Assembly: GCF_005222785.1 (NCBI RefSeq)
Contig: NZ_STGH01000001.1
Span: 1,426,001 to 1,490,000, forward strand
Source: Rhodobacter sp. SY28-1
Lineage (GTDB): Bacteria > Pseudomonadota > Alphaproteobacteria > Rhodobacterales > Rhodobacteraceae
Direction of reading: 5' to 3'
Length of the DNA: 64,000 nt
Made by a program: the position numbers and the translations under genes. Positions 1 through 64,000 of this stretch are shown here, piece by piece (position 1 is the first letter of the stretch; the number at the start of each line of letters is the position of its first letter). The notes below the pieces were generated by a model, which was not told the DNA's origin, ran no database searches, and worked only from the letters and a program-made list of their open reading frames with translations.

Positions 1-3000
1 GCGGGCCTCGCCTCGGACATCGAAGTGGTCGAGGATTACCCCGCCCGCTACGACGTGGACATCCGCCGCCAGCACCGCTGGACGCGGGGCGACTGGCAGC
101 TTCTGCCCTGGATCTTCGGCTCCCGGCGTCATGAACGCGGCGGACTTCCAGCGCTAGGCCGGTGGAAGATGCTCGACAACCTACGCCGGTCGCTTCTGGC
201 GCCGATGGCCATCCTGTCGCTGTTCGCTGGCTGGCTTCTGCCCTGGCCGCAGGCCATTATGTGGACGTCGCTCACCCTGGCAATGCTTGCCGTTCCGCGC
301 CTTCTTTCTTTGCCCTTCGGCCTTTTCCCCGCCCGTGCGGGCGTCAGCCTCGGCAGCCATTTCGCGGCACTTCGGTCGGACGCGCTGACCGCCCTGGGCC
401 AAATTGCCGCCAGCCTGATGCTTCTTGCCGATACGGCGGCGACCATGCTGGATGCCATCATCCGGACGGGCTGGAGGCTGGGGGTCTCCCGCCGTCACCT
501 GCTCGAGTGGATGACGGCGGCACAAGCCGGCAGCAGCGCGCGCCCCGGTCTGTTCCGGCAGTATCGGTCAATGCTGCCGGGGCTGGCGCTTGGCCTTTGC
601 CTCGCCGGCACAGCCTTCCTTCTCAATCCTGCGGTCTGGCCAATCCCCGCTGCGTTCGGCCTGCTTTGGTGCGCTGCCCCGGCCCTGGCCCGCGCGATAA
701 GCCAGCCCAGGCGGCCCGCTGCGACCCGCAGCCTGACCCTGGCCCAGGCGCAAGAGCTGCGTTTGGTCGGCCGCCGAACCTGGCGCTATTTCGAGACCTT
801 TGTGACCCCAGAAGACAACTTCCTGCCCCCCGACAACTTCCAGGAAATTCCACGCCCGGCCATCGCGCACCGCACCTCTCCCACCAACATCGGGCTTTAT
901 CTGCTGTCCACCGTCGCAGCGCATGACATGGGCTGGATTGGCCAGCGGGCGGCGCTGCGGCGACTGCACGACACGCTGCAGACCATCCAACGGATGCCCC
1001 GCTTTCGCGGCCACCTTTACAACTGGCACGACACCCGCGACTTGCGGGTGCTGGACCCGGCCTATGTCTCATCGGTAGACAGCGGCAACCTCGCCGGGCA
1101 TCTGGTCGCTATAGCCCAAGCCTGTCGCGCCTGGGCAGCCGAGCCTGCGCCGGATGACTTGGTTGTCCGGCAAGCCATGGCTGACTGCGCACTTCTGGCG
1201 CGCCGGTCGCTTGGCTCGCATGCCGAGGATCTCGAACTCATCCGCGCCCTGTCCGAGGTGGCCGCAGCGGCGGGGAACCCTGCAACGCCCCTTGCTGCGC
1301 TGAACGAGCCGATGGAGCGGGCACTGGCCTTCACCGGCGATACCCTGTCCGAGGCGAAAGTCTGGACGCTGGCCATGCAGACTGCCTTGGCCCACCATCT
1401 GGAGGACCTCGCCAGCCCGCCCGACTTCGCCCTTCTTCAAGAGGTGGAGGCGCTGTGCCGAATCCTCGCGCTGGAGATGGACTTCGGCTTCCTGCTCGAT
1501 CCTGACAAGAAGCTCCTGTCCATCGGGTTCTCGGTCGCGCACAACCGGCTGGACACCAACTGCTATGACCTCCTAGCCTCCGAGGCTCGTCTTGCAAGCC
1601 TCTTCGCCATCGCCAAAGGCGATGTCGAGACCCGGCACTGGTTCCGCTTGGGCCGCCCCGCGACACCCATCGGGTCGGGCTCGGCGCTGATCTCGTGGTC
1701 GGGCAGCATGTTCGAATACCTGATGCCGTCCCTTGTCATGCGCGCGCCAGCCGGGTCGGTCCTCGAACAGACCACCCGCCTCGTCGTCGCGCGCCAGCGG
1801 GCCTATGCGGAGGCGCTGGGGATTCCCTGGGGTATCTCGGAATCCTCCTACAACGCCCGGGACCTGGAGATGACCTACCAGTATTCCAACTTCGGCGTAC
1901 CGGGCCTTGGCCTGAAGCGTGGCCTCAGCGAGAACCGGGTGATCGCACCCTATGCGACGGGCCTCGCGGCGATGGTCGATCCGGTGGCCGCGGTCGACAA
2001 CTACGCTCATCTTGCCAGCATCGGGGCCGAGGGGCGCTTTGGCTTCTACGAGGCGGTGGATTTCACGCCCTCGCGCCTGCCCTCGAACGAGGACCACGCC
2101 ATCGTCCGCAGCTTCATGGCGCACCACCAGGGCATGACGATCACAGCCATCGCGAACGCCCTGCAGGGCGGCCGCCTGCGCGACCACTTCCATGCCGAAC
2201 CGATGATCCAGGGGACCGAGCTTCTGTTGCAGGAACGCATCCCCCGCGATGTCGCCAGCGCACCGCCCCGGGCAACCGAGGTGCTGGTTGCACCCGTCGA
2301 ACAGCTGGACGCCCCCGCCGTGCGGACGTTCGACAGCCCCGCGGCAGAGCCTCCAACCGCGCATCTTCTGTCCAACGGCAACTACGGCGTGATGCTGACC
2401 CCGACCGGCGAAGGCTTCAGCCGCTGGCGCGACATGGCTGTCACCCGCTGGCGGGACGAGGCCGCGCAGGCTGCCCTTGGTGCCTTTGTCTTCCTGCGCG
2501 ACCGCGACACGGGCGCGGTCTGGTCTTCGGCCGTACAGCCCAGCAGAGTGCCCGAACACCATCGCGCGGTCTTCTGCGAACACCACGCCGCCTTCACCCA
2601 CCAAGGCCCGCGCCTGACCACCACCACTGAAGTCGTCGTCTCGGCCGAGGACGATGCTGAGGCGCGTCGGATCACCTTCACGAACAGCGGCCGCCGCGCG
2701 CGTGAGATCGACGTGACCTCCTACGCCGAACTGGTGCTGGCCCCGCCGTCTGCGGATCTCGCCCATCCCGCCTTCTCCAAGATGTTCGTCGTCACCGACT
2801 ACCTGCCGGAGTTGGGCGTCATCATCGCCACCCGCCGCCGCCGCTCGCCCCACGATCCCGAAGTCTGGGCGGCCCATATCTCCGTGGTGGAAGGCGAGGT
2901 CACCGCGCCCATCCAGATCGAGACCGACCGCGCGCGCTTCATCGGGCGGGGGCGCAGCATCGCTACGGCCACCGCACTTGACCAGCCGCTGTCGGGGACG

Positions 3001-6000
3001 AGTGGAACAGTCCTTGACCCGATCTTCTCGATCCGCCGCAGCGTCCGCATCCCGGCCGGCGGGACGACGCGCGTCACCTTCTGGACCATGGTCGCCGACA
3101 CGCCAGACGCGCTTCTGGACCTTGTCGACCGCCACCGCGACGCCTCGGCCTTCGCCCGTGCGGCGACGCTGGCCTGGACCCAGGCCCAGGTCCAGCTGCG
3201 CCATCTGGGGATCACCCACGCCGATGCCGCCGACTTCCAGTCGCTGGGCGGCATGGTGATGCGGAACGACACCCGGCTGCGCGCCACCCCGTCGCAGATC
3301 ATCGCCGGGGCCGCCCCGCAATCCGCACTCTGGGCGCTTGGCATCTCCGGGGACCTGCCCATCGTGCTGTTGCAGATCGACGATGCCGAGGACATCGCCG
3401 TCCTGCAGCAGGCGATCAGCGCGCACGAATACTGGCAGATGCGCCAGCAGGCCGTGGACCTTGTCGTGCTGAACGACCGGATGTCGTCCTATGTCCAGGA
3501 CTTGCAGATCGCAATCGAGGGCGCCGTGCGCGCCGCCCGCTCCCGCCCCCAGGCACCCGGCATCCACGCACCGGCCAAAGGGACGATCCACGTACTGCGC
3601 TCCGACCTCTTGCACGCCGGGGCGCGTGCGCAGCTCCTATCCATCGCCCGGGTCATCCTGGTTGCCAGTCGGGGGGACATTGCCAGTCAGCTTGCGCGCC
3701 TGTCGTCTTTGCCCGCGTCCGAACCCCTCGTCCTGCTTGCTCCCGAGCCGTCCCTTCCGCTGCGCGCGCCGGACCTCCCCGCCCTCGAATTCTTCAACGG
3801 CACCGGCGGGTTCGACCGCGACGGGCGCGAATACGCGACCATCCTGCAGGACGGCAAGACGACCCCAGCCCCCTGGATCAACGTCATCTCCAACCCAGGC
3901 TTCGGTTTCCAGGTCTCGGCCGAAGGCAGCGGCCATGTCTGGGCGGAGAACAGTCGCGAGAACCAGCTGACCCCCTGGTCCAACGACCCAGTCACCGACC
4001 CCGCGGGCGAGGCGATCTACCTGCAGGACGTCGATACCGGCCAGGTCTGGACGCCCACAGCCCTCCCGGTCCGCGGCCCCGGCACCTATATCACCCGCCA
4101 CGGCTTCGGCTATTCCCGCTTCCAGCATGAGACGCAGGGCATTGCCGCCGACATGGTCCAGTTCGTGCCGCTGGACGCCCCGGCCAAGATTAGCCGCCTC
4201 ACCTTGCGCAACACGGGCACGACGACCCGGACGCTTTCGGTCACTGCCTATGCCGAATGGGTCCTCGGCACGGCGCGCGGGGCGACGGCCCCCCATATCG
4301 TCACCCGCACCGACCTGGTCACCGGCGCAATCCTCGCGCAAAACACATTCAGCACCGCTTTCCCCGGCCGCATCGCCTTTGCCGATTTCGGGGAGGGGGT
4401 CACCAGCCTGACCGCTGACCGGGTGGAGTTCATCGGATCAGGCGGCAGCCTAGCCTTTCCTGCGGGGCTGCGCAGCATAGCCCTCTCCGGCCGGACCGGG
4501 CCCGCGTTCGACCCTTGCGCCGCGCTCCAGCGCCGCGTGACTCTGCGCCCTGGTGAAAGCGCCACTCTTACCTTCCTGATCGGCCAAACCGACAGCGACA
4601 CTGCCGCCAGAGCCCTGATCCAGCGCCTGCGCGCCGAAGACCCGGACACCCTTCTGGCCAAGGTCGAGGAGCACTGGTCGAGCCTCCTCGGCACAGTTCA
4701 GGTCAAGACCCCCGACCGCGCGATGGACATCCTGCTGAATGGCTGGCTCATGTACCAGACGCTCGCCTGCCGCATCTGGGCGCGGGCGGGGTTCTACCAG
4801 GCCAGCGGCGCCTACGGTTTCCGCGACCAGTTGCAGGACGGGATGGCACTGACCTTCTCCCGCCCCGAGATGACGCGTTCCCACCTTCTGCGCGCCGCCG
4901 CGCGGCAGTTCCCGGAAGGCGACGTCCAGCACTGGTGGCTGCCGCACTCCGGCCAGGGCGTCCGCACGCGCATCTCGGACGACCGGGTCTGGCTTGGCTA
5001 CGGCGTCGCGCGTTATGTCGCCGTCTCGGGTGACGCTTCGATCCTGGACGAACAGGTCGCCTTCCTGCAGGGCCCGCCCGTCCCGCCCGGGGCGCATGAC
5101 GACTTCTTCCAGCCACAGGTTGCCGATGACACCGCCACGCTGTTCGAGCACTGCGCCCGGGGTCTGGATCAGGCCATCGAGCTGACCGGGGACAACGGAA
5201 TGCCCCTGATCGGCACCGGCGACTGGAACGACGGGATGAACCGCGTTGGAGAGGGCGGGCGCGGCACCAGCGTCTGGCTCGGCTGGCTTCTGATTGCCAC
5301 CATCGACCTGATGACCCCCCTGGCCGACACCCGCGACCCGGCCCGGGCCAGCCGCTGGCGGGCGCATCGGGCAACGGTTCTGCAAGCGATCGAGACCCAC
5401 GGCTGGGACGGCGCATGGTATCGTCGCGGCACCTTCGACGACGGTACGCACCTCGGCTCGGCCACGTCCGAGGAATGCCGCATCGACAGCATCGCCCAGT
5501 CCTGGGCCGTCCTCTCCGGCGCCGCCGACCCCGAACGTGCGCGGCAGGCAATGGCGTCGATGACGGAGCACCTCATCCGCCCCGACCCCGGCCTCGCGCT
5601 TCTCTTCACTCCGCCTTTCGACCGCACGCCCTTGGACCCCGGCTACATCAAGGGCTACCCTCCCGGCCTGCGCGAAAACGGCGGCCAGTACAGCCACGCG
5701 GCAATGTGGGCGGTTCTGGCGCAGGCCAGGCTCGGCGATGGCGACGCCGCGCACCGGCTCTTCGCGCTCCTCAACCCCATCAACCACGCCCTGACCCCTG
5801 AGGCCGCGGACCGCTACAAGGTCGAGCCCTACGTCGTCGCCGCCGACGTCTATTCCACCCCGCCGCACGAAGGCCGCGGCGGCTGGACCTGGTATACCGG
5901 CTCTGCCGGCTGGATGTATCGCGCGGGGATCGAGGGTATCCTTGGCATCACGCGCAAAGGCGACCGACTTTGCCTCAATCCATGCCTGCCGTCGGGCTGG

Positions 6001-6192
6001 ACGGACGTCCGGGTGACGATCACCTTGGGGGATGCCTGCTATTCCATCTCCCTGCAAAGAGAGGACGGTCCCGGCAATGGGAAAGGATCAGCGAGCCTGG
6101 ATGGATCGGACCTGCAGGTCGGGCCCGATGGTCTTATGGTTCCCCTGCAAGACGGAATCCACCACCTCGTCGTCCGACTGGCGGCTGGCTGA
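1..6192 (+). CDS. ndvB: Cyclic beta-1,2-glucan synthase, 3' part (5' end outside window)
   Basis: The frame is already open at base 1 and runs 2063 codons to TGA, so the true start lies upstream. Visible order: the end of a processive glycosyltransferase domain (RRQHRWTRGDWQLLPW near residues 18-33), hydrophobic membrane segments (about 70-110 and 185-220), a glycoamylase-like domain (SPTNIGLYLLST near 293; FMAHHQGMT near 708), then a GH94/GT36 phosphorylase-like module (GAYGFRDQLQD near 1602, GDWNDGMNRVG near 1741). This order is typical of NdvB/ChvB/Cgs, inner-membrane enzymes of about 2800 residues that build, cyclise and trim periplasmic beta-1,2-glucans for osmoadaptation and envelope function. 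The family is certain. Use of the ndvB symbol is by homology only. No frameshift is visible. Confidence 0.95.
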   Translation, partial: AGLASDIEVVEDYPARYDVDIRRQHRWTRGDWQLLPWIFGSRRHERGGLPALGRWKMLDNLRRSLLAPMAILSLFAGWLLPWPQAIMWTSLTLAMLAVPRLLSLPFGLFPARAGVSLGSHFAALRSDALTALGQIAASLMLLADTAATMLDAIIRTGWRLGVSRRHLLEWMTAAQAGSSARPGLFRQYRSMLPGLALGLCLAGTAFLLNPAVWPIPAAFGLLWCAAPALARAISQPRRPAATRSLTLAQAQELRLVGRRTWRYFETFVTPEDNFLPPDNFQEIPRPAIAHRTSPTNIGLYLLSTVAAHDMGWIGQRAALRRLHDTLQTIQRMPRFRGHLYNWHDTRDLRVLDPAYVSSVDSGNLAGHLVAIAQACRAWAAEPAPDDLVVRQAMADCALLARRSLGSHAEDLELIRALSEVAAAAGNPATPLAALNEPMERALAFTGDTLSEAKVWTLAMQTALAHHLEDLASPPDFALLQEVEALCRILALEMDFGFLLDPDKKLLSIGFSVAHNRLDTNCYDLLASEARLASLFAIAKGDVETRHWFRLGRPATPIGSGSALISWSGSMFEYLMPSLVMRAPAGSVLEQTTRLVVARQRAYAEALGIPWGISESSYNARDLEMTYQYSNFGVPGLGLKRGLSENRVIAPYATGLAAMVDPVAAVDNYAHLASIGAEGRFGFYEAVDFTPSRLPSNEDHAIVRSFMAHHQGMTITAIANALQGGRLRDHFHAEPMIQGTELLLQERIPRDVASAPPRATEVLVAPVEQLDAPAVRTFDSPAAEPPTAHLLSNGNYGVMLTPTGEGFSRWRDMAVTRWRDEAAQAALGAFVFLRDRDTGAVWSSAVQPSRVPEHHRAVFCEHHAAFTHQGPRLTTTTEVVVSAEDDAEARRITFTNSGRRAREIDVTSYAELVLAPPSADLAHPAFSKMFVVTDYLPELGVIIATRRRRSPHDPEVWAAHISVVEGEVTAPIQIETDRARFIGRGRSIATATALDQPLSGTSGTVLDPIFSIRRSVRIPAGGTTRVTFWTMVADTPDALLDLVDRHRDASAFARAATLAWTQAQVQLRHLGITHADAADFQSLGGMVMRNDTRLRATPSQIIAGAAPQSALWALGISGDLPIVLLQIDDAEDIAVLQQAISAHEYWQMRQQAVDLVVLNDRMSSYVQDLQIAIEGAVRAARSRPQAPGIHAPAKGTIHVLRSDLLHAGARAQLLSIARVILVASRGDIASQLARLSSLPASEPLVLLAPEPSLPLRAPDLPALEFFNGTGGFDRDGREYATILQDGKTTPAPWINVISNPGFGFQVSAEGSGHVWAENSRENQLTPWSNDPVTDPAGEAIYLQDVDTGQVWTPTALPVRGPGTYITRHGFGYSRFQHETQGIAADMVQFVPLDAPAKISRLTLRNTGTTTRTLSVTAYAEWVLGTARGATAPHIVTRTDLVTGAILAQNTFSTAFPGRIAFADFGEGVTSLTADRVEFIGSGGSLAFPAGLRSIALSGRTGPAFDPCAALQRRVTLRPGESATLTFLIGQTDSDTAARALIQRLRAEDPDTLLAKVEEHWSSLLGTVQVKTPDRAMDILLNGWLMYQTLACRIWARAGFYQASGAYGFRDQLQDGMALTFSRPEMTRSHLLRAAARQFPEGDVQHWWLPHSGQGVRTRISDDRVWLGYGVARYVAVSGDASILDEQVAFLQGPPVPPGAHDDFFQPQVADDTATLFEHCARGLDQAIELTGDNGMPLIGTGDWNDGMNRVGEGGRGTSVWLGWLLIATIDLMTPLADTRDPARASRWRAHRATVLQAIETHGWDGAWYRRGTFDDGTHLGSATSEECRIDSIAQSWAVLSGAADPERARQAMASMTEHLIRPDPGLALLFTPPFDRTPLDPGYIKGYPPGLRENGGQYSHAAMWAVLAQARLGDGDAAHRLFALLNPINHALTPEAADRYKVEPYVVAADVYSTPPHEGRGGWTWYTGSAGWMYRAGIEGILGITRKGDRLCLNPCLPSGWTDVRVTITLGDACYSISLQREDGPGNGKGSASLDGSDLQVGPDGLMVPLQDGIHHLVVRLAAG

Positions 6193-6852
6193 GGTCCTAC
6201 GATCCGAACCTGCTTCGTGTGGCTGCTCGTCTTGACAATGCAAGGGCGGCCTGACGCAAGCATATGCGGGGAAAAACGCGCCCACACTGATCGGGCCCGT
6301 CGTGTGCCAGGCATATAGACCACAGTATCTTTTGGTTGCACGGCCCCAACCAGAAGTCGCTGCATCTGGGATAAGCCAAATGGAGCTAAGGCTCGGTGAC
6401 CCTAATGACCTGAACCGAACCATACAGGATAGGCGGCCGATTGAGTTTGGCAGATCTCGAGTTACTTGAACGTGCCGATTGGCAAGGATCGACACTGTCG
6501 GGCTCGACAAGACTATCTGCGTTCGGTCGGCAAAAGCTTCGGCCGTGCGCAAGGTGCCTTCTTGATGGTGTCCAAGGTTGACGCCGCATGGGTTAGCGGC
6601 TGGCCGCTAGGGGCCGAGTGTGAACATGGCGAAGCAAAAGGGCGGAAAGCAGACCTTCGCGCTGATGGCTCTGGTCCCAAACAAGGAGGTGTCGAGGACC
6701 TTGTCGGTTCGGCGGCAGCAGACAGTAGACGTTCAATATGCTGCTTTGCCAAAAGACGCGCGGCAGTCTTGATCGGGCGCGTTTAGCAATCGACGGGATG
6801 TTCGCGGCGTTGACGCCGATCGGATGACGATCCCCATAGGCTGACCCCGTTT
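6193..6852. other. 660-base stretch without a convincing gene
   Basis: It lies between the glucan synthase stop and the 3' end of the convergent arc operon. Composition is less G+C-rich than its surroundings. The best small frame is ATG 6626 to TGA 6772 (48 codons, beginning MAKQKGGKQTFALMALVPNK), with no recognisable family and no good ribosome binding site; longer frames here look random. It may be a decayed gene or mobile-element scar. I see no transposase motif, tRNA or clear terminator. Confidence 0.4.
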
Positions 6853-7779
6853 TCAGACTGCCCTGCTATCGCCACTGCGCACGCGCGTGCCGGCGGTCCC
6901 GTTGATGATCTTGCCTGCGTCGGTCATTCGGCCGATGCCAGCCATGGCGCCACCACTCCGAACGAAGTCGCAGGCTGCAATGATCTTCGGGCCCATCGAC
7001 CCTGCCGGAAAGGTCATCGCGGCGAGTTCGTCGGGCGTTGTCTCGGACAGCGCCGCTTGATCCGACGTGCCCCAATCGCGATAGACCGCGTCGACATCGG
7101 TCAGCATCAGCAGGATGTCGGCCCTCAAGGCCTTGGCCAAAAGGGCCGCCGTCAGGTCCTTGTCGATCACCGCCTCGACACCCTGCATCTTCCCATCCGA
7201 ACCGCGCGTCACGGGGATGCCGCCACCTCCGGCGCAGATCACGCTGACCCCGGCCTCGACAAGAAGCTGGATCGGGGTGATCCCAAGGATTGCGACCGGC
7301 AGGGGCGAGGGCACGACGCGGCGCAACCCGCCCGAGGCTTCCGACACCATCGACCATTGGTGCTCGGCCCGGACCAACCCGGCTTCCTCGGCAGTGTAGA
7401 CCGGGCCGATGGGCTTGGTCGGCTGGTCGAAGGCCGGATCCGCCGGGTCGACCTCGACGCGGGTCAGAAGCGTGGCGACGTTGGAGCCTGCGGGCAGGGC
7501 GTTCATCAGTTCCTGCTCGATCAGGTAGCCGATCATGCCTTCGGTTTCCGCCCCCAGCACATCCAGCGGCCAAGGGGTATCGGGCGCGAAGCTGGCCGCC
7601 TGCAACGCCATCAGCCCGACCTGGGGGCCGTTGCCATGGGCCACGACGATCTGGTGATCGCGGGCAAGGTCGGCCAGTGCCGCTGCCGCAATGCGGACAT
7701 TGGTGTGCTGCGCCTCGGCCGTCATCGGCTCGCCGCGTTTCAGAAGGGCATTTCCGCCCAGGGCCACGACGATGCGCAT
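6853..7779 (-). CDS. arcC: Carbamate kinase
   Basis: Last step of the arginine deiminase pathway: carbamoyl phosphate + ADP gives ATP, ammonia and CO2 in the cytoplasm. The 308-residue product has the amino-acid-kinase fold motifs ALGGNALLKRG (residues 6-16), VAHGNGPQVGLMALQ, CAGGGGIPVT and LMLTDVDAVY, all diagnostic for carbamate kinase and of normal length. ATG at 7779 was chosen because MRIVVALGGNA is the family N terminus; a longer upstream frame would run into arcB. One base separates it from the arcB stop (TGA-C-ATG), so translation is probably coupled. It is the last gene of yfcC-arcA-arcB-arcC. Confidence 0.96.
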   Translation of the reverse strand: MRIVVALGGNALLKRGEPMTAEAQHTNVRIAAAALADLARDHQIVVAHGNGPQVGLMALQAASFAPDTPWPLDVLGAETEGMIGYLIEQELMNALPAGSNVATLLTRVEVDPADPAFDQPTKPIGPVYTAEEAGLVRAEHQWSMVSEASGGLRRVVPSPLPVAILGITPIQLLVEAGVSVICAGGGGIPVTRGSDGKMQGVEAVIDKDLTAALLAKALRADILLMLTDVDAVYRDWGTSDQAALSETTPDELAAMTFPAGSMGPKIIAACDFVRSGGAMAGIGRMTDAGKIINGTAGTRVRSGDSRAV

Positions 7780-7780
7780 G

Positions 7781-8785
7781 TCAGGCCCCGATCGTGGCGA
7801 CAAGCAGCGCCTTGATCGAATGCAGCCGGTTCTCGGCCTGGTCAAAGACCCTGGAGGCCGGGCTTTCGAAGACCTCCTCGGTCACTTCCATGCAGTCCAG
7901 CCCGTAGGTCTGGAACACCTTCTCGCCGGTCGCGGTGTCGCGGTTGTGGAAGGCGGGCAGGCAGTGCAGGAACTTGGTGTACGGGTTGCCGGTCAGGTTC
8001 ATCACGGCTTGCGTGACGGTGTAGGGTGACAGAAGGGCGATCCGGTCGGCCCAAACGGTATCGGGCTCTCCCATCGAGACCCAGACGTCAGTGTAAAGGA
8101 AATCGCAGCCCTCGGCGCCTTCGGCCAGTTTCTCGGTCAGCGTGATCCGGGCGCTGCTGACCTCGGCCAGCTTGCGGCAATGGTCGGTCAGCGCCGGGTC
8201 GGGCCACAGGGCCTGCGGGCCGCAAAGCCGGATGTCCATGCCGATCAGCGCGGCACCCACCATCAAGGAGGAGCCCATGTTGCCGCCGGTATCGCCAACG
8301 AAGCAGAAAGCGATGTCCGACAGGTGCTTGTGGGTGTTTTCCCGCATCGTCATCAGGTCGGCGAGGACCTGCGTCGGGTGAAACTCCGCCGTCAGGCCAT
8401 TGTAGACCGGCACCCCGGCAAAGGCCGCGAGGGTTTCCACCTCGGCCTGGCCAAAGCCGCGGTATTCGATGGCATCGCAAAACCGGCCCAGCACGCGGGC
8501 GGTGTCCTTCATCGTCTCCTTGGTGCCGATGTGGGTGCCGGTCGGCCCAAGGTAGGTGACATGCGCGCCCTGGTCGAAGGCTGCGACCTCGAAGGCGCTG
8601 CGGGTGCGGGTGCTGTCCTTTTCGAAGATCAGCGCGATTTCCTTGCCTTTCAGCAGCTGCCGTTCGGTCCCCGTCGCCTTCGCCTCCTTCAGGCTGGCCC
8701 CAAGGCGCAGAAGGAAGCGCAACTCCTCGCCCGAGAAATCCAGGAGTTTCAGGAAGCAGCGACCGTGCAGGTTCTGGGCCATCAT
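7781..8785 (-). CDS. arcB: Ornithine carbamoyltransferase, catabolic
   Basis: Converts citrulline + phosphate to ornithine + carbamoyl phosphate (the reaction is reversible). The 334-residue protein carries the carbamoyl-phosphate motif STRTRSAFE (about residue 58), EYRGFGQ, and the ornithine-side motif [13 protein letters not shown] (about 272), so the active site looks intact. The longer form and the position between arcA and arcC point to the catabolic ArcB role rather than biosynthetic ArgF, although sequence alone does not separate them strictly. The start is an ATG-ATG pair with ATG 8785 first; an upstream CCCGAAAGGACCCC gives an AAGGA ribosome binding site. It lies 27 bases downstream of arcA. 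Confidence 0.95.
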
Positions 8786-8812
8786 GGGGTCCTTTCGGGA
8801 AGGGCGGGCACA

Positions 8813-10036
8813 TCACAGCGCGTCACGGATCAGGGGGCAGGTCATGCAGTGCGAGCCGCCGCGACCCCGGCCAAGCTCGGCACCCGAGATGGTGATGACC
8901 TCCACCCCCGCCTTGCGCAAAAGGGTGTTGGAGTGTTCGTTGCGCTCATAGCCGACGACCACGCCGGGAGAGATGCAGAGGAGATTGTTCGCATCATCCC
9001 ATTGTTCGCGCTGGGATTCGTAGGCGTCCCCACCTGTCGGCACGGTGCGCAGTTTCTTGAGGCCAAGGGCGCCGGCGACGACGTCCAGGAAGGGCGCGTT
9101 CTCTGCCGTCACGGTGACCTTGCCCCTGTCGCCGGGGCGCAGGGAGTAGGTCCGGATCGCGTCGGTCACCTCGGCGAAGACGGTCACCAGATCCCGGTCG
9201 CAGAAGGTGAAGACGGTGTCGAGGTGCATCGAAGACCGCGCGCGGGGGAACTGACAGGCGATGACCCGTTCCGCCCCGCCCCCGGCGAAGAGTGCCCGCG
9301 CGACTTGCCCAACGGCTTGCGGCGTGGTGCGTTCGCCCATGCCGATCAGGACAGTGCCGTGGCCGATGGGCATGACATCGCCGCCTTCCAGCGTGGCCAT
9401 ACCGTGATCGACCAGAGGGTCGCCGAACCAGATCGGGAACCCGGCCTCCGCGAAATCGGGATGAAAGCGGTAGACGGCCGTCAGGTTCAGGGTTTCCAAC
9501 CGTCGCGCGGGCCAGAACATCGGGTTCAGCGTGACCCCGCCATAGATCCAACAGGACGAGTCGCGGGTGAAGATCGTGTTCGGCATCGGCGGCAGCAGGA
9601 AGTCCTCATCCCGCAGCATCGGCACGACCACGCCCGCTTCCGGGATCGGCAGTTCGGCCCTGCTCATGCCCCCGATCAGGATGTGGGACAGCGCCTTGGC
9701 GGGCATCTCGGTCAGGCAGGCAAGAAGGTCCGCCGACAGCCCGACGCCGACCGAATTGTCGTTGATCCGCGCCGCCAGCAGCCACTGACGGGCTTCGGGG
9801 ATTGCCAGCACCTCCTCCAGCATCTCGCGCAGAAGGACGACCTCCACCCCCCGCTCGCGCAGGATGTCGACGAAGGCCATGTGGTCGATGCGGGCCTGCT
9901 TTACCCACAGGACATCGTCGAAGAGCAGGCTCTCGGCATTGGCTGGCGTCAGGCGGGCCATTTCCGACCCCGGGCGGTGGACAAGGACGCGGCGCAGGGT
10001 CCCGGCCTCGGAATGGACGCCATAGGTCAGGGTCAT
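8813..10036 (-). CDS. arcA: Arginine deiminase
   Basis: First enzyme of the ADI pathway: arginine gives citrulline + ammonia. The 407-residue product has the guanidino-group-modifying fold motifs [23 protein letters not shown], the catalytic His/Asp motif [11 protein letters not shown], and the C-terminal nucleophile Cys in [10 protein letters not shown] (about residue 397). Length and motif order are normal. ATG 10036 overlaps the yfcC stop by four bases (ATGA), which indicates coupling; the frame stays open further upstream inside yfcC, but [12 protein letters not shown] is the family start. Together with arcB and arcC it yields one ATP per arginine without respiration and raises local pH through ammonia. 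Confidence 0.97.
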
Positions 10037-11463
10037 GGCGTGGCTCCGAAGCTGACGGCCAGCGCCAGCGCGGCCATGATGACAAGGGTCAGGACCACGA
10101 GAAGCGGCCAGACAAAGCGCAGCCAGTGTTCGTAGGGGACCCGCCCGATGGCCAGCCCGCCCATGACCACGGCAGAGGTGGGGGTGATGAGGTTGACGAT
10201 CCCGCTGGCGGTGGCAAAGGCGGTGACGACAAGCTCGCGCTGCACCCCGGCGAAATCGGCGACCGGGGCAAGGATCGGCATCGACAGCACCGCAAGGCCC
10301 GAGGTCGAGGGGACGAAGAACGACAGCCCGACCTCGATCCAGTAGACGACAAGAAGAAAGCCGGTGGGCGGCAGGCCCGCGACCGAAACCTCGGCGCTGT
10401 GCAGGATCGTGTCGGTGATGAGACCTGCATCCATCACCACGACGATCCCGCGCGCCAGGCCGATGATGAGGGCGACCCCCAGAAGGTCCCGGGCGCCGTT
10501 CACGAAGGCCTCGACCAGCTTGGCTTCGCCGAGGTGCGCGACGATGCCGATGACGATGGCGGCTGCCAGGAACAGCCCGCTCATCTCGGCCATCCACCAG
10601 CCGCCCAGCGAAACGCCCCAAATCATCACGCCGAAGGTCAGCGCGAAAAGGATCAGGACGATCTGGTGCAGGCCGGTAAAGGTGGCGGGGCCAGCGGTGG
10701 TCTGGGTCCCGAAATGCGCCTCGTTCGCGGCCTTGCGATCATGGACCAGCGACTTCGACGGGTCGGCCTTCACCCTTGCGGCATAGCGCATGACGAAGGC
10801 CACGGTCACGACCCAGGTGACCGCAAGAATGGCCAGCCGCAGCATCAGCCCGTCGGCAAAGGTCACCCCGGCGGCGTCCGACGCGATGACGGTGGAAAAG
10901 GCGTTGATGGTCGAGCCGAGCACCCCCACACCTGCGCCCAGCAAGATCACGGCGACGGCGGTCAGGGCGTCATAGCCTGCGGCGATCATCACCGGGATCA
11001 GGAGGACATAGAAGGCCAGCGTTTCCTCGGCCATGCCATAGGTCGTGCCGCCCAGGGCAAACAGCGCCATGAGGAACGGGATCATCCAGGTCTCACGCCC
11101 CTTCAGGCGGACCATGGCGCGTGCGATGCCAGCGTCGATTGCCCCGGTGGCGGTGACCACACCGATGAACCCGCCGATGATCAGAACGAACAGCGACACG
11201 TCGATGGCGTTGGCGGCATAGCTGCCCGGGTCGTAGAAGCCCGCGATGGGGGCCAGGATGACGTCGAAGAGACCCTGCGGGTTGGCCTCGGTCGGCGCAT
11301 AGGTGCCAGCCACGGGCACGTCGCGGCCCAGGGCTTCAGAGGGGACACGAGTGTATTTCCCAGCCGGTATGATCCAGGTCAGGGCGGCGACAAGGACGAT
11401 CAGCGCAAAGAGGATGGTGAAGGCCGAGGGGAAGCGAAAGCCCGGCTTCGGGGTGGTGGGCAT
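10033..11463 (-). CDS. YfcC/DcuC-family transporter, probable arginine/ornithine carrier of the arc operon
   Basis: A 476-residue polytopic inner-membrane protein of the YfcC (PF03606-type) family with at least ten hydrophobic segments, starting [17 protein letters not shown]. The family is known for dicarboxylate and amino-acid related transport, and members often replace the classical ArcD antiporter beside arcABC. Position as first gene of the operon and the four-base overlap with arcA support arginine uptake or arginine/ornithine exchange; that substrate is inferred. Start ATG 11463 has AGGGAG eleven bases upstream; about 60 further in-frame upstream codons lack membrane character and were not used. 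An FNR-like box lies 61 bases upstream of the start. Confidence 0.85.
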
Positions 11464-11523
11464 GGCACGGCTCCCTGCGCTGACGCGATATCCTGAGCCT
11501 AGGCGCAAGCCCGCGGCGCCGGG

Positions 11524-11537
11524 TTGATGCAGGTTAG
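11524..11537 (-). promoter_or_regulatory. FNR-like box between arc operon and P-type ATPase
   Basis: Read on the minus strand the site is CTAAC-CTGC-ATCAA, an FNR/CRP-type two-arm layout with a 4-base centre. It lies 61 bases before the yfcC start and 48 bases before the ATPase start, so it could serve either divergent promoter. Six more sites with the same layout are found at 15129, 15178, 15761, 17628, 22453 and 23438. The binding protein is inferred; the Crp/Fnr gene at 15849 is the nearest candidate. Confidence 0.5.
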
Positions 11538-11584
11538 GATCGGTACCAGCGAGGGCGTGTGAGGCTCGCGCCTTGCAGTGAAAG

Positions 11585-14158
11585 GTGAATGACGTGACCA
11601 GATCCGCCAAAGGAGCGCCGCTTGCGAGGGTTTTGCCCAAAGGACTGACACGGGCCGAAGCGCAGTCCCGGCTTCAGGACGAGGGGTTCAACGAACTGCC
11701 GCGCACACGGCGGCGGTCGCCGCTGCGGATCATCCTCGACGTCCTGCGCGAACCGATGCTGGCACTGCTTCTGGCCGGTGGCGTGGTCTATCTGGCGCTG
11801 GGCAACCGGGAAGAGGCGCTTATCCTTCTGGCCTTCGCCTGCCTCTCGGTCGGCATCACCGTGGTGCAGGAAGCCCGGACGGAACGGGTGCTTGAGGCAC
11901 TGCGCGACCTGACCAGCCCGCGCGCCCTGGTGATCCGCGATGGCGAGCGGCAGCGCATCGCCGGGCGCGAGGTGGCGCGGGGCGATCTGATCGTGCTGGC
12001 CGAGGGCGACCGGGTTCCGGCGGATGCGCGGCTTTTGCAAGCCACGGGTCTTGCGGCGGACGAGTCCCTGCTGACGGGCGAGGCGGTTCCGGTGCGCAAG
12101 CTGGCGGGCAAGGCCGATCCAGGGGCAAGACCGGGGGGCGAGGATCAGCCTATGGTCTATTCCGGCAGCCTGATCGTGCGCGGCACGGCCCTGGCCGAGG
12201 TCACGGCCACCGGCCCGAGCAGCGAGATCGGGCGCATCGGCACGTCGCTTGGGCAGCTGGAAACCGAAACGCCGCACTTGCAGCGTCAAATGCGCAAGCT
12301 GGTGCTGGTCTTTGCTGGTGTGGGGGCCGTGGTGAGCCTGGCTGTGGTCGTGCTGTATGGCCTTTTGCGCGGCGGCTGGCTGGAGGGCGTGCTGGCGGGC
12401 ATCGCTGTCGGCATGGCGATGCTCCCGGAAGAGTTTCCTATGGTGCTGGCCGTCTTCATGGCAATGGGGGCCTGGCGGATATCGAAGGTGCGGGTGCTGA
12501 CGCGCCGTGCCGCGGCCATTGAGACCCTAGGCGCGGCCAGCGTCCTGTGCACCGACAAGACCGGCACATTGACGGAAAACCGCATGGTGGTCGCCCGGCT
12601 TTGCCTGCCAGAAGGCACCGAGACCCCAGTTGGCCCGGCCTTGCCCGAGGCCTTTCGCGAACTGGTGGCGGCGGGCACCATGGCCTCGGCCCCGGACCCC
12701 TTTGACCCGATGGAGAAGGCGTTCCATGCCCTGTCGGCAGCGGATCTGCGGGCAGGCGAGACCTTGCCGGGCGCGGGGCGCAAGCTGGTGCGAAGCTATC
12801 CGCTTGCGCCTGACCTCCTGGCAATGTCGCAGGTCTGGACGGCGACCGGCAGCGGTTGGCAGGTCGCGGCCAAGGGCGCGCCCGAGGCGATTGCCGATCT
12901 CTGCCGTTTGCCATCCCACACCCGCGCCGCTTTGACCTCGCAGGTGGACCGGATGGCCGGGGCGGGCCTCCGGGTGCTGGGCGTGGCCGAGGCGGGCTTT
13001 GCCGGAGCGACGCTGCCCGACAGCCAGCTGGGTTTCACCTTCCGCCTGGTGGGGCTTGTGGGCCTCGCCGATCCCTTGCGCGCCGCAGTGCCCGGGGCGG
13101 TGGCGCAGTGCCGAAGCGCGGGCATCCGGGTCATCATGATTACCGGTGATTACCCGACAACCGCGCAGGCCATTGCGGCCCAGGCCGGGCTTGCCGGTGA
13201 CAAGGTGATCGACGGCGCAAAGCTTGCGCAGATGTCGGACGCCGACCTTGCGGCTGCCGTCGCGGACACTACGATCTTCGCCCGCATCATGCCCGAACAG
13301 AAGCTGCGCATCGTGACCGCCCTGAAGGCAAGCGGCGCGGTGGTGGCGATGACAGGCGACGGGGTGAACGATGCGCCCTCGCTGAAGGCCGCGCATATCG
13401 GCGTGGCCATGGGCAAGCGTGGCACCGATGTCGCGCGTGAGGCCGCGTCCATCGTGCTGCTGGACGATGACTTCGGGTCCATCGTCACCACCGTGCGCCT
13501 TGGCCGCCGCATCTACGACAACCTGCGCAAGGCGATGAGCTTCATACTTGCTGTGCACGTCCCGATTGCCGGGCTGGCGCTTATGCCGTTGCTGTTCGGG
13601 ATGCCGCTGCTGTTCGGCCCGGTCCACATCGCTTTTCTGGAAATGGTCATCGACCCGGTCTGCAGCCTGGTCTTCGAGGCCGAGGAAGAGGAAGACGGCG
13701 TCATGGACCGCCCGCCGCGCCCGCCGGGCGAGCCGCTTTTTTCCGGCCCGACCATCCTGTGGAGCCTTGTGCAAGGCGCGCTGGTTCTTGGCGTGACCGG
13801 CGCGGTCTTCGTGCTGGCACCCGGCTACGGTCTGTCGACCGATCAGGCCCGCGGGCTGACCTTCGCGACGCTGGTTCTGGGGGTGGTGGCGCTGATCCTT
13901 GTGGATCGGTCGCTTTCCGCGTCGATCGTGACGGCGATCCGGCGGCCGAACCGGGCCTTGGCCGTGGTGCTGCCCGTCGTAGCGGTTCTGCTGGCCGTCA
14001 GCCTTTTCTGGCAACCGGCGCGAGACCTTTTCGACTTTTCCGCGCTGCCGTCGGCCTGGTTGGCCGTCCCGCCCCTGGCAGGCGCCGGAATATTGGTCGT
14101 GCTGGAGGTTCTGAAGCCCCTCTGGCGCCGCGCTGTGCGGCAGGTGCCGTCGCCCTGA
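11585..14158 (+). CDS. P-type cation-transporting ATPase (P2-like, ion unknown)
   Basis: An 857-residue membrane pump that uses ATP to move a cation. Order: N-terminal cation_ATPase_N helix region, M1-M2, actuator domain with TGEAVPVRK, M3-M4 with PEEFPMVLA, phosphorylation loop with DKTGTLTENRM (phosphorylated Asp324), hinge MTGDGVNDAPSLKAA, then the C-terminal helices. Architecture resembles Ca2+/Mg2+-type P2 ATPases, but the ion-site helices read PEEFP instead of PEGLP and M6 reads IDPVCSLVFEAE, so the substrate should not be assumed. The frame opens with GTG 11585; GTG 11594 has a better spaced AAAGG and may be the real start. It is divergent from the arc operon across an FNR-like box. 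Confidence 0.92.
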   Translation: MNDVTRSAKGAPLARVLPKGLTRAEAQSRLQDEGFNELPRTRRRSPLRIILDVLREPMLALLLAGGVVYLALGNREEALILLAFACLSVGITVVQEARTERVLEALRDLTSPRALVIRDGERQRIAGREVARGDLIVLAEGDRVPADARLLQATGLAADESLLTGEAVPVRKLAGKADPGARPGGEDQPMVYSGSLIVRGTALAEVTATGPSSEIGRIGTSLGQLETETPHLQRQMRKLVLVFAGVGAVVSLAVVVLYGLLRGGWLEGVLAGIAVGMAMLPEEFPMVLAVFMAMGAWRISKVRVLTRRAAAIETLGAASVLCTDKTGTLTENRMVVARLCLPEGTETPVGPALPEAFRELVAAGTMASAPDPFDPMEKAFHALSAADLRAGETLPGAGRKLVRSYPLAPDLLAMSQVWTATGSGWQVAAKGAPEAIADLCRLPSHTRAALTSQVDRMAGAGLRVLGVAEAGFAGATLPDSQLGFTFRLVGLVGLADPLRAAVPGAVAQCRSAGIRVIMITGDYPTTAQAIAAQAGLAGDKVIDGAKLAQMSDADLAAAVADTTIFARIMPEQKLRIVTALKASGAVVAMTGDGVNDAPSLKAAHIGVAMGKRGTDVAREAASIVLLDDDFGSIVTTVRLGRRIYDNLRKAMSFILAVHVPIAGLALMPLLFGMPLLFGPVHIAFLEMVIDPVCSLVFEAEEEEDGVMDRPPRPPGEPLFSGPTILWSLVQGALVLGVTGAVFVLAPGYGLSTDQARGLTFATLVLGVVALILVDRSLSASIVTAIRRPNRALAVVLPVVAVLLAVSLFWQPARDLFDFSALPSAWLAVPPLAGAGILVVLEVLKPLWRRAVRQVPSP

Positions 14159-14169
14159 CCACTGACATT

Positions 14170-14200
14170 GGAACGGGGCGGATTTCCCCCGCCCCGTTCC
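14170..14200. terminator. Hairpin between convergent genes, possible bidirectional terminator
   Basis: GGAACGGGGCGG (14170-14181) and its exact complement CCGCCCCGTTCC (14189-14200) form a 12-bp stem with a 7-base loop. It sits between the 3' ends of the P-type ATPase and the DUF481 gene. No long T-run follows on either strand, so intrinsic termination is likely but not certain. Confidence 0.6.
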
Positions 14201-14218
14201 GGTGCTGGGTGATCGCTG

Positions 14219-15052
14219 TCAGAAGGAATAGACCAGCGAGACGCCCAGTTTGTTCTCGGTCCTGACGGCGCGCGAGTCGTTGTACTCGGTCAGGTAGCTG
14301 ACACGGGTGGCGAACATGTCGGACATCTTGACGTTGAACCCAAGGTCGTTGTTCACGCGCAGCGCGCTGTCGGACTTCAGCACGTCGGTGTCGTTGGTGG
14401 CAAAGAGGCTTTCGTTCAGCCGCCAGAACAGCCGCGACGAGGCGATGTAGCCGGTCTCGGTCTCGGAGGTGCCCGCGCCGTCCTTCAGGTAGCTGACCCC
14501 GATTCCCGCCTGGACCCGCCAGCTGAGGTCGGGCGTGTTGATGACGCGGTAGCCCGGCCCCACGCCGATGAAGGCGTCGGTCTTGACGGTGTCTGCCGTC
14601 TCGGCCAGGCCGTCGGTCTTCACCCGGCCAAGGGCGAAGGCATAGAAGGCATCGTCGAAGTAGTAGTTCGCGTCATAGATCGCGAAGAGGTCTTCCTTGG
14701 TCTTCACGGACCCGGATTCGGCGAAGTCCAGCACCAGGCCAAGGGTCTGGATCATCGGGCCATTGGCCAGGCGCAACCGCGCGCCCAGGCTGAATTCGCT
14801 GGAATCCGTGACCCCGGTCTTGCCGGAATAGCCAAGCGAGGCACTGCCCGACAGGCCCTCGCGGTACTCGGGCGACCCGTAGCGGAAGGCGTCGTTGCCG
14901 CGGTCGAGGTCAAGCCGGGCCTCCCGGTCGATGTCATCGATCCGGTCGTCGACCGAGTCGATGCCGGTCAGGACGGTCTGGGCGACCCCGCCCGTTGCAC
15001 CAAGGGCGATGAAGGCGACGGTCGTTCCCGCCACGAGAGCAGCGTGTGTCAT
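14219..15052 (-). CDS. DUF481-family outer membrane protein
   Basis: A 277-residue protein with an N-terminal signal peptide (hydrophobic to about residue 23, ending GGVAQ) followed by alternating amphipathic strands and a C-terminal aromatic (LVYSF), the signature of an outer membrane beta-barrel. GLSGSASLGYSGKTG and repeated strands fit DUF481 (YdiY, 'salt-induced outer membrane protein'). Members are exported barrels of unclear function, often linked to salt or acid stress. ATG 15052 is the only sensible start before the signal peptide. A box reading CTGCC-CTGG-ATCAG lies at 15129-15142, 77 bases upstream. Confidence 0.85.
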   Translation of the reverse strand: MTHAALVAGTTVAFIALGATGGVAQTVLTGIDSVDDRIDDIDREARLDLDRGNDAFRYGSPEYREGLSGSASLGYSGKTGVTDSSEFSLGARLRLANGPMIQTLGLVLDFAESGSVKTKEDLFAIYDANYYFDDAFYAFALGRVKTDGLAETADTVKTDAFIGVGPGYRVINTPDLSWRVQAGIGVSYLKDGAGTSETETGYIASSRLFWRLNESLFATNDTDVLKSDSALRVNNDLGFNVKMSDMFATRVSYLTEYNDSRAVRTENKLGVSLVYSF

Positions 15053-15128
15053 GCGATTTGCCTTTTGGATGAGGTAACGCCCTGAATGAACGCCTGACCC
15101 TGAATGCCACAGGCGGCCGGAGGCAAAG

Positions 15129-15142
15129 CTGCCCTGGATCAG
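15129..15142 (+). promoter_or_regulatory. FNR-like box upstream of the DUF481 gene
   Basis: The sequence CTGCC-CTGG-ATCAG matches the local box except for one C in the left arm. It is the nearer of two such boxes in the divergent DUF481/DUF3309 intergenic region. Confidence 0.35.
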
Positions 15143-15177
15143 TATCCCTGCCGCTTTGCCGTCAGGTCATCGCAGGA

Positions 15178-15191
15178 CTGTCGCAGGTTAG
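15178..15191 (-). promoter_or_regulatory. FNR-like box upstream of the DUF3309 gene
   Basis: On the minus strand it reads CTAAC-CTGC-GACAG. The first nine bases are identical to the box before the arc operon. It ends 66 bases before the DUF3309 start. Confidence 0.4.
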
Positions 15192-15257
15192 TGCCGTTGC
15201 AGAGGGGTTCGGCATGATCGGCAGCCGAAGTCCTGACCCTGGAAGAAAGTCCGTCCC

Positions 15258-15413
15258 ATGCTGACCAACATGCTTGTCGTCATCCTGATCCTGCTGCTGA
15301 TCGGTGCCCTGCCGACCTGGCGGCACAGCGCGTCATGGGGCTATCTGCCCAGCGGCACGCTTGGCGTGATCGTCATCATCCTGGTCGTGCTTTTGCTGAC
15401 GGGTCGCCTGTAG
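15258..15413 (+). CDS. DUF3309 small membrane protein
   Basis: A 51-residue protein with two hydrophobic helices around a conserved polar linker: VVILILLLIGALPTW, then HSASWGYLPSG, then GVIVIILVVLLLTGRL. This is the typical DUF3309 pattern, a family of tiny inner-membrane proteins of unknown function common in Proteobacteria. ATG 15258 is preceded by GGAAGAAAG. An FNR-like box lies 66 bases upstream. It is probably monocistronic, since the next gene is convergent. Confidence 0.85.
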   Translation: MLTNMLVVILILLLIGALPTWRHSASWGYLPSGTLGVIVIILVVLLLTGRL

Positions 15414-15427
15414 ACCGTCACACCGCC

Positions 15428-15661
15428 CTATCTGCGGCGGACCGAGTTCCCGCCGTCGATGATCTTGGTGATGAGCGCCGCGACGGCCGCATGCATCGCC
15501 GGGTTCCCGCCATCGGGGGCCGGTGCATGTGCGCTTGCCGCGTCGCGCAGGATGCCGACGATTTCCCGCTCGGGCAGGACATTGCGGTCGTTCAACGCCA
15601 GGAGAAGCGACTCGCAGATGGTCAGTGCGGCAATTCCGGCCACATCGGAGATATCGGCCAT
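15428..15661 (-). CDS. Conserved small protein, function unknown
   Basis: A 77-residue soluble protein with predicted helices (VAGIAALTICESLLLALND, then LPEREIVGILRDAASA). It has no signal peptide or metal motif. Coding is supported by composition and by its place divergent from the Crp/Fnr gene, with an FNR-like palindrome between them. Similar 70-90 residue proteins are frequent beside stress genes in Rhodobacterales; I do not recognise a named family. It ends 14 bases from the DUF3309 stop. Confidence 0.7.
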   Translation of the reverse strand: MADISDVAGIAALTICESLLLALNDRNVLPEREIVGILRDAASAHAPAPDGGNPAMHAAVAALITKIIDGGNSVRRR

Positions 15662-15760
15662 GGGATTTCGACTTTCTGGAAGGGTTCTGCTATACTACCG
15701 CACACAAGCTCGCGCGATGTCATGACTTGCGCGATCCTGGCAGGATATCCGGCAGCCGGA

Positions 15761-15774
15761 CTGATCTGGATCAG
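15761..15774. promoter_or_regulatory. FNR-type palindrome CTGATCTGGATCAG
   Basis: A perfect two-arm palindrome CTGAT-CTGG-ATCAG, very close to the FNR/FixK consensus TTGAT-N4-ATCAA. It lies between divergent genes, 74 bases before the Crp/Fnr start at 15849, and so is a good candidate for autoregulation or control by another FNR-family protein. Confidence 0.65.
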
Positions 15775-15848
15775 CAATCGGACGCATCTTTTGCGGAACA
15801 AGGACCTTGGGGCGGCCAGATCACCCGCCGATCCCCGTGAGGTGAACA

Positions 15849-16601
15849 ATGCCGGAGACCGCCAGTCTGTCTGCCATCCAGGACAGCCCTTTCGCGCGGA
15901 AGCTTGCAGCCTTCGTAAAGCTGTCGGACCTGGACCTGACAGCCATGTCGGACCTTTACCGCCGCCGCCGCCGCTTTGCGGTTGGCGTCGACATGATCCA
16001 CCAGGGCCAGACCAACCAAAGCGCCTATGTCGTGGCTTCCGGCTGGGCCTGTTCCTACAAGATCCTGCCAGGCGGGTCGCGGCAGATCGTGGACATCCAG
16101 ATCCCGGGTGACTTCCTTGGCCTTCGGTCGGTGCTGTTCCGGACCGCCGACCACAATGTCGAGCCGATCACCCTGGTCCAGGCCTCCGAGGTCAAGCAGC
16201 GCGATCTTCTGAACACCTTCTCGCAGACGCCGCGGCTGGCCACGGCGGTCCTGTGGGCCGCATCCCGCGACGAGGCGATGGTGGTCGAGCATCTGGTCGA
16301 TATCGGACGCAGGTCCGCGACAGAACGGATGGCGCATTTCCTGCTGGAGCTTGGCGCGCGGCTGCGGCTGGTCGGTCTGGGGACCCGGGCGGGGTACCTC
16401 TGTCCGATGTCGCAGTACCTGTTGGCCGATGCCCTGGGCCTCAGCGCCGTGCACGTGAACCGCGTCCTGCGGGAACTGCGCGAGGAAGGCATGCTCACCT
16501 TCCAGAAGGGACGGGTCGTGTTCGACGACTACGACGCCCTGGTCGAGATGGCAGGGTTCGACCGCACATACCTGGACCAGGACAGACCGCTTCTGCTGTA
16601 G
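15849..16601 (+). CDS. Crp/Fnr-family transcriptional regulator
   Basis: A 250-residue regulator with an N-terminal cyclic-nucleotide-binding-like beta-roll (about 30-140), a long dimerisation helix, and a C-terminal winged helix (about 170-235) with recognition region LADALGLSAVHVNRVLREL. It lacks the N-terminal Cys cluster of true FNR, so direct Fe-S oxygen sensing is not supported. The recognition helix has AVHVNR where CRP has RETVGR and FNR has the E..SR pattern, so target specificity may differ. ATG 15849 has GAGG six bases upstream. An FNR-type palindrome precedes it, and similar boxes sit before neighbouring operons, which makes it the likely local regulator. Confidence 0.92.
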   Translation: MPETASLSAIQDSPFARKLAAFVKLSDLDLTAMSDLYRRRRRFAVGVDMIHQGQTNQSAYVVASGWACSYKILPGGSRQIVDIQIPGDFLGLRSVLFRTADHNVEPITLVQASEVKQRDLLNTFSQTPRLATAVLWAASRDEAMVVEHLVDIGRRSATERMAHFLLELGARLRLVGLGTRAGYLCPMSQYLLADALGLSAVHVNRVLRELREEGMLTFQKGRVVFDDYDALVEMAGFDRTYLDQDRPLLL

Positions 16602-16897
16602 GCCATTGGGTGTGCTTCCGAGGCTTGATGACAAGCCCCGGAAGGAACGACTGGTCTGTTCCAGGACTCCAGTCGCGGCTTCCAGCAACGTCAGGTCGGG
16701 CCAATCCCGCCGATACTGACTGAGGGTTGCGCGAAGCCGGTTTTCTGCGGTGACAGGTCCGATGCAGGGAAAATCAGCCGATTGCGGGTCGAGGCGCGGG
16801 GTTCGGGCAAGGCTGCCATTCCCGAGACGCCGACCGGAAAGCAACCGCCCGCCGGGATGCGGCAGGCGGCATTTCGGATTCCGGAAGGTTGCGAACG

Positions 16898-17533
16898 TCA
16901 ATTCGTCGGGGTGATGATGATCTCGACCCGCCGGTTCATCGCACGCCCGGCCGCCGAGGAGTTCGAAGCGATCGGATCGGCATAGCCGCGGCCCGAATAG
17001 GTGATCCGGTTGGATGCAACACCGTAGCGGACCAGGATCTGCGCCACGGCCTGTGCCCGCTCGCGGCTGAGCGTCCGGTTGTAGTCCGCCCCGCCGACGT
17101 TGTCGGTGTGGCCGACCACGCGGATGGTCGAGTACGGGTGTTCGCGCAAGGACCGCGCAATGTCACGCAAGGCAGGCAGGAAGCCTGGGTCCACGACGGC
17201 AGAGCCGGTCGCGAAGGTCACGCCCTCGGGCAGGATGACGTACAACTGGCTGCCGGTGTTGGTGATGCTGGCGCCGGTTCCGGCAAGCCGCTGGTTCAGC
17301 TCGCGCTCTTGCCGGGCCATGTTTTCGCCGATGGCACCGCCGATCACGGCTCCGGCCACGCCGCCGATGATGGCCGAGCGGTCATCGCCGCCGACAGCCT
17401 TGCCGACGACCGCGCCGGTCACGCCACCGATCAGCGCCCCGGTGGCGGGCTTGTTGGATGTGCCGTCGCTGTAGACACAGGCAGAAAGTGCCAGTGTCGC
17501 GGCGAGGAGGATTGGGCCTGAGGTGCGGGTCAT
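16898..17533 (-). CDS. OmpA-family lipoprotein with glycine-zipper (YiaD-like)
   Basis: A 211-residue lipoprotein. Residues 1-17 form a lipoprotein signal ending in lipobox LSAC. A glycine-zipper stretch follows (GALIGGVTGAVVGKAVGG, then GGVAGAVIGGAIGENMA), then an OmpA C-terminal peptidoglycan-binding domain (VVGHTDNVGGADYN, LSRERAQAVAQIL, NRRVEI). It should anchor the outer membrane to peptidoglycan. ATG 17533 was chosen because it begins the signal peptide and has AAGGA nine bases upstream; the open frame upstream lacks these. An FNR-like box lies at 17628-17641, 95 bases before the start. The roughly 295 bases between its stop and the Crp/Fnr stop hold nothing I can identify. Confidence 0.92.
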   Translation of the reverse strand: MTRTSGPILLAATLALSACVYSDGTSNKPATGALIGGVTGAVVGKAVGGDDRSAIIGGVAGAVIGGAIGENMARQERELNQRLAGTGASITNTGSQLYVILPEGVTFATGSAVVDPGFLPALRDIARSLREHPYSTIRVVGHTDNVGGADYNRTLSRERAQAVAQILVRYGVASNRITYSGRGYADPIASNSSAAGRAMNRRVEIIITPTN

Positions 17534-17627
17534 GATGTGTTCCTTCGGTGGCAAGGCCTGGCGAGAGGGTCGCGGGGCCATAGGGTTCAGTCCTGTGCAA
17601 CGATGGCGCAAATCCGCCGAGACCGCC

Positions 17628-17641
17628 CTAATCTGCATCAG
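17628..17641 (+). promoter_or_regulatory. FNR-like box between OmpA lipoprotein and cupin genes
   Basis: CTAAT-CTGC-ATCAG, identical at 12 of 14 positions to the box before the arc operon. A weaker relative, CTAAC-CTCA-GGCAG, is at 17683-17696, 56 bases before the cupin start. Both lie in the divergent intergenic region. Confidence 0.45.
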
Positions 17642-17751
17642 CAGGCTGACAGATTGACCGTCCGGCTGAAATCGCCCCGCCGCTAACCTCAGGCAGGATC
17701 GGGCCTGGTTGCCTCTGTCACAGTGATGGCAGTCGAACCCGGAGAACGCAG

Positions 17752-18204
17752 ATGCATGGCTATGTCGGACCGATCGAGGCCTTGACCGAAGGCAACCGTG
17801 ACTTTCGCCGGGTGCTGTTCACGGCCACCCACCTGCAGCTTGTCCTGATGGCGCTGAAACCCGGTGAAGAGATCGGCTCCGAGGTCCATGCGACGCATGA
17901 CCAATTCTTCCGGATCGAAAAGGGTCGTGGCGAGATCGTGCTGGACGGGCAGCGCAGCCATGTGCAGGCGGGCGATGCCATCCTTGTTCCGGCGGGCGCG
18001 CGGCACAACCTTGTCAACACCGGCAAGCGGCGCCTGCGGCTTTACACGCTTTACGCCCCGCCCCAGCATGCCGACCGCCTCGTCGAGCCGACAAAGGCCG
18101 AGGCCGACCAGCACGAGAGGGATCGCAAGCAGACCGGCGCGGCCGAACAGGGCCGGAAGGACATGATCGACGAAGGGTCTCCGGTCGCGGGGCCTGTCCG
18201 ATGA
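17752..18204 (+). CDS. Cupin-domain protein
   Basis: A 150-residue single-domain cupin. The cupin motif 1 region reads GSEVHATHDQFFRIEKGRGE and motif 2 reads GDAILVPAGARHNLVN, giving His/Glu/His metal ligands in the usual places. Known members are small metal-dependent isomerases, dioxygenases or sensors, so the reaction cannot be assigned. The C-terminal 40 residues are charged and probably disordered. It overlaps the next gene by four bases (ATGA), indicating a two-gene operon. Confidence 0.85.
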   Translation: MHGYVGPIEALTEGNRDFRRVLFTATHLQLVLMALKPGEEIGSEVHATHDQFFRIEKGRGEIVLDGQRSHVQAGDAILVPAGARHNLVNTGKRRLRLYTLYAPPQHADRLVEPTKAEADQHERDRKQTGAAEQGRKDMIDEGSPVAGPVR

Positions 18205-19001
18205 CCCTTCCCGGCGCCGTCCGTGACCTTGCCTTGCGGCTTGGCGCAAGTCCGGCACGCATCGCGGGGCCGGTGCATCTGACCCAGACAGGCAGCATGA
18301 AGCTGCGGCTGGACACCGACGGCTGGCTGCCTTTCCGCGCCAGCCAGACCCTTGAGGTCACGCGTTGTGCCTTTTCCTGGCGCGCCCGCTTCTGGCCCTT
18401 GGGCTATCTCACAGTGCTCGACGCTCTGGTCGATGGCGAAGGCCGGATGGATGTGACTGCCTTCGGGGTCTTTCCACTGGTCCGGTCCAGATCCTCGGCC
18501 GCTTTGACCAAGGGCGAGCTGCAGCGCTATCTTGCCGAACTTCCCTATGCCCCCGATGCCATCCTGCACAATCCGGCGCTGGAGTGGCGCGAGATCGACC
18601 GGAACCGGCTTGCGGTTGCCACCGGCAGTGGCGCACAGCGGGCCGAGGTGATCTTCACGCTGGACCCCGACGGGCACATCGGCAGCGTCTGGGCCGAGGA
18701 CCGCCCCCGTTCGGCTACCTCGCCGACCCTGCCGACACCTTGGGAAGGCCAGTTCTCGGACTACCGTCTGTGCCAGGGCCGTTCCGTGCCCTATTCCGCC
18801 GAGGTTGCCTGGATGATCGACGGCAAGCGCAATCTGTACTGGCGCGGCAGCCTGACCGACTGGATGCTGGTGCCGCCGGTATCATCGGTCACGTCCACAC
18901 GGCCCAGGCGTCCTTCCGAAACCCTGCGCGACCGGCCCCCCGCCGTGGGGACAGCTTCCCCGCGCATCACGGTGACTGAAAACCATACTCGCATTGGCTG
19001 A
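18201..19001 (+). CDS. DUF6544-family protein
   Basis: A 266-residue protein with the DUF6544 (formerly DUF6920) pattern: HLTQTGSMKL near the start, FSWRARF, then FGVFPLVRS, LQRYLAELPYAPDAIL and LEWREID. The family is widespread and of unknown function; the fold resembles lipid- or polymer-binding shells. There is no signal peptide. Translation is coupled to the upstream cupin through an ATGA overlap. The last 40 residues (rich in Arg, Pro, Ser) look atypical for the family and may be a degenerate tail. Confidence 0.75.
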   Translation: MTLPGAVRDLALRLGASPARIAGPVHLTQTGSMKLRLDTDGWLPFRASQTLEVTRCAFSWRARFWPLGYLTVLDALVDGEGRMDVTAFGVFPLVRSRSSAALTKGELQRYLAELPYAPDAILHNPALEWREIDRNRLAVATGSGAQRAEVIFTLDPDGHIGSVWAEDRPRSATSPTLPTPWEGQFSDYRLCQGRSVPYSAEVAWMIDGKRNLYWRGSLTDWMLVPPVSSVTSTRPRRPSETLRDRPPAVGTASPRITVTENHTRIG

Positions 19002-19134
19002 AATCCCCTTGCCGATGTGGGAAGCCCGCCCGTCCGGTGCAAGCCGGGCGGGCGGTGTGAAACCGGGGCCCGTCGGGTTCGGACGTCCGGCGCTGACGGG
19101 TCATGCGCAATCGAACCGAACTATGGAGGCAAGA

Positions 19135-19389
19135 ATGGACATCCGCTCAACCCGCACGACGCTGACCTTTCGCAAACCGTTCACCCTTCCGCTTTCAGAC
19201 AGGACGATGCCTCCGGGCGACTATGTCCTTCTGACCGAAGAAGAGCGCCTGGAGGGGCTGACCTTCAATGCCTACCGGCGCGTTGCCAGGTACCTGATTG
19301 TCAGCGGCGGGCCAGAGTTTCCCGGTCGGACCGAGATGATCCCGGTCAACGATGCCGAAATGGCTGAACTTGTCGCCTGCGACATGTAG
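19135..19389 (+). CDS. Small conserved protein, 84 residues
   Basis: Start ATG 19135 has GGAGG five bases upstream, which overrules a longer in-frame extension back to 18994. The product begins MDIRSTRTTLTFRKPFTLP and continues with a compact beta-rich sequence (LPPGDY-like PPGDYVLLTEEER, LEGLTFNAYRRVARYLIV). It has no signal peptide or Cys/His cluster. I recognise similar small proteins in Rhizobiales and Rhodobacterales but no named function. Confidence 0.7.
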   Translation: MDIRSTRTTLTFRKPFTLPLSDRTMPPGDYVLLTEEERLEGLTFNAYRRVARYLIVSGGPEFPGRTEMIPVNDAEMAELVACDM

Positions 19390-19456
19390 CCCGTCGCGTT
19401 TGTCCGGGAACTGCCCCACTTGGCCGGGCCGTCGACCACATGACGGTCTGTGTCGA

Positions 19457-20127
<671 letters not shown>

Positions 20128-20131
<4 letters not shown>

Positions 20132-21333
20132 TGCCCGATCGCCGTGACCGGATCCACCCGCGCCGCTGCCCGGGCAGGCAGGATCGAGGCGAGGATCGCC
20201 CCGATCACCGTCAGCGTGATGGCCAGCCCATAGGAGCCTTGGGTGATGTCCATCGGCAAGGTGCCCGACCGGAAAGCATCGCGAGTGGGAAAGGGCAGCA
20301 GCGCCAGATAGCCCAGCACTGCGCCGGAGAGCCCGCCCAGGACCCCGATCAGCGCGCCTTGGGTGACGAAGACCCCGACAACAAACAGCCGCGAGGCGCC
20401 CATCGCCCGCATGATCCCGATTTCCGGCCTGCGGCGGTAGGTGGACAGGAGAAGCGCCGAGGCGACGCCGATGATGATCGTAATCATCGCGAAGGTCTTC
20501 AGGAAGTACCCGGTCTGCGCCTGCGCCTTCAGCGCCTCAAGGAGTTGCGCGCCATCCTCGGTCCAGGATGTCGCGGGCAGGCCGGTCAGCCCTTCGACGC
20601 GCAGGGTGACCGCATCAGCGGCGTAAAGGTCGAAAAGCTTGATCTCGATCCGGCTCAGGCCCTGGGGCATGGCGAAGAGCGTACGCGCGGTGGGCAGGCT
20701 GACATAGGCCATCCGCCGGTCCGGCCCACCGCCCGTGCCGATCTGGTAGATGCCGGTCAGCGTCAGTGCCACCTCGACCCCGTCGGCCGATTGCAGGACG
20801 ACCGTCTGGCCAAGGGCCAGCCCCATGTCATCCACCAGCGTCCGGCCCAGAAGCACCGCACCCGACCGCAGGCGGGCATCGCCCTCGACCATGTAGCTGT
20901 CCAGATTCAGGATCGCCGATTCCCGCCCCGCCTCCAGCCCGGTCACCGTCACCTGCGCAACCTTCGTGCCCCGCCGCAGGAAGCCCGCGCCGGTGATCTG
21001 GGGCGAGACGGCCCTGACCTCGGGCAGCGCCTCGATTAGGGGGATGAAGCCTGCCGCCTCGCGCAGGTCGGCGGTTTCAGAGGCGGTTTCCTGTGCCAGC
21101 AGCACCTCTCCGGGCAGGGCAAGAAGAAGGACCGGGTCGATCTCTTCGGCCTCGATGGTGACGTGGGAAATATCTCCGGCGGTGCGCGACAGGATGAACT
21201 CAGCCAGCCCGCCGATCAGGGCGGACATGAAGATGAAGATGAAGACGCCGACCGCCACGCCCAGCACCAGAAGTGCGGTCTGCGCCTTGGAGGCGGTCAG
21301 GTAGCGGCTGGCGATCTTCAGCGCGTAAAGCAT
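20128..21333 (-). CDS. ABC transporter permease, MacB/FtsX family
   Basis: A 401-residue permease with one N-terminal membrane helix (AQTALLVLGVAVGVFIFIF), a large periplasmic domain of about 220 residues, and three C-terminal helices (for example MITIIIGVASALLL), the FtsX/MacB layout. With the ATPase and fusion protein it should form a tripartite exporter driven from the periplasm; the substrate (lipid, peptide or drug) is unknown. ATG 21333 was chosen because MLYALKIASRYLTA is the family start and it overlaps the upstream stop by one base (TGATG). No TolC-like channel is nearby. Confidence 0.9.
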
Positions 21334-22418
21334 CAGGGTTCGCCCGCATCCACGGCCAGCCCGTCGCTCAGCCCGGTGCTGTCGGTGATGACCCGGTCGC
21401 CCGGTGCCAGCCCTTCGGTCACGATCAGCCGGGCGGCGGGCCAATCGGTCACCATGACGGGCCGCAGCACGGCCCTGTTGCCGACCAGAAGAAACACCGC
21501 ATCCCCCTGCAAGGCGGTGCGCGGGACGGTCAGCGCCGTCTCGCGCCCCACGACGATGTTCGCCGTCACCGTCAGGCCAATCGGCGCGCGCAGCGGGTCG
21601 GCCAGACCAAGCTTGACCGCCAGCCCCCCGGTCGCCGGGTCCACCCGGGGGGAAACGAAGATCACCGTCCCCTCCAATATCCCGCGACCGCCGACAAGAC
21701 GCACTGCCGCCTCCTGCCCGACCGCGATGCGCGTTGCATAGGCCTCGTCCACATCGGTCTCGATCAGAAGTTCGGTCATGTCGGCCAGGGTGAAGAGGGC
21801 GGTCGCGGGATCCACCAGTTGTCCAGGGTCCACCGACCGCACGGTGATGGTGCCCGCAATCGGCGCGCGCAGGGTGAACCGGCCCAGCTGGATCGTCGCT
21901 TGATCGAGAAGGGCGGTCAGCCGTGCAACGTCCTGTGCCGCCCCGTCCAACGCCAGCCGGGAATCCTCGAGCCGGGACCGAGGCACAAGGTTGCCCAGTT
22001 CCTGATTGCGCAGATAGGCCAGTTCGGCCTGTTGTTGCAGAACCTGCCCCTGACCCAGGGCCGAGGCGGCCTGCCGCACGATCGCCTCTTGCTGGCTGGG
22101 GTCCAGCCGGGCCAGGACATCGCCGGGCTGCACGACAAGGCCTTCGACGGCCAGCACCTCAAGCAGGGTGGCCGAGACGGCCGACCGGATTTGAACCTGA
22201 TCGCGCGGGGCCACCTTGCCGCTGACGGCAAGGACCAGGGTGACCGGGCCGGGGGCCATCACCTCGAACGTTACCGCAGGTCCGTTTGCCCGCCAGGGGC
22301 CGAACCACCAGCCTGCAGCCACAAACGCCCCAACCGCGAGCAAGACAAGACTACGCAAAAGGCGCTTTCCTCCCTTGCGAACACCGGGGGTGGGCTTGGG
22401 TTCGGCGACAGCGGTCAT
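21333..22418 (-). CDS. Periplasmic adaptor (HlyD/MacA-like membrane fusion protein)
   Basis: A 361-residue adaptor: N-terminal membrane anchor (LLRSLVLLAVGAFVAAGWW, about 20-40), split lipoyl domain (GKVAPRDQVQI and APIAGTITVRSVDPGQLV), an alpha-helical hairpin rich in Gln/Ala/Leu, then beta-barrel and membrane-proximal domains. This is the MacA/RND-type fusion protein architecture. ATG 22418 directly precedes the anchor; a much longer upstream open frame has no homologous look. It is the first gene of the exporter operon. An FNR-like box (22453-22466) lies 34 bases upstream. Confidence 0.9.
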   Translation of the reverse strand: MTAVAEPKPTPGVRKGGKRLLRSLVLLAVGAFVAAGWWFGPWRANGPAVTFEVMAPGPVTLVLAVSGKVAPRDQVQIRSAVSATLLEVLAVEGLVVQPGDVLARLDPSQQEAIVRQAASALGQGQVLQQQAELAYLRNQELGNLVPRSRLEDSRLALDGAAQDVARLTALLDQATIQLGRFTLRAPIAGTITVRSVDPGQLVDPATALFTLADMTELLIETDVDEAYATRIAVGQEAAVRLVGGRGILEGTVIFVSPRVDPATGGLAVKLGLADPLRAPIGLTVTANIVVGRETALTVPRTALQGDAVFLLVGNRAVLRPVMVTDWPAARLIVTEGLAPGDRVITDSTGLSDGLAVDAGEP

Positions 22419-22452
22419 TCCGCAGTCATACCTGGGCTGGCCCGCGCAAAAG

Positions 22453-22466
22453 CTGATCTGCGGCAG
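22453..22466 (+). promoter_or_regulatory. FNR-like box between exporter operon and csbD-like gene
   Basis: CTGAT-CTGC-GGCAG, in the divergent region 34 bases before the adaptor start and 131 bases before the CsbD start. It shares the CTGC centre with the other local boxes. Confidence 0.4.
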
Positions 22467-22597
22467 TCCGTCGTGCAGTTCCCGCCCCATTCTGGCCAAG
22501 ACTGATCCATGTAAGTGTGACCGTGCACGCAAAAGGTAGCCTTGCAGCAGGCCCAGATCGTTCTCGGCCACACTGACCTTCGAGAAGGAGAGACGCG

Positions 22598-22795
22598 ATG
22601 AACTGGGATCAGGTTGAAGGCAAATGGAAGCAGGTCCAGGGCAAGGTGCTCGAAAAGTGGGGCAAGCTGACGAATGACGATCTGGATCAGATCGCCGGCA
22701 AGCGTGATCAGCTGATCGGCAAGGTCCAGGAGAAGTACGGGCTGGCAAAGGAAGCGGCAGAGCGCGAAGTCGATGACTGGACGCGCGGCTCCTGA
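22598..22795 (+). CDS. CsbD-family stress protein
   Basis: A 65-residue highly charged helical protein with the classical CsbD pattern: NWDQVEGKWKQVQGKVLEKW, then KLTNDDLDQIAGKRDQLIGK. Members are abundant small proteins induced by general stress; their biochemical role is unknown. ATG 22598 has AAGGAGA ten bases upstream. Confidence 0.93.
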   Translation: MNWDQVEGKWKQVQGKVLEKWGKLTNDDLDQIAGKRDQLIGKVQEKYGLAKEAAEREVDDWTRGS

Positions 22796-22957
22796 TCGCA
22801 GTGGCAGGTCCGCTTGCGGCCCGAACACCTTTGCGCTTGCGCGCTTGTCCTTCTGGCTGCGGGCTGTCGCGACAGACGGACACGCAAGCGTGGACTCAAA
22901 TTAAGTAGGCGCGGCCGGTAACCGGCTGCCGTTCTGTAAGGATGGAAGGGAAGACAC

Positions 22958-23032
22958 ATGAACAATCTGATCTGGCTTGTCGGTGCAGTTGTCATCATCG
23001 TTTTCGTGCTGGGCTACTTTGGATTGCGGTAG
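22958..23032 (+). CDS. 24-residue single-helix membrane peptide
   Basis: The product is MNNLIWLVGAVVIIV followed by FVLGYFGLR: one transmembrane helix with a positively charged C terminus. It is preceded by GGATGGAAGGGAAG, giving a strong AAGGG ribosome binding site seven bases before ATG. Very similar peptides occur in other Rhodobacteraceae as conserved hypothetical genes. It is too short for routine gene callers. Role unknown; it sits with CsbD and other stress genes. Confidence 0.65.
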   Translation: MNNLIWLVGAVVIIVFVLGYFGLR

Positions 23033-23168
23033 TCGCCCGGCCGGTGCGGGATCCTCACCTGGATCTTTTCAGCTGACGAGGCTGCACTGGCGGGCACTTG
23101 ATGCCCGATCCTTCGATCCTGCCCGCAGCAAGCAACAGGAAGCGGACCTCGTGCGCACGACGCGCGAC

Positions 23169-23441
23169 ATGCGGTTCCGGAGTGCGCGGTCAGGCTGCGT
23201 GTCGGTCCGTTCGCCCCGGGTGACGAGCCGGTTTGCCTTTCTCGAATTGGCCAGACCGCCGCTTGAGGCCCCGACCGAAGAACCGCCGTCTTCGCCCATG
23301 GAAATGCCGCCAGGAGGGTCCGAAGTGCCTGAATCGACGGTGCCCGAAATCCCTGATACGGTCCCCGACGGGCTGCCCGAGGTACCGCCGCCTGAAATGC
23401 TGATAGAGGAAGGCAGCAGACGGAAGCCTTCGCAACATTGA
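23169..23441 (+). CDS. Possible small Pro/Glu-rich protein
   Basis: An open frame whose C-terminal half is built of Pro-Glu-Val-Pro units (PPLEAPTEEPPSSPMEMPP, then VPEIPDTVPDGLPEVPPPEM). Such short PEVP-rich proteins occur in Rhodobacterales beside stress genes. The start is unsure: ATG 23169, or ATG 23298 for a shorter form; neither has a strong ribosome binding site. The region upstream to 23033 shows no other gene. Confidence 0.35.
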   Translation: MRFRSARSGCVSVRSPRVTSRFAFLELARPPLEAPTEEPPSSPMEMPPGGSEVPESTVPEIPDTVPDGLPEVPPPEMLIEEGSRRKPSQH

Positions 23442-23451
23442 TGCAGCATAA
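23438..23451 (-). promoter_or_regulatory. FNR-like box upstream of AI-2E family transporter
   Basis: On the minus strand TTATG-CTGC-ATCAA, eleven of fourteen bases identical to the arc-operon box. It lies 53 bases before the start at 23505 and touches the end of the preceding small frame. Confidence 0.35.
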
Positions 23452-23504
23452 CCGACTGAGGCTGTCATCGGAGGCAGTTCAGGTGCCTGCCATGAGTTGA
23501 GCGC

Positions 23505-24563
23505 ATGACATCACCACCCCGATCCGACAACTCTACCAGTTTGCGGCGCTTGGCATTGGCGGTTGCAAGCATCGCCGGTGTCGCTCTTTGCACCCTTGTC
23601 GCATGGCCCTTTCTTGGTGCCATCACCTGGGCGGTGACGCTCGCGATCCTCTTTTCGCCGCTTCAGAAGAGACTCGAAAAGGTGATCCGGCACCCAAACA
23701 TCGCCGCCGCAGTTTCAACCCTGATCGTTGGTGTGGTCGTGGTGGTCCCTGCGGTCTTCGTGGTGGAACGCCTGATCTCGGAAGCCACCTCGGGCATTTT
23801 GTCGCTTCAGGCCCGCGTCGAGGGCGGCGAACTGCAGGCCTTGTTGGACGATCATCCGGCACTGGCTCCTTTCGGGGTCTGGATCGACCAGCAATTCGAT
23901 CTGCCGTCGGTGATGTCCACGATCGCGACGTGGCTGAGCAACATCGGGGCGATATTCGTCCGTGGGTCGATGCTGCAGGTGGTCGAGGTGCTCATTACCT
24001 TCTACCTGCTCTTCTATTTTCTCCGTGATGCGACGGCGGCCAAGGGTGCAATCGTGGCCTGGCTTCCGCTGTCGAAGCCTGAGGCAGCCCAGCTCTTGCG
24101 CCGGGTTTCGGAAACCGTGCAGGCGACTGTCTATGGAACCCTTGCCGTCGCCGCCGTTCAGGGAACCCTTGGTGGGCTGATGTTCTGGGTGCTTGGACTG
24201 CACACGCCGCTGCTTTGGGGGCTGGTCATGGGGCTCTTGTCGATCGTGCCGGTCCTTGGGGCCTTTGTCGTCTGGCTTCCTGCGGCGGCGCTGCTGATGC
24301 TGGACGGAAGCTGGGTGCGCGCGGTCATTCTAGCTGTTTGGGGTGGAATAGTGGTGGGCGGAATCGATAACGTGCTGCGACCGATGTTCATCGGCAACCG
24401 TTTGCGCCTGCATACTGTTCCGGCATTCATTTCGGTCATCGGCGGCCTTTTGCTGTTCGGAGCGCCGGGTTTCATCCTGGGACCTCTCGCCGCGACAACA
24501 ACGCTGTTGGTTGCCAAATTTTGGATGACCTACGAGGCTGCTGAGGATCGTCCTGACCGATAG
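23505..24563 (+). CDS. AI-2E family transporter (PerM/YdbI-like)
   Basis: A 352-residue polytopic membrane protein with the family layout: two N-terminal helix pairs (VASIAGVALCTLVAWPFLGA, then AAAVSTLIVGVVVVVPAVFV), a soluble middle segment, and a C-terminal bundle with VPVLGAFVVWLPAA and GNRLRLHTVPAFISVIGGL. The name comes from autoinducer-2 export by one member; others act as Na+/H+ antiporters or have unknown substrates, so the function here is open. ATG 23505 has no strong ribosome binding site. Confidence 0.88.
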   Translation: MTSPPRSDNSTSLRRLALAVASIAGVALCTLVAWPFLGAITWAVTLAILFSPLQKRLEKVIRHPNIAAAVSTLIVGVVVVVPAVFVVERLISEATSGILSLQARVEGGELQALLDDHPALAPFGVWIDQQFDLPSVMSTIATWLSNIGAIFVRGSMLQVVEVLITFYLLFYFLRDATAAKGAIVAWLPLSKPEAAQLLRRVSETVQATVYGTLAVAAVQGTLGGLMFWVLGLHTPLLWGLVMGLLSIVPVLGAFVVWLPAAALLMLDGSWVRAVILAVWGGIVVGGIDNVLRPMFIGNRLRLHTVPAFISVIGGLLLFGAPGFILGPLAATTTLLVAKFWMTYEAAEDRPDR

Positions 24564-24908
24564 CAGGGAGCAGTATGCCAGTTGGGCAACGTGCTGGCCG
24601 CTACAAGTATGGCAATCTACTAGAGCTAGCTCCGCGTTTCGTTACCATGTTGTCTTTCTTTCCGCTCAACAGCTGGCGCTGGCACATTTTATTAGTGCCA
24701 GCTATGGGCCGAGAGCTTCCGGGGGGAAGGTGAGGACGGGAATTCCTATGTTCGCTGCGGCCATGGTTCGCACTTGTAGCGCTGATGTCAGCACACAGCT
24801 AACCCCTCCTACCTGTGGCTTTTTTCTTCGAAATGTCCTGCGCGAAAATTGACTTCCAACGCGGGGTTTCGCCCCGGTAGCTCAGCTTTATGCCTACCCC
24901 CTCGGGGG

Positions 24909-25624
24909 GTGAAGGCCGGGCCGACTGGGGCGAACACGGTCAAGAAAGACCTGTCCATGCTGTTCAACATTGCGATCAAGCACGACCTGGCCGGGCAGAA
25001 GAATAACCCAGCCCGCGATGCCGATCGGCGAGAGGAAAACCCAGACGGATACCATACCCGGACCGAGGCCGAGATCGGTCAGCTTCTTGCCCACCACGGG
25101 CCGGGGACAAAGGCCGGCTTGGCGGCGCGGCAGGACCTGGTGCGCCTCGGCTCGCAGAAGTCCGGAAAGGCAGGATCAGCTATCAGTGGCACAAGACAGG
25201 CGCAGGTGGGGACTACGAAATCCTGCCGGAATTGGGGCGCGAAATCGAGGTGCTGCCCTAGGGACAGATGCTGTTCCTGACCTGCCAGCTGGGGCGGCCC
25301 TGTACGGTCGAATCGTTCGGCAACTGGTTCAAGGATCAGTGCCGCGTCGCTGGAATGCCACACTGTTCGGCCCATAGGCTGCACCAGGGGCAGGCGACGA
25401 GAATCGCTGATGCCGGGGGCGGGGAGCTCGAGATCAAGAGCTTCCTCGCCCATGCGACGCCGAACGACGGCGGGACCTACGTCAAGAAGGCGAACCGGGC
25501 CAAGCAGGCCGACAAGGCGCTGGCGCGCGCTACCGGCCTGAAACCTGATCAGAATTTGACCAGCCTATCGGGGAGGCTGGACAAGCCGACCCCGCAAGCC
25601 TTTGAACAGAAAGGAAAGAAATGA
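24909..25624 (+). pseudogene. Tyrosine recombinase (integrase) remnant at tRNA-Glu
   Basis: Fragments of one phage-type integrase lie in different frames. The first piece (NTVKKDLSMLFNIAIKHDL, then EIGQLLAHHGPGTKAG) is in the frame of 24909. The rest (RISYQWHKTG, an in-frame TAG at 25259-25261, then GQMLFLTCQLGRP to KKANRAKQADKALA) is in another frame. So there is at least one frameshift, one stop, and no credible N terminus. The HxxR motif, normally HGLR, reads HRLH, losing the catalytic Arg; the Tyr in GGTYVKKA is kept. The fragment ends six bases from the CCA end of tRNA-Glu, where such integrases normally sit. The 24564-24908 stretch holds only an 8-bp hairpin (24678-24702) and no gene. 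Confidence 0.85.
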
Positions 25625-25629
25625 GAAGG

Positions 25630-25704
25630 TGGCAGCCCGTAGGGGAGTCGAACCCCTCTTACCTGGTTGAAAACCAGGTGTCCTAACCGATAGACGAACG
25701 GGCC
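25630..25704 (-). tRNA. tRNA-Glu (anticodon TTC)
   Basis: The minus strand folds as a 75-base cloverleaf. The acceptor arm is GGCCCGT with ACGGGCT, closed by a G-T pair. The anticodon stem CCTGG/CCAGG encloses loop TTTTCAA (anticodon TTC). The T arm GGGG-TTCGACT-CCCC is standard, and CCA is encoded (25632-25630). It is the likely former attachment site of the broken integrase next to it. Confidence 0.95.
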
Positions 25705-25765
25705 ACGCTATTGGTGGGCGGTGTCTAGAATCTGCGCGGGGGTTCTGCAAGAGGAAAATTGCGCC

Positions 25766-27505
25766 CTAGGCCTCGGCAGCATCTTCCAGACGCAGCTGGA
25801 CGCGGGTGCGGCCGTTCCAGTGGTTCAGCTCCAGTTTTCCGGCTAGGTGAAACCGCTTGTGTCCGGGCGTTTCCAGTGCGGCCCCCAGCGGGCCGTCGAA
25901 AGCCCCGAAGGCGATTGCATCCAGGGCGGGGCCTGCGCCATCGCTGACCGACAGCTTCAGGTGACTGTCGCCGATCCGGCGGGCACTCACCTGAACATTG
26001 GCGAAGGCAAAGCGCGGTGCGGGGGCAGCGGCGCCGAAGGGACCGGCGTTCTCGATGTCCTCGACCAGGGCGACCGTCGCCGCGCTGGTGGCGAGGAGGC
26101 TGTCGATTCGCAGCTCTTGCGGGCCACCAGACCCCGCTCCTTGCCGGGCGAGGAGGTCGGAAAGGCGCGCCATGGCCGGATCGAGCTGGGACCGGGTCAG
26201 GGTCAGACCGGCGGCCATCTTGTGACCCCCGCCCTTCACGATCATCCCTTCCGCGGCCAGGCGCTGGATCGCCGCGCCAAGGTCGACGCCCGGGACGGAC
26301 CGGGCCGAACCCTTGCCCTCATCCCCTTCGAAGCCGATGACGACCGAAGGACGGTTCGCTGCCTCTTTCAGTCGTGCCGCGACGATGCCGACGACGCCGG
26401 GGTGCCAGCCCTCGGCGGCGGCCCAGACCAGGGGAGCGTCAAGGCCCCGTGCTTCGGCCTGGGCGAGGGCTTCCTCACGCACCCGTTCGGTGATCTCGCG
26501 CCGTTCGGTGTTCAACTGGTCAAGCCGCGCGGCGATGCGGGCGGCCTCCATCTCGTCGGCGGTGGCGAGAAGGCGCGCGCCGAGGTCGGCCTGGCCGATG
26601 CGTCCACCCGCGTTGACGCGGGGGCCAAGGAGGAAGCCGAGGGCATAGGGGGTTGGGGTCTGGTCCATCCGCGCGACATCGGCCAGGGCGCGCAGGCCGG
26701 GGCGCTCACGACGCGCCATGATCTTCAGCCCCTGCCTGACAAAGGCGCGGTTGAGGCCGGTGAGGGGGGCCACGTCGGCGACGGTAGCAAGGGCCACGAG
26801 GTCGAGCAGGGCCATGAGGTCGGGGGCCTGTTGTCCTTGGCTCTTGAGGCGGCGGTTGGCTTCGACGAGGAGGAGGAAGACCACCCCGGCGGCGCACAGG
26901 TGGGCCAGCGCGCCGTCCTCGTCCTGCCGGTTCGGGTTCACGACGGCGAGAGCCGCGGGCAGGGTTTCGAGGGCCAGATGGTGGTCGAGGATCACCACGT
27001 CCGCCCCTTTCGCGGCGGCGATGGGGTCGTGCGAGAGCGTGCCGCAGTCGACGCAGAGGATCAGGTCGTGGGCTGCGGCCAGCTGGGTCATCGCGGGAAT
27101 GTTGGGGCCGTAGCCTTCGTCGATGCGGTCGGGGATGTAGAGGGTGGCCTGCAGATCGAAGTGGCGCAGCCAGGTGAGGAGGAGGGCGGCAGAGGAGCCA
27201 CCGTCGACGTCGTAGTCGGCGAAGATGGCGATCCTTTCCCGCCCTTGCACCGCCCGGATCAGGCGGTCGGCGGCGGGGCCCATGTCCTTCAGGGTGAGGG
27301 GGTCGGGCATCAGGTCGCGGAGCGAGGGGGCGAGGAAAGCGGGGGCGTCCTCGGGGGTCACTCCGCGCGCCGCGAGGATGCGGCAAAGGGGGAGGGGGAG
27401 GCGGGTCTGCTGGGCCATGCCCTCGGCCAGCCGGTCCTGAACGGGGTCGGGGCCGACCCAGCGGCGGCCGGTGAGGGAGGTCTGAACGGAGAGGAAGGCG
27501 GTCAT
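25766..27505 (-). CDS. recJ: Single-stranded-DNA-specific exonuclease RecJ
   Basis: A 579-residue 5'-3' ssDNA exonuclease for recombination and mismatch repair. DHH-phosphoesterase motifs are intact: IFADYDVDGGSSAALLL, CVDCGTLSHD, VVILDHHLA, and DHHA1 motif GGGHKMAAGL in the C-terminal half. Length is normal. ATG 27505 starts MTAFLSVQTSLTGRRWVG, the usual alphaproteobacterial N terminus; ATG 27541 is a less likely alternative. In related genomes hom, glpX and recJ are often neighbours; here about 2.4 kb separates recJ from glpX. Confidence 0.96.
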   Translation of the reverse strand: MTAFLSVQTSLTGRRWVGPDPVQDRLAEGMAQQTRLPLPLCRILAARGVTPEDAPAFLAPSLRDLMPDPLTLKDMGPAADRLIRAVQGRERIAIFADYDVDGGSSAALLLTWLRHFDLQATLYIPDRIDEGYGPNIPAMTQLAAAHDLILCVDCGTLSHDPIAAAKGADVVILDHHLALETLPAALAVVNPNRQDEDGALAHLCAAGVVFLLLVEANRRLKSQGQQAPDLMALLDLVALATVADVAPLTGLNRAFVRQGLKIMARRERPGLRALADVARMDQTPTPYALGFLLGPRVNAGGRIGQADLGARLLATADEMEAARIAARLDQLNTERREITERVREEALAQAEARGLDAPLVWAAAEGWHPGVVGIVAARLKEAANRPSVVIGFEGDEGKGSARSVPGVDLGAAIQRLAAEGMIVKGGGHKMAAGLTLTRSQLDPAMARLSDLLARQGAGSGGPQELRIDSLLATSAATVALVEDIENAGPFGAAAPAPRFAFANVQVSARRIGDSHLKLSVSDGAGPALDAIAFGAFDGPLGAALETPGHKRFHLAGKLELNHWNGRTRVQLRLEDAAEA

Positions 27506-27554
27506 GCGGACAGGGGTGCCGGAAAGGGGGCCGCCTGACAAGGGGGGAGAGGGG

Positions 27555-27775
27555 TGTCCACGGTGGACAGGGTTGTCGTATCGTTTGGAAACAAGGGGTT
27601 GGCTGTGGGCGTTTACCGGGCCTTTACCACGAGCCGACGCGATCTCCCCTCACTCTGACCCTCTCCCCCCCATGGAGAGAGGGGACGCAAACTGTGACGG
27701 CAGTGACCTGTCCGGACCGCGGATCTAGTTGCGGCCGCGGATGCCTCCGGCGGGAGTATTTGAGAAATGGGCAAG
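27555..27775 (+). repeat. Composite intergenic repeat, copy 1
   Basis: Three blocks in fixed order. First is palindrome TGTCCACGGTGGACA (27555-27569). Next is an inverted-repeat block with CCCTCTCCCC and GAGAGGGGACGC (about 27649-27690). Last is GGATGCCTCCGGCGGG followed by AGTATTTG (27738-27762), with AATGGGCAAG at 27766-27775. The same blocks at nearly the same spacing recur at 47137-47355. It fills the gap between recJ and the cytochrome c gene. Confidence 0.75.
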
Positions 27776-27825
27776 CCGAAAGGCAGGATCAGCGCCATTG
27801 TGGCCCGCCGGACCGGCAAGTGCTG

Positions 27826-28314
27826 TCAGGGGGCCACCACCTTCATCACGAAGCCGCCAGTCGGTTCGCCGGGGCCGAAGGGGCCGGGAACGTCGTTGGC
27901 GACTGCAGGGAGGGTCTTGAGATAGCTGGCAATGGCCATTGCGTCGTCGTCGGTCAGCGCCGCATATCCCATCCAGGGCATTGATGGGGCGAGTTGCCTT
28001 CCATCAGGGCGGACGCCGGTACGGATGGCGGCGACGATCTGGTCCTCGCTCCACGATCCGAGACCCGTAGGGTCGGGCGTCAGGTTCCGACCGTAGAACG
28101 TACCGAGACCGGGGATCTCGAAGCCCACGTCCGAGCCGCCGAGAAAGCGCGCCATGTCAGGCTGTCCGAGGAAGTGTCCGGGCGTGTGGCAGTCGGTACA
28201 GCCCATGACGGTGACGAGATACTGACCGCGCTCGACGGGAGTTTCGGCGAAGGCGGGCGGGGTCAGAAGACCCACAAGGAAGGCAGCAATCGAGAGATTG
28301 GGAAAGGGCATCAT
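27826..28314 (-). CDS. Exported c-type cytochrome
   Basis: A 162-residue protein with a signal peptide (about residues 1-23, ending AFAE) and one heme-attachment site CTDCH (39-43). A candidate axial Met is in PSMPWMGYAAL. The sequence resembles the cytochrome subunits of periplasmic alcohol/aldehyde dehydrogenases and related electron carriers (GGSDVGFEIPGLG, GRNLTPDPTGLG, WSEDQIVAAIRTG). It would pass electrons in the periplasm; no dehydrogenase partner is adjacent. Starts ATG 28314 or 28311 are equivalent, with GGAG upstream. The 57-base gap to the cupin gene upstream suggests shared transcription. Confidence 0.88.
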   Translation of the reverse strand: MMPFPNLSIAAFLVGLLTPPAFAETPVERGQYLVTVMGCTDCHTPGHFLGQPDMARFLGGSDVGFEIPGLGTFYGRNLTPDPTGLGSWSEDQIVAAIRTGVRPDGRQLAPSMPWMGYAALTDDDAMAIASYLKTLPAVANDVPGPFGPGEPTGGFVMKVVAP

Positions 28315-28371
28315 CGGGCTCCGGCTGGATTTGGCTGCGCCCGGTCAAGAAGCCGGGCGCAGGGGTTCAGT

Positions 28372-28830
28372 TCAGGCTGCTTCGGCAGCATCGAACACGA
28401 AGCGCAGGTTGAATTGTGCGGCGATCTGGCCAATCTGGTCCATCGATGCACCGGGGACCGCGTCGACGGCGTGAAAGAAGCCCTCGAACCCGCCGGGGGT
28501 CACGACGACCATGATCCGGCCCATCGAGGCCCCGATGTTCTGGAAGCGATGGACAGAGCCGCGCGGCACACAGATCACGCCTCCTTCGGCAAGGTCGACG
28601 CGGGCGCCATTGCACCAGAAGGCAAACCGGCCTTCAAGAACGCGGAAGAATTCGTCTTCCTTTTCATGGACATGGTACGGAGGTCCTTCGCCTGCGGGAA
28701 CCTCGTCTTCAAAACAGCCGAGGCTCCCGCCGGTCTGGTCCGCAGTAATGCGGATGATGTGGCGCCCGAAGGCGAAGGCTTCGATGCCTGCGCCGGAGTG
28801 GGAAAAGGCAGCCTTGTCGAAAGTGGTCAT
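28372..28830 (-). CDS. Cupin-domain protein
   Basis: A 152-residue cupin with motif 1 PPYHVHEKEDEFFRVLEGRF and motif 2 GGVICVPRGSVHRFQN, giving a His/His/Glu/His metal site. The C-terminal part (VVTPGGFEGFFHAV) matches a second cupin in this window at 61208, so the two are paralogues of one subfamily, often annotated as quercetin-dioxygenase-like. Substrate unknown. It is divergent from a LysR regulator, which commonly controls such a gene. ATG 28830 has GGAG at good spacing. Confidence 0.87.
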   Translation of the reverse strand: MTTFDKAAFSHSGAGIEAFAFGRHIIRITADQTGGSLGCFEDEVPAGEGPPYHVHEKEDEFFRVLEGRFAFWCNGARVDLAEGGVICVPRGSVHRFQNIGASMGRIMVVVTPGGFEGFFHAVDAVPGASMDQIGQIAAQFNLRFVFDAAEAA

Positions 28831-28949
28831 CCTGATATCTCCGTTTGAAAAAATTGCGGTTAAAGTCGTCGTGGGACTGGTCTATAGCGGAGAAGATCAG
28901 GCATGATAATCCGGGTGGATGCTGCAAGATTGTCTGGATGGCTTGACGA

Positions 28950-29870
28950 ATGAAGACGGTGGACCCCCTGCACGGCGTTGCGGCATTCCTTGCTGTGGCC
29001 GAGCATGAAAGTTTTACCGCAGGTGCAGCGGCGCTGGGGTTGACGCGCGCCACGGTCAGCGCCCAGGTGGCCGAACTTGAGGCCAGATTGGGGGTGCGGC
29101 TTCTGCACCGCTCGACGCGCAGTGTGCGGATGACGCCGGCGGGGGCCGCCTACCGCGAGCGCATCGTCGATCTGCCTGCCCGGATGGCAGAGGCCGAGCG
29201 GGCGGCGCGAGCAGAGCAGACCGTACCCGAGGGGCGGCTTCGCATGACAGCGCCACCCGACCTGGCGTTGCGGTTCCTGGTGGTATGGGCGACCGAGTTC
29301 ATGGCGGCGCACCCGAAGATCTCGATCGAGATGGACCTGTCGAATACCTCGCGCAACCTCATTGAAAGCGGGTTCGACCTGGCGATCCGGGGCACACTGG
29401 AGGTGGAGCCAAACCTGATCACGCGGTCATTGGGCAAGGCGGTACTGATTACATGTGCACGGGCGGATTATCTGGAGCGGCGGGGCGTGCCGCAGGAGCC
29501 GATGGACCTTCTGGGGCATGACGTGATGCATTTCTCGGGTTATCGGCGCGGTCGCCGCTGGACCTATCGGCGGGGGAGCGAAGAGATCGAAGTGCCGGTC
29601 ACTCCCCGGCTGGAATTGTCCGAGGGACTCGCCCTGCGCGAGGCGGCGTTGCAGGGGGCGGGGCTGATCCAGCTTCCCACCTTCATCATCGGGCATGACG
29701 TGCGCGAGGGACGGCTTGTGCCCGTCCTGACCGAGTGGGAGCAGCGCACGGTGCCGCTGCACGCGGTCTACCCCGACAACAAGCTGATCGCTGCACGGGT
29801 CAAAGCCTTCGTTGCGTTTCTTGCGACGAAGGCGAAAGCCGAGGTCGACTTGCAGTCCTGCTGGCCCTAA
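28950..29870 (+). CDS. LysR-family transcriptional regulator
   Basis: A 306-residue LTTR. The N-terminal HTH reads HGVAAFLAVAEHESFTAGA, then ALGLTRATVSAQVAELEARL. The effector domain has the CrgA/DmlR-like pattern (RLRMTAPPDLALRFLV, NLIESGFDLAIRG). It probably regulates the divergent cupin-cytochrome pair. Its stop overlaps the glpX stop on the opposite strand. Confidence 0.92.
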   Translation: MKTVDPLHGVAAFLAVAEHESFTAGAAALGLTRATVSAQVAELEARLGVRLLHRSTRSVRMTPAGAAYRERIVDLPARMAEAERAARAEQTVPEGRLRMTAPPDLALRFLVVWATEFMAAHPKISIEMDLSNTSRNLIESGFDLAIRGTLEVEPNLITRSLGKAVLITCARADYLERRGVPQEPMDLLGHDVMHFSGYRRGRRWTYRRGSEEIEVPVTPRLELSEGLALREAALQGAGLIQLPTFIIGHDVREGRLVPVLTEWEQRTVPLHAVYPDNKLIAARVKAFVAFLATKAKAEVDLQSCWP

Positions 29871-30832
29871 CGCACCGGGGTCTTGTAGGTCATCCGGCGG
29901 ATGGACCCTGACTTGGAGCGCATCAGGATCGTCTCCAGCGTCACCCAGCCGGGATCGCGTTTGATACCTGCCAGCAAGGAGCCGTTCGTCACCCCGGTCG
30001 CGGCGAAGATCACGTCGGCGCGGACGAGGTCGTCGCGGGTATAGACCCGGTCGAAGTTGGTGATGCCGGCCTTGCGGGCGCGGGCGCGTTCGTCGTCGTT
30101 GCGGAACAGAAGCTTGCCGTAGAACTGCCCGCCCATGCATTTCAGCGCGGCGGCGGCAAGGACGCCTTCCGGTGCGCCGCCCGAGCCCATGTACATGTCG
30201 ATGCCGGTCAGCTCGGGCTCGGCGCAGTGCATGACGCCCGCGACGTCGCCGTCGGTGATGAGCCGGATCGCGGCACCGGTGGAGCGGACTTCGGCGATCA
30301 GGTCCTCATGCCGTGGGCGGTCGAGGATGCAGACGGTGATGTCCTCGGTCGAGCAGCCCTTGGCAGCGGCCAGGGCGGAGACGCGTTCGGAGGGAGACAT
30401 GGCGAGCGTCACGGTGCCGGGCTTGTGGCCGGGGCCGATGGCGAGTTTGTCCATGTAGACGTCGGGGGCATGCAGGAGCGTTCCGCGCGGGGCCATCGCG
30501 ATGACGGTCAGCGCGTTCGGCATGTCCTTGGCGGTGAGGGTGGTGCCTTCCAGCGGGTCAAGCGCGATGTCGACCTCGGGGCCCTGGCCGGTCCCGACTT
30601 CCTCGCCGATGTAAAGCATCGGGGCCTCGTCGCGTTCGCCTTCGCCGATGACCACGACGCCCTTGATGTCGAGAAGGTTCAGCTGGTCGCGCATCGCGTT
30701 GACGGCGGCCTGGTCGGCGGCCTTTTCGTCGCCGCGGCCGATGAGGCGGGCAGAGGCGAGGGCGGCGGCTTCCGAGACCCGGCCAAGGCCGAGAGACAGG
30801 AGACGATCCTGGAATTGCGATTTTTCTGACAT
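29867..30832 (-). CDS. glpX: Fructose-1,6-bisphosphatase class II
   Basis: A 321-residue GlpX enzyme: fructose-1,6-bisphosphate gives fructose-6-phosphate in gluconeogenesis, or in the Calvin cycle where present. Motifs: VVIGEGERDEAPMLYIGEEV, DIALDPLEGTTL (metal-binding), GSGGAPEGVLAAAALKC. ATG 30832 (MSEKSQFQDRLLSLGLGR) is the family start; the open frame upstream is an extension without homology. Confidence 0.96.
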   Translation of the reverse strand: MSEKSQFQDRLLSLGLGRVSEAAALASARLIGRGDEKAADQAAVNAMRDQLNLLDIKGVVVIGEGERDEAPMLYIGEEVGTGQGPEVDIALDPLEGTTLTAKDMPNALTVIAMAPRGTLLHAPDVYMDKLAIGPGHKPGTVTLAMSPSERVSALAAAKGCSTEDITVCILDRPRHEDLIAEVRSTGAAIRLITDGDVAGVMHCAEPELTGIDMYMGSGGAPEGVLAAAALKCMGGQFYGKLLFRNDDERARARKAGITNFDRVYTRDDLVRADVIFAATGVTNGSLLAGIKRDPGWVTLETILMRSKSGSIRRMTYKTPVR

Positions 30833-30903
30833 GTGTCCCCCAGGGTGCTTTTTTCCCGTGTAGCCGGGGGTTTGCAGGGCGGCAAGCGTGGTGGCGCTAA
30901 CAG

Positions 30904-31998
30904 TCAGGGCAGGGCGGCGAGGATCGCATCGGCGAGGCAGGCGTCGATTTCGCGCGTGGCGGCGAGGGCGGGGGACGTGGCCGGATCGTCGCCAAGTCGG
31001 CCGAGGGTGGAGCGCAGGAGGACAAGGCGGCCGCGCGGGGTGGCGAAGAAATCGCTGGTGGGAATGACCGAGGCTGGGGGCTGTGCTCGGGCGGCGCGGC
31101 CGTAGGGGTGGCCGAAAGTCGCGACGAAGGCGGTAGCGCACTGGTCCTGCGTCTGCGGGCAGGTGGCCGCGCAGAGGGAGAGCAGGGGTTGGAACTCGGG
31201 TTCAGCGCGGAATAGGTCAGTGGCGGCCTTGGCGGTCACCGCGTCAACCGGCTCATACCGCATGACCTTCAAGGCCGGGACTGCGGCCTGCATGCGGCGA
31301 ACGGCCTCGTCCTGCGGGATGCCTGCGGCCTGGAACAGCGCGGCGAGGCGGGCGGCGTCGGGGGGCTCGGCATCCGTGCGGTCCAGGCCCGCAAACCCGG
31401 CGAGGGCGATCCAGGCCGCCGGGTCATCTGCCTTGAGCCGGTCGACGATCAGCGCGTCGCCGTCGGCAGGCAGGGTGACCCCGTTGTCGATCAACCGGCC
31501 GCGGAGGACCTGCGCCATGGCCCAGGGCGGGACGGGGTGGTTGAAGAAATCCTTTGGCAGATCGCTGTAGCCGCCGGTCTGGTTAAGCCAGGTCATGAAG
31601 AGAAGGGTCGCCTTGTCCGGCTCGCCCGCGTCGTAAAGCGCGATGGCGCGTTGCAGCAGTGCGCCCATGTCGCTGCCGGGTTCGCCCTGGGCCCAGAGGG
31701 CGGCCACGGGATCGGCGGCGGCCAGCGCTTCGGCAATGGGCAGTCCGTTGATGCGGATCAGCTTCTTGCGTTCAGCGAAGGGAAGGGTGGCGCGGAGCCA
31801 GTCGCTGACGGCGGGAAGAGCGAGGAGGGCTGCGGTGTTGCCAGCCTCGGCTGCGGCGTGAAGATCGAGGAGCGCGGTGGGGTCGTCGCCCTGCAAGGCG
31901 CGGTCAAAGGGGGCGCGGAAGGCGGGGGCGTCGGCACCTGGAACGGGTTCGGCCAGCGTCGGGGAAGCGAGGACCAGTGCCAGAAGGAATGCGCGCAT
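30904..31998 (-). CDS. Exported protein of unknown function
   Basis: A 364-residue protein with a signal peptide (MRAFLLALVLASPTLA, cleavage near AEP) and an Ala/Leu-rich helical mature part resembling helical-repeat solenoids (DPTALLDLHAAAEAGNTAAL). Two Cys pairs (LCAATC, QDQC) may form disulfides. ATG 31998 has GGGAG nine bases upstream; the longer frame reaching 32142 is not supported. It lies between hom and glpX and is probably co-transcribed with them. It has no catalytic motif. Confidence 0.8.
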   Translation of the reverse strand: MRAFLLALVLASPTLAEPVPGADAPAFRAPFDRALQGDDPTALLDLHAAAEAGNTAALLALPAVSDWLRATLPFAERKKLIRINGLPIAEALAAADPVAALWAQGEPGSDMGALLQRAIALYDAGEPDKATLLFMTWLNQTGGYSDLPKDFFNHPVPPWAMAQVLRGRLIDNGVTLPADGDALIVDRLKADDPAAWIALAGFAGLDRTDAEPPDAARLAALFQAAGIPQDEAVRRMQAAVPALKVMRYEPVDAVTAKAATDLFRAEPEFQPLLSLCAATCPQTQDQCATAFVATFGHPYGRAARAQPPASVIPTSDFFATPRGRLVLLRSTLGRLGDDPATSPALAATREIDACLADAILAALP

Positions 31999-32083
31999 CG
32001 CCGTCTCCCAACCCTTGAACCAATGACGGAAGGGTCGGGTCAGACTGCGGGGTCTGTCAAGCTGGAACCGCGAAAGGGGGTGG

Positions 32084-33373
32084 TCAGACTTCCTCGATCC
32101 GGATCGCGACGGGTTCACCGACCAGAACGCCGGTCGCGCCAAAGCGGGTCATGGCGTGGGCGACATCGTCGGGGGCGGCCTTGTGGGTAACGATCAGGAC
32201 CGGGGCGTTGGTGCCCTGATGGCCGTACTGGCGCATCTGGTCGATGGAGACGCCGGCATCGCCGAGGCAGGTGGCGATCTTGGCCAGCGCGCCGGGTTTG
32301 TCGAGGAGCGTCATGCGCAGGTAATAGGGCGCCGGCGTCGCGGCGCGGGCGGGCCGGGCGGCGATCAGCGTGCTGGCGGGCTGGCCGAAGGTCGGCAGGC
32401 GGAAGCCGCGGGCGATGTCGATGACGTCGGCCATGACGGCCGAGGCGGTCGGGCCCATCCCGGCGCCGGGGCCGCGCAGGACGATCTGGCCGACGCTGTC
32501 GCCTTCAAGGACGACCATGTTGGTGCCGCCCTGCAATTGGCCCAGTGGGCTGTCGGCAGGGACAAGGCAGGGGGTCATGCGCTGTTCGAGGCCGCGGCCG
32601 GTCATCTGGGCGACGCCCAGAAGCTTGATGCGATAGCCCATATCCTCGGCCAGGCGGATGTCGTCGATCGAGACATTGCCGATGCCTTCCAGTTCGACGG
32701 CGTCGAAGGCGACGCGGGTGCCGAAGGCGATGGAGGCAAGGAGCGACAGCTTGTGGCCCGCGTCGATGCCGCCGACGTCGAGGTTCGGATCAGCTTCCAG
32801 ATAGCCCAGCTGGCGGGCTTCCTCGAACACGGTCTCGTAGGGCAGGTTCTCGTTCTGCATCCGGGTCAGGATGTAGTTGCAGGACCCGTTCATCACGCCC
32901 ATCACCCGCTTCATGCGGTTGCCCGCAAGGCCTTCGGTCAGGGCCTTGATGACGGGGATGCCCCCGGCGACGGCAGCCTCGAACCGCAGGGCAAGGTTCG
33001 CGGCCTCGGCCTGCTCGGCGAGAGCCTGGCCGTGGTGGGCGAGAAGCGCCTTGTTCGCAGTGACGACGTGTTTGCCCGCGGCGAGGGCTGCCTCGGTCGC
33101 GTCTTTCGCTGCGCCTTCATGGCCGCCCATCACTTCGACGAAGACGTCGATGTCGGCGCGTTTCGCCAAGGCGACGGGGTCGGTTTCCCAGGCATATGCG
33201 GACAGGTCCGCATCGCGGTTCTTCTTCGGGTCGCGGGCCGAGACGGCGGTGATGGTGACAGGGCGTCCGGCACGGGTGGCGATCAGGTCGGCATGGGCCT
33301 GGACGATCTTCACGACACCGATGCCGACGGTCCCGAGACCGGCAAGACCAAGACGCAGGGGGGCGGCGGACAT
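32084..33373 (-). CDS. hom: Homoserine dehydrogenase
   Basis: A 429-residue NAD(P)-dependent enzyme: aspartate semialdehyde gives homoserine, a branch point for Thr and Met. It has the Rossmann motif GLAGLGTVGIGVV (9-21), VTANKALLAHHG, the catalytic region GSCNYILT with Lys/Asp in DPNLDVGGIDAGHKL, and a C-terminal ACT domain (YLRMTLLDKPGALAKIA) for feedback control. ATG 33373 (MSAAPLRLGL) is the family start. Confidence 0.97.
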   Translation of the reverse strand: MSAAPLRLGLAGLGTVGIGVVKIVQAHADLIATRAGRPVTITAVSARDPKKNRDADLSAYAWETDPVALAKRADIDVFVEVMGGHEGAAKDATEAALAAGKHVVTANKALLAHHGQALAEQAEAANLALRFEAAVAGGIPVIKALTEGLAGNRMKRVMGVMNGSCNYILTRMQNENLPYETVFEEARQLGYLEADPNLDVGGIDAGHKLSLLASIAFGTRVAFDAVELEGIGNVSIDDIRLAEDMGYRIKLLGVAQMTGRGLEQRMTPCLVPADSPLGQLQGGTNMVVLEGDSVGQIVLRGPGAGMGPTASAVMADVIDIARGFRLPTFGQPASTLIAARPARAATPAPYYLRMTLLDKPGALAKIATCLGDAGVSIDQMRQYGHQGTNAPVLIVTHKAAPDDVAHAMTRFGATGVLVGEPVAIRIEEV

Positions 33374-33438
33374 CGGGAAACCTTTGGCAGTTTGTGGCTT
33401 GCGTCTGTTAGCCGGAAGCCGCGCGGGGTGCAACGCTG

Positions 33439-33675
33439 TCAGGCCGGAGGCGGGGCGGCCTTGAGCGCGGCGGCACGGGCTTTCAGGCGGGCGGCGCGGG
33501 CGGCAAGCGCCGGGCCAGGATCGGCCGGTGCGCCTTGTGCCTGCTGGAGCAGGTCGTCGATCGGCAGAAGTCGCGGCGGTGGGCCGGTGTCGGGACCGAC
33601 GGCGTCCAGCTCTGGAAAGGGGGCGCAGCCGCAAGCGACCGACAGCGCAAGGACAAGAAGGACTGACGTTCGCAT
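33439..33675 (-). CDS. Small lipoprotein
   Basis: A 78-residue product with a hydrophobic signal (TSVLLVLALSVACGC); the lipobox is near residues 14-17 with Cys15 or Cys17 lipidated. The mature part is Pro-rich, then an Ala/Arg helix (ALAARAARLKARAAALKA). Function unknown. It is just upstream of hom on the same strand. Confidence 0.7.
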   Translation of the reverse strand: MRTSVLLVLALSVACGCAPFPELDAVGPDTGPPPRLLPIDDLLQQAQGAPADPGPALAARAARLKARAAALKAAPPPA

Positions 33676-33743
33676 GATACCCCGCTGAGCCGCCGCAAGC
33701 CTATACGGTCAGTCCAGCGGGGGGAAGCACCGTGCTGCGGCGA

Positions 33744-34352
33744 TCAGGTGCAGGTGGTCGTGCCCTGCAGGCACAGACGGCGATGGCGCGGCTTGGTCAC
33801 GATGAACTGGCCGTACTTGGCGTCTTCCACACCGACCATGAAACCGGCAATGGCGGTCTGCAGCTGGGCCTTGAAGGCAACTTCGGTTTCCACGACGAAG
33901 ACGCTTTCGCCATGGTTCAGAACCGGGATCTTGCCGTTCTTCCAGTTCTGGATGTTGGCCTCGGTCAGGGTCGTGATCTTGTTCTCGGGCGAGAAGGAGA
34001 ACAGCAGTTTGTAGCTGCCGTTGGCAGCCGTGCAACCCGGACCGGTTGGGGCGACACATTCCAGGCTGGTGATCCGGACCCTGACCGGATGTCCGCCGGG
34101 GGTGAGGAAGTTCACCACCTTCTGCAAGCCGTTCGCATAGGTCGTTGTGATGTCGGCCTTCTGGCGCGACAGCAGGTCGGCGATGCCATAGGCAGCCTTC
34201 TGCGTGATGTTGATGGTGCGGAACACGTCCCAATAGATGAACATGGCCACCAGCGCCCAGATCACCAGCGGCAGCATCAACAGTCCTTCGGCCAGGATCA
34301 GGCCGTCTTCATCGCGAAGGAAGGTGCCGAAACGCTGCTTCAGTCTACGCAT
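33744..34352 (-). CDS. TadE/TadG-like pseudopilin protein
   Basis: A 202-residue protein with a charged N terminus, then a TadE-type hydrophobic helix after a Glu (LILAEGLLMLPLVIWALVAMF), and a soluble periplasmic domain with two Cys pairs (LECVAPTGPGC, LCLQGTTTC). This matches minor pseudopilins of the Flp/Tad system. It is last in a three-gene minus-strand operon, seven bases after the previous stop. No prepilin cleavage was tested. Confidence 0.82.
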   Translation of the reverse strand: MRRLKQRFGTFLRDEDGLILAEGLLMLPLVIWALVAMFIYWDVFRTINITQKAAYGIADLLSRQKADITTTYANGLQKVVNFLTPGGHPVRVRITSLECVAPTGPGCTAANGSYKLLFSFSPENKITTLTEANIQNWKNGKIPVLNHGESVFVVETEVAFKAQLQTAIAGFMVGVEDAKYGQFIVTKPRHRRLCLQGTTTCT

Positions 34353-34359
34353 GATCCTG

Positions 34360-34902
34360 TCACCCCGGCTCGTTCACGAAGACGCTGGTCACTATCATGG
34401 CGACCGATCCGTCGGGTTGGGTCGCCATCTTGACGCTGATCCCCGAGGTCGGGAACATCGGCCATTCCTTCAGGCAAATCCGCATCAGCATGATGTCGTT
34501 GTCGGTCCCGGCCGCGAATTCGTTGGCGGGCGGCTCATCGGTGTTGACCTCGCTGGCCTTGTCGACGCAGGCAAGCGGCGGCGCCAGCATATTGAAGTCG
34601 GCAGTGTTCACCGGTTGCATCCAGATCCGCATCTTGTTCGTGCAGTCTGCCTTGGACTTGGCCATCATGCCGCTTTCGCAGATCCGTTCCTTGAGTTGTT
34701 GATGCGTGACGTTCTTCAGATTGCCCAGCCGCAAATTGCGCACCACGATATCGACGCTGCGGTCGAACATGATGTAGCGCGCCATGTACATGGAGCTTTC
34801 GAACGACGCCGTGAACACAAGGAAGATGATCGGGAAGACGAAGAGAAACTCTACCGTCGCAGTTCCACGGTCATCCTTGAGGAATTGGCGGAGCGAGGTC
34901 AT
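34360..34902 (-). CDS. TadE-like pseudopilin protein
   Basis: A 180-residue protein with the TadE helix RGTATVEFLFVFPIIFLVFTA (Glu at +5-type position) and a periplasmic part with several Cys. It overlaps the upstream VWA-domain gene by four bases (ATGA). Part of a Tad-type minor pilin set; the major pilin and secretion ATPase genes are not in the window. Confidence 0.87.
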   Translation of the reverse strand: MTSLRQFLKDDRGTATVEFLFVFPIIFLVFTASFESSMYMARYIMFDRSVDIVVRNLRLGNLKNVTHQQLKERICESGMMAKSKADCTNKMRIWMQPVNTADFNMLAPPLACVDKASEVNTDEPPANEFAAGTDNDIMLMRICLKEWPMFPTSGISVKMATQPDGSVAMIVTSVFVNEPG

Positions 34903-36929
34903 TGCGTCAGCTTCAGTTCGGAAATCAGCACGGCGATCTGCTCAAAGGCAGCGTTCAGGTCATTGGCGTTCTTGACCCAATAGAAATAGCCGTTGCCGGG
35001 CGAGGAGCAGTTCTGGATCGGACCGGGGGTGACGTCGTCGCCCAGAACGATGCCGAACACTTCGACCCCGGCCTGCTTGGCGGCGGTGCAGTTGGTGTTC
35101 AGCAGCGCGTTCATGTTCGCTTCGCCGGCGAGGTAGTTGCCGACAAAGGTGTTGTAGACGGTGTTGTAGTTCGTCGCGCCGGACACGTTCGAGCGCATGT
35201 AGAGCTGTTCGACGACCCAGTCGACCGTCAGGTAGCGCCAGACTTCGCTCCAGTCGAGGCGACGGACGACACCGCTGCCGGACCAGGTGGGTGCACCGTT
35301 GGTAGGTGCGACCCAGGCGCGGGGATCGCAGGCGCCAGTGACAGCGGACCCCGAGTTGCCGTTGCCTTCCGCGCGGTTTGGGTCGGTTGTTCTGGTAACA
35401 GCGTTCTCCTTCAGATGCGGGACGAAGAAGTTGCGCTTGACGGTGACGCCGTTGACCACCTTGTCTGCCAGCGACCAGCCCGAGCAGCTGTTCTTCGGGT
35501 TGCCGTTCGGATTGATGCCGGGTCGGGTGCCACCGTTCAGGCCGCTGCCGCTGTCGTTGAATTCGATTGCGTAGCGGCCATCGGCGCCGCGCCAGATTGG
35601 CGAGGGGCCGGTCTTGTAGGCGTCGAGGATGTATTTGCTGGCAACGTGGGTCCCGTCGGTCATCAGAACGATGTACTTCTTGGTGCCGATGTCGTCGTTG
35701 TTTGCCGGACGACCAGCCATGCCTGGCACGCCGCCAAGCAGGTTAGTGTAGATCGGGCGTGCAGCTTCATCAATCAGGGCGGTCCCCCAGCGCATCCCGA
35801 CTGCGATCGAGGTCGTGCCGCGCGGGTTCAGCTGGTTGATCTGGGTCTTCAGGGTGTTGATGTCCGTCGTCGGCAGGGCGATCAGGTTCGAGCCCTTTTC
35901 GTTCCCGCCAGTGTTGAAGTTGTCGCCGTGGTTGCAGGTGTAAGAGTTGGTGTTCCGGCTGGGTTCGGCGGGGTTTGTCGGGTTCGCTCTGCTGAGCGCG
36001 ATGACGCCGCCGTTATTTCCGTTGGTGTTGTTTGCGCCGGGAAGCGTGATCGTGCCCACGCTTGGCGCGCCTCCAGCGGTCTGGGCGACCGCCTGCATGC
36101 GGATCGGGTTCGTCAGCGACAGGGAGGTCGTGGAATAGGTGCTTTCCGGGATTTCGAAGCAGTTCGTATCGGGCACGCCCTGGTCGGCGACGCCGTCCCA
36201 CCACGACAAGTTCTGGACGGTGAACTGGTTGCGCAGGGCGACCGGGATGTTCACGTTCGACGAATAGGGCACCATCCCGATTGACATCAGGTTGTATGGG
36301 TCCTTCGGGATTGTGTAGTTGCCGCCGCTGTCCTTGTCGTATTTCAGGATCGTCACAAAGTTCGTCGCGGCCTGCCGCAGGGCGGCGATTTTGGTGGTCG
36401 ACCCCGAGGATTCGGACATCGAGCCGGTGATGTCGAGCACCATCATGACCTCGACTTTCGCGATGCCCTGCTGGGCGGCGGATTTCACCGGGATCTCGAA
36501 GTAGGGGATGTCCATCAAGTGCATGAAATGGTTGTAGGACCGCACCTTGCCGGTCATCTCGGTCTTGCGCGAACTGGTGGTCGCTTCACCCGTGATGGTC
36601 GGGGTGATGTAGTCGACAGTGAATTGGTCGCCGAGGCCAGCGATGTCATACCAGCTTTGTCCGACGGTGGTCGGCGTCTGCGACGGCGGCAGGGCGATGT
36701 TCGATGCGGCCAGCACGGCGCGGTCGAAGGTCTGCTGATAGGTGACGCGGCGCATCTCGGAGCGCATGACGTCAACGGCGATGCCGCCGACAAGCAGCAT
36801 CATCACGAAGATGAGCAAGACAAAGATGGCGATGGCGCCATGTTCGTCGGACCGGAAATCCTTGACCTTCTGGAGGAGGCGCGCGGAAACTGAACGCTTG
36901 GCAGCTTGTTCAAACATGTCTCGATCCAT
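34899..36929 (-). CDS. TadG-like protein with von Willebrand factor A domain
   Basis: A 676-residue protein. One N-terminal helix (IAIFVLLIFVMMLLVGGIAV, about 34-53) is followed by a conserved TadG region and a VWA domain with MIDAS-like DITGSMS (166-172). An Asn/Gly-rich insert, including NNTNGNNGGV, interrupts the VWA fold. TadG proteins are envelope-anchored and act in Flp pilus adhesion or assembly. The start ATG 36929 is preceded by an in-frame GTG; ATG 36917 is possible. It is the first gene of the operon. Confidence 0.88.
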   Translation of the reverse strand: MDRDMFEQAAKRSVSARLLQKVKDFRSDEHGAIAIFVLLIFVMMLLVGGIAVDVMRSEMRRVTYQQTFDRAVLAASNIALPPSQTPTTVGQSWYDIAGLGDQFTVDYITPTITGEATTSSRKTEMTGKVRSYNHFMHLMDIPYFEIPVKSAAQQGIAKVEVMMVLDITGSMSESSGSTTKIAALRQAATNFVTILKYDKDSGGNYTIPKDPYNLMSIGMVPYSSNVNIPVALRNQFTVQNLSWWDGVADQGVPDTNCFEIPESTYSTTSLSLTNPIRMQAVAQTAGGAPSVGTITLPGANNTNGNNGGVIALSRANPTNPAEPSRNTNSYTCNHGDNFNTGGNEKGSNLIALPTTDINTLKTQINQLNPRGTTSIAVGMRWGTALIDEAARPIYTNLLGGVPGMAGRPANNDDIGTKKYIVLMTDGTHVASKYILDAYKTGPSPIWRGADGRYAIEFNDSGSGLNGGTRPGINPNGNPKNSCSGWSLADKVVNGVTVKRNFFVPHLKENAVTRTTDPNRAEGNGNSGSAVTGACDPRAWVAPTNGAPTWSGSGVVRRLDWSEVWRYLTVDWVVEQLYMRSNVSGATNYNTVYNTFVGNYLAGEANMNALLNTNCTAAKQAGVEVFGIVLGDDVTPGPIQNCSSPGNGYFYWVKNANDLNAAFEQIAVLISELKLTQ

Positions 36930-37265
36930 CACTAACAGCAGCCCGCCTAAAGTGACGGGTCCCCAAGGGGCTAGTTAGGCACAAGTTCGGGCAGAAGTAA
37001 GGCAAACCCGTATCCAATGGGGCGTTAATGCCAGATTCCGGAAACAATCTAGGGTTATCGGGCCGGTTGATCCGGCAGCGTGAAAATTTTTCCCGCCGTT
37101 CACCTGTTGGAAAGGATTTGCCGACAGCCCGATTCGCATCCCGAGAGTGAAGGACGCAGGCCTGCCGCGCTTTAAAGGTTGACGGTTTTCCGGGTTCCCA
37201 GCTTCGCTTTCCGGACGTAGCCTTGCCCTGCACCGCAAGTCGCGCGGGCTGTCAGGGAGGACAGG
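36930..37265. other. Divergent promoter region between tad-type operon and gdh
   Basis: 336 bases with no coding frame of interest. An A+T-rich patch (AAAATTTTTCCC near 37083) and GTTAAT suggest promoter elements, but I could not assign exact -35/-10 boxes. TCAGGGAGGACAGG directly before 37266 gives the gdh ribosome binding site. Confidence 0.4.
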
Positions 37266-38699
37266 ATGCAGCAGTCAGGTGAGCCGAGTTTCCGTCAATC
37301 TGTCGATCTGATGTTCAACCGGGCGGCAAAGCTTCTGGATCTGAGCCCGGGCTTGGAACAGAAGATCAAGGTCTGCAATTCGACCTACACGGTGCGCTTC
37401 GGGGTCCGGTTGCGCGGCAAGATCGAAACCTTCACCGGATATCGGAGCGTCCATTCCGAACACATGGAGCCGGTCAAGGGCGGCATCCGCTATGCGCTTT
37501 CAGTCAACCAGGACGAGGTCGAGGCGCTGGCAGCGCTGATGACCTACAAATGCGCTTTGGTCGAAACGCCGTTTGGCGGGTCCAAGGGCGGATTGTGCAT
37601 TGATCCGCGCCAATGGGATGAACATGAGCTGGAGCAGATCACCCGCCGCTTTGCCTATGAGCTGATCAAGCGCGACCTGATCCATCCGGCGCAGAACGTC
37701 CCCGCCCCGGACATGGGGACGGGTGAGCGCGAGATGGCCTGGATCGCCGACCAGTATGCGCGGATGAACACGACGGACATCAACGCCAAGGCTTGCGTGA
37801 CCGGAAAGCCTCCGCATGCCGGGGGCATCCAGGGGCGGGTCGAGGCAACGGGGCGGGGCGTGCAGTATGCCTTGCGCGAATTCTTCCGCCACAAGGAGGA
37901 CCTGGGCAAGGCGGGGCTGACCGGCAGTCTGGAGGGCAAGCGGGTCATCGTGCAGGGCCTGGGCAACGTGGGCTATCACGCAGCGAAGTTCCTGAGCGAG
38001 GAGGACGGGGCAAAGGTCATCGCGGTGATCGAGCGGGACGGGGCACTCCTGGACCCCAAGGGGCTGGACGTCGAGGATGTGCGGCAGTGGATGAACCGGC
38101 ACGGCGGGTTTCTGGCTGGCTATCCCAACGCGACCCATTTGGCGGACGGGGCGGCGGTGCTGGAGGAGGCCTGCGACATCCTGATCCCGGCGGCGATGGA
38201 GGGGGTGATCCATCTGGGCAATGCCGAGCGGATCAAGGCGCCCCTGATCATCGAGGCGGCGAATGGCCCGATCACCTTTGGCGCCGACGAGGTGCTGCGG
38301 CGGAAGGGCTGCGTCATCATTCCGGACATGTACGCCAATGCGGGGGGCGTCACGGTCAGCTATTTCGAATGGGTCAAGAACCTGTCGCATATCCGCTTTG
38401 GCCGGATGCAGCGCCGGGCCGAAGAGGCGCGGTCGCGGCTTCTGGTCGAGGAACTGGAACGGTTGTCGGCCGATCAGGGTCTGGGCTGGACGCTGGCCGA
38501 AGGCTTCAAGGAGAAGTTCCTGCAGGGCTCGGACGAGTTGGCCCTGGTGCGCTCGGGTCTGGATGACACGATGCGGACCGCCTACCAGTCGATGCGAGAG
38601 GTCTGGCACAGCCGCCAGGATGTCGAGGATCTTCGGGTCGCGGCCTATATCGTTTCCATCGGACGGGTGGCGCAAACCTACCGGTCGAAGGGCCTTTGA
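37266..38699 (+). CDS. gdhA: Glutamate dehydrogenase
   Basis: A 477-residue Glu/Leu/Phe/Val dehydrogenase: glutamate + NAD(P)+ gives 2-oxoglutarate + ammonia, reversible. Motifs: KGGIRYA (71-77), catalytic-Lys region MTYKCALVETPFGGSKGG (92-109), NVPAPDMGTGEREM, and nucleotide-binding VQGLGNVGYHAAKFL (229-243). Coenzyme preference cannot be stated safely. ATG 37266 has GGGAGGA. The gene is single and lies between two pseudopilin loci on opposite strands. Confidence 0.95.
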   Translation: MQQSGEPSFRQSVDLMFNRAAKLLDLSPGLEQKIKVCNSTYTVRFGVRLRGKIETFTGYRSVHSEHMEPVKGGIRYALSVNQDEVEALAALMTYKCALVETPFGGSKGGLCIDPRQWDEHELEQITRRFAYELIKRDLIHPAQNVPAPDMGTGEREMAWIADQYARMNTTDINAKACVTGKPPHAGGIQGRVEATGRGVQYALREFFRHKEDLGKAGLTGSLEGKRVIVQGLGNVGYHAAKFLSEEDGAKVIAVIERDGALLDPKGLDVEDVRQWMNRHGGFLAGYPNATHLADGAAVLEEACDILIPAAMEGVIHLGNAERIKAPLIIEAANGPITFGADEVLRRKGCVIIPDMYANAGGVTVSYFEWVKNLSHIRFGRMQRRAEEARSRLLVEELERLSADQGLGWTLAEGFKEKFLQGSDELALVRSGLDDTMRTAYQSMREVWHSRQDVEDLRVAAYIVSIGRVAQTYRSKGL

Positions 38700-38732
38700 C
38701 GCCCAAAGGTCTGCCCAAATTTAGTCGCGAAG

Positions 38733-38747
38733 TTAACGCAATCTTAC
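38733..38747 (+). promoter_or_regulatory. CtrA-like site upstream of second pseudopilin set
   Basis: TTAA-CGCAATC-TTAC matches the CtrA layout TTAA-N7-TTAAC except for one base. It lies about 95 bases before the TadE-like start in an unusually A+T-rich intergenic region. In Alphaproteobacteria CtrA often controls pilus genes; the assignment is by pattern only. Confidence 0.4.
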
Positions 38748-38842
38748 CCTTCGTTTATCCAGCGTTAATGTCGGAGACGATATGCTGAACCCCTAACTTG
38801 CATTTGCTTTCAAAAGCATAGGCTGTTTACGGGGTGGGGGCG

Positions 38843-39271
38843 ATGAACGGTGGGTCGGGTCGCAAGTGGTCTGAAATAAAGGCATTTTCAAGGCAGGAAA
38901 CCGGAGGGGCCACGATCGAATTCGTGCTCTGGTTGCCGATCGTGATTGCAATACTTCTGCTGATTGTCGATTCGAGCATGCTGTTCATGAGTCGCACCCA
39001 CGCGATGCGGGTGCTGCAGGACACCAACCGGCTGTATTCGGTCGGCCAGTTCACCGGAACCCCGGCAGAACGCATCCAGCAGGCGCAGGATTATGCGCTG
39101 GCGCGGCTGAGCGGCCTGTCGCCAAGCGCCACCGCAACGACGGTGGAAGTGAACCGGGTGGTGCGGACGCAGGCAACCATGGAAACCCGAGAGATCGCCC
39201 AGATTGGCTTCCTGGGTCTGATGATCGACATGACCATGGTGGTCACGTCCGAACAGAAGGTGGAGTTCTGA
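38843..39271 (+). CDS. TadE-like pseudopilin protein
   Basis: A 142-residue protein with the TadE helix TGGATIEFVLWLPIVIAILL and SSMLFMSRTHAMRVLQDTNR, typical of TadE/TadF minor pseudopilins. ATG 38843 is preferred over GTG 38834. One base separates it from the next gene, so both are coupled. Confidence 0.88.
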   Translation: MNGGSGRKWSEIKAFSRQETGGATIEFVLWLPIVIAILLLIVDSSMLFMSRTHAMRVLQDTNRLYSVGQFTGTPAERIQQAQDYALARLSGLSPSATATTVEVNRVVRTQATMETREIAQIGFLGLMIDMTMVVTSEQKVEF

Positions 39272-39272
39272 C

Positions 39273-40688
39273 ATGGTGCGCTGGTCCGGAGCCTTGGGAA
39301 AGTTCGCCGCTGACGACGCCGGCGGGATGACGGCGGGGGGGCTGATCTTCATCACGATCTTCCTGGCAGTCGGTGGTCTGGCCGTGGACGTGTCGAACGC
39401 GATCAGCCAGCGGACGCAGCTGCAGATGGCCGCGGATGCGACCGCGCATGCCGCGCTTTACACGCGGAACTACACGCTGAACGCAACAGCGGGCGAGGCG
39501 CGGACCGAGGCGCTGGCAATCGGCGACGTCAACATGCCGCAGTCGTTCTTCGGCGAGGTGCTGACCGCGCAGGACATCGAATTCGGCGTCTGGGATCGAG
39601 CCACCCGCACCTTCAGCCCCGACGAGACCTCGCGGTCGGCCGTCCGGGTGCGCACGCATCGCGACGAGGCGGGCGAGAACCCGGTCGGAACCTTCCTGCT
39701 GAAGTTCGCCGGTTTTGACGCCTTTGAGGTCCGCAGATCATCAGTCTTCGAGACCTATGTCCCCGACTGCCTGCGCGAAGGTTTTGTCGCCGAGAACCTG
39801 GTCGACATCCAGAGCAACAACACCTACCGGAACGGGTTCTGCATCCACTCGAACGACGTGGTGTCGATGAACAACAACAACTATTTCGAGCAGGGCACGG
39901 TGGTTTCGATGCCGGATTCGTCCCGGCTGGACATGCCGCCCTCGGGTGAGACCAGCAACGAAGGGCTGATCCAGGCCCTGCGCTACGGGGCCATGCAGAT
40001 CCGGTTGGTCAATGCGCTGAGCCAGGTTCCCGCAGCACCGTTCTCGACCGGTTCGCAGGCGATGTGGAGCTTTATCCAGCTGGCGACCCAGGATGGGCAA
40101 CTGGACTATCTGAGCGGCGCACCGCGGCAGATCACCATCGTGAACGGACGCCCGGCGCCGTCCGGTGCCGACAACGATTCCGTCCAGGCGGGCCGGGATC
40201 TTCTGAACCGGGACGGCGCCCTGGCGCTGCGGTCGAATGCGGTCAACTACGTCTACTGTTCCAGCACCAGCACCCAGTTGCAGATCCGGCAGGTGCTGAC
40301 CAATGTCGTGGTCATCACCAACTGTCAGATCAGCTTTGGATCGGGCGGCGCGCTGGAGAACGGCTTGATCGCCACGCTCCACACCGGCCGGACCTCGATT
40401 TCCGGGGCATCGGACAGCCGGATCGGCCGGATCGACGATTGCGGGGCCGGCGGGGGGGCACAGCTGGTTTCGCTGGGCGGGATGAACTTCGCCTCGGGCA
40501 TCTCGATCCATGGCGGGCAGCTGCTTGCCTTGCGCGAGATCGCCTTCGCGGCCAACGGCGACGGGTTGCGCGGCACCTCGATCATCTCGGGCGACACGGT
40601 GTCGGGGACGTCGAACATGCAAATGGGGCTGTGCGGCACGGGGATGGAGGACAACCTGTCGCTCGACTACTTCCGCATGGTCCAGTAG
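39273..40688 (+). CDS. TadG-like protein
   Basis: A 471-residue protein with an N-terminal helix (GGLIFITIFLAVGGLAVDVS) followed by the TadG signature region (RTQLQMAADATAHAALYTRN) and a long beta-rich, Asn/Ser/Gly-rich exterior part with Cys pairs. It has no VWA MIDAS, unlike the paralogue at 34899. It pairs with the upstream TadE-like gene as a compact two-gene operon. Likely an envelope component of a Flp/Tad pilus. Confidence 0.85.
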   Translation: MVRWSGALGKFAADDAGGMTAGGLIFITIFLAVGGLAVDVSNAISQRTQLQMAADATAHAALYTRNYTLNATAGEARTEALAIGDVNMPQSFFGEVLTAQDIEFGVWDRATRTFSPDETSRSAVRVRTHRDEAGENPVGTFLLKFAGFDAFEVRRSSVFETYVPDCLREGFVAENLVDIQSNNTYRNGFCIHSNDVVSMNNNNYFEQGTVVSMPDSSRLDMPPSGETSNEGLIQALRYGAMQIRLVNALSQVPAAPFSTGSQAMWSFIQLATQDGQLDYLSGAPRQITIVNGRPAPSGADNDSVQAGRDLLNRDGALALRSNAVNYVYCSSTSTQLQIRQVLTNVVVITNCQISFGSGGALENGLIATLHTGRTSISGASDSRIGRIDDCGAGGGAQLVSLGGMNFASGISIHGGQLLALREIAFAANGDGLRGTSIISGDTVSGTSNMQMGLCGTGMEDNLSLDYFRMVQ

Positions 40689-40800
40689 CGCGGATCACCG
40701 TTTGCGACGCGCTCTGTCGCCGATGGCGCAGGAATTCGTGACGCGGTCTTGAATATCCGCCTTGGTCCCGGTTTGATGCCGGCGACAGGAGGCATCATCC

Positions 40801-42051
40801 ATGCGCTATTCCGGCCTGAAGGTCATCACCGAGGGGCTTCTTGGCAACAAGGGCTGGACCCCCGCCTGGCGCGATCCGGCGCCGAAGGCGGAGTATGACG
40901 TGGTCATCATCGGGGGCGGCGGGCATGGGCTGTCGACGGCCTATTACCTGGCGAAGAACCACGGCATCACCAATGTTGCAGTTCTGGAGAAGGGCTATCT
41001 CGGCTCGGGCAACATCGGGCGGAACACGACCATCGTGCGGGCCAACTACTTCCTGCCAGGGAATTCAGAGTTCTACTCGCATTCGATGAAGCTGTGGGAG
41101 GGGTTGGAGGCCGACCTCAACTACAACGTCATGCATTCGCAGCGGGGCCTCATCAACCTGTTCCACTCGGATGGGCAGCGGGATGCCTTCGTGCGGCGTG
41201 GGAATGCGATGATAAATCAGGGGGATGACGCGATCCTTCTGGACCGGGACGGGGTGCGGGAGCATCTGCCCTATCTGGATTTCGACAACACCCGGTTTCC
41301 GATCTATGGAGGTCTCTTGCACCCTCGCGGGGGTTCGGCCCGCCACGACGCGGTAGCCTGGGGCTATGCGCGGGGGGCGGACAAGCGGGGCGTGGATCTG
41401 ATCCAGAACTGCGAGGTCACGGGGATCGACATTGACGGGGGTGTCGTGCGGGGCGTCCAGACCACGCGCGGGGCGATCCGGGCGAAGAAGGTCGGGATCG
41501 TGGTGGCGGGGCGGTCGTCTCAGGTTGCGGCAATGGCGGGGATGCGGTTGCCGATTGAATCGCATGTTCTCCAAGCCTTCGTGACCGAGGGGCTGAAGCC
41601 GGTGATCAACCATGTGATCAGCTTCGGTATGGGGCACTTCTATATCAGCCAGTCGGACAAGGGCGGCCTGGTGTTCGGCGGCGACCTCGACTTCTACGCT
41701 TCTTATGCGGCGCGGGGGAACCTGCCGATGGTAGAGCATGTGATGGAAGCGGGCATGACGCTGATGCCGATGATCGGCCGGGCGAAGGTGCTGCGGTCTT
41801 GGGGCGGGATCATGGACATGTCGCCGGACGGCTCCCCCATCATCGACAAGACGCATGTCGACGGATTGTTCATCGACTGCGGCTGGAACTACGGGGGGTT
41901 CAAGGCGGTGCCTGCGTCCGGCTGGTGCATGGCGCATCTGATGGCGACCGGCGAGAGCCACGAGGTCGCTGCCAAGTTCCGGCTGGACCGCTTTGCGACG
42001 GGGCATCTTCTGGACGAAGAAGGCACCGGCAGCCAGCATAATTTGCATTGA
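40801..42051 (+). CDS. soxB: Sarcosine oxidase beta subunit
   Basis: A 416-residue FAD-binding subunit with motif DVVIIGGGGHGLSTAYYLA (30-48) and YLGSGNIGRNTTIVRANY, the region that carries covalent FMN in heterotetrameric sarcosine oxidases. It oxidises sarcosine to glycine, with methylene-tetrahydrofolate formation through the alpha subunit. ATG 40801 has AGGAGG eight bases upstream. First gene of soxBDAG. Confidence 0.97.
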   Translation: MRYSGLKVITEGLLGNKGWTPAWRDPAPKAEYDVVIIGGGGHGLSTAYYLAKNHGITNVAVLEKGYLGSGNIGRNTTIVRANYFLPGNSEFYSHSMKLWEGLEADLNYNVMHSQRGLINLFHSDGQRDAFVRRGNAMINQGDDAILLDRDGVREHLPYLDFDNTRFPIYGGLLHPRGGSARHDAVAWGYARGADKRGVDLIQNCEVTGIDIDGGVVRGVQTTRGAIRAKKVGIVVAGRSSQVAAMAGMRLPIESHVLQAFVTEGLKPVINHVISFGMGHFYISQSDKGGLVFGGDLDFYASYAARGNLPMVEHVMEAGMTLMPMIGRAKVLRSWGGIMDMSPDGSPIIDKTHVDGLFIDCGWNYGGFKAVPASGWCMAHLMATGESHEVAAKFRLDRFATGHLLDEEGTGSQHNLH

Positions 42052-42093
42052 GGGCGCGCGAGATGACCTTGCACCTACGTCCCGTGGAACGTG

Positions 42094-42120
42094 CGGATGC
42101 CTCCGGCGGGGATATTTTTG
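42094..42120 (+). repeat. GGATGCCTCCGGCGGG repeat inside the sox operon
   Basis: The 27 bases begin CGGATGCCTCCGGCGGGG and end in a TATTTTTG tail. The same core is found at 27738 and 47319. Here it lies between soxB and soxD, in the only long gap of the operon. The G+C dyad followed by Ts resembles a terminator, so it may reduce read-through. Confidence 0.7.
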
Positions 42121-42145
42121 AACAGAAGAAAGCTGGGGTGTCTCC

Positions 42146-42409
42146 ATGCGCCTGACATGCCCCCTTTGCGGTGACCGGGACCGGCGGGAGTTCTACTATT
42201 ACGGGGCGGAGGATTATCTGCACCGGCCGGTGGAGGGCGCTCCCGTGGCCGACTGGGACAACTACCTGCACCTGCGGGACAATCCGGCGGGGGTGACGAA
42301 GGACCTCTGGTATCACGAGGCGGGGTGTTCGCAGTGGCTGCTGGTCACGCGGAATACGGTGACGCATGAGATCTCGGCGGTCGAACTGGTAGCGGAGCGC
42401 AAGGCATGA
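42146..42409 (+). CDS. soxD: Sarcosine oxidase delta subunit
   Basis: An 87-residue subunit with the zinc ligands expected for SoxD: Cys5, Cys8 (CPLC), His57 and Cys61 (HEAGC). ATG 42146 lies 95 bases after soxB, with a dispersed repeat between. It overlaps soxA by four bases (ATGA). Confidence 0.95.
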   Translation: MRLTCPLCGDRDRREFYYYGAEDYLHRPVEGAPVADWDNYLHLRDNPAGVTKDLWYHEAGCSQWLLVTRNTVTHEISAVELVAERKA

Positions 42410-45315
42410 GGATCGACGGCAAGGGGCTGATCGACCGGACGAAGCCGGTCCGCTTCCGCTTCGACGGGAAGGATTATGCCGGGTACAAGGGGGATACCTT
42501 GGCCTCGGCCTTGCTGGCCAATGATGTCCGGCTGGTGGGGCGGTCGTTCAAGTATCACCGGCCTCGGGGCGTGCTGACGGCGGGGTCGGAGGAGCCGAAT
42601 GCGCTCGTGGAGGTCGTGGGGCCGTCGAACCAGACGCCGAACGTGCGCGCCACGATGCAGGAGGTGTTCGAGGGGCTGGTGGCGCAGTCGCAGAACCGGC
42701 TGGGCAGCTTGCGCTTCGACCTTCTGGCGGTGAACGACTACCTGTCGCCGTTCCTGTCGGCGGGGTTCTACTACAAGACCTTCATGTGGCCGCGCGCCTT
42801 CTGGGAGGGGCTTTACGAGCCGATCATTCGCCGGGCGGCGGGGCTGGGCAGCCTGTCCGGAAAGCATGACGAGGGGACTTACGAGAAGGCCTTTGCCTTC
42901 TGCGATGTGCTGGTGATCGGGTCGGGACCTGCGGGGCTGATGGCGGCTTTGACGGCGGGGCGGTCGGGCGCGGATGTGATCCTGTGCGAGGAGAGCCATG
43001 CTTTGGGCGGGCGGCTTCTGTCGGACAATCAGACCGTTGGCGGGATGCCTGCGGGCGAGTGGGTTGCGCAGGTTGTGGCCGAACTGCAGGCGCTGCCGAA
43101 CGTGCGGATCATGGCGCGGACCACGGTGACCGGGGCCTATGACCACGGCACCTATGGCGCCTTGGAGCGGGTGGGGCTGCACAAGCCCGCGCGCCCGAAC
43201 CTGCCACGGGAGTGCTTCTGGCGGATCGTGGCGAAGCATGCGGTGCTGGCCTCGGGTGCCTTGGAGCGGCCTGTAGCGTTCGAGAACAACGACCGGCCGG
43301 GGATCATGATGGCCTCGGCGGTGCGGACTTACCTCAACCGCTATGGCGTGGTGCCGGGGAAGCGTGTGACGCTGTTCGCCAACACCGACCAGGCGCGCGG
43401 CGTTGCGCGGGAGCTGATGGCTGCGGGGGTGACGGTGGCGGCGATCATCGACCCGCGGCCCGATGCCTCCAGCGTCGAGGATTGTCCGGTGCATGTAGGG
43501 GCGGAGGTTGTTGGCTCCCGTGGGCGGCTGGGGCTGTCGGGGATTCAGGTGCGCAAGGGGTCGGAGATCATCGAGATCGAGACCGACTGTCTGGCGATGT
43601 CGGGGGGCTGGAACCCGACGATCCACTTGACCTGCCACATGAACGGGCGGCCTCGGTGGAGCGAGGAGTTGGCGGCCTTTGTGCCCATGGAGGGCGCGGT
43701 GCCCGGTCTGGTCGCGGTGGGCGCGGCGAATGGGTCGATGTCGACGCATGGGGCGCTGGTCACTGGCCATGCGGCGGCGTTGAAGGCGGTTGAGGCTCTG
43801 GGGCGGAAGGTGTCGGTTGCGGTGCCGGAAGCCGAGGACATGCCCTATCGCCTCAAGGCCTTGTGGGCAGTTGAGGGGACCGGACGCGCTTGGCTCGACT
43901 TTGCCAATGACGTTACGACCAAGGACGTGAAGCTGGCCGCGCAGGAAGGCTTCCGGTCGGTCGAGCACATGAAGCGCTACACGACGCAAGGCATGGCGCC
44001 GGATCAGGGCAAGAACTCCAACGTGGCGGCGCTGGCCGTGCTGGCGGATGCGACGGGGCGCGGGATTGCTGAGACGGGGGTGACGACCTTCCGGCCGCCC
44101 TTTACTCCTGTGTCGATTGCCGCCATGGGCGCGGGGGGGCGGGCTGAAGGCTTCGCGCCGCAGCGGTTCCTGACCTCGGATCAGGCCAGCCGCGACCGGG
44201 GCGCGCCGATGATCGAGGCGGGGCTGTGGTATCGGCCGTCCTATTTCCCGAAGCCGGGGGAGACGACCTGGCGCGACGCGTGCGACCGGGAAGTCAACAT
44301 GGTCCGACAGGCGGTCGGGGTGGCGGATGTGTCGACGCTGGGCAAGATCGACATTCAGGGCAAGGACGCGGGAAGGTTCCTGGACTTCGTCTACACCAAC
44401 ACCTTCAGCACCTTGCCGGTGGGCCGGGTCCGCTATGGCCTTATGCTGCGAGAGGATGGGCTGGTCCTGGATGACGGCACCTCGGCGCGCCTCGGGCAGG
44501 ATCACTACCTGATGACGACGACCACCGCTGCGGCGGGGCTTGTGATGCGGCATCTGGATTTCGTGCATCAGGCCTTCTGCGCGGACTGGCAGGTGCGGTT
44601 CATCTCGGTCACCGAGTCCTGGGCGCAGTTCGCAGTGGCGGGGCCGAAGGCGCGGGCACTGGTGAATTCCTTCCTTGAGGTGCCAGTGGAACTGCCCTTC
44701 ATGGGCGTCGCACCAGTGCGGATCGGGGGGGTGGACGGGCGGCTGTTCCGGATCTCGTTTTCGGGCGAAGAGGGGTATGAACTCTCCGTTCCGACCCGCT
44801 ATGGTGAGGCGCTGTTCCGTGATCTCGTGGCGCGGGCCGAAACGATGGGCGGTGGGCCTTACGGGATGGAGGCGCTGAACGTCCTCCGGATCGAGAAGGG
44901 GTTCATCACGCATGCCGAGATTCATGGCCGCGTCACGGCGCATGACATCGGCATGGAGAAGATGGTTTCGGCCAAGAAGGACTGCATCGGCAAGGCGGCG
45001 GCGACGCGGCCGGGGATGTGGGGGCCAGAGCGGGAGCAGCTTGTGGGCCTGAAGACCCATGCGCCGATTTCGGCGGGGGCGCATCTCTTCGTGCCAGCGA
45101 CGGAAGTGCACCGTGAGACGGATCAGGGCTATGTCACCAGCGTCTGCTGGTCACCGACGGTTGGGGCCTGGCTGGGGCTGGGGTTCCTGAAGGACGGCCG
45201 GGCGCGCCATGGCGAGAAAATCCGGCTGGTCGACCATCTGCGCGGGTTAGACGTGATCTGCGAGGTTTGCCACCCGGTGTTCCACGACCCGGAAGGGGAG
45301 AAGTTGCGTGCCTGA
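42406..45315 (+). CDS. soxA: Sarcosine oxidase alpha subunit
   Basis: A 969-residue subunit. The N terminus has a 2Fe-2S-like fold without Cys ligands (YAGYKGDTLASALLANDVRL), then an NAD-binding domain (DVLVIGSGPAGLMAAL, about 167-182). The C-terminal part is a GcvT-type folate domain (SFSGEEGYELSVP). It transfers the methyl-derived unit to tetrahydrofolate. Length is normal for SoxA. Confidence 0.97.
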   Translation: MRIDGKGLIDRTKPVRFRFDGKDYAGYKGDTLASALLANDVRLVGRSFKYHRPRGVLTAGSEEPNALVEVVGPSNQTPNVRATMQEVFEGLVAQSQNRLGSLRFDLLAVNDYLSPFLSAGFYYKTFMWPRAFWEGLYEPIIRRAAGLGSLSGKHDEGTYEKAFAFCDVLVIGSGPAGLMAALTAGRSGADVILCEESHALGGRLLSDNQTVGGMPAGEWVAQVVAELQALPNVRIMARTTVTGAYDHGTYGALERVGLHKPARPNLPRECFWRIVAKHAVLASGALERPVAFENNDRPGIMMASAVRTYLNRYGVVPGKRVTLFANTDQARGVARELMAAGVTVAAIIDPRPDASSVEDCPVHVGAEVVGSRGRLGLSGIQVRKGSEIIEIETDCLAMSGGWNPTIHLTCHMNGRPRWSEELAAFVPMEGAVPGLVAVGAANGSMSTHGALVTGHAAALKAVEALGRKVSVAVPEAEDMPYRLKALWAVEGTGRAWLDFANDVTTKDVKLAAQEGFRSVEHMKRYTTQGMAPDQGKNSNVAALAVLADATGRGIAETGVTTFRPPFTPVSIAAMGAGGRAEGFAPQRFLTSDQASRDRGAPMIEAGLWYRPSYFPKPGETTWRDACDREVNMVRQAVGVADVSTLGKIDIQGKDAGRFLDFVYTNTFSTLPVGRVRYGLMLREDGLVLDDGTSARLGQDHYLMTTTTAAAGLVMRHLDFVHQAFCADWQVRFISVTESWAQFAVAGPKARALVNSFLEVPVELPFMGVAPVRIGGVDGRLFRISFSGEEGYELSVPTRYGEALFRDLVARAETMGGGPYGMEALNVLRIEKGFITHAEIHGRVTAHDIGMEKMVSAKKDCIGKAAATRPGMWGPEREQLVGLKTHAPISAGAHLFVPATEVHRETDQGYVTSVCWSPTVGAWLGLGFLKDGRARHGEKIRLVDHLRGLDVICEVCHPVFHDPEGEKLRA

Positions 45316-45853
45316 ACTGATTGCAAAATCCGCGCTTGAAGGGCGCAGCTCGACGTCTGGGACTGTGACTTTGGCCGAAGTTGCAGTGGGGCCTATCACC
45401 TCGATCGCTGTCTTCCCGGGCGGGGCAAAGGCCGTGGCTAAGGGGTTGAAGACGCTGGGTCTGGCGATGCCGGAGCCCAACAGCTTTGCTGAGAAGAAGG
45501 GCGCGCGGATCGTCTGGACGGGGCGCGATCAGGCGTTCCTGATCGGCGTCGCGCCTCCGGTGCTGGAGGGGGCTGCGGTGACCGACCAGTCGGACGGCTG
45601 GGCTGTCCTGTCGGTCAGCGGGGCCGGCGTGGCGGATGTTCTTGCTCGGTGGGTGCCCATCGATCTGCGGCTGGCGGCCTTTCCGGTGGGCCGGGCCGTC
45701 CGGACGCAGTTGAACCATATGAACGTGGTGATCCTGCGAGTGGGCGACCATGCCTTCGAGGTGATGGTCTTCCGGTCCATGGCCCGGACCGCCTGGCACG
45801 AGGTCGAGACCGCTATGCATATGGTGGCGGCCCGCCTTGGGACGAAAATCTAG
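45308..45853 (+). CDS. soxG: Sarcosine oxidase gamma subunit
   Basis: A 181-residue subunit related to the GcvT fold (SDGWAVLSVSGAGVADVLARW, FEVMVFRSMARTAWH). It overlaps soxA by eight bases. Last gene of the operon; a strong hairpin follows at 45911. Confidence 0.95.
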   Translation: MPELIAKSALEGRSSTSGTVTLAEVAVGPITSIAVFPGGAKAVAKGLKTLGLAMPEPNSFAEKKGARIVWTGRDQAFLIGVAPPVLEGAAVTDQSDGWAVLSVSGAGVADVLARWVPIDLRLAAFPVGRAVRTQLNHMNVVILRVGDHAFEVMVFRSMARTAWHEVETAMHMVAARLGTKI

Positions 45854-45910
45854 GCGGAAAGGCGCGAAGAGAACATTTTGTCACTGGCGTGTCACGGGGC
45901 GGGAGTTTAA

Positions 45911-45941
45911 ACCTTTTCTTAATGCGAGATTAAGAAAAGGT
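45911..45941 (+). promoter_or_regulatory. Perfect 13-bp hairpin over the ribosome binding site of the DegT gene
   Basis: ACCTTTTCTTAAT (45911-45923) and its exact complement ATTAAGAAAAGGT (45929-45941) enclose a 5-base loop. The right arm holds AAAAGG, the ribosome binding site for the start at 45947. It could hide that site in RNA or be an operator in DNA. It could also end sox transcription, but no T-run follows on the plus strand. Confidence 0.7.
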
Positions 45942-45946
45942 GCATG

Positions 45947-47134
45947 ATGGCCCCCGATGGTCAGACCCTGGCTCCGAACGTTTATGATGCCGAACCGATC
46001 CCCGAGGCCGCGCGGGCCGAGATCGACCGGCTTCTGAGCTCGGGCGATCTGTTCCGCTACACGGCCCCGTCGGATGCGCCCGTGGCGCTTCTGGAAGCCG
46101 AGTTCGCCGCGCTTCTGGGGTCGCGCTATGCGCTGGCGGTGTCGTCCTGTTCGGCGGCCCTGTTCCTGTCCTTGAAGGCGCTGGACTTGCCCAAGGGTGC
46201 CAAGGTCCTGATCCCGGCGTTCACCTTCGCGGCGGTGCCGTCTTCGGTCGTGCATGCCGACTGTGTGCCGGTGCTGGTCGAGGTGGGCGAGAACTACCGG
46301 GTCGACATGGCGGACTTCGAGCGGAAGCTGCCCGAGGCGCAGGCGGTGATGATCAGCCACATGCGGGGGCATACCTCGGACATGGATGCGATCATGCGGC
46401 TGTGCGATGCCGCCGGAGTGCCGGTGATCGAGGATGCGGCGCATTCGCTGGGGACCGTGTGGGGCGGGCGGAACATCGGGACCATTGGCAAGGTCGGCTG
46501 TTTCAGCTTCCAGTCCTACAAGCTGGTGAATGCGGGCGAAGGCGGGATCATGGTCACCGATGATCCGGAAATCGCGGCACGGGCGATCATCATGTCGGGG
46601 GCCTACGAGACCAACTGGAAGAAACATCCGGGCCTGACGAATTCCTGCGCGCACTGGCAGAACAAGCTGCCGCTGTACAATTTGCGGATGCAGAACCTGT
46701 CGGCGGCGGTGATCCGGCCGCAGCTGCCCATGGTGGCCGAGCGGGTCGCGAAGGGGCGGGCGGGGCATGACCGGGTGGCGGCGAAGCTGAACCTGTCGGC
46801 ACATCTGGCGGTGCCCGAGGCTTTGGGGCCGGAGGAGCGGGCACCGGATTCGATCCAGTTCAACCTGACGGGCGGCTGGACGGATGCAGAGGCGGTGGCG
46901 TTCCAGACGGCAGCCAAGGCGCGCGGGGTCTCGGTGCAGGTCTTTGGCTTGAGCGAGGGCAATGCGCGGGCGTTCTGGAACTGGCAGTTCCTGGGCGAGG
47001 TGCCGGAGCTGCCGCAGACCCGGGCGATGCTGATGCGGGCCTGCGATGTGCGGCTGCCGACCCGGCTGACCGAGGCCGAGCTGGACTATATCGCGGCGGC
47101 GATCGTGGACGCGGCGGCAGAGGTTCGCGGCTGA
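45947..47134 (+). CDS. DegT/DnrJ/EryC1/StrS-family PLP aminotransferase
   Basis: A 395-residue PLP-dependent enzyme of the sugar-aminotransferase family: SSCSAALFLSLKAL, then VIEDAAHSLG, and catalytic Lys192 in FQSYKLVNAGEGG. Family members transaminate keto-sugars for polysaccharides, glycosylated pilins or antibiotics; the substrate here is unknown because no sugar genes are nearby. ATG 45947 is preferred over ATG 45944 by spacing to AAAAGG. Confidence 0.88.
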   Translation: MAPDGQTLAPNVYDAEPIPEAARAEIDRLLSSGDLFRYTAPSDAPVALLEAEFAALLGSRYALAVSSCSAALFLSLKALDLPKGAKVLIPAFTFAAVPSSVVHADCVPVLVEVGENYRVDMADFERKLPEAQAVMISHMRGHTSDMDAIMRLCDAAGVPVIEDAAHSLGTVWGGRNIGTIGKVGCFSFQSYKLVNAGEGGIMVTDDPEIAARAIIMSGAYETNWKKHPGLTNSCAHWQNKLPLYNLRMQNLSAAVIRPQLPMVAERVAKGRAGHDRVAAKLNLSAHLAVPEALGPEERAPDSIQFNLTGGWTDAEAVAFQTAAKARGVSVQVFGLSEGNARAFWNWQFLGEVPELPQTRAMLMRACDVRLPTRLTEAELDYIAAAIVDAAAEVRG

Positions 47135-47136
47135 TC

Positions 47137-47355
47137 TGTCCACGGTGGACAAATTCGCCTTAGGTGAGTGAAATCAAATGGTTGGCGATTCTCGTTAGGG
47201 AATCGTCAATCTTTTTTGCGGGCCGGCCCCTCACCCTGGCCCTCTCCCCCAAGGGGAGAGGGGACGCCTGGCGGTTCTGTTGGTCCCGGACGGGCGGCCG
47301 TGCGTCTGGCCCGACTGTCGGATGCCTCCGGCGGGAGTATTTGGCAATGGGCAAG
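47137..47355 (+). repeat. Composite intergenic repeat, copy 2
   Basis: Same three blocks as copy 1 at 27555: TGTCCACGGTGGACA (47137-47151), CCCTCTCCCC with GAGAGGGGACGC (about 47228-47268), and GGATGCCTCCGGCGGG with AGTATTTG (47319-47343), then AATGGGCAAG. Block spacing differs by only one to three bases between copies. It fills the gap between two convergent genes. Confidence 0.75.
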
Positions 47356-47374
47356 ACCTGGGGAGCGTCAGCGC

Positions 47375-48322
47375 CTAGAGAACCCGCAGCGCGGGGGAGA
47401 GCCAGGGGGCGGCGGCGAGGGCGGGGGCGATGACGACCTCGGCGATGAGCGGCTTCAGGCGCTGGGTGATCTGGGTGGGCACGTCGTGCAGGATGCCTGC
47501 GCGGGCGGAAAGCGAGAGCGTGCGGGTCAGCGCCGGGAGGGGCAGGGGGCGGACCTCGACGGATGCGCGGAAAGCGCGGGCCTGATGGAGGGCGAGGGGG
47601 GTGAGGATGGTCCAGCCTTCGCCGCCTGCGACCATCGCAAGGATGGCGGCGTAGCTGTCGAGTTCGAAGCGGTGCGCGGGTTTCAACCCGTGGCGGGCGA
47701 GGTGGGCGGCGATCTGGCGGCCCATCAGGTGGCGGGCGGTGTAGAGGATCAGGGGCAGGTCCTCGATCTTCGCACCCGGCGGCGTCACTGCGACGAAGGG
47801 TTCGGAGAGGATCGGATGGACCTCGCGCCAGTCTTCGGGGGCCGCATCGGACGTGCTGTCGGCGGCGATGACGATGTCAAGTGCGCGGGCCTCCAACTGG
47901 TCCATCAGGCGGTGGCTTGCCCCGGTTTCCAAAAGGAAGCGGCAGCCTTTCAGATCGCGGGCGAGTGTCGAGAGAAGGCGTGGGGTGACGTCGCTGTCGA
48001 AATCCTCGATCACGCCAAGGCGGAGGGTGGTGAGGCCGGAGAGGTCGGCCATGGCCAGTTCCGCACGGGCCTCGGAGGCGGCGTTCAGGATGGTCTGGGC
48101 GTGGCGGCGGAACATCGCGCCTGCGGGCGTGACCTGGATCGGGCGACTGGCACGGTCGAGGAGGGAGGCGCCAAGGGCGGTCTCAAGCGCGGCAAGCTGC
48201 TGGCTGACAGCCGAAGGCGAGACGCCCAGACGGCGGGCGGCGGCGGAAATCGAGCCTTCCTCGGCAGAGGCAACAAAGACCTCGATCCCCCACAGCGTGA
48301 CGCGGCCTTCGGCTTCGGCCAT
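47375..48322 (-). CDS. LysR-family transcriptional regulator
   Basis: A 315-residue LTTR with HTH FVASAEEGSISAAARRLGVS and SAVSQQLAALETALGASLLD, then an effector domain (TTLRLGVIEDFDSDVTPRLL). It follows phaR after three bases on the same strand, so it may be co-transcribed with it; its targets are unknown. Confidence 0.92.
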   Translation of the reverse strand: MAEAEGRVTLWGIEVFVASAEEGSISAAARRLGVSPSAVSQQLAALETALGASLLDRASRPIQVTPAGAMFRRHAQTILNAASEARAELAMADLSGLTTLRLGVIEDFDSDVTPRLLSTLARDLKGCRFLLETGASHRLMDQLEARALDIVIAADSTSDAAPEDWREVHPILSEPFVAVTPPGAKIEDLPLILYTARHLMGRQIAAHLARHGLKPAHRFELDSYAAILAMVAGGEGWTILTPLALHQARAFRASVEVRPLPLPALTRTLSLSARAGILHDVPTQITQRLKPLIAEVVIAPALAAAPWLSPALRVL

Positions 48323-48325
48323 CGG

Positions 48326-48880
48326 TCAGAGCTTGGAGAGTTTCTTCTGCAACTCGGCCAGTTGCTTCTTGATGTCGGCGATGTCGTCGGTCGAGGCCGG
48401 TGCCTCGTCTTCTTTCGCCGGACCCGAGCCGCCCCAGCCGGGCACTCCGCCCATCATCGTCTTCAGGAAGGCTTCCTGCTGTTTCCGCAGCGCCTCGAAT
48501 CCCGGGACGGCGGCGAGGGGGTTCGGGATGGCGGCGAGGTTTTCCACCATCTTTGCCTGGCTGTCGCGCAGCATCTCGAAGCTGGAGGCGAGGAACTGCG
48601 GCATCACCGCCTGCATGCCGGTGGCATAGCTGCGGACGAGGTCGGTCAGCACGTCGACCGGCAGGACGCTTTCGCCCTTGGATTCATGTTCGGCGACGAT
48701 CTGCAGCAGGTATTGCCGGGTCAGGTCATCGCCGGTCTTGAGGTCGACGATCTGCACCTCGCGCCCCTGGCGGATGAAGCCGGCGATGTCTTCCAGCGTG
48801 ACGTAATCCGAGGTCTCGGTGTTGTAGAGACGGCGGCTGGCGTAGCGCTTGATCAGAAGCGGCTTGTCGGTGTCGGCCAT
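48326..48880 (-). CDS. phaR: Polyhydroxyalkanoate synthesis regulator PhaR
   Basis: A 184-residue repressor. The N-terminal PHB/PHA accumulation domain (LIKRYASRRLYNTETSDYV, then DIAGFIRQGREVQIVDLKTG) binds DNA and senses polymer. A central helix domain and a Glu/Lys C-terminal coiled coil (DIKKQLAELQKKLSKL) follow. ATG 48880 has GGAGGGA. TGC-rich sequence upstream (CTGCAGCA near 48930) may serve autoregulation. Confidence 0.95.
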   Translation of the reverse strand: MADTDKPLLIKRYASRRLYNTETSDYVTLEDIAGFIRQGREVQIVDLKTGDDLTRQYLLQIVAEHESKGESVLPVDVLTDLVRSYATGMQAVMPQFLASSFEMLRDSQAKMVENLAAIPNPLAAVPGFEALRKQQEAFLKTMMGGVPGWGGSGPAKEDEAPASTDDIADIKKQLAELQKKLSKL

Positions 48881-48959
48881 GGTTCCCTCCCCCAGGGATT
48901 ATGCGCTTGCAGAGAAGCTTAGGCCGGGCTGCAGCAAAAAGAAAGCACTCTGCGAAAGC

Positions 48960-49601
48960 CTAGTTCGCCCGCGCAGCATCGGCTGCCGCGAAATGGTCAA
49001 GCTGGTCTTGCAGGGCCTTGGCGAAAGCCGGGCGTGCAAGGACGCGGACGGCATAGGCCTGAAGTGCGGGATAGGGGCCGAGGGCGGCGTGCAACTTTTT
49101 CACGCGGAGAATATCTGCCATCAGGAGATCGGCGACGGTGAAGCGGTCGGCTGCGAGGTGGTCGCGGGTCGCGAGCACGGCATCAAGGCGGCCAAGGCGT
49201 GCGTTGAGCCAGCCCTCCAGCGGGTTCTCTTGGGGTTTTGACAGGCCGATGAACCACCAGGGAACCGAGACCATTTCGACCGAGTTCAGCGCGGCCATCA
49301 CCCATTGCAGGGTGTCGGCGCGGCCCTGGGCCTCGCGCGGCATCAGGGCCTCCGACTTATCGGCGAGGTGCAGCAGGCAAGCGCCGCTTTCGAAAAGGGT
49401 GATGTCGCCATCCTGCAGCGCCGGGACCTGGGCGAAGGGCTGGCGGGACAGGTGATCCGGGCTGGTGCGGTCCTCGAACCGGACCGAGCGGACCTGGTAG
49501 GGCAAGCCCGCCTCTTCGCAGGCCCAGCGGAGCCGGAGATCGCGGACATGGCCGCGAGGGCCTTGCGGCACCCAATCGTAGGTCCAGATGGTCAGGGTCA
49601 T
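48960..49601 (-). CDS. Glutathione S-transferase family protein
   Basis: A 213-residue GST. The N-terminal thioredoxin fold (LTIWTYDWVPQGPRGHVRDL; FAQVPALQDGDITLFESGAC with the cis-Pro and Glu-Ser glutathione site) precedes a helical C-terminal domain. Electrophile substrate unknown. ATG 49601 has AGGAGG; the longer frame upstream is not supported. It separates phaP from phaR, which are often adjacent in relatives. Confidence 0.9.
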   Translation of the reverse strand: MTLTIWTYDWVPQGPRGHVRDLRLRWACEEAGLPYQVRSVRFEDRTSPDHLSRQPFAQVPALQDGDITLFESGACLLHLADKSEALMPREAQGRADTLQWVMAALNSVEMVSVPWWFIGLSKPQENPLEGWLNARLGRLDAVLATRDHLAADRFTVADLLMADILRVKKLHAALGPYPALQAYAVRVLARPAFAKALQDQLDHFAAADAARAN

Positions 49602-49649
49602 CGCGGCCTCCTGTCCTGCGGGAGGATGTGCGGGAGGCCGGAAAAGAAC

Positions 49650-49676
49650 AAGGCCCGGAGGGATGCTCCGGGCCTT
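49650..49676 (-). terminator. Intrinsic terminator after phaP
   Basis: On the minus strand AAGGCCCGGAG/CTCCGGGCCTT forms an 11-bp stem with a 5-base loop, followed by the T-rich GTTCTTTTC. It is placed to end phaP transcription before the GST gene. Confidence 0.75.
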
Positions 49677-49719
49677 TGACGTCCTTGGGGGACGAAACTC
49701 GTTAAGAATACCTTGCAAA

Positions 49720-50169
49720 TTACTTCGCAGCCGCAGCGGCTTTCTTGGCGACCGAGGTCACGTCCGCGGTGGCTTTCTTGACGGCGGCGGTCGCGTCTTC
49801 CGACATGTCCTTGCCAGCAGCCAGCATCAGCTCGACGGTTTCCATCTGCACTTTCTTCGCCACTTCAGCGAAGGCGGCCAGGTTCTCGGCAGCCATTTCG
49901 GCAGCGGCCGAAGCGAAGTCGGTCACCGATTTGGTGTAGTCGGCCGGATCAGCCTTGGCCTTGGCAACGTCGCCAACCTTGGCCAGCGCGTCCTTGGTCC
50001 ACTTGGCCGAGATTTCGGTCGACTTTTCAGCGGCTTCAATCGCGACTTTCGAGAACTTCTCGGCGAAGGCAGCCTGGGTCTTGAAGGCGTTCTGGAAGGC
50101 CGAAGCGTCAACCGGGAACGAAGCCATCATGTCCTGCATGACTTTGGTGAAGTCGGGGGTCTTGGTCAT
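49720..50169 (-). CDS. phaP: Phasin
   Basis: A 149-residue amphipathic, Ala/Lys-rich helical protein of the phasin_2 type (AFQNAFKTQAAFAEKFSKVA, KSTEISAKWTKDALAKV), ending KKAAAAAK. Phasins coat PHA granules and control their size. ATG 50169 has GGAG at good spacing; ATG 50181 is less likely. Two PhaR-type sites lie 73-110 bases upstream. Confidence 0.95.
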   Translation of the reverse strand: MTKTPDFTKVMQDMMASFPVDASAFQNAFKTQAAFAEKFSKVAIEAAEKSTEISAKWTKDALAKVGDVAKAKADPADYTKSVTDFASAAAEMAAENLAAFAEVAKKVQMETVELMLAAGKDMSEDATAAVKKATADVTSVAKKAAAAAK

Positions 50170-50241
50170 GTCATTCTCCATGGGGCCTGCGAGGGTGAGG
50201 GGTAGGATCGGCCCGTTTCCTTGATGACAGACATATAGACG

Positions 50242-50279
50242 CTGCAGCGCAGCATTTCAAGTCTTTTTCTGCAGTGCAG
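50242..50279. promoter_or_regulatory. Two PhaR-type sites CTGC-N3-GCAG upstream of phaP
   Basis: CTGC-AGC-GCAG (50242-50252) and CTGC-AGT-GCAG (50269-50279), 16 bases apart and separated by an A/T-rich stretch that may hold the -10 or -35. PhaR of Paracoccus and Rhodobacter is known to bind TGC-rich sites of this form before phaP. Confidence 0.7.
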
Positions 50280-50327
50280 CAAAACCGGAAGGCGAGCCGG
50301 GTAACCCTGCGGAAAGCGGGTGAAATG

Positions 50328-52127
50328 TCAGAGCTGCGGCTGGGCCACGACGTAGGTGCCCGGTGCAGGGGCCAGCGAATCGGCCGGTTTCCGCGCGGGG
50401 ATCATCGGGCCGGAATGGCTGGCGAGCCACTCACCCCAGCGGGGCCACCAGCTGCCCTTGTGGAAGGTTGCGGACTTCAGCCAGACCTCGGGGTCGCCGG
50501 CCACGGGGGCGTCGTTGGTGTAGTGACCGTACTTGTCCTTCGACGGCGGGTTGATGATCCCGGCGATGTGGCCGGATTCGGACAGAAGGAAGGTCTTGTC
50601 CTTGGATCCCATCTGCTTGATGCCGTTGAACGACCCGCGCCAGTGGGCGATGTGGTCGGTCTCACACGCGATGGCGCAGACGGGGAGTTTGACGTCCGAC
50701 AGGCTGACGGGCTTGCCGAATACCTGGAATTCGCCCTTGGCGAAACCGTCGCCCTGGCAGAGGCCGCGGAGATATTCGACGGCCATCTTCGCGGGGAGGT
50801 TGGTGCCGTCGCCGTTCCAGTAGAGGAGGTCGAAGGCGGGTGGCGCCTCGCCCAGCATGTAGGACTTGATGGCGGGGGTGTAGATCAGGTCGTTCGAGCG
50901 GAGGAAGGAGAAGGTTCGGGACATGAAGAACTTCGACAGGATGCCGTCGCGTTCGGTCTGGCGTTCAATCCCGTCGACGAAATCGTCGTTGAGGAAGACG
51001 CCGACTTCTCCGGGGTCGGAGAAATCGGTGAGGGTGGTGAAGAAGGTGGCGGTCTTGACGGTGTCGTCGCCGGCCTTCTGCAGGTGGGCGAGGGTGAGGC
51101 CGAGGGTGGTGCCGGCGATGCAGTAGCCGACCGCGTTGATCTGCTTCTCGCCGGTGATGCGGCGGGTTTCGGCCATGGCGCGAAGGAAGCCTTCGCGGAT
51201 GTAGTCGTCCATCGCGGTCCCGGCGTAGCTGGCGTCGGGGTTGACCCAGGAGACGACGAACAGGGTAAAGCCCTGGTCGACGATCCACTTGATGAGCGAA
51301 TTCGCGGGCTTGAGGTCCATCACATAGAACTTGTTGATCCAGGGCGGGAAGATCAGGAGCGGGGTCTTGTGGACCTTCTCGGTGGTCGGCGCGTACTGGA
51401 TCAGTTCGAGCATCCGGTTGCGGTAGACGACCTCGCCCGGCGTGGCGGCGATGTTCTGGCCGACGTGGAAGGCCTCGCGGTCGGCAAGCGTCACCAGAAG
51501 ATCGCCCTGGTTCGCCTCAATGTCGCGGACGAGGTTTTCCAGGCCCTGGACCAGCGACTCACCGTCGGTTTCGACCGCCTTCTCCAGCGCCTCGGGGTTG
51601 GTGCCGAGGAAGTTGGTGGGCGAGAACATGTCGACGATCTGTTTCGTGAAATACTCCACCCGGCGGCGGTCTTCGGCGGTCAGCGTCTCCATGTCGCCGA
51701 CCGCGGTACTGATCGCTTCGGCGTTCATCTGGTACTGCTGCTTGAGGTAGTTGAAGAAGGGATGCGTCTCCCACAGAGGATTGCCGAACCGGCGGTCCTT
51801 GGGGTTCGGGTCGGGGGGCGCTTTGAATTCGCCCTTCGCAAGGGTCTGCTGCGCCTCGACATAATGCTTCAGGGTCTTGCCCCAGTAGTTCACCTGATGC
51901 TCGACCACCTTGGCGGGGTTCGAGACCATCTCGGCGAAATAGGCGGCGGCAGCTTTCATGTAGACGTCGGGCGCGGGGCCATGCAGCGCGGGGTCGACCT
52001 GTCGGCGATGTGTCAAGGCAGCGGTCAGGCGCTTTGACAACTCCTCAACCTTTGCGAGGTTAGCATTCAACCTCTCGGCCTTTTCGAGTGCGGCTTTGGT
52101 CTCGGGGGTGCTGTCTTCTGTTGTCAT
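50328..52127 (-). CDS. phaC: Class I polyhydroxyalkanoate synthase
   Basis: A 599-residue enzyme that polymerises (R)-3-hydroxyacyl-CoA. It has the N-terminal PhaC_N domain and an alpha/beta-hydrolase core with lipase-like box GYCIAG (nucleophile Cys336), Asp in CETDHIAHW and His in SESGHIAGI. Length fits class I. ATG 52127 was chosen because GGGGGGA is nine bases upstream; ATG 52136 is too close to it. It is divergent from phaZ. Confidence 0.97.
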   Translation of the reverse strand: MTTEDSTPETKAALEKAERLNANLAKVEELSKRLTAALTHRRQVDPALHGPAPDVYMKAAAAYFAEMVSNPAKVVEHQVNYWGKTLKHYVEAQQTLAKGEFKAPPDPNPKDRRFGNPLWETHPFFNYLKQQYQMNAEAISTAVGDMETLTAEDRRRVEYFTKQIVDMFSPTNFLGTNPEALEKAVETDGESLVQGLENLVRDIEANQGDLLVTLADREAFHVGQNIAATPGEVVYRNRMLELIQYAPTTEKVHKTPLLIFPPWINKFYVMDLKPANSLIKWIVDQGFTLFVVSWVNPDASYAGTAMDDYIREGFLRAMAETRRITGEKQINAVGYCIAGTTLGLTLAHLQKAGDDTVKTATFFTTLTDFSDPGEVGVFLNDDFVDGIERQTERDGILSKFFMSRTFSFLRSNDLIYTPAIKSYMLGEAPPAFDLLYWNGDGTNLPAKMAVEYLRGLCQGDGFAKGEFQVFGKPVSLSDVKLPVCAIACETDHIAHWRGSFNGIKQMGSKDKTFLLSESGHIAGIINPPSKDKYGHYTNDAPVAGDPEVWLKSATFHKGSWWPRWGEWLASHSGPMIPARKPADSLAPAPGTYVVAQPQL

Positions 52128-52223
52128 GCTAACCATTCCCCCCTATCGTCGCCGCTATGCAGCATAACGGTGCGCCTTGCGCCCCGCCATGCGACATACG
52201 CCCGCCGGGGGCAAGGAGACGTG

Positions 52224-53492
52224 ATGAAGTATATGTACACCTATGACCTGATGGAAAGCGCCCGTAACACGAATGAGTGGTTGGGGGCATCTGCCAGGGC
52301 TTTTGCCAGCTACCCGGCGTTTGCAATGTCGATGAACCCGATGCTGCCGCTGATGGCCGCCTGGGGCGAGGTGACGGAACGGACCTTCAGCCGCATGGTC
52401 GCCAAGCCCGATTGGGGCATCCGGTCGATTGTGGGGCCGGACGGGCAGGACCATCTGGTGGACGTGAAGCCGGTGGTGGAAAAGCCTTTCGGCGATCTGG
52501 TGCAGTTTTACGTCCGTCGCCGGTCGCCGATGGCGCGCAAGGTGCTGCTGGTCGCGCCGATGTCGGGGCATTATGCGACGCTCCTGCGCTCTACCGTGGC
52601 CAGCCTGCTGCCGGATGCCGATGTTTTCGTGACGGACTGGCACAATGCCCGTGACATTCCGGTATCGGCGGGCAAGTTCGACGTCGAGGATTACACGCTG
52701 TACCTGGCCGAGTTCATGAAATTCATGGGGCCGGACACCCATGTGATCGCGATCTGCCAGCCCGCACCGCTGACCCTTGCGGCGACAGCCTATCTGGCGG
52801 CGGAAGACCCGGATGCGCAGCCGAAGTCGCTGGTGCTGATCGGCGGACCGGTCGATCCCGATGCCGCCGCGACCGAAGTAACGGACTTTGGTCGCCGGGT
52901 GACGATGGGGCAGCTGGAGCACATCGCGATCCAGCGCGTCGGGTTCAAATACAAAGGTGCGGGGCGGCTGGTCTATCCGGGGCTGTTGCAGCTGCAAAGC
53001 TTCATGACGATGAACGCGGAACGGCACGGCAAGGCCTTTGTCGAGCAGATCTTCCGTGCCTCGCGCGGAGAGTCGGCCGACCACGACGCTCACAACCGAT
53101 TCTACGACGAATATCTGGCGGTCATGGACATGACGGCCGAGTTCTACCTGTCCACGGTGGAACGCGTCTTCAAGAACCGCGAGATCGCGAAGAACGAGTT
53201 CATGGTGGCGGGCCGCAAGGTTGACATGGGCGCGATCACCAAGGTGTCGGTGATGACGGTCGAGGGCGCGAACGACGACATCTCGGCCCCGGGCCAGTGC
53301 GTTGCGGCCCTGAACTTGCTGACCGGGCTGTCGGATGACAAGAAGGGCCAGCATCTGGAACCCGGCGCGGGCCATTATGGCATCTTTGCCGGGAAGAGCT
53401 GGCGGTTGAACATCCGCCCCTTGGTGCTGAACTTCATCGACCGCGCGGCGGGCAAGACCAAGGCGAAGATCGCGCTGGCTTCGGCGCAGTAG
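52224..53492 (+). CDS. phaZ: Intracellular polyhydroxybutyrate depolymerase
   Basis: A 422-residue intracellular PHB depolymerase (PHB_depo_C type) that releases hydroxybutyrate from granules. The nucleophile region is VIAICQPAPLTLAA with Cys178 in place of Ser, as known for intracellular PhaZ. The C terminus has GANDDISAPGQ and GAGHYGIFAG (Asp, His). ATG 52224 has AAGGAG. The 96-base gap to phaC holds TGC-rich ATGCAGCAT (52157-52165), possibly a PhaR contact. Confidence 0.96.
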   Translation: MKYMYTYDLMESARNTNEWLGASARAFASYPAFAMSMNPMLPLMAAWGEVTERTFSRMVAKPDWGIRSIVGPDGQDHLVDVKPVVEKPFGDLVQFYVRRRSPMARKVLLVAPMSGHYATLLRSTVASLLPDADVFVTDWHNARDIPVSAGKFDVEDYTLYLAEFMKFMGPDTHVIAICQPAPLTLAATAYLAAEDPDAQPKSLVLIGGPVDPDAAATEVTDFGRRVTMGQLEHIAIQRVGFKYKGAGRLVYPGLLQLQSFMTMNAERHGKAFVEQIFRASRGESADHDAHNRFYDEYLAVMDMTAEFYLSTVERVFKNREIAKNEFMVAGRKVDMGAITKVSVMTVEGANDDISAPGQCVAALNLLTGLSDDKKGQHLEPGAGHYGIFAGKSWRLNIRPLVLNFIDRAAGKTKAKIALASAQ

Positions 53493-53494
53493 CG

Positions 53495-54238
53495 CTATTT
53501 GAGCATCAGCGTCGGCAGGCGGCCTGCGAGGAAGGTTTCCAAGACCTTTGTCACCGCTTCGGGCTGTTCAAGCTGGGGCAGGTGGCCCGCTTCGGCGATG
53601 ATTTCCAGACAGCCCTGCGGCATCATAGCGGCAAGGAACTCGGCCCGGCGGCGGGGGACCAAGGTGTCGCTTTCACCTGCGATAATCATCGTGGGCACAT
53701 GGACCTTGCGCAGGGTTTTCTGCTGATCCGGACGGCGTTGCAGCACGCGAAGGTGGCGCTGGAACTGGATGGGCCCGAGGTTTTCAGCCATGTCCATGGC
53801 CAGCGCCATGACCTCATCCCGCCAGGGGGCGTCGTGCAGCGCGGTCAGCGGCAGCATTTGCTCCATGCAGGCCCGAAGATGGCCGGTCTTGGCGGCAATC
53901 AGCATGGCTTCGCGGTCCACCGCGACCTGGGGCGTGTCGGGCAGCGGGTCGGTGGAGATAAGGGCGATGCGGGTCACCGCCTCGGGCCGCTTGCGCAGGA
54001 TCTCGATCGCGATGTTGCCGCCAAGGCCGTGCGCAATCAGCGCAAAGTGGGGCGGCAGGTGCGGCGCAACCTCGGCGGTGATCTTCTCGATGGAATCGCC
54101 CAGACCCGGGGTAAGCAGGATAACCGAGCGGTCAGCCCCGAACCGCGCCAGTTGCGGCATGAAGCTGCGGGCATCGGCCATGAAGCCGGGGATCAGCACC
54201 AGGGGTTCGGGCGGAGTCGGGTTTCGCAGGACAAGCAT
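53495..54238 (-). CDS. Alpha/beta hydrolase
   Basis: A 247-residue alpha/beta hydrolase: oxyanion region LVLIPGFMADARSF, nucleophile elbow AHGLGGNIA (Gly where Ser is usual, so GHGLG-type), acid region IAGESDTLVP and His in AEAGHLPQLEQPE. The elbow reads A-H-G-L-G-G, without a clear Ser, so catalysis may be altered or lost. ATG 54238 is a best guess; no strong ribosome binding site is present. Its stop is two bases from the phaZ stop. Confidence 0.8.
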   Translation of the reverse strand: MLVLRNPTPPEPLVLIPGFMADARSFMPQLARFGADRSVILLTPGLGDSIEKITAEVAPHLPPHFALIAHGLGGNIAIEILRKRPEAVTRIALISTDPLPDTPQVAVDREAMLIAAKTGHLRACMEQMLPLTALHDAPWRDEVMALAMDMAENLGPIQFQRHLRVLQRRPDQQKTLRKVHVPTMIIAGESDTLVPRRRAEFLAAMMPQGCLEIIAEAGHLPQLEQPEAVTKVLETFLAGRLPTLMLK

Positions 54239-54372
54239 GTTCACGGCGCGGGCCTTCAACGCAGGGTTTCTGCAAGCGGCTGTTCTTGGTCTTTTTTGAA
54301 GCGTAACCCACAAGGCTCTGGATTCAAATCCAGTTTTCGGCCGTCTTTCCCCGGATCGGCGAAAAGATCACA

Positions 54373-55170
54373 TCAGCGGATGTTCGATACCTTCAAGTCC
54401 GGGCTTTCGTCGAAGGGCAAAGCCTCACGCGAACGGGTCACGTCCTCGACCGCTTCGGTAATCATCGACAGGCAGGAAAGCGTCGAGAAGCGGTGGTCTG
54501 CGTCCTTGACCAGGGTCAGCCGCAGGTCTGGGCTGGCGATCTGGTGGAAAAGCGAGATGGCGACGGTCGGCGGCACATCGGTATCGGCGCTGCCCTGCAA
54601 CAGGCGCACGGGCATGGGCAGGTGCAGCGGACCGTTCATCACCAGATTCTGCCTGCCATCCTCGATCAGCCGCAGGGTGATCGGGTAGGGGTCGTCGGAA
54701 TAGTCCGAGGGGCGGAGGAAGACGCCTTCCTCCAAGAGGGTGGTGCGTTCGGCGAGGGTGAACTCGGCCTCCCACATCCGTTCGGTGAAGTCGGGGGCGG
54801 CGGCGATGCCGACAAAGCCAGCAACCCGGTGCGGAATGTCGCGGGCGAGGAGCAGCGCAATCCAGCCGCCCATCGAGGAGCCGACGAGGATCTGCGGGCC
54901 TTCGGTCAGGACGTCGATGACGGCGGCGGCATCCTCGCGCCAGTCGGTGATGGCGCCGTCGACGAAGGAACCGTGGGATGCCCCGTGGCCGGAATAGTCG
55001 AAACGCAGGAAGGCGCGACCCGTCGCCTCGGCCCAGGCCTGCAGGGCAAGCGCCTTGGTGCCGGTCATATCAGACCGGAAGCCGCCCAGAAAGACCACGC
55101 CCGGCCCTTTGCCCTGGGTCTGGTGGTAGGCGATGTGGCGGCCCTGCGGGGTGGTGAGGAAGGTTGTCAT
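54373..55170 (-). CDS. Alpha/beta hydrolase
   Basis: A 265-residue hydrolase: VVFLGGFRSDMTG, then FLRFDYSGHGAS, nucleophile elbow VGSSMGGWIAL with the Ser expected for catalysis, Asp in SADTDVPP and His in DADHRFS. The sequence resembles serine hydrolases such as acyl-protein thioesterase-like BAAT/FrsA relatives; substrate unknown. ATG 55170 (MTTFLTTPQGRH) is the sensible start. It is divergent from thrS. Confidence 0.88.
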   Translation of the reverse strand: MTTFLTTPQGRHIAYHQTQGKGPGVVFLGGFRSDMTGTKALALQAWAEATGRAFLRFDYSGHGASHGSFVDGAITDWREDAAAVIDVLTEGPQILVGSSMGGWIALLLARDIPHRVAGFVGIAAAPDFTERMWEAEFTLAERTTLLEEGVFLRPSDYSDDPYPITLRLIEDGRQNLVMNGPLHLPMPVRLLQGSADTDVPPTVAISLFHQIASPDLRLTLVKDADHRFSTLSCLSMITEAVEDVTRSREALPFDESPDLKVSNIR

Positions 55171-55335
55171 GTCCAAGAAGATAGCAAGCGGAGGGCGGTT
55201 TCGGCAGGGTGGTCGCAACCCACGGGCGAAGAACCGCGCATGGCTTGACTTGGGGGCCGCGCGGGGGCATCAAGCGGCCCGACATAACCCGCAACCGGGC
55301 GTTTCGTAGGCGCCAAACTGACGAGGAGACGGCCG

Positions 55336-57282
55336 ATGGCCCAGATTTCCCTGACATTTCCCGACGGCAACACGCGTGTCTATGACGCGGGCGTGACGCC
55401 TGCCGAGGTGGCGGCGTCCATTGCGCCCTCGCTGGCCAAGGCGTCGATCTCGGCGCAGGTGAACGGCAAGCATTGGGATCTGCAGTGGCCGATCACGTCG
55501 GACGCGACAATCTCGCTGAACACGTTGAAGGACGATGCGGCGGCGCTGGAGCTGATCCGGCATGACCTGGCGCATATCATGGCGCGGGCGGTGCAGGAGA
55601 TCTGGCCGGACGTGAAGGTGACGATCGGGCCGGTCCGGGATCAGGGCTGGTTCTACGATTTCGACCGGGAGGAGCCGTTCACGCCCGAGGATCTTGGGGC
55701 CATCGAGGCGCAGATGAAGCAGATCATCAACGCGCGGGACCCGGTGCGGACGGAAGTCTGGGAACGGGCTCGGGCGGTGGAGTACTACCGGGGCCGGGGC
55801 GAGCCCTTCAAGCTGGAGCTGATCGACCGCATCCCCGAGGGCGAGGACCTGCGGATGTACTGGCATGGCAACTGGCAGGACCTGTGCCGGGGGCCGCATC
55901 TGCAGCACACCGGGCAGGTCCCGGCGGACGCGTTCAAGCTGACGCATGTGGCGGGGGCCTATTGGCTGGGTGACGCGAGCCGCCCGATGCTGCAGCGCAT
56001 CTACGGCGTGGCGTTCAAGAATCGCGATGACCTGAAGGCGCATCTGACGATGCTGGAGGAGGCCGCCAAGCGCGACCACCGGAAGCTGGGACGCGAGATG
56101 GAGCTGTTCCATCTGCAGGAAGAAGCGCCGGGGATGGTGTTCTGGCATCCGAACGGCTGGACGATCTATCGTCAGCTTGAGGATTACATGCGCGGCCGTC
56201 TGCGTCAGGCGGGCTACAAGGAAATCAGGACGCCGCAGGTCGTGGACCGCGTCTTGTGGGAGAAGTCGGGCCATTGGGAGGCCTACCGCGAGAACATGTT
56301 CATCGTGGAGGTCGACGAAGAGGGTGCCAAGGAAAAGCGGATCAACGCGCTGAAGCCGATGAACTGCCCCTGCCATGTGCAGGTGTTCAATCAGGGCCTG
56401 AAATCCTACCGCGACCTGCCCTTGCGGCTGGCGGAGTTCGGGTCGTGCCATCGGTATGAAAGCTCGGGGTCCATGCACGGGTTGATGCGGGTGCGCGGCT
56501 TCACGCAGGACGATGCGCATATCTTCTGCACGGAAGACCAGATCGAACAGGAATGCGCGGGGTTCATCTCGCTCTTGTCCTCGGTCTATCGCGACCTCGG
56601 CTTCGACAAGTTCGACATCAAGCTGTCGACGCGGCCCGAGGTGCGGGTCGGAAGTGATGAAATCTGGGACAAGGCGGAGAACGCGCTGCAGAAAGCCATC
56701 GAAGGGCTGGGTCTGCCCTACGAGATCAACCCGGGCGACGGGGCGTTCTACGGGCCGAAGCTCGACTTCAAGCTGACCGACGCCATCGGGCGCGAATGGC
56801 AGTGCGGCACCTTCCAGGCGGACTTCAACCTGCCGGTTCGGCTGGACGCGGAATATGTGGGCGAGGACGGGGCCAAGCACCGCGCCGTCATGCTGCACCG
56901 CGCGGTGCTGGGGTCGTTCGAGCGGTTCATTGGCATTCTTCTGGAGAACTATGCCGGGAAGCTGCCCTTCTGGTTGGCCCCGCGGCAGGTGGTGGTGGCC
57001 TCCATCGTGTCGGATGCGGACCCGTTTGTGCATGAGGTCGTGGCTTCCTTGCGCAAGGCAAGGGTTCGGGCGGAGGCAGATGTCCGGAACGAGAAGATCA
57101 ACTACAAGGTCCGCGAGCATTCCGTCGGCAAAGTTCCCGTGATCCTGGCCATCGGGATGCAGGAGGTCGAGGCGAGAACTGTTTCAGTTCGCCGGTTGGG
57201 CGAGACGCGGACTGAAACGATTACCCTCGATCAGGCCGTTGCCACCTTCGGGTTCGAGGCCCTGCCTCCCGCGAACAGCTGA
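55336..57282 (+). CDS. thrS: Threonyl-tRNA synthetase
   Basis: A 648-residue class II synthetase: N-terminal TGS domain ([20 protein letters not shown]-type), editing domain with HxxxH ([11 protein letters not shown]), zinc-site and motif region [10 protein letters not shown], class II motif 2 ([17 protein letters not shown]), motif 3 ([14 protein letters not shown]), and an anticodon-binding C terminus. Essential. ATG 55336 has GAGGAGA. Confidence 0.98.
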
Positions 57283-57305
57283 GCATAGCCGATTGATATT
57301 TAATG

Positions 57306-57333
57306 AAAGTCCCGAGCCCGGCGTCGGGGCTTT
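57306..57333 (+). terminator. Probable terminator after thrS
   Basis: AAAGTCCCGA pairs with TCGGGGCTTT (one G-T pair) around an 8-base loop, followed by CTGCATTTCTG. Placement 24 bases after the thrS stop fits intrinsic termination, though the T-run is short. Confidence 0.6.
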
Positions 57334-57417
57334 CTGCATTTCTGCGCCTGCGACATCCTGTCACGAAGCTGTGGTTCACGGCCCCGTGGGTCGCTTGTGA
57401 GCGTAGCTATCCCCTAA

Positions 57418-57458
57418 CCCTTGAGCAGTCGCAACGGTTGCGACGACCAACTCAAGGG
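57418..57458 (+). promoter_or_regulatory. Nested inverted repeats in the bufA1 leader
   Basis: Outer arms CCCTTGAG (57418-57425) and CTCAAGGG (57451-57458) are exact complements. Inner arms GTCGCAAC (57428-57435) and GTTGCGAC (57437-57444) are exact complements with one base between. AAGGG of the right outer arm is the likely ribosome binding site for ATG 57469, so the fold could hide it; the repeats could also be protein sites. Confidence 0.65.
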
Positions 57459-57468
57459 ATCTGCTCAC

Positions 57469-57774
57469 ATGTCTTATCAATCGAAATCGCTTGCCATCGC
57501 TGGCGCCCTTGCCGCTGCCCTGTCCGGCGTTGCCGGGATGGCCTCGGCCCAGGAAAACGAAAAGTGCTTTGGCGTGGCGCTGGCCGGTCAGAACGACTGC
57601 GCGGCGGGTGAAGGCACCACCTGCGCCGGGACCTCGAAGGTCGACTATCAGGGCAACGCCTGGAAGCTGGTCCCGGCTGGCACCTGCGAAACCATGGAAC
57701 TGCCTGCCGGTGGTGACGGGATGATGCGTAAGGGCTCGCTGACCGCGCTGGAGCGTGACCTGCCCGCCGCCTGA
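57469..57774 (+). CDS. bufA1: Bufferin-type precursor, DUF2282 (BufA1-like)
   Basis: A 101-residue precursor with an N-terminal Sec signal ([19 protein letters not shown], cleavage near residue 27) and a core with four Cys (33, 44, 52, 73) in the DUF2282 pattern [39 protein letters not shown]2282 proteins were long hypothetical and were recently described as bufferins: periplasmic copper-binding RiPPs whose Cys are modified by a DUF692 enzyme. ATG 57469 has AAGGG; an upstream in-frame ATG has no signal peptide. First gene of bufA1-bufB-bufC-doxX. Confidence 0.9.
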
Positions 57775-57782
57775 TGCCGTTT

Positions 57783-57809
57783 GCCCCGGTCTTTCCGGCC
57801 GGGGCGTTT
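57783..57809 (+). terminator. Terminator-like hairpin between bufA1 and bufB
   Basis: GCCCCGG (57783-57789) pairs with CCGGGGC (57799-57805) around a 9-base loop and is followed by GTTTT. It lies between the bufA1 stop and the preferred bufB start, so partial termination could give more precursor than enzyme mRNA. Confidence 0.65.
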
Positions 57810-57824
57810 TCCATGGGGGACCCG

Positions 57825-58670
57825 ATGCTTGACCAGACCTTCGGCCTGCCTGCCCGTCCGGGCGTCGGCTACAAGCCGCAGCATTTCAGCGCGATCCTGG
57901 CCGATGCGGGCCCTGTCGGCTGGCTGGAAATCCATGCCGAGAACTACATGGGGGCGGGCGGCCGGCCTTTGGCGCAGCTGCGCCATCTGGCAGAGCGGTT
58001 TCCGATTTCGGTGCATGGTGTCGGGTTGTCGATCGGCGGAGAGGGGCGGCTGGATGCCGAGCATCTGCAACGGCTGAAGGCGCTGTGCGGCTGGCTGAAC
58101 CCGGCCAGCTTTTCCGAACATCTGGCCTGGTCGACGCATGACGGGGCGTTTCTGAACGATCTTCTGCCGCTGCCCTACACGGCGGCAACCTTGGCCCGCG
58201 TCGCAGATCACATCGACGAGGTGCAGGACGTGCTGGGTCGCCGGATGTTGCTGGAGAATCCCTCAACCTACATCGCCTTTGCCGAGACCGCGATGGGCGA
58301 GGTCGAGTTCCTGACCGAGATCGCGCGCCGGACCGGCTGCGGCCTGCTTCTGGATGTGAACAACGTCTATGTCTCGGGCACCAATCAGAATTATGACCCG
58401 GTGGGGTATCTGGACGACTTCCCGCTGCATCTGGTGGGCGAAGTGCATCTGGGCGGCCATGACGAGGACCGCGATGACCACGGGCGCAGGCTGCTGATCG
58501 ACAGCCATGGGGCCGAGGTGGTGGACCCGGTCTGGGCGCTGTACGCCCGGGTGATCGGGTGCGCGGGGCCAAAGCCCACGCTGATCGAATGGGACAATGA
58601 CGTGCCGGACTGGCCGGTCCTGATGGCCGAGGCCGCACGCGCGGCTGCCGTGCTGGAGCCGGTGACATGA
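57825..58670 (+). CDS. bufB: MNIO-family enzyme, DUF692 (BufB-like)
   Basis: A 281-residue TIM-barrel enzyme of the MNIO (multinuclear iron oxygenase) family, related to MbnB, TglH and ChrH, which oxidise Cys of peptides. Likely metal ligands are in [36 protein letters not shown] and [14 protein letters not shown] 57825 has GGGGGA four bases upstream; ATG 57774, which overlaps the bufA1 stop, would put the hairpin inside the gene and adds an N terminus not typical of the family. Confidence 0.92.
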
Positions 58671-59398
58671 ACCAGTCAGACTTCGCCGCCGCCCTGCTGG
58701 ACCCCGCGGCCCCGGTTCCGGCGGGCATTGTCGGCCCGGATGGGCTGGCCGCACCCCGGCGGTTCGCCGTCTACCGCAACAATGTCGCGCTGTCTTTGAC
58801 CCGCGCGCTAGAGGCGTCCTTCCCGACCGTGCGCAAGCTGGTGGGTGAGGCCTTCTTTGCGGCGCTGGCGGGTGAGTTCCTGCGGGCCCATCCGCCGAGG
58901 TCGCGGATGCTGATGCTGTATGGGGCAGAGATGCCCGCGTTTCTGGCGCGGTTCCAACCGGTGGCGCAACTGGGCTATCTGCCCGACGTGGCACGGCTGG
59001 ATCAGGCCGTGCGGGAAAGCTATCACGCATCGGACAGTCGGCCGCTGCCCGAGGCCGAGTTCCAGCGGCTGGTTGGCGCGGATATCGCGGGTTTGCGCCT
59101 GCGCCTGGCCCCCTCGCTGCGGGTGGTGCGGTCGCGCTGGCCGGTGGTGTCGATCTGGGCCGCGAACCACGAGGGCGGACCTGCGCCCAAGGCCGTTGCC
59201 GAAGATGCCCTGATCCTGCGGCCAGAGTTCGATCCAAGGCCCCAGGTCCTGCCCGCAGGTGGCGGGGCCTTTGTGGCCGGGTTGATCGAGGGTCGGACCC
59301 TGGGGGACTGCGTGGACCTGTCCGGGCCGGAGCTGGACCTGGCGGCGGTTCTGGGCGTGATGATCGCGGGCCAGGCAATCACGGGGGTTGAGGAATGA
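58667..59398 (+). CDS. bufC: DUF2063 partner protein (BufC-like)
   Basis: A 243-residue protein with the N-terminal DUF2063 domain ([13 protein letters not shown], then [20 protein letters not shown]). Such proteins accompany DUF692 enzymes and probably present the precursor; the old label 'putative DNA-binding' is not supported. It overlaps bufB by four bases (ATGA). Confidence 0.9.
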
Positions 59399-59934
59399 AC
59401 TGGCTGCTGGGTCTCTATCGGGAAGTGGGGGCATTTGCCTCCCGGCAGGGCGACTGGGTTCTGCCGACATTGGCGCGGCTGGTGTTTGCGGCTGTCCTGC
59501 TGGGCTATTTCTGGGCCTCGGCCCTGACCAAGCTGGACGGGCCGTTCAGCCCGTCTACCGGGGCTTTCGCCCAGATCTTCCCGAAGGCCTTCGAGGCCGT
59601 CGGCTATGATGTGGGGCAACTGGGCCTGTGGCAGCGCCCAGTCGTTCTGGTCGGGTCCTGGGCCGAGTTGGTCCTGCCCCTGCTGATCGTGCTCGGCCTT
59701 CTGACGCGGTTGGCTGCGGCTGGAATGATGGGGTTCGTGCTGCTCCAGAGCCTGACCGACATCTACGGACACGGGGCGGCAGCCGGAGCCTGGTTCGACC
59801 GGGCCTCGGACGCGCTGATCCTGGACCAGCGGGCGCTGTGGTTGGTCGTGTTGGCCGTTTTATTGTGCAAAGGGGCGGGGCCTCTTTCGGCGGATCGTGC
59901 GCTTGGGGTTGAGCCAACTCGCCTTGCGGCTTGA
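59395..59934 (+). CDS. DoxX-family membrane protein
   Basis: A 179-residue protein with four hydrophobic segments (LARLVFAAVLLGYFWASAL; LPLLIVLGLLTRLAAAGMM; a C-terminal LWLVVLAVLLC). DoxX proteins often close buf operons and are suggested to support the oxidation state or export. It overlaps bufC by four bases. Confidence 0.88.
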   Translation: MNWLLGLYREVGAFASRQGDWVLPTLARLVFAAVLLGYFWASALTKLDGPFSPSTGAFAQIFPKAFEAVGYDVGQLGLWQRPVVLVGSWAELVLPLLIVLGLLTRLAAAGMMGFVLLQSLTDIYGHGAAAGAWFDRASDALILDQRALWLVVLAVLLCKGAGPLSADRALGVEPTRLAA

Positions 59935-60069
59935 TTTTCGGCGAATCCTTGGCATCATCGCCTTAGTGACGACAGATTTCCTGACCGGCTCTCGGAACGA
60001 AGCCCTGGAAGACCTGGTGGCACGGCTTGCGGTAATGGCGCCGCAGGGGGTTCTGAGAGGAGAAGCGGA

Positions 60070-60276
60070 ATGCCGACAGGCACCGTGAAGTGGTTCAATT
60101 CGACCAAGGGCTATGGCTTCATCGCGCCGGACGATGGCGGCAAGGACGTGTTCGTGCACATCTCGGCGGTGGAGCGTGCGGGGCTGAAGGGGCTCAGCGA
60201 CAACCAGAAGATCGGCTACGAACTGCAGTCGGGCCGCGACGGCAAGCAGTCGGCCGGCGACCTGCGCCTGCTTTAA
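60070..60276 (+). CDS. cspA: Cold shock protein
   Basis: A 68-residue CspA-family OB-fold nucleic-acid-binding protein with RNP1 KGYGFI and RNP2 VFVHIS. ATG 60070 has AGGAGAAG. The 135-base upstream region may form a regulatory leader, common for csp genes, but I see no definite structure. Its stop overlaps the stop of the convergent gene. Confidence 0.95.
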   Translation: MPTGTVKWFNSTKGYGFIAPDDGGKDVFVHISAVERAGLKGLSDNQKIGYELQSGRDGKQSAGDLRLL

Positions 60277-60599
60277 CTGGTCAGCGCGGCTTCGGTCGCG
60301 CTGTCCCAGCCCAGGAACCAGCGATCCCCGTCCTGGATGACCGGCCGTTTCATGACGGTCGGCTGCGCCATGATCTGCGCCTCGGGGTCCGAAGCCTTCA
60401 GGAAATCATTGAAGCTGCGGTAGGTGGTGGACTGCTGGTTCACCGCCCTTGATCCGAATTCCTGCACGATGCGGTCGACCTCTGCTTGCGTCAGCGGGGT
60501 GGCCCGGATGTCGCGGAAGGTGACGTCCTTGCCGGCCTGCTGAAGGGTCTTGAGGGCCTTCTTGCAGGTGTCGCAGGTGGGGATGCCGTAGAGGATCAT
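60273..60599 (-). CDS. ArsC/YffB-family reductase-like protein
   Basis: A 108-residue thioredoxin-fold protein with CDTC (9-12) and FRDIRATPLTQAEVDRIV, matching the YffB/Spx-type branch of ArsC-like proteins. Arsenate reduction should not be assumed. ATG 60599 has AGGAGA and directly follows palindrome TGTCCACGCTGGACG (60610-60624). Confidence 0.9.
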   Translation of the reverse strand: MILYGIPTCDTCKKALKTLQQAGKDVTFRDIRATPLTQAEVDRIVQEFGSRAVNQQSTTYRSFNDFLKASDPEAQIMAQPTVMKRPVIQDGDRWFLGWDSATEAALTS

Positions 60600-60609
60600 G
60601 CGCTCTCCT

Positions 60610-60675
60610 TGTCCACGCTGGACGGATTTCGAATATCGTTTGGTTTCAGTCGCTTGCCTGTGGGCGTTTACCGGT
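60610..60675 (+). repeat. Partial relative of the composite repeat
   Basis: TGTCCACGCTGGACG (60610-60624), then TATCGTTTGG and GTGGGCGTTTACCGG near 60634-60675. The same order occurs inside copy 1 (27555 onward), but the two G+C-rich blocks found there are absent here. It lies just upstream of the ArsC-like start. Confidence 0.6.
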
Positions 60676-60709
60676 TGGTAACATATCCCGGCGGGGGCCG
60701 CAAAGGGGC

Positions 60710-61102
60710 TTAGCCGTGGATCATCCGGGTGATGGTCACCCCGGCCCAGGCGGAAAAGGCGGTGAGGATGCCGCCCCAGGTGGTGTCGGTGACCACCATG
60801 GTCCAGTGCCAGTCCTTCATCACGGCCCAGGAGGTGAACTCGTAAGTGCCATAGGCCATGAGGCCGATGATTAGGGCGGGGAGGATGACGGGCGCGCCGG
60901 TTTTCAGGGCGGGGAGGGAGACGAGGTACACAAGGCCGCCCACATAGGCGAGGTAGAAAAGGGCGGCGGGGGCGATGCGGATCGGCTCGGCCAGAAGCGG
61001 GCCGATGTAGCGGGTGAAGAGGGGCTTCATCACCAGGGTCAGCATGATCGCGTCGAGGATCAGGAAGACGGCGGCGGTGGCGGCGTAGAGGGTGAGGGTC
61101 AT
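60710..61102 (-). CDS. DUF2177-family membrane protein
   Basis: A 130-residue protein with four hydrophobic segments (TLYAATAAVFLILDAIMLT; LFYLAYVGGLVYLVSL; LIIGLMAYGTYEFTSW; ILTAFSAWAGVTI), the DUF2177 layout. Function unknown. ATG 61102 has AAAGGAG upstream. Confidence 0.88.
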   Translation of the reverse strand: MTLTLYAATAAVFLILDAIMLTLVMKPLFTRYIGPLLAEPIRIAPAALFYLAYVGGLVYLVSLPALKTGAPVILPALIIGLMAYGTYEFTSWAVMKDWHWTMVVTDTTWGGILTAFSAWAGVTITRMIHG

Positions 61103-61207
61103 GGGCGGGCTCCTTTGGCAGGAGGTAGGGCGGGATGGGGCGAGGGGTAGGGGGATTGAATTCACGCAGCAATCCTGCGGTGAAAGCCGTGCGTGCGAGC
61201 ACGCAAC

Positions 61208-61690
61208 CTACGATCGCTTCTCGGGGTTCAGGCCCAGAGCCTCGGTCAGATCGTTGAAGATGCCATACCGCGCTTCGATTTTCGCAATCTTCTCCGGCGT
61301 GTCGGCCCCGCTTGCTTCGATGTCCCGAAACAGACCCTCGCAACCGCCCGGGGTCACAATGGCGAACATCTGGCCCGGTTCTTCGCCGATATTGCGCCAG
61401 CCATGCTGCACATGGGGCGGAAGGGTCACGACGGCACCGGGAGTTGCGACGAATTCGTCATCGCCGCAGCGGAAAAGATAGGTGCCACGCACCACGCGGA
61501 AGACCTCGGTTTCCCGGGTATGGGTGTGTGGGGCCGGTCCCTGTCCGGGCGGCGTGAAGGTTTCCCACATGCCGAAGGCGCCATTGGTCTCGGCTGCTGT
61601 CGCGTGGATGTGGACCTCGGCACCAAAGGGTGTGCGCGCCTTGCGCTCGTGGCCCGGCAGCGACACGACAGCTTTGGTGAAGTCCGCCAT
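61208..61690 (-). CDS. Cupin-domain protein
   Basis: A 160-residue cupin with motif 1 APHTHTRETEVFRVVRGTY and motif 2 GAVVTLPPHVQHGWRN. The C terminus VTPGGCEGLFRDIEASG matches the cupin at 28372, so they are paralogues. Substrate unknown. ATG 61690 is the family start. Confidence 0.87.
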   Translation of the reverse strand: MADFTKAVVSLPGHERKARTPFGAEVHIHATAAETNGAFGMWETFTPPGQGPAPHTHTRETEVFRVVRGTYLFRCGDDEFVATPGAVVTLPPHVQHGWRNIGEEPGQMFAIVTPGGCEGLFRDIEASGADTPEKIAKIEARYGIFNDLTEALGLNPEKRS

Positions 61691-61748
61691 GGTGGCCTCG
61701 TGGGTTCGGGTAACCCGAGGTTAACCGAAAAGGCACAATCATGCGACC

Positions 61749-62306
61749 ATGTCCGCGTATCTCCGTCCCAGGGTTCCCGGCGCTTGCGTCTTCTTCACGG
61801 TCAATCTGGTGGACCGGGGGGCGGATACGCTTGTCCGGCATGTCGAGGTGTTGCGGCAGGCGGTGGCGGTGACAAAAGCGAAGCGGCCGTTCCGGGTTGA
61901 TGCGTGGGTGGTGTTGCCGGATCATATGCATTGCGTTTGGACGTTGCCGGAGGGGGATGCGGATTATTCAGTGCGGATGGCGGCGATCAAGGCGCAGTTC
62001 ACGCGCGACGTCCGTAGGTCGGGGTTCACCCCGACTCCCATCCCAAGGAACGGATACGGCGCAAACGGTGGGCGTGTGCGCCATGGTGGGGCGTATGAAG
62101 AAAGAGTCGGGGTGAACCCCGACCTACGGGGGGAAGCGCCCATCTGGCAGAAGCGGTTTTGGGAGCATCACATCCGAGATGACCGGGATTTCGAGGTGCA
62201 TGTGCGGTATTGCTGGACCAACCCGGTGAAGCACGGGTTGGTCGGGCATCCGCGAGAGTGGCCGTTTTCGTCATGGCACCGCGATGCGGGCGGGGCGGTG
62301 TGGTAG
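61749..62306 (+). CDS. REP-associated tyrosine transposase (RAYT), Y1_Tnp
   Basis: A 185-residue HUH-type transposase relative: HMH (59-61) in DHMHCVW, and nucleophile Tyr154 in VRYCWTNPVKHGLV, so the active site is present. Two REP elements in opposite orientation lie inside the coding region (62014-62037 and 62104-62127) and are read in frame as residues 89-127, an insert not seen in typical RAYTs. The stop TAG is itself within a further REP. Such proteins mobilise REP elements. Confidence 0.92.
   Translation: MSAYLRPRVPGACVFFTVNLVDRGADTLVRHVEVLRQAVAVTKAKRPFRVDAWVVLPDHMHCVWTLPEGDADYSVRMAAIKAQFTRDVRRSGFTPTPIPRNGYGANGGRVRHGGAYEERVGVNPDLRGEAPIWQKRFWEHHIRDDRDFEVHVRYCWTNPVKHGLVGHPREWPFSSWHRDAGGAVW
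62014..62127. repeat. Inverted REP pair inside the RAYT gene
   Basis: 24 bases at 62014-62037 (beginning GTAGGTCGGGGTTCAC) are the exact reverse complement of 62104-62127 (ending CCCCGACCTAC). Each is also an imperfect palindrome (CGGGGT...ACCCCG). This is a BIME-like pair. Confidence 0.85.
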
Positions 62307-62365
62307 GTCGGGGCGTGCCCCGCCATCAGGAGTCGGGTAGAGAGTCGGGGTAAACCCCGACCTAC
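62303..62365. repeat. Inverted REP pair at the RAYT 3' end
   Basis: A diverged REP starting GTAGGTCGGGGCG (62303-62327) contains the stop codon of the transposase. The other arm is at 62342-62365 and differs from the internal right arm by one base (TAAACC for TGAACC). Confidence 0.8.
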
Positions 62366-62370
62366 ACTTG

Positions 62371-63039
62371 CTAAAAAGCCTTGTCGGTTCTGAGTCCATA
62401 TCTCACAATGAAGTGGATGAAATCCTTACCAAGAGGCGTCAACTCCACTGAAGAATCTACGCGTAAGAGATTTCTTTGAACAAGAAAGTTTGTGTACTTT
62501 TCAAAATCCCAGTCTGAAAGCTCTGAAAATCTGGACTTTACTTCAGAGAAGAATTCCTCTCCATCTGATTTACTAACTTGCCCGCCACGTTCATTGATCT
62601 TCTGAAGAAGCAATATCTGACTTCCGAATATATCCGCATAAGCAAGTGCATAGCCTTTTTCTAGTTGTTCTATTGCAAGGGCATTTATCGTGATGTCGAG
62701 GACGTCCCCCTTGGGCAATTGTTCTATTGCCGCCCTCAGCACCTTCTCTTGCTCGGCGATTGCTGCCGTTCGTGGTAGAGTAAACTTCGTGCTCGAAAGG
62801 GTATTCTCTGGGATAGTGCCGCCTTCCGTCTGAGCAATCTTGCGCTCATCTATGCGGATTTGCGCGCCAAATCCTTCAAATGAAATGCCTCTATCTGCGA
62901 AAATGTGAGAAATCAAAGGGCGGAAAATGCGAGCCACCAAGATTAGCGCAAGCGGCCACGATATTGAGGCGATCAATGAGAAGAGATTTTGCCAGAATGG
63001 GAGCAGCTCAATAAGAAAATAGTCGAAAAATACCCTCAC
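62371..63039 (-). CDS. Membrane-anchored protein, unknown function, A+T-rich
   Basis: A 222-residue product starting at GTG 63039, which overlaps the thyX stop by four bases (GTGA) and has GGAGG seven bases upstream. Two N-terminal hydrophobic segments ([32 protein letters not shown]) are followed by a soluble helical domain and a C-terminal part resembling a winged helix ([27 protein letters not shown]). Base composition is clearly lower in G+C than neighbours, suggesting acquisition. I do not recognise a family. Confidence 0.75.
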
Positions 63040-63941
63040 CCCCAAACCTCCACAAACTCCCGCCACTCGCCCTTCGACATGCCGGAGGCCTCTTGCGTGA
63101 CCGTCTCTCCAGCCAAGCGACGCTTCAGGACCGCAATCGCCTTGGAGGAGAGCGTCACTCCCCCCATCCGGTAGTCCTCGAAGGCCCCGTAGGCCAGCGG
63201 GACCCAGTCCTTCACGGTGGCCGCAATCGCTTCGGCATAGACGCGGATTTCGTATTGGGCGTGGGGGTCGGCCCTCAGACGGAGGAAGTGGAAGAGGTTG
63301 TGCAGGTCGACCTTCCAGTACCACTGGGTGTAGATGTTGGCGGGGAGGTTCATGCGGGCAAGCTCTCGCGCGAGGCCCTGCTGGCCGTCCTGGGACAGCA
63401 TCGCCTCGTAATGGTCATAGGCGCGGTTGGCGTCGCTCTTCAGCAATTCGAGGACGCGGGCGGCTTCCTCGCCGGTCAGGACCTCGCCCCGGCCCTGGTT
63501 GTTGACGGTGGACTGGGCGGCGAGCTGGTCGGGGGCGGGGATGTAGAACTCCCGGTCGAGGATCGAGTAGCGGGCGGAGTATTCGTTGACGTTGGCGGTG
63601 CGGTGGCGGATCCACTGGCGGGCGACGAAGACGGGGAGTTTGACGTGGAGCTTGATCTCGCACATCTCGAACGGGGTGGAGTGCCAATGGCGCATCAGGT
63701 AGCGGATCAGGCCCTCGTCGTTCTGGACGTGCTTGGTGCCCGCCCCATATGACACGCGGGCGGCCTGGACGATGGCGCTGTCGTCGCCCATGTAGTCGAT
63801 GACGCGGATGAAGCCGTGGTCAAGGACGGGGTGGGCGCGGTAGAGATGCGCCTCCATCCCTTCCGATACGGCGCGAAGGGTGGGGTGGGGGGTGGCCCGG
63901 GCGGCCTCGATTTCGGCCAGTTGGTCGGGGGTCAGCGGCAT
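63036..63941 (-). CDS. thyX: FAD-dependent thymidylate synthase
   Basis: A 301-residue ThyX: dUMP gives dTMP with methylene-tetrahydrofolate and NADPH through FAD. The signature RHRxxxxNEYSxRY is present as [15 protein letters not shown] (112-126), and Ser/Arg sites such as HWHSTPFEM are normal. ATG 63941 is the family start. The bases to 64000 hold only its upstream region. Confidence 0.97.
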
Positions 63942-64000
63942 GGGCGGCGTCCTGTGGTTCGAGTCGGGTGTTACTATAGCTTGCGGTTGATCGGTGTGAT

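What the first reader, a model, noticed from the sequence alone, without database searches (positions are those of the whole stretch)
11524..23451. A local family of FNR-like boxes with a conserved CTGC centre
Seven 14-base sites with pattern CTRAY-CTGS-RNCAR lie only in promoter regions of one 12-kb block: before yfcC-arcABC/ATPase (11524), DUF481 (15129), DUF3309 (15178), the Crp/Fnr gene (15761), OmpA lipoprotein (17628), exporter/CsbD (22453) and the AI-2E transporter (23438). In ordinary FNR boxes the four centre bases vary; here five of seven read CTGC and the other two CTGG. The embedded Crp/Fnr protein lacks the FNR cysteines and has an unusual recognition helix (AVHVNR), so a new target specificity and a local regulon are plausible.
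Basis: partly seen in the sequence, partly recalled or inferred. Interest (0 to 1): 0.8.

Follow-up and report, generated by a model that had tools for sequence, protein, structure and literature searches.

The report
Stress regulator with its own boxes
A little-studied relative of the oxygen regulator FNR, nearly always found with a small protein of unknown function, appears to switch on a cluster of neighbouring stress and energy genes through its own version of the FNR DNA box.

Summary
Five of seven sites match the pattern exactly (0.09 expected). Orthologues of the embedded Crp/Fnr gene carry a palindrome CTGAT-N4-ATCAG upstream in 73 of 79 loci. When sites are chosen without looking at the end bases, 57 of 63 have C...G ends and none the T...A of an FNR box. 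The CTGC/CTGG centre is only a preference (37 of 73 self sites, 46 of 94 others). A matrix trained on the orthologues' own promoters finds intergenic sites around the regulator (0.47 per kb), rarely elsewhere in carriers (0.05 per kb). A -10 hexamer follows at a fixed distance, placing the box near -41.5, the class II activator position. All 38 carriers among 198 family genomes also have the divergent 77-78-aa gene; 2 of 160 non-carriers do, both at broken loci. Predicted targets: YfcC-arginine deiminase, cation pumps, CsbD, OmpA, an exporter. Site 15178 is weak and 23438 unsupported. There is no genome-wide enrichment. Binding, signal and expression are untested. Prior work predicted non-FNR sites for uncharacterised Crp/Fnr groups (PMC2908626).

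The parts
15849..16601 (+). Crp/Fnr-type regulator, 250 aa, recognition helix AVHVNR, no FNR cysteine set (only C68 and C185)
   Evidence: Pfam HTH_Crp_2 and cNMP_binding; conservation in 81 sequences; model Z 21.9 to FNR 9qly, rmsd 2.7, 226 aligned
15428..15661 (-). divergent 77-aa partner gene, three predicted helices, no Pfam match
   Evidence: next to the regulator in 68 of 81 loci, window included; intergenic box of 11 bits or more before it in 64 of 68; in 38 of 38 carriers and 2 of 160 non-carriers; model pLDDT 79.9
15761..15774 (.). box CTGATCTGGATCAG between the regulator and its partner
   Evidence: 22.5 bits; conserved in 73 of 79 orthologue loci
15734..15739 (-). possible -10 (CAGGAT, weak) for the 77-aa gene
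   Evidence: offset 35 from the box, 2.3 bits; the same offset peaks in 64 aligned partner-gene promoters
11524..11537 (-). box CTAACCTGCATCAA before yfcC-arcABC
   Evidence: exact match; 11.1 bits
11496..11501 (-). -10-like TAGGCT at offset 36 toward yfcC
   Evidence: 4.5 bits; class II spacing
10033..11463 (-). YfcC-type transporter (DcuC family)
   Evidence: intergenic box upstream in 14 of 16 loci
8813..10036 (-). arginine deiminase arcA, downstream of yfcC
   Evidence: TIGR01078 above its cut-off
7781..8785 (-). ornithine carbamoyltransferase arcB
   Evidence: TIGR00658 above its cut-off
6853..7779 (-). carbamate kinase arcC
   Evidence: TIGR00746 above its cut-off
11585..14158 (+). cation P-type ATPase
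   Evidence: intergenic box upstream in 3 of 5 loci, but no -10 at the right offset on this side in the window
15129..15142 (+). box CTGCCCTGGATCAG between DUF481 and DUF3309
   Evidence: 15.7 bits, no good -10 at offset 36 on either side
15178..15191 (-). weak box CTAACCTGCGACAG
14219..15052 (-). DUF481 protein
15258..15413 (+). DUF3309 small protein
   Evidence: intergenic box upstream in 4 of 7 loci
17628..17641 (+). box CTAATCTGCATCAG between OmpA lipoprotein and cupin genes
   Evidence: 18.6 bits; CATCGT (2.2 bits) at offset 36 toward OmpA
16898..17533 (-). YiaD-family OmpA-like lipoprotein
   Evidence: NF053611 above its cut-off; box in 5 of 5 loci
17752..18204 (+). cupin protein
   Evidence: box in 5 of 7 loci
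22453..22466 (+). box CTGATCTGCGGCAG between exporter and CsbD
   Evidence: 14.7 bits; TATGAC at offset 36 toward the exporter
   Evidence: 13.6 bits, TAGCCT at offset 35 (22537-22542) toward CsbD
22598..22795 (+). CsbD-like protein
   Evidence: PF05532 73.5 bits, cut-off 40; box in 4 of 9 loci
21333..22418 (-). periplasmic adaptor (HlyD type) of an exporter; permease and ATPase follow at 20128-21333 and 19457-20131
   Evidence: TIGR01730 above its cut-off, HlyD_3; box in 6 of 9 loci

Best explanation
The protein at 15849-16601 is a Crp/Fnr-type dimeric activator of a subfamily that lacks the FNR iron-sulphur cysteines. It reads a 14-bp palindrome CTGAY-N4-RTCAG, i.e. the FNR box with C:G instead of T:A as the outer pair and a loose preference for CTG in the centre. 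It sits about 41.5 bp upstream of the start point (class II position). From there it activates its own divergent 77-aa partner gene, probably itself, and a set of mostly neighbouring stress and energy genes: YfcC with the arginine deiminase operon, cation P-type ATPases, an ATP-synthase-type ATPase in some relatives, OmpA lipoproteins, CsbD, DUF3309 and an exporter. Shown by computation: site conservation, end-base difference, local enrichment, -10 spacing, and co-inheritance with the partner gene. Inferred: that this protein is what binds, that binding activates, and that the swaps E to V and S to N in the recognition helix cause the change of end base. The signal is unknown. The invariant C185 next to the helix-turn-helix and the partner protein are the candidates I would test first.
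For: 73 of 79 orthologue loci have the box 46-128 bp upstream of the start of the match to the regulator; 59 permuted half-sites reach a median of 5 loci and a maximum of 34. 30 of 30 loci (29 relatives and the own genome) score 11 bits or more (some are the same species as in the first set). Chosen without the end bases, 57 of 63 sites have C...G ends, 0 of 63 T...A; background 12 and 4 of 182. Matrix hits of 12 bits or more: 114 in 240.8 kb of intergenic DNA near the regulator, 3 in 56 kb of intergenic DNA elsewhere in carriers; 16 bits or more: 44 against 0. A -10 hexamer peaks at offset 36 for 122 intergenic non-self promoter segments (z 6.5; 27% reach 4 bits, average 1.3%), at 35 for 64 partner-gene promoters (z 4.4) and at 36 for 71 regulator promoters (z 3.4) (which corrects). 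Partner gene in 38 of 38 carriers and 2 of 160 non-carriers. One of the two has only a regulator fragment beside transposase-like genes and still has the box; the other is a decayed frame with neither regulator nor box. Helix residues at FNR E209/S212/R213 (PMC4505428, passage) are V/N/R here (alignment).
Against: No binding or expression data. CTGATN4ATCAG is not commoner in carrier genomes (5.5 per genome, n=38) than in others (5.71, n=160). The box plus -10 pattern is barely commoner (49 hits in 38 carriers, 1.29 each; 161 in 160 others, 1.01 each). So enrichment is shown only near the regulator. Of 9 testable regulator-bearing genomes with yfcC, 5 have a box of 11 bits or more before it and 4 do not. 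Of 14 without the regulator, 2 do: G132 with CTGATCTGTATCAA, and G166, whose site is the FNR type. The control half-site CGATT reached 34 of 79 and is unexplained. In the window the -10 elements are modest, and 15129 has none at the right offset. Thirteen of 81 loci lack the partner gene next to the regulator; two of these start at a contig end and one has a diverged copy. The loci are related by descent, so counts are not independent events.
Confidence: 0.8

Rival explanations
1. The boxes are variant sites of FnrL or another FNR/FixK/DNR-type regulator in the same cell, and the neighbouring Crp/Fnr gene is itself only a target.
For: The box differs from TTGAT-N4-ATCAA by one base pair per half; the genome also has 6 perfect FNR-type boxes; some target sites have one T:A end (17 of 94); PMC2908626 prints one FnrL site as CTGATctgcGTCAA (passage).
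Against: None of 63 end-blind sites upstream of orthologues has T...A ends. The regulator is in only 38 of 198 family genomes, the partner gene tracks it, and the box is conserved there. The regulator's helix differs from FNR at two of the three contact residues.
Confidence: 0.1
2. The regulator binds these boxes but mainly represses, or only autoregulates; the neighbouring sites act by other means.
For: Crp/Fnr proteins can repress, and autoregulation of either sign would conserve the box (general knowledge). Several window promoters have weak -10 elements at the class II offset.
Against: The -10 hexamer peaks at the class II offset in 122 intergenic non-self segments. A repressor would not need that spacing.
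Confidence: 0.12
3. One reading: the fixed CTGC/CTGG centre defines the site family and its specificity.
For: All seven listed sites have it; 37 of 73 self sites and 46 of 94 other sites of relatives have CTGS or its complement, against 2.4% of intergenic 4-mers.
Against: Half of the conserved sites have other centres (for example CGAC, CGAA, ACAG, GGAC). FnrL sites printed in PMC2908626 also have such centres.
Confidence: 0.08
4. Chance similarity in GC-rich DNA.
For: The pattern was chosen after seeing the sites; CTGAT-N4-ATCAG occurs about 5 to 6 times in a family genome on average.
Against: Conservation at orthologous promoters, local enrichment and -10 spacing.
Confidence: 0.01

Closest known systems
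FnrL / FNR (TTGAT-N4-ATCAA, oxygen-responsive)
   Same: Crp/Fnr fold (Z 21.9, rmsd 2.7, 226 aligned, to A. fischeri FNR), 14-bp palindrome with a TGA core, class II spacing
   Different: no four-cysteine cluster set, helix V/N/R in place of E/S/R, outer pair C:G, local stress and energy targets; FnrL model 63.9 bits against a cut-off of 300
FixK / FixK2 and R. sphaeroides CrpK (Crp/Fnr proteins without the FNR cysteines)
   Same: lack of the full set of iron-sulphur cysteines; FixK2 structure is a hit (4i2o)
   Different: FixK is predicted to read the same site as FNR (PMC2908626, section read); CrpK is predicted to share FnrL targets (PMC4344238, passages). NCBIfam FixK model 61.9 bits against 300. 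Whether CrpK is an orthologue was not tested
Uncharacterised alphaproteobacterial Crp/Fnr groups A, B, C, G of Dufour et al. 2010 (nomenclature of Korner et al.)
   Same: these groups were predicted from upstream DNA to bind related but non-identical sites (PMC2908626, one section and passages read); the present subfamily may well belong to one
   Different: cannot be compared: the logos (figure) and the locus table (supplement) were not available to me
CRP class II activation
   Same: box centred near -41.5 (the reference position is recalled)
   Different: CRP model 20 bits against 266; half-site and targets differ

Membership tests
Crp/Fnr superfamily | cNMP-binding-type sensor domain plus Crp helix-turn-helix | tested here: met
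   PF00027 42.1 and PF13545 56.2 bits, both above cut-off; fold match
FNR/FnrL | four cysteines for the [4Fe-4S] cluster | tested here: not met
   only C68 and C185 in the window protein; C185 81/81, C68 71/81
FNR/FnrL | E209-S212-R213 in the recognition helix | tested here: not met
   aligned residues V, N, R; N204 and R205 invariant in 81
FNR/FnrL | recognises TTGAT-N4-ATCAA | tested here: not met
   0 of 63 end-blind sites upstream of orthologues have T...A ends; inferred from DNA, no binding assay
FNR/FnrL | curated equivalog model | tested here: not met
   NF045989 63.9 bits, cut-off 300
FixK | curated equivalog model (Caulobacter type) | tested here: not met
   NF050806 61.9 bits, cut-off 300
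CRP | curated equivalog model | tested here: not met
   NF008732 20 bits, cut-off 266
CRP | cAMP binding | not tested
   no ligand assay; contact residues not compared systematically
Crp/Fnr groups A, B, C, G, NnrR (Dufour 2010) | membership list and HTH/DNA logos | not testable with these tools
   logos are a figure and the list is a supplement
Class II activator promoters | box centred at about -41.5 | tested here: met
   -10 hexamer at offset 36 in 122 intergenic segments, z 6.5; start points themselves not mapped

The most novel reading that the evidence does not exclude
The regulator and its divergent 77-78-aa helical protein are an obligate two-part signalling system. The small protein acts as sensor, co-activator or anti-activator of the Crp/Fnr protein, and the pair reads its own DNA code (CTGAT). 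By giving neighbouring genes this box, the module has taken over operons such as yfcC-arc that are under FNR-type boxes in several relatives lacking it.
Probability: 0.3. Interest if true: 0.7.

Novelty: new variant of a known kind. Interest (0 to 1): 0.55.

Why it matters
PMC2908626 lists four Crp/Fnr groups of alphaproteobacteria as uncharacterised. Here one subfamily without the FNR cysteines gets a box, a promoter geometry, a target list and a co-inherited partner protein. All of these are directly testable in cultured, harmless Rhodobacteraceae. It also gives a natural pair (TTGAT and CTGAT) for working out how the recognition helix sets the outer base.

Tried and rejected
Centre CTGC as the defining feature: rejected as a rule, kept as a bias. 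Genome-wide co-occurrence of the box with the regulator: no clear signal. First look at orthologue promoters: loci from the genome search are not turned to the match strand, so minus-strand loci seemed empty; one search had the same fault; both redone. In one search the row of G021 is not usable for yfcC (partial gene at a contig end) and is left out of the counts. One search counted sites in coding DNA too and gave ornithine carbamoyltransferase 8 of 16; those sites lie in the end of the arginine deiminase gene and are an artefact of protein conservation. One search repeats the counts and the -10 analysis with intergenic sites only, and the report uses those. Paralogues with related helices (then 30 loci): the own-genome paralogue (AVHTSR) and its congener have TTAAC-N4-GTTAA upstream (2 of 30); the other 28 show no common palindrome, so no recognition code could be drawn. 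Fold of the 77-aa protein: best Z 5.4 (6ylg, rmsd 4.4, 73 aligned) among 12 chains, which for a helical protein says little. A general link to tRNA genes: 6 of 48 relatives' loci hold any tRNA (48 of the 80 named loci were given). Literature: the listings (titles and starts of abstracts) name no paper on this box or regulator, and one search found no paper with the helix letters VHVNR. The library holds open-licence papers only, the longer lists were cut at 8 to 15 papers, and the figures of PMC2908626 were not seen, so prior description of the logo cannot be excluded.
Full report
What was checked. The window lies in a 4.28-Mb genome (contig 1, 1426001-1490000), of Rhodobacteraceae type to judge by the nearest named orthologues. 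15129 has one mismatch; 23438 reads TTATGCTGCATCAA and has two. Because the pattern was fitted to the sites, I tested it with data that did not include them.

Footprint at orthologues. A genome search kept the best 80 of 471 relatives, 66-85% identical, mostly titled Rhodobacteraceae or genera I place there, with some Rhizobiales-type and other records. In 73 of the 79 with enough upstream DNA, a site at 8 or more of 10 positions of CTGAT-N4-ATCAG lies 46-128 bp upstream of the match start. Fifty-nine permuted half-sites reached a median of 5 loci, the best (CGATT) 34, which I cannot explain. In the unnamed family genomes 30 of 30 loci, the own genome included, score 11 bits or more (some are the same species as in the first set). 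Choosing sites by the inner eight positions only, 57 of 63 have C...G ends and none T...A, against 12 and 4 of 182 in background DNA. So the outer base pair, not the centre, separates this box from the FNR box. The CTGS centre is a preference: 37 of 73 self sites and 46 of 94 others, background 2.4%.

Other targets. A matrix from the self sites was scanned over 81 stretches with genes called by a codon-usage script. Around the regulator (80 loci, self sites left out) hits of 12 bits or more number 114 in 240.8 kb of intergenic DNA (0.474 per kb) and 83 in 1171 kb of coding DNA (0.071 per kb). In 20 stretches of 20 kb elsewhere in 16 carrier genomes they number 3 in 56 kb (0.054) and 16 in 344 kb (0.047). 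Fifty-six of 80 loci have at least one non-self intergenic site of 13 bits or more. Gene families with an intergenic box of 11 bits or more upstream, as loci with box of loci with gene, window included: partner 64 of 68, yfcC 14 of 16, exporter adaptor 6 of 9, OmpA lipoprotein 5 of 5, cupin 5 of 7, CsbD 4 of 9, DUF3309 4 of 7, two P-type ATPase groups 3 of 5 and 3 of 3, an ATP-synthase-beta-type protein 2 of 2, and two small families without a Pfam name, 8 of 10 and 7 of 8 (domain names). In the own genome 12 of 20 strict matches are intergenic. Trans sites include one before a sigma factor gene with a PhyR-type sigma2 domain (L283:1867-2412, box CTGATGCAGATCAG) and one before a potassium transporter gene (L161).

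Promoter geometry. Aligning segments on the box shows a -10 hexamer at a fixed offset: 36 bases from the first base of the box for 122 intergenic non-self segments (z 6.5; 27% reach 4 bits against 1.3% on average), 35 for 64 partner-gene promoters, 36 for 71 regulator promoters (a first run that included coding sites gave the same offsets). With the last -10 base at -7 (recalled convention) the box centre falls at -41.5, the class II activator position. In the window the clearest cases are TAGGCT for yfcC-arc at 11496-11501 and TAGCCT for CsbD at 22537-22542, the latter one base closer to its box.

The protein and its partner. The regulator has both Crp/Fnr domains, matches FNR structures best (Z 21.9, rmsd 2.7, 226 aligned), has only two cysteines, and scores far under the FnrL, FixK and CRP equivalog cut-offs. 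At the FNR contact residues E209, S212, R213 (PMC4505428, passage) it has V, N, R; C185, N204 and R205 are invariant in 81 sequences. The divergent 77-aa gene is next to the regulator in 68 of 81 loci; of the 13 others two begin at a contig end and one has a diverged copy. At genome level it is in 38 of 38 carriers and 2 of 160 non-carriers among 198 family genomes (Fisher p 1e-38, not corrected for relatedness). Of the two exceptions, G031 holds a 93-aa regulator fragment beside transposase-like genes (named by eye) and still has the box; G125 has a decayed frame, no regulator and no box. The model of the 77-aa protein is three helices with no convincing fold match.

Results against. The box is not enriched genome-wide in carriers (5.5 against 5.71 per genome), and the box plus -10 pattern is barely so (1.29 per genome in 38 carriers, 1.01 in 160 others). 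For yfcC, 5 of 9 testable regulator-bearing genomes have a box of 11 bits or more and 4 do not. Of 14 others, 2 do: G132, a real counterexample, and G166, which is the FNR type. Several genomes without the regulator have TTGAT-type boxes before yfcC (G166, G171, G134), but so does one carrier (G140).

Prior knowledge. PMC2908626 (one section and passages read) divides alphaproteobacterial Crp/Fnr proteins into eight groups, four of them uncharacterised, and predicts from upstream DNA that the groups other than FNR, FixK and DNR bind related but non-identical sites. The present subfamily may belong to one of these; I could not see the logos. So a non-FNR box for such a protein is not new in principle. 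The box for this subfamily, the target list, the promoter spacing and the partner gene did not appear in the listings of the searches made.

Verdict. A real, mainly local regulon of a Crp/Fnr subfamily with its own half-site: a new variant of a known kind. Signal, binding and function of the partner remain open.

Noticed in passing
window 14162-16600 and L131:11375-13813 (contig 1, about 1419374-1421812): A 2439-bp segment (DUF481, DUF3309, 77-aa gene, regulator) is present twice at 99.96% identity, 20.8 kb apart; the two regulator copies differ at residue 246 (R in the window, G in the other; G in 79 of 81 sequences).
   Followed up: partly
window 25630-25704 and L131:8753-8827: Two tRNA-Glu genes in the same orientation, within an identical 78-bp repeat, bound about 35 kb that holds both regulator copies and most targets; integrase-like broken frames by eye at 24894-25624, without Pfam match. 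Possible old genomic island. tRNA genes are not general at relatives' loci (6 of 48).
   Followed up: partly
L131:14121-14185 (contig 1, 1422120-1422184): Two more boxes (CTGATCTGCGTCAG, CTAACCTCGATCAG) next to the second regulator copy, before a 64-aa gene; similar small proteins of relatives have the box in 5 of 16 loci (similarity judged by eye).
   Followed up: partly
L242, L243 (paralogous Crp/Fnr gene, helix VHTSR): TTAAC-N4-GTTAA palindrome about 120 bp upstream in the own genome and its congener; not in 28 other relatives, whose helix reads VHTNK wherever the output shows it.
   Followed up: partly
upstream regions of orthologues L051-L130: The control half-site CGATT-N4-AATCG reaches 34 of 79 loci, far above other permutations; possibly a second conserved element or an overlap.
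   Followed up: no
loci among L051-L130 (e.g. L117): Gene families that look like an ATP-synthase-type operon occur in 9 loci near the regulator, and arc-yfcC genes in 16 of 81, as if different energy operons were recruited (names partly by eye, one subunit confirmed).
   Followed up: no
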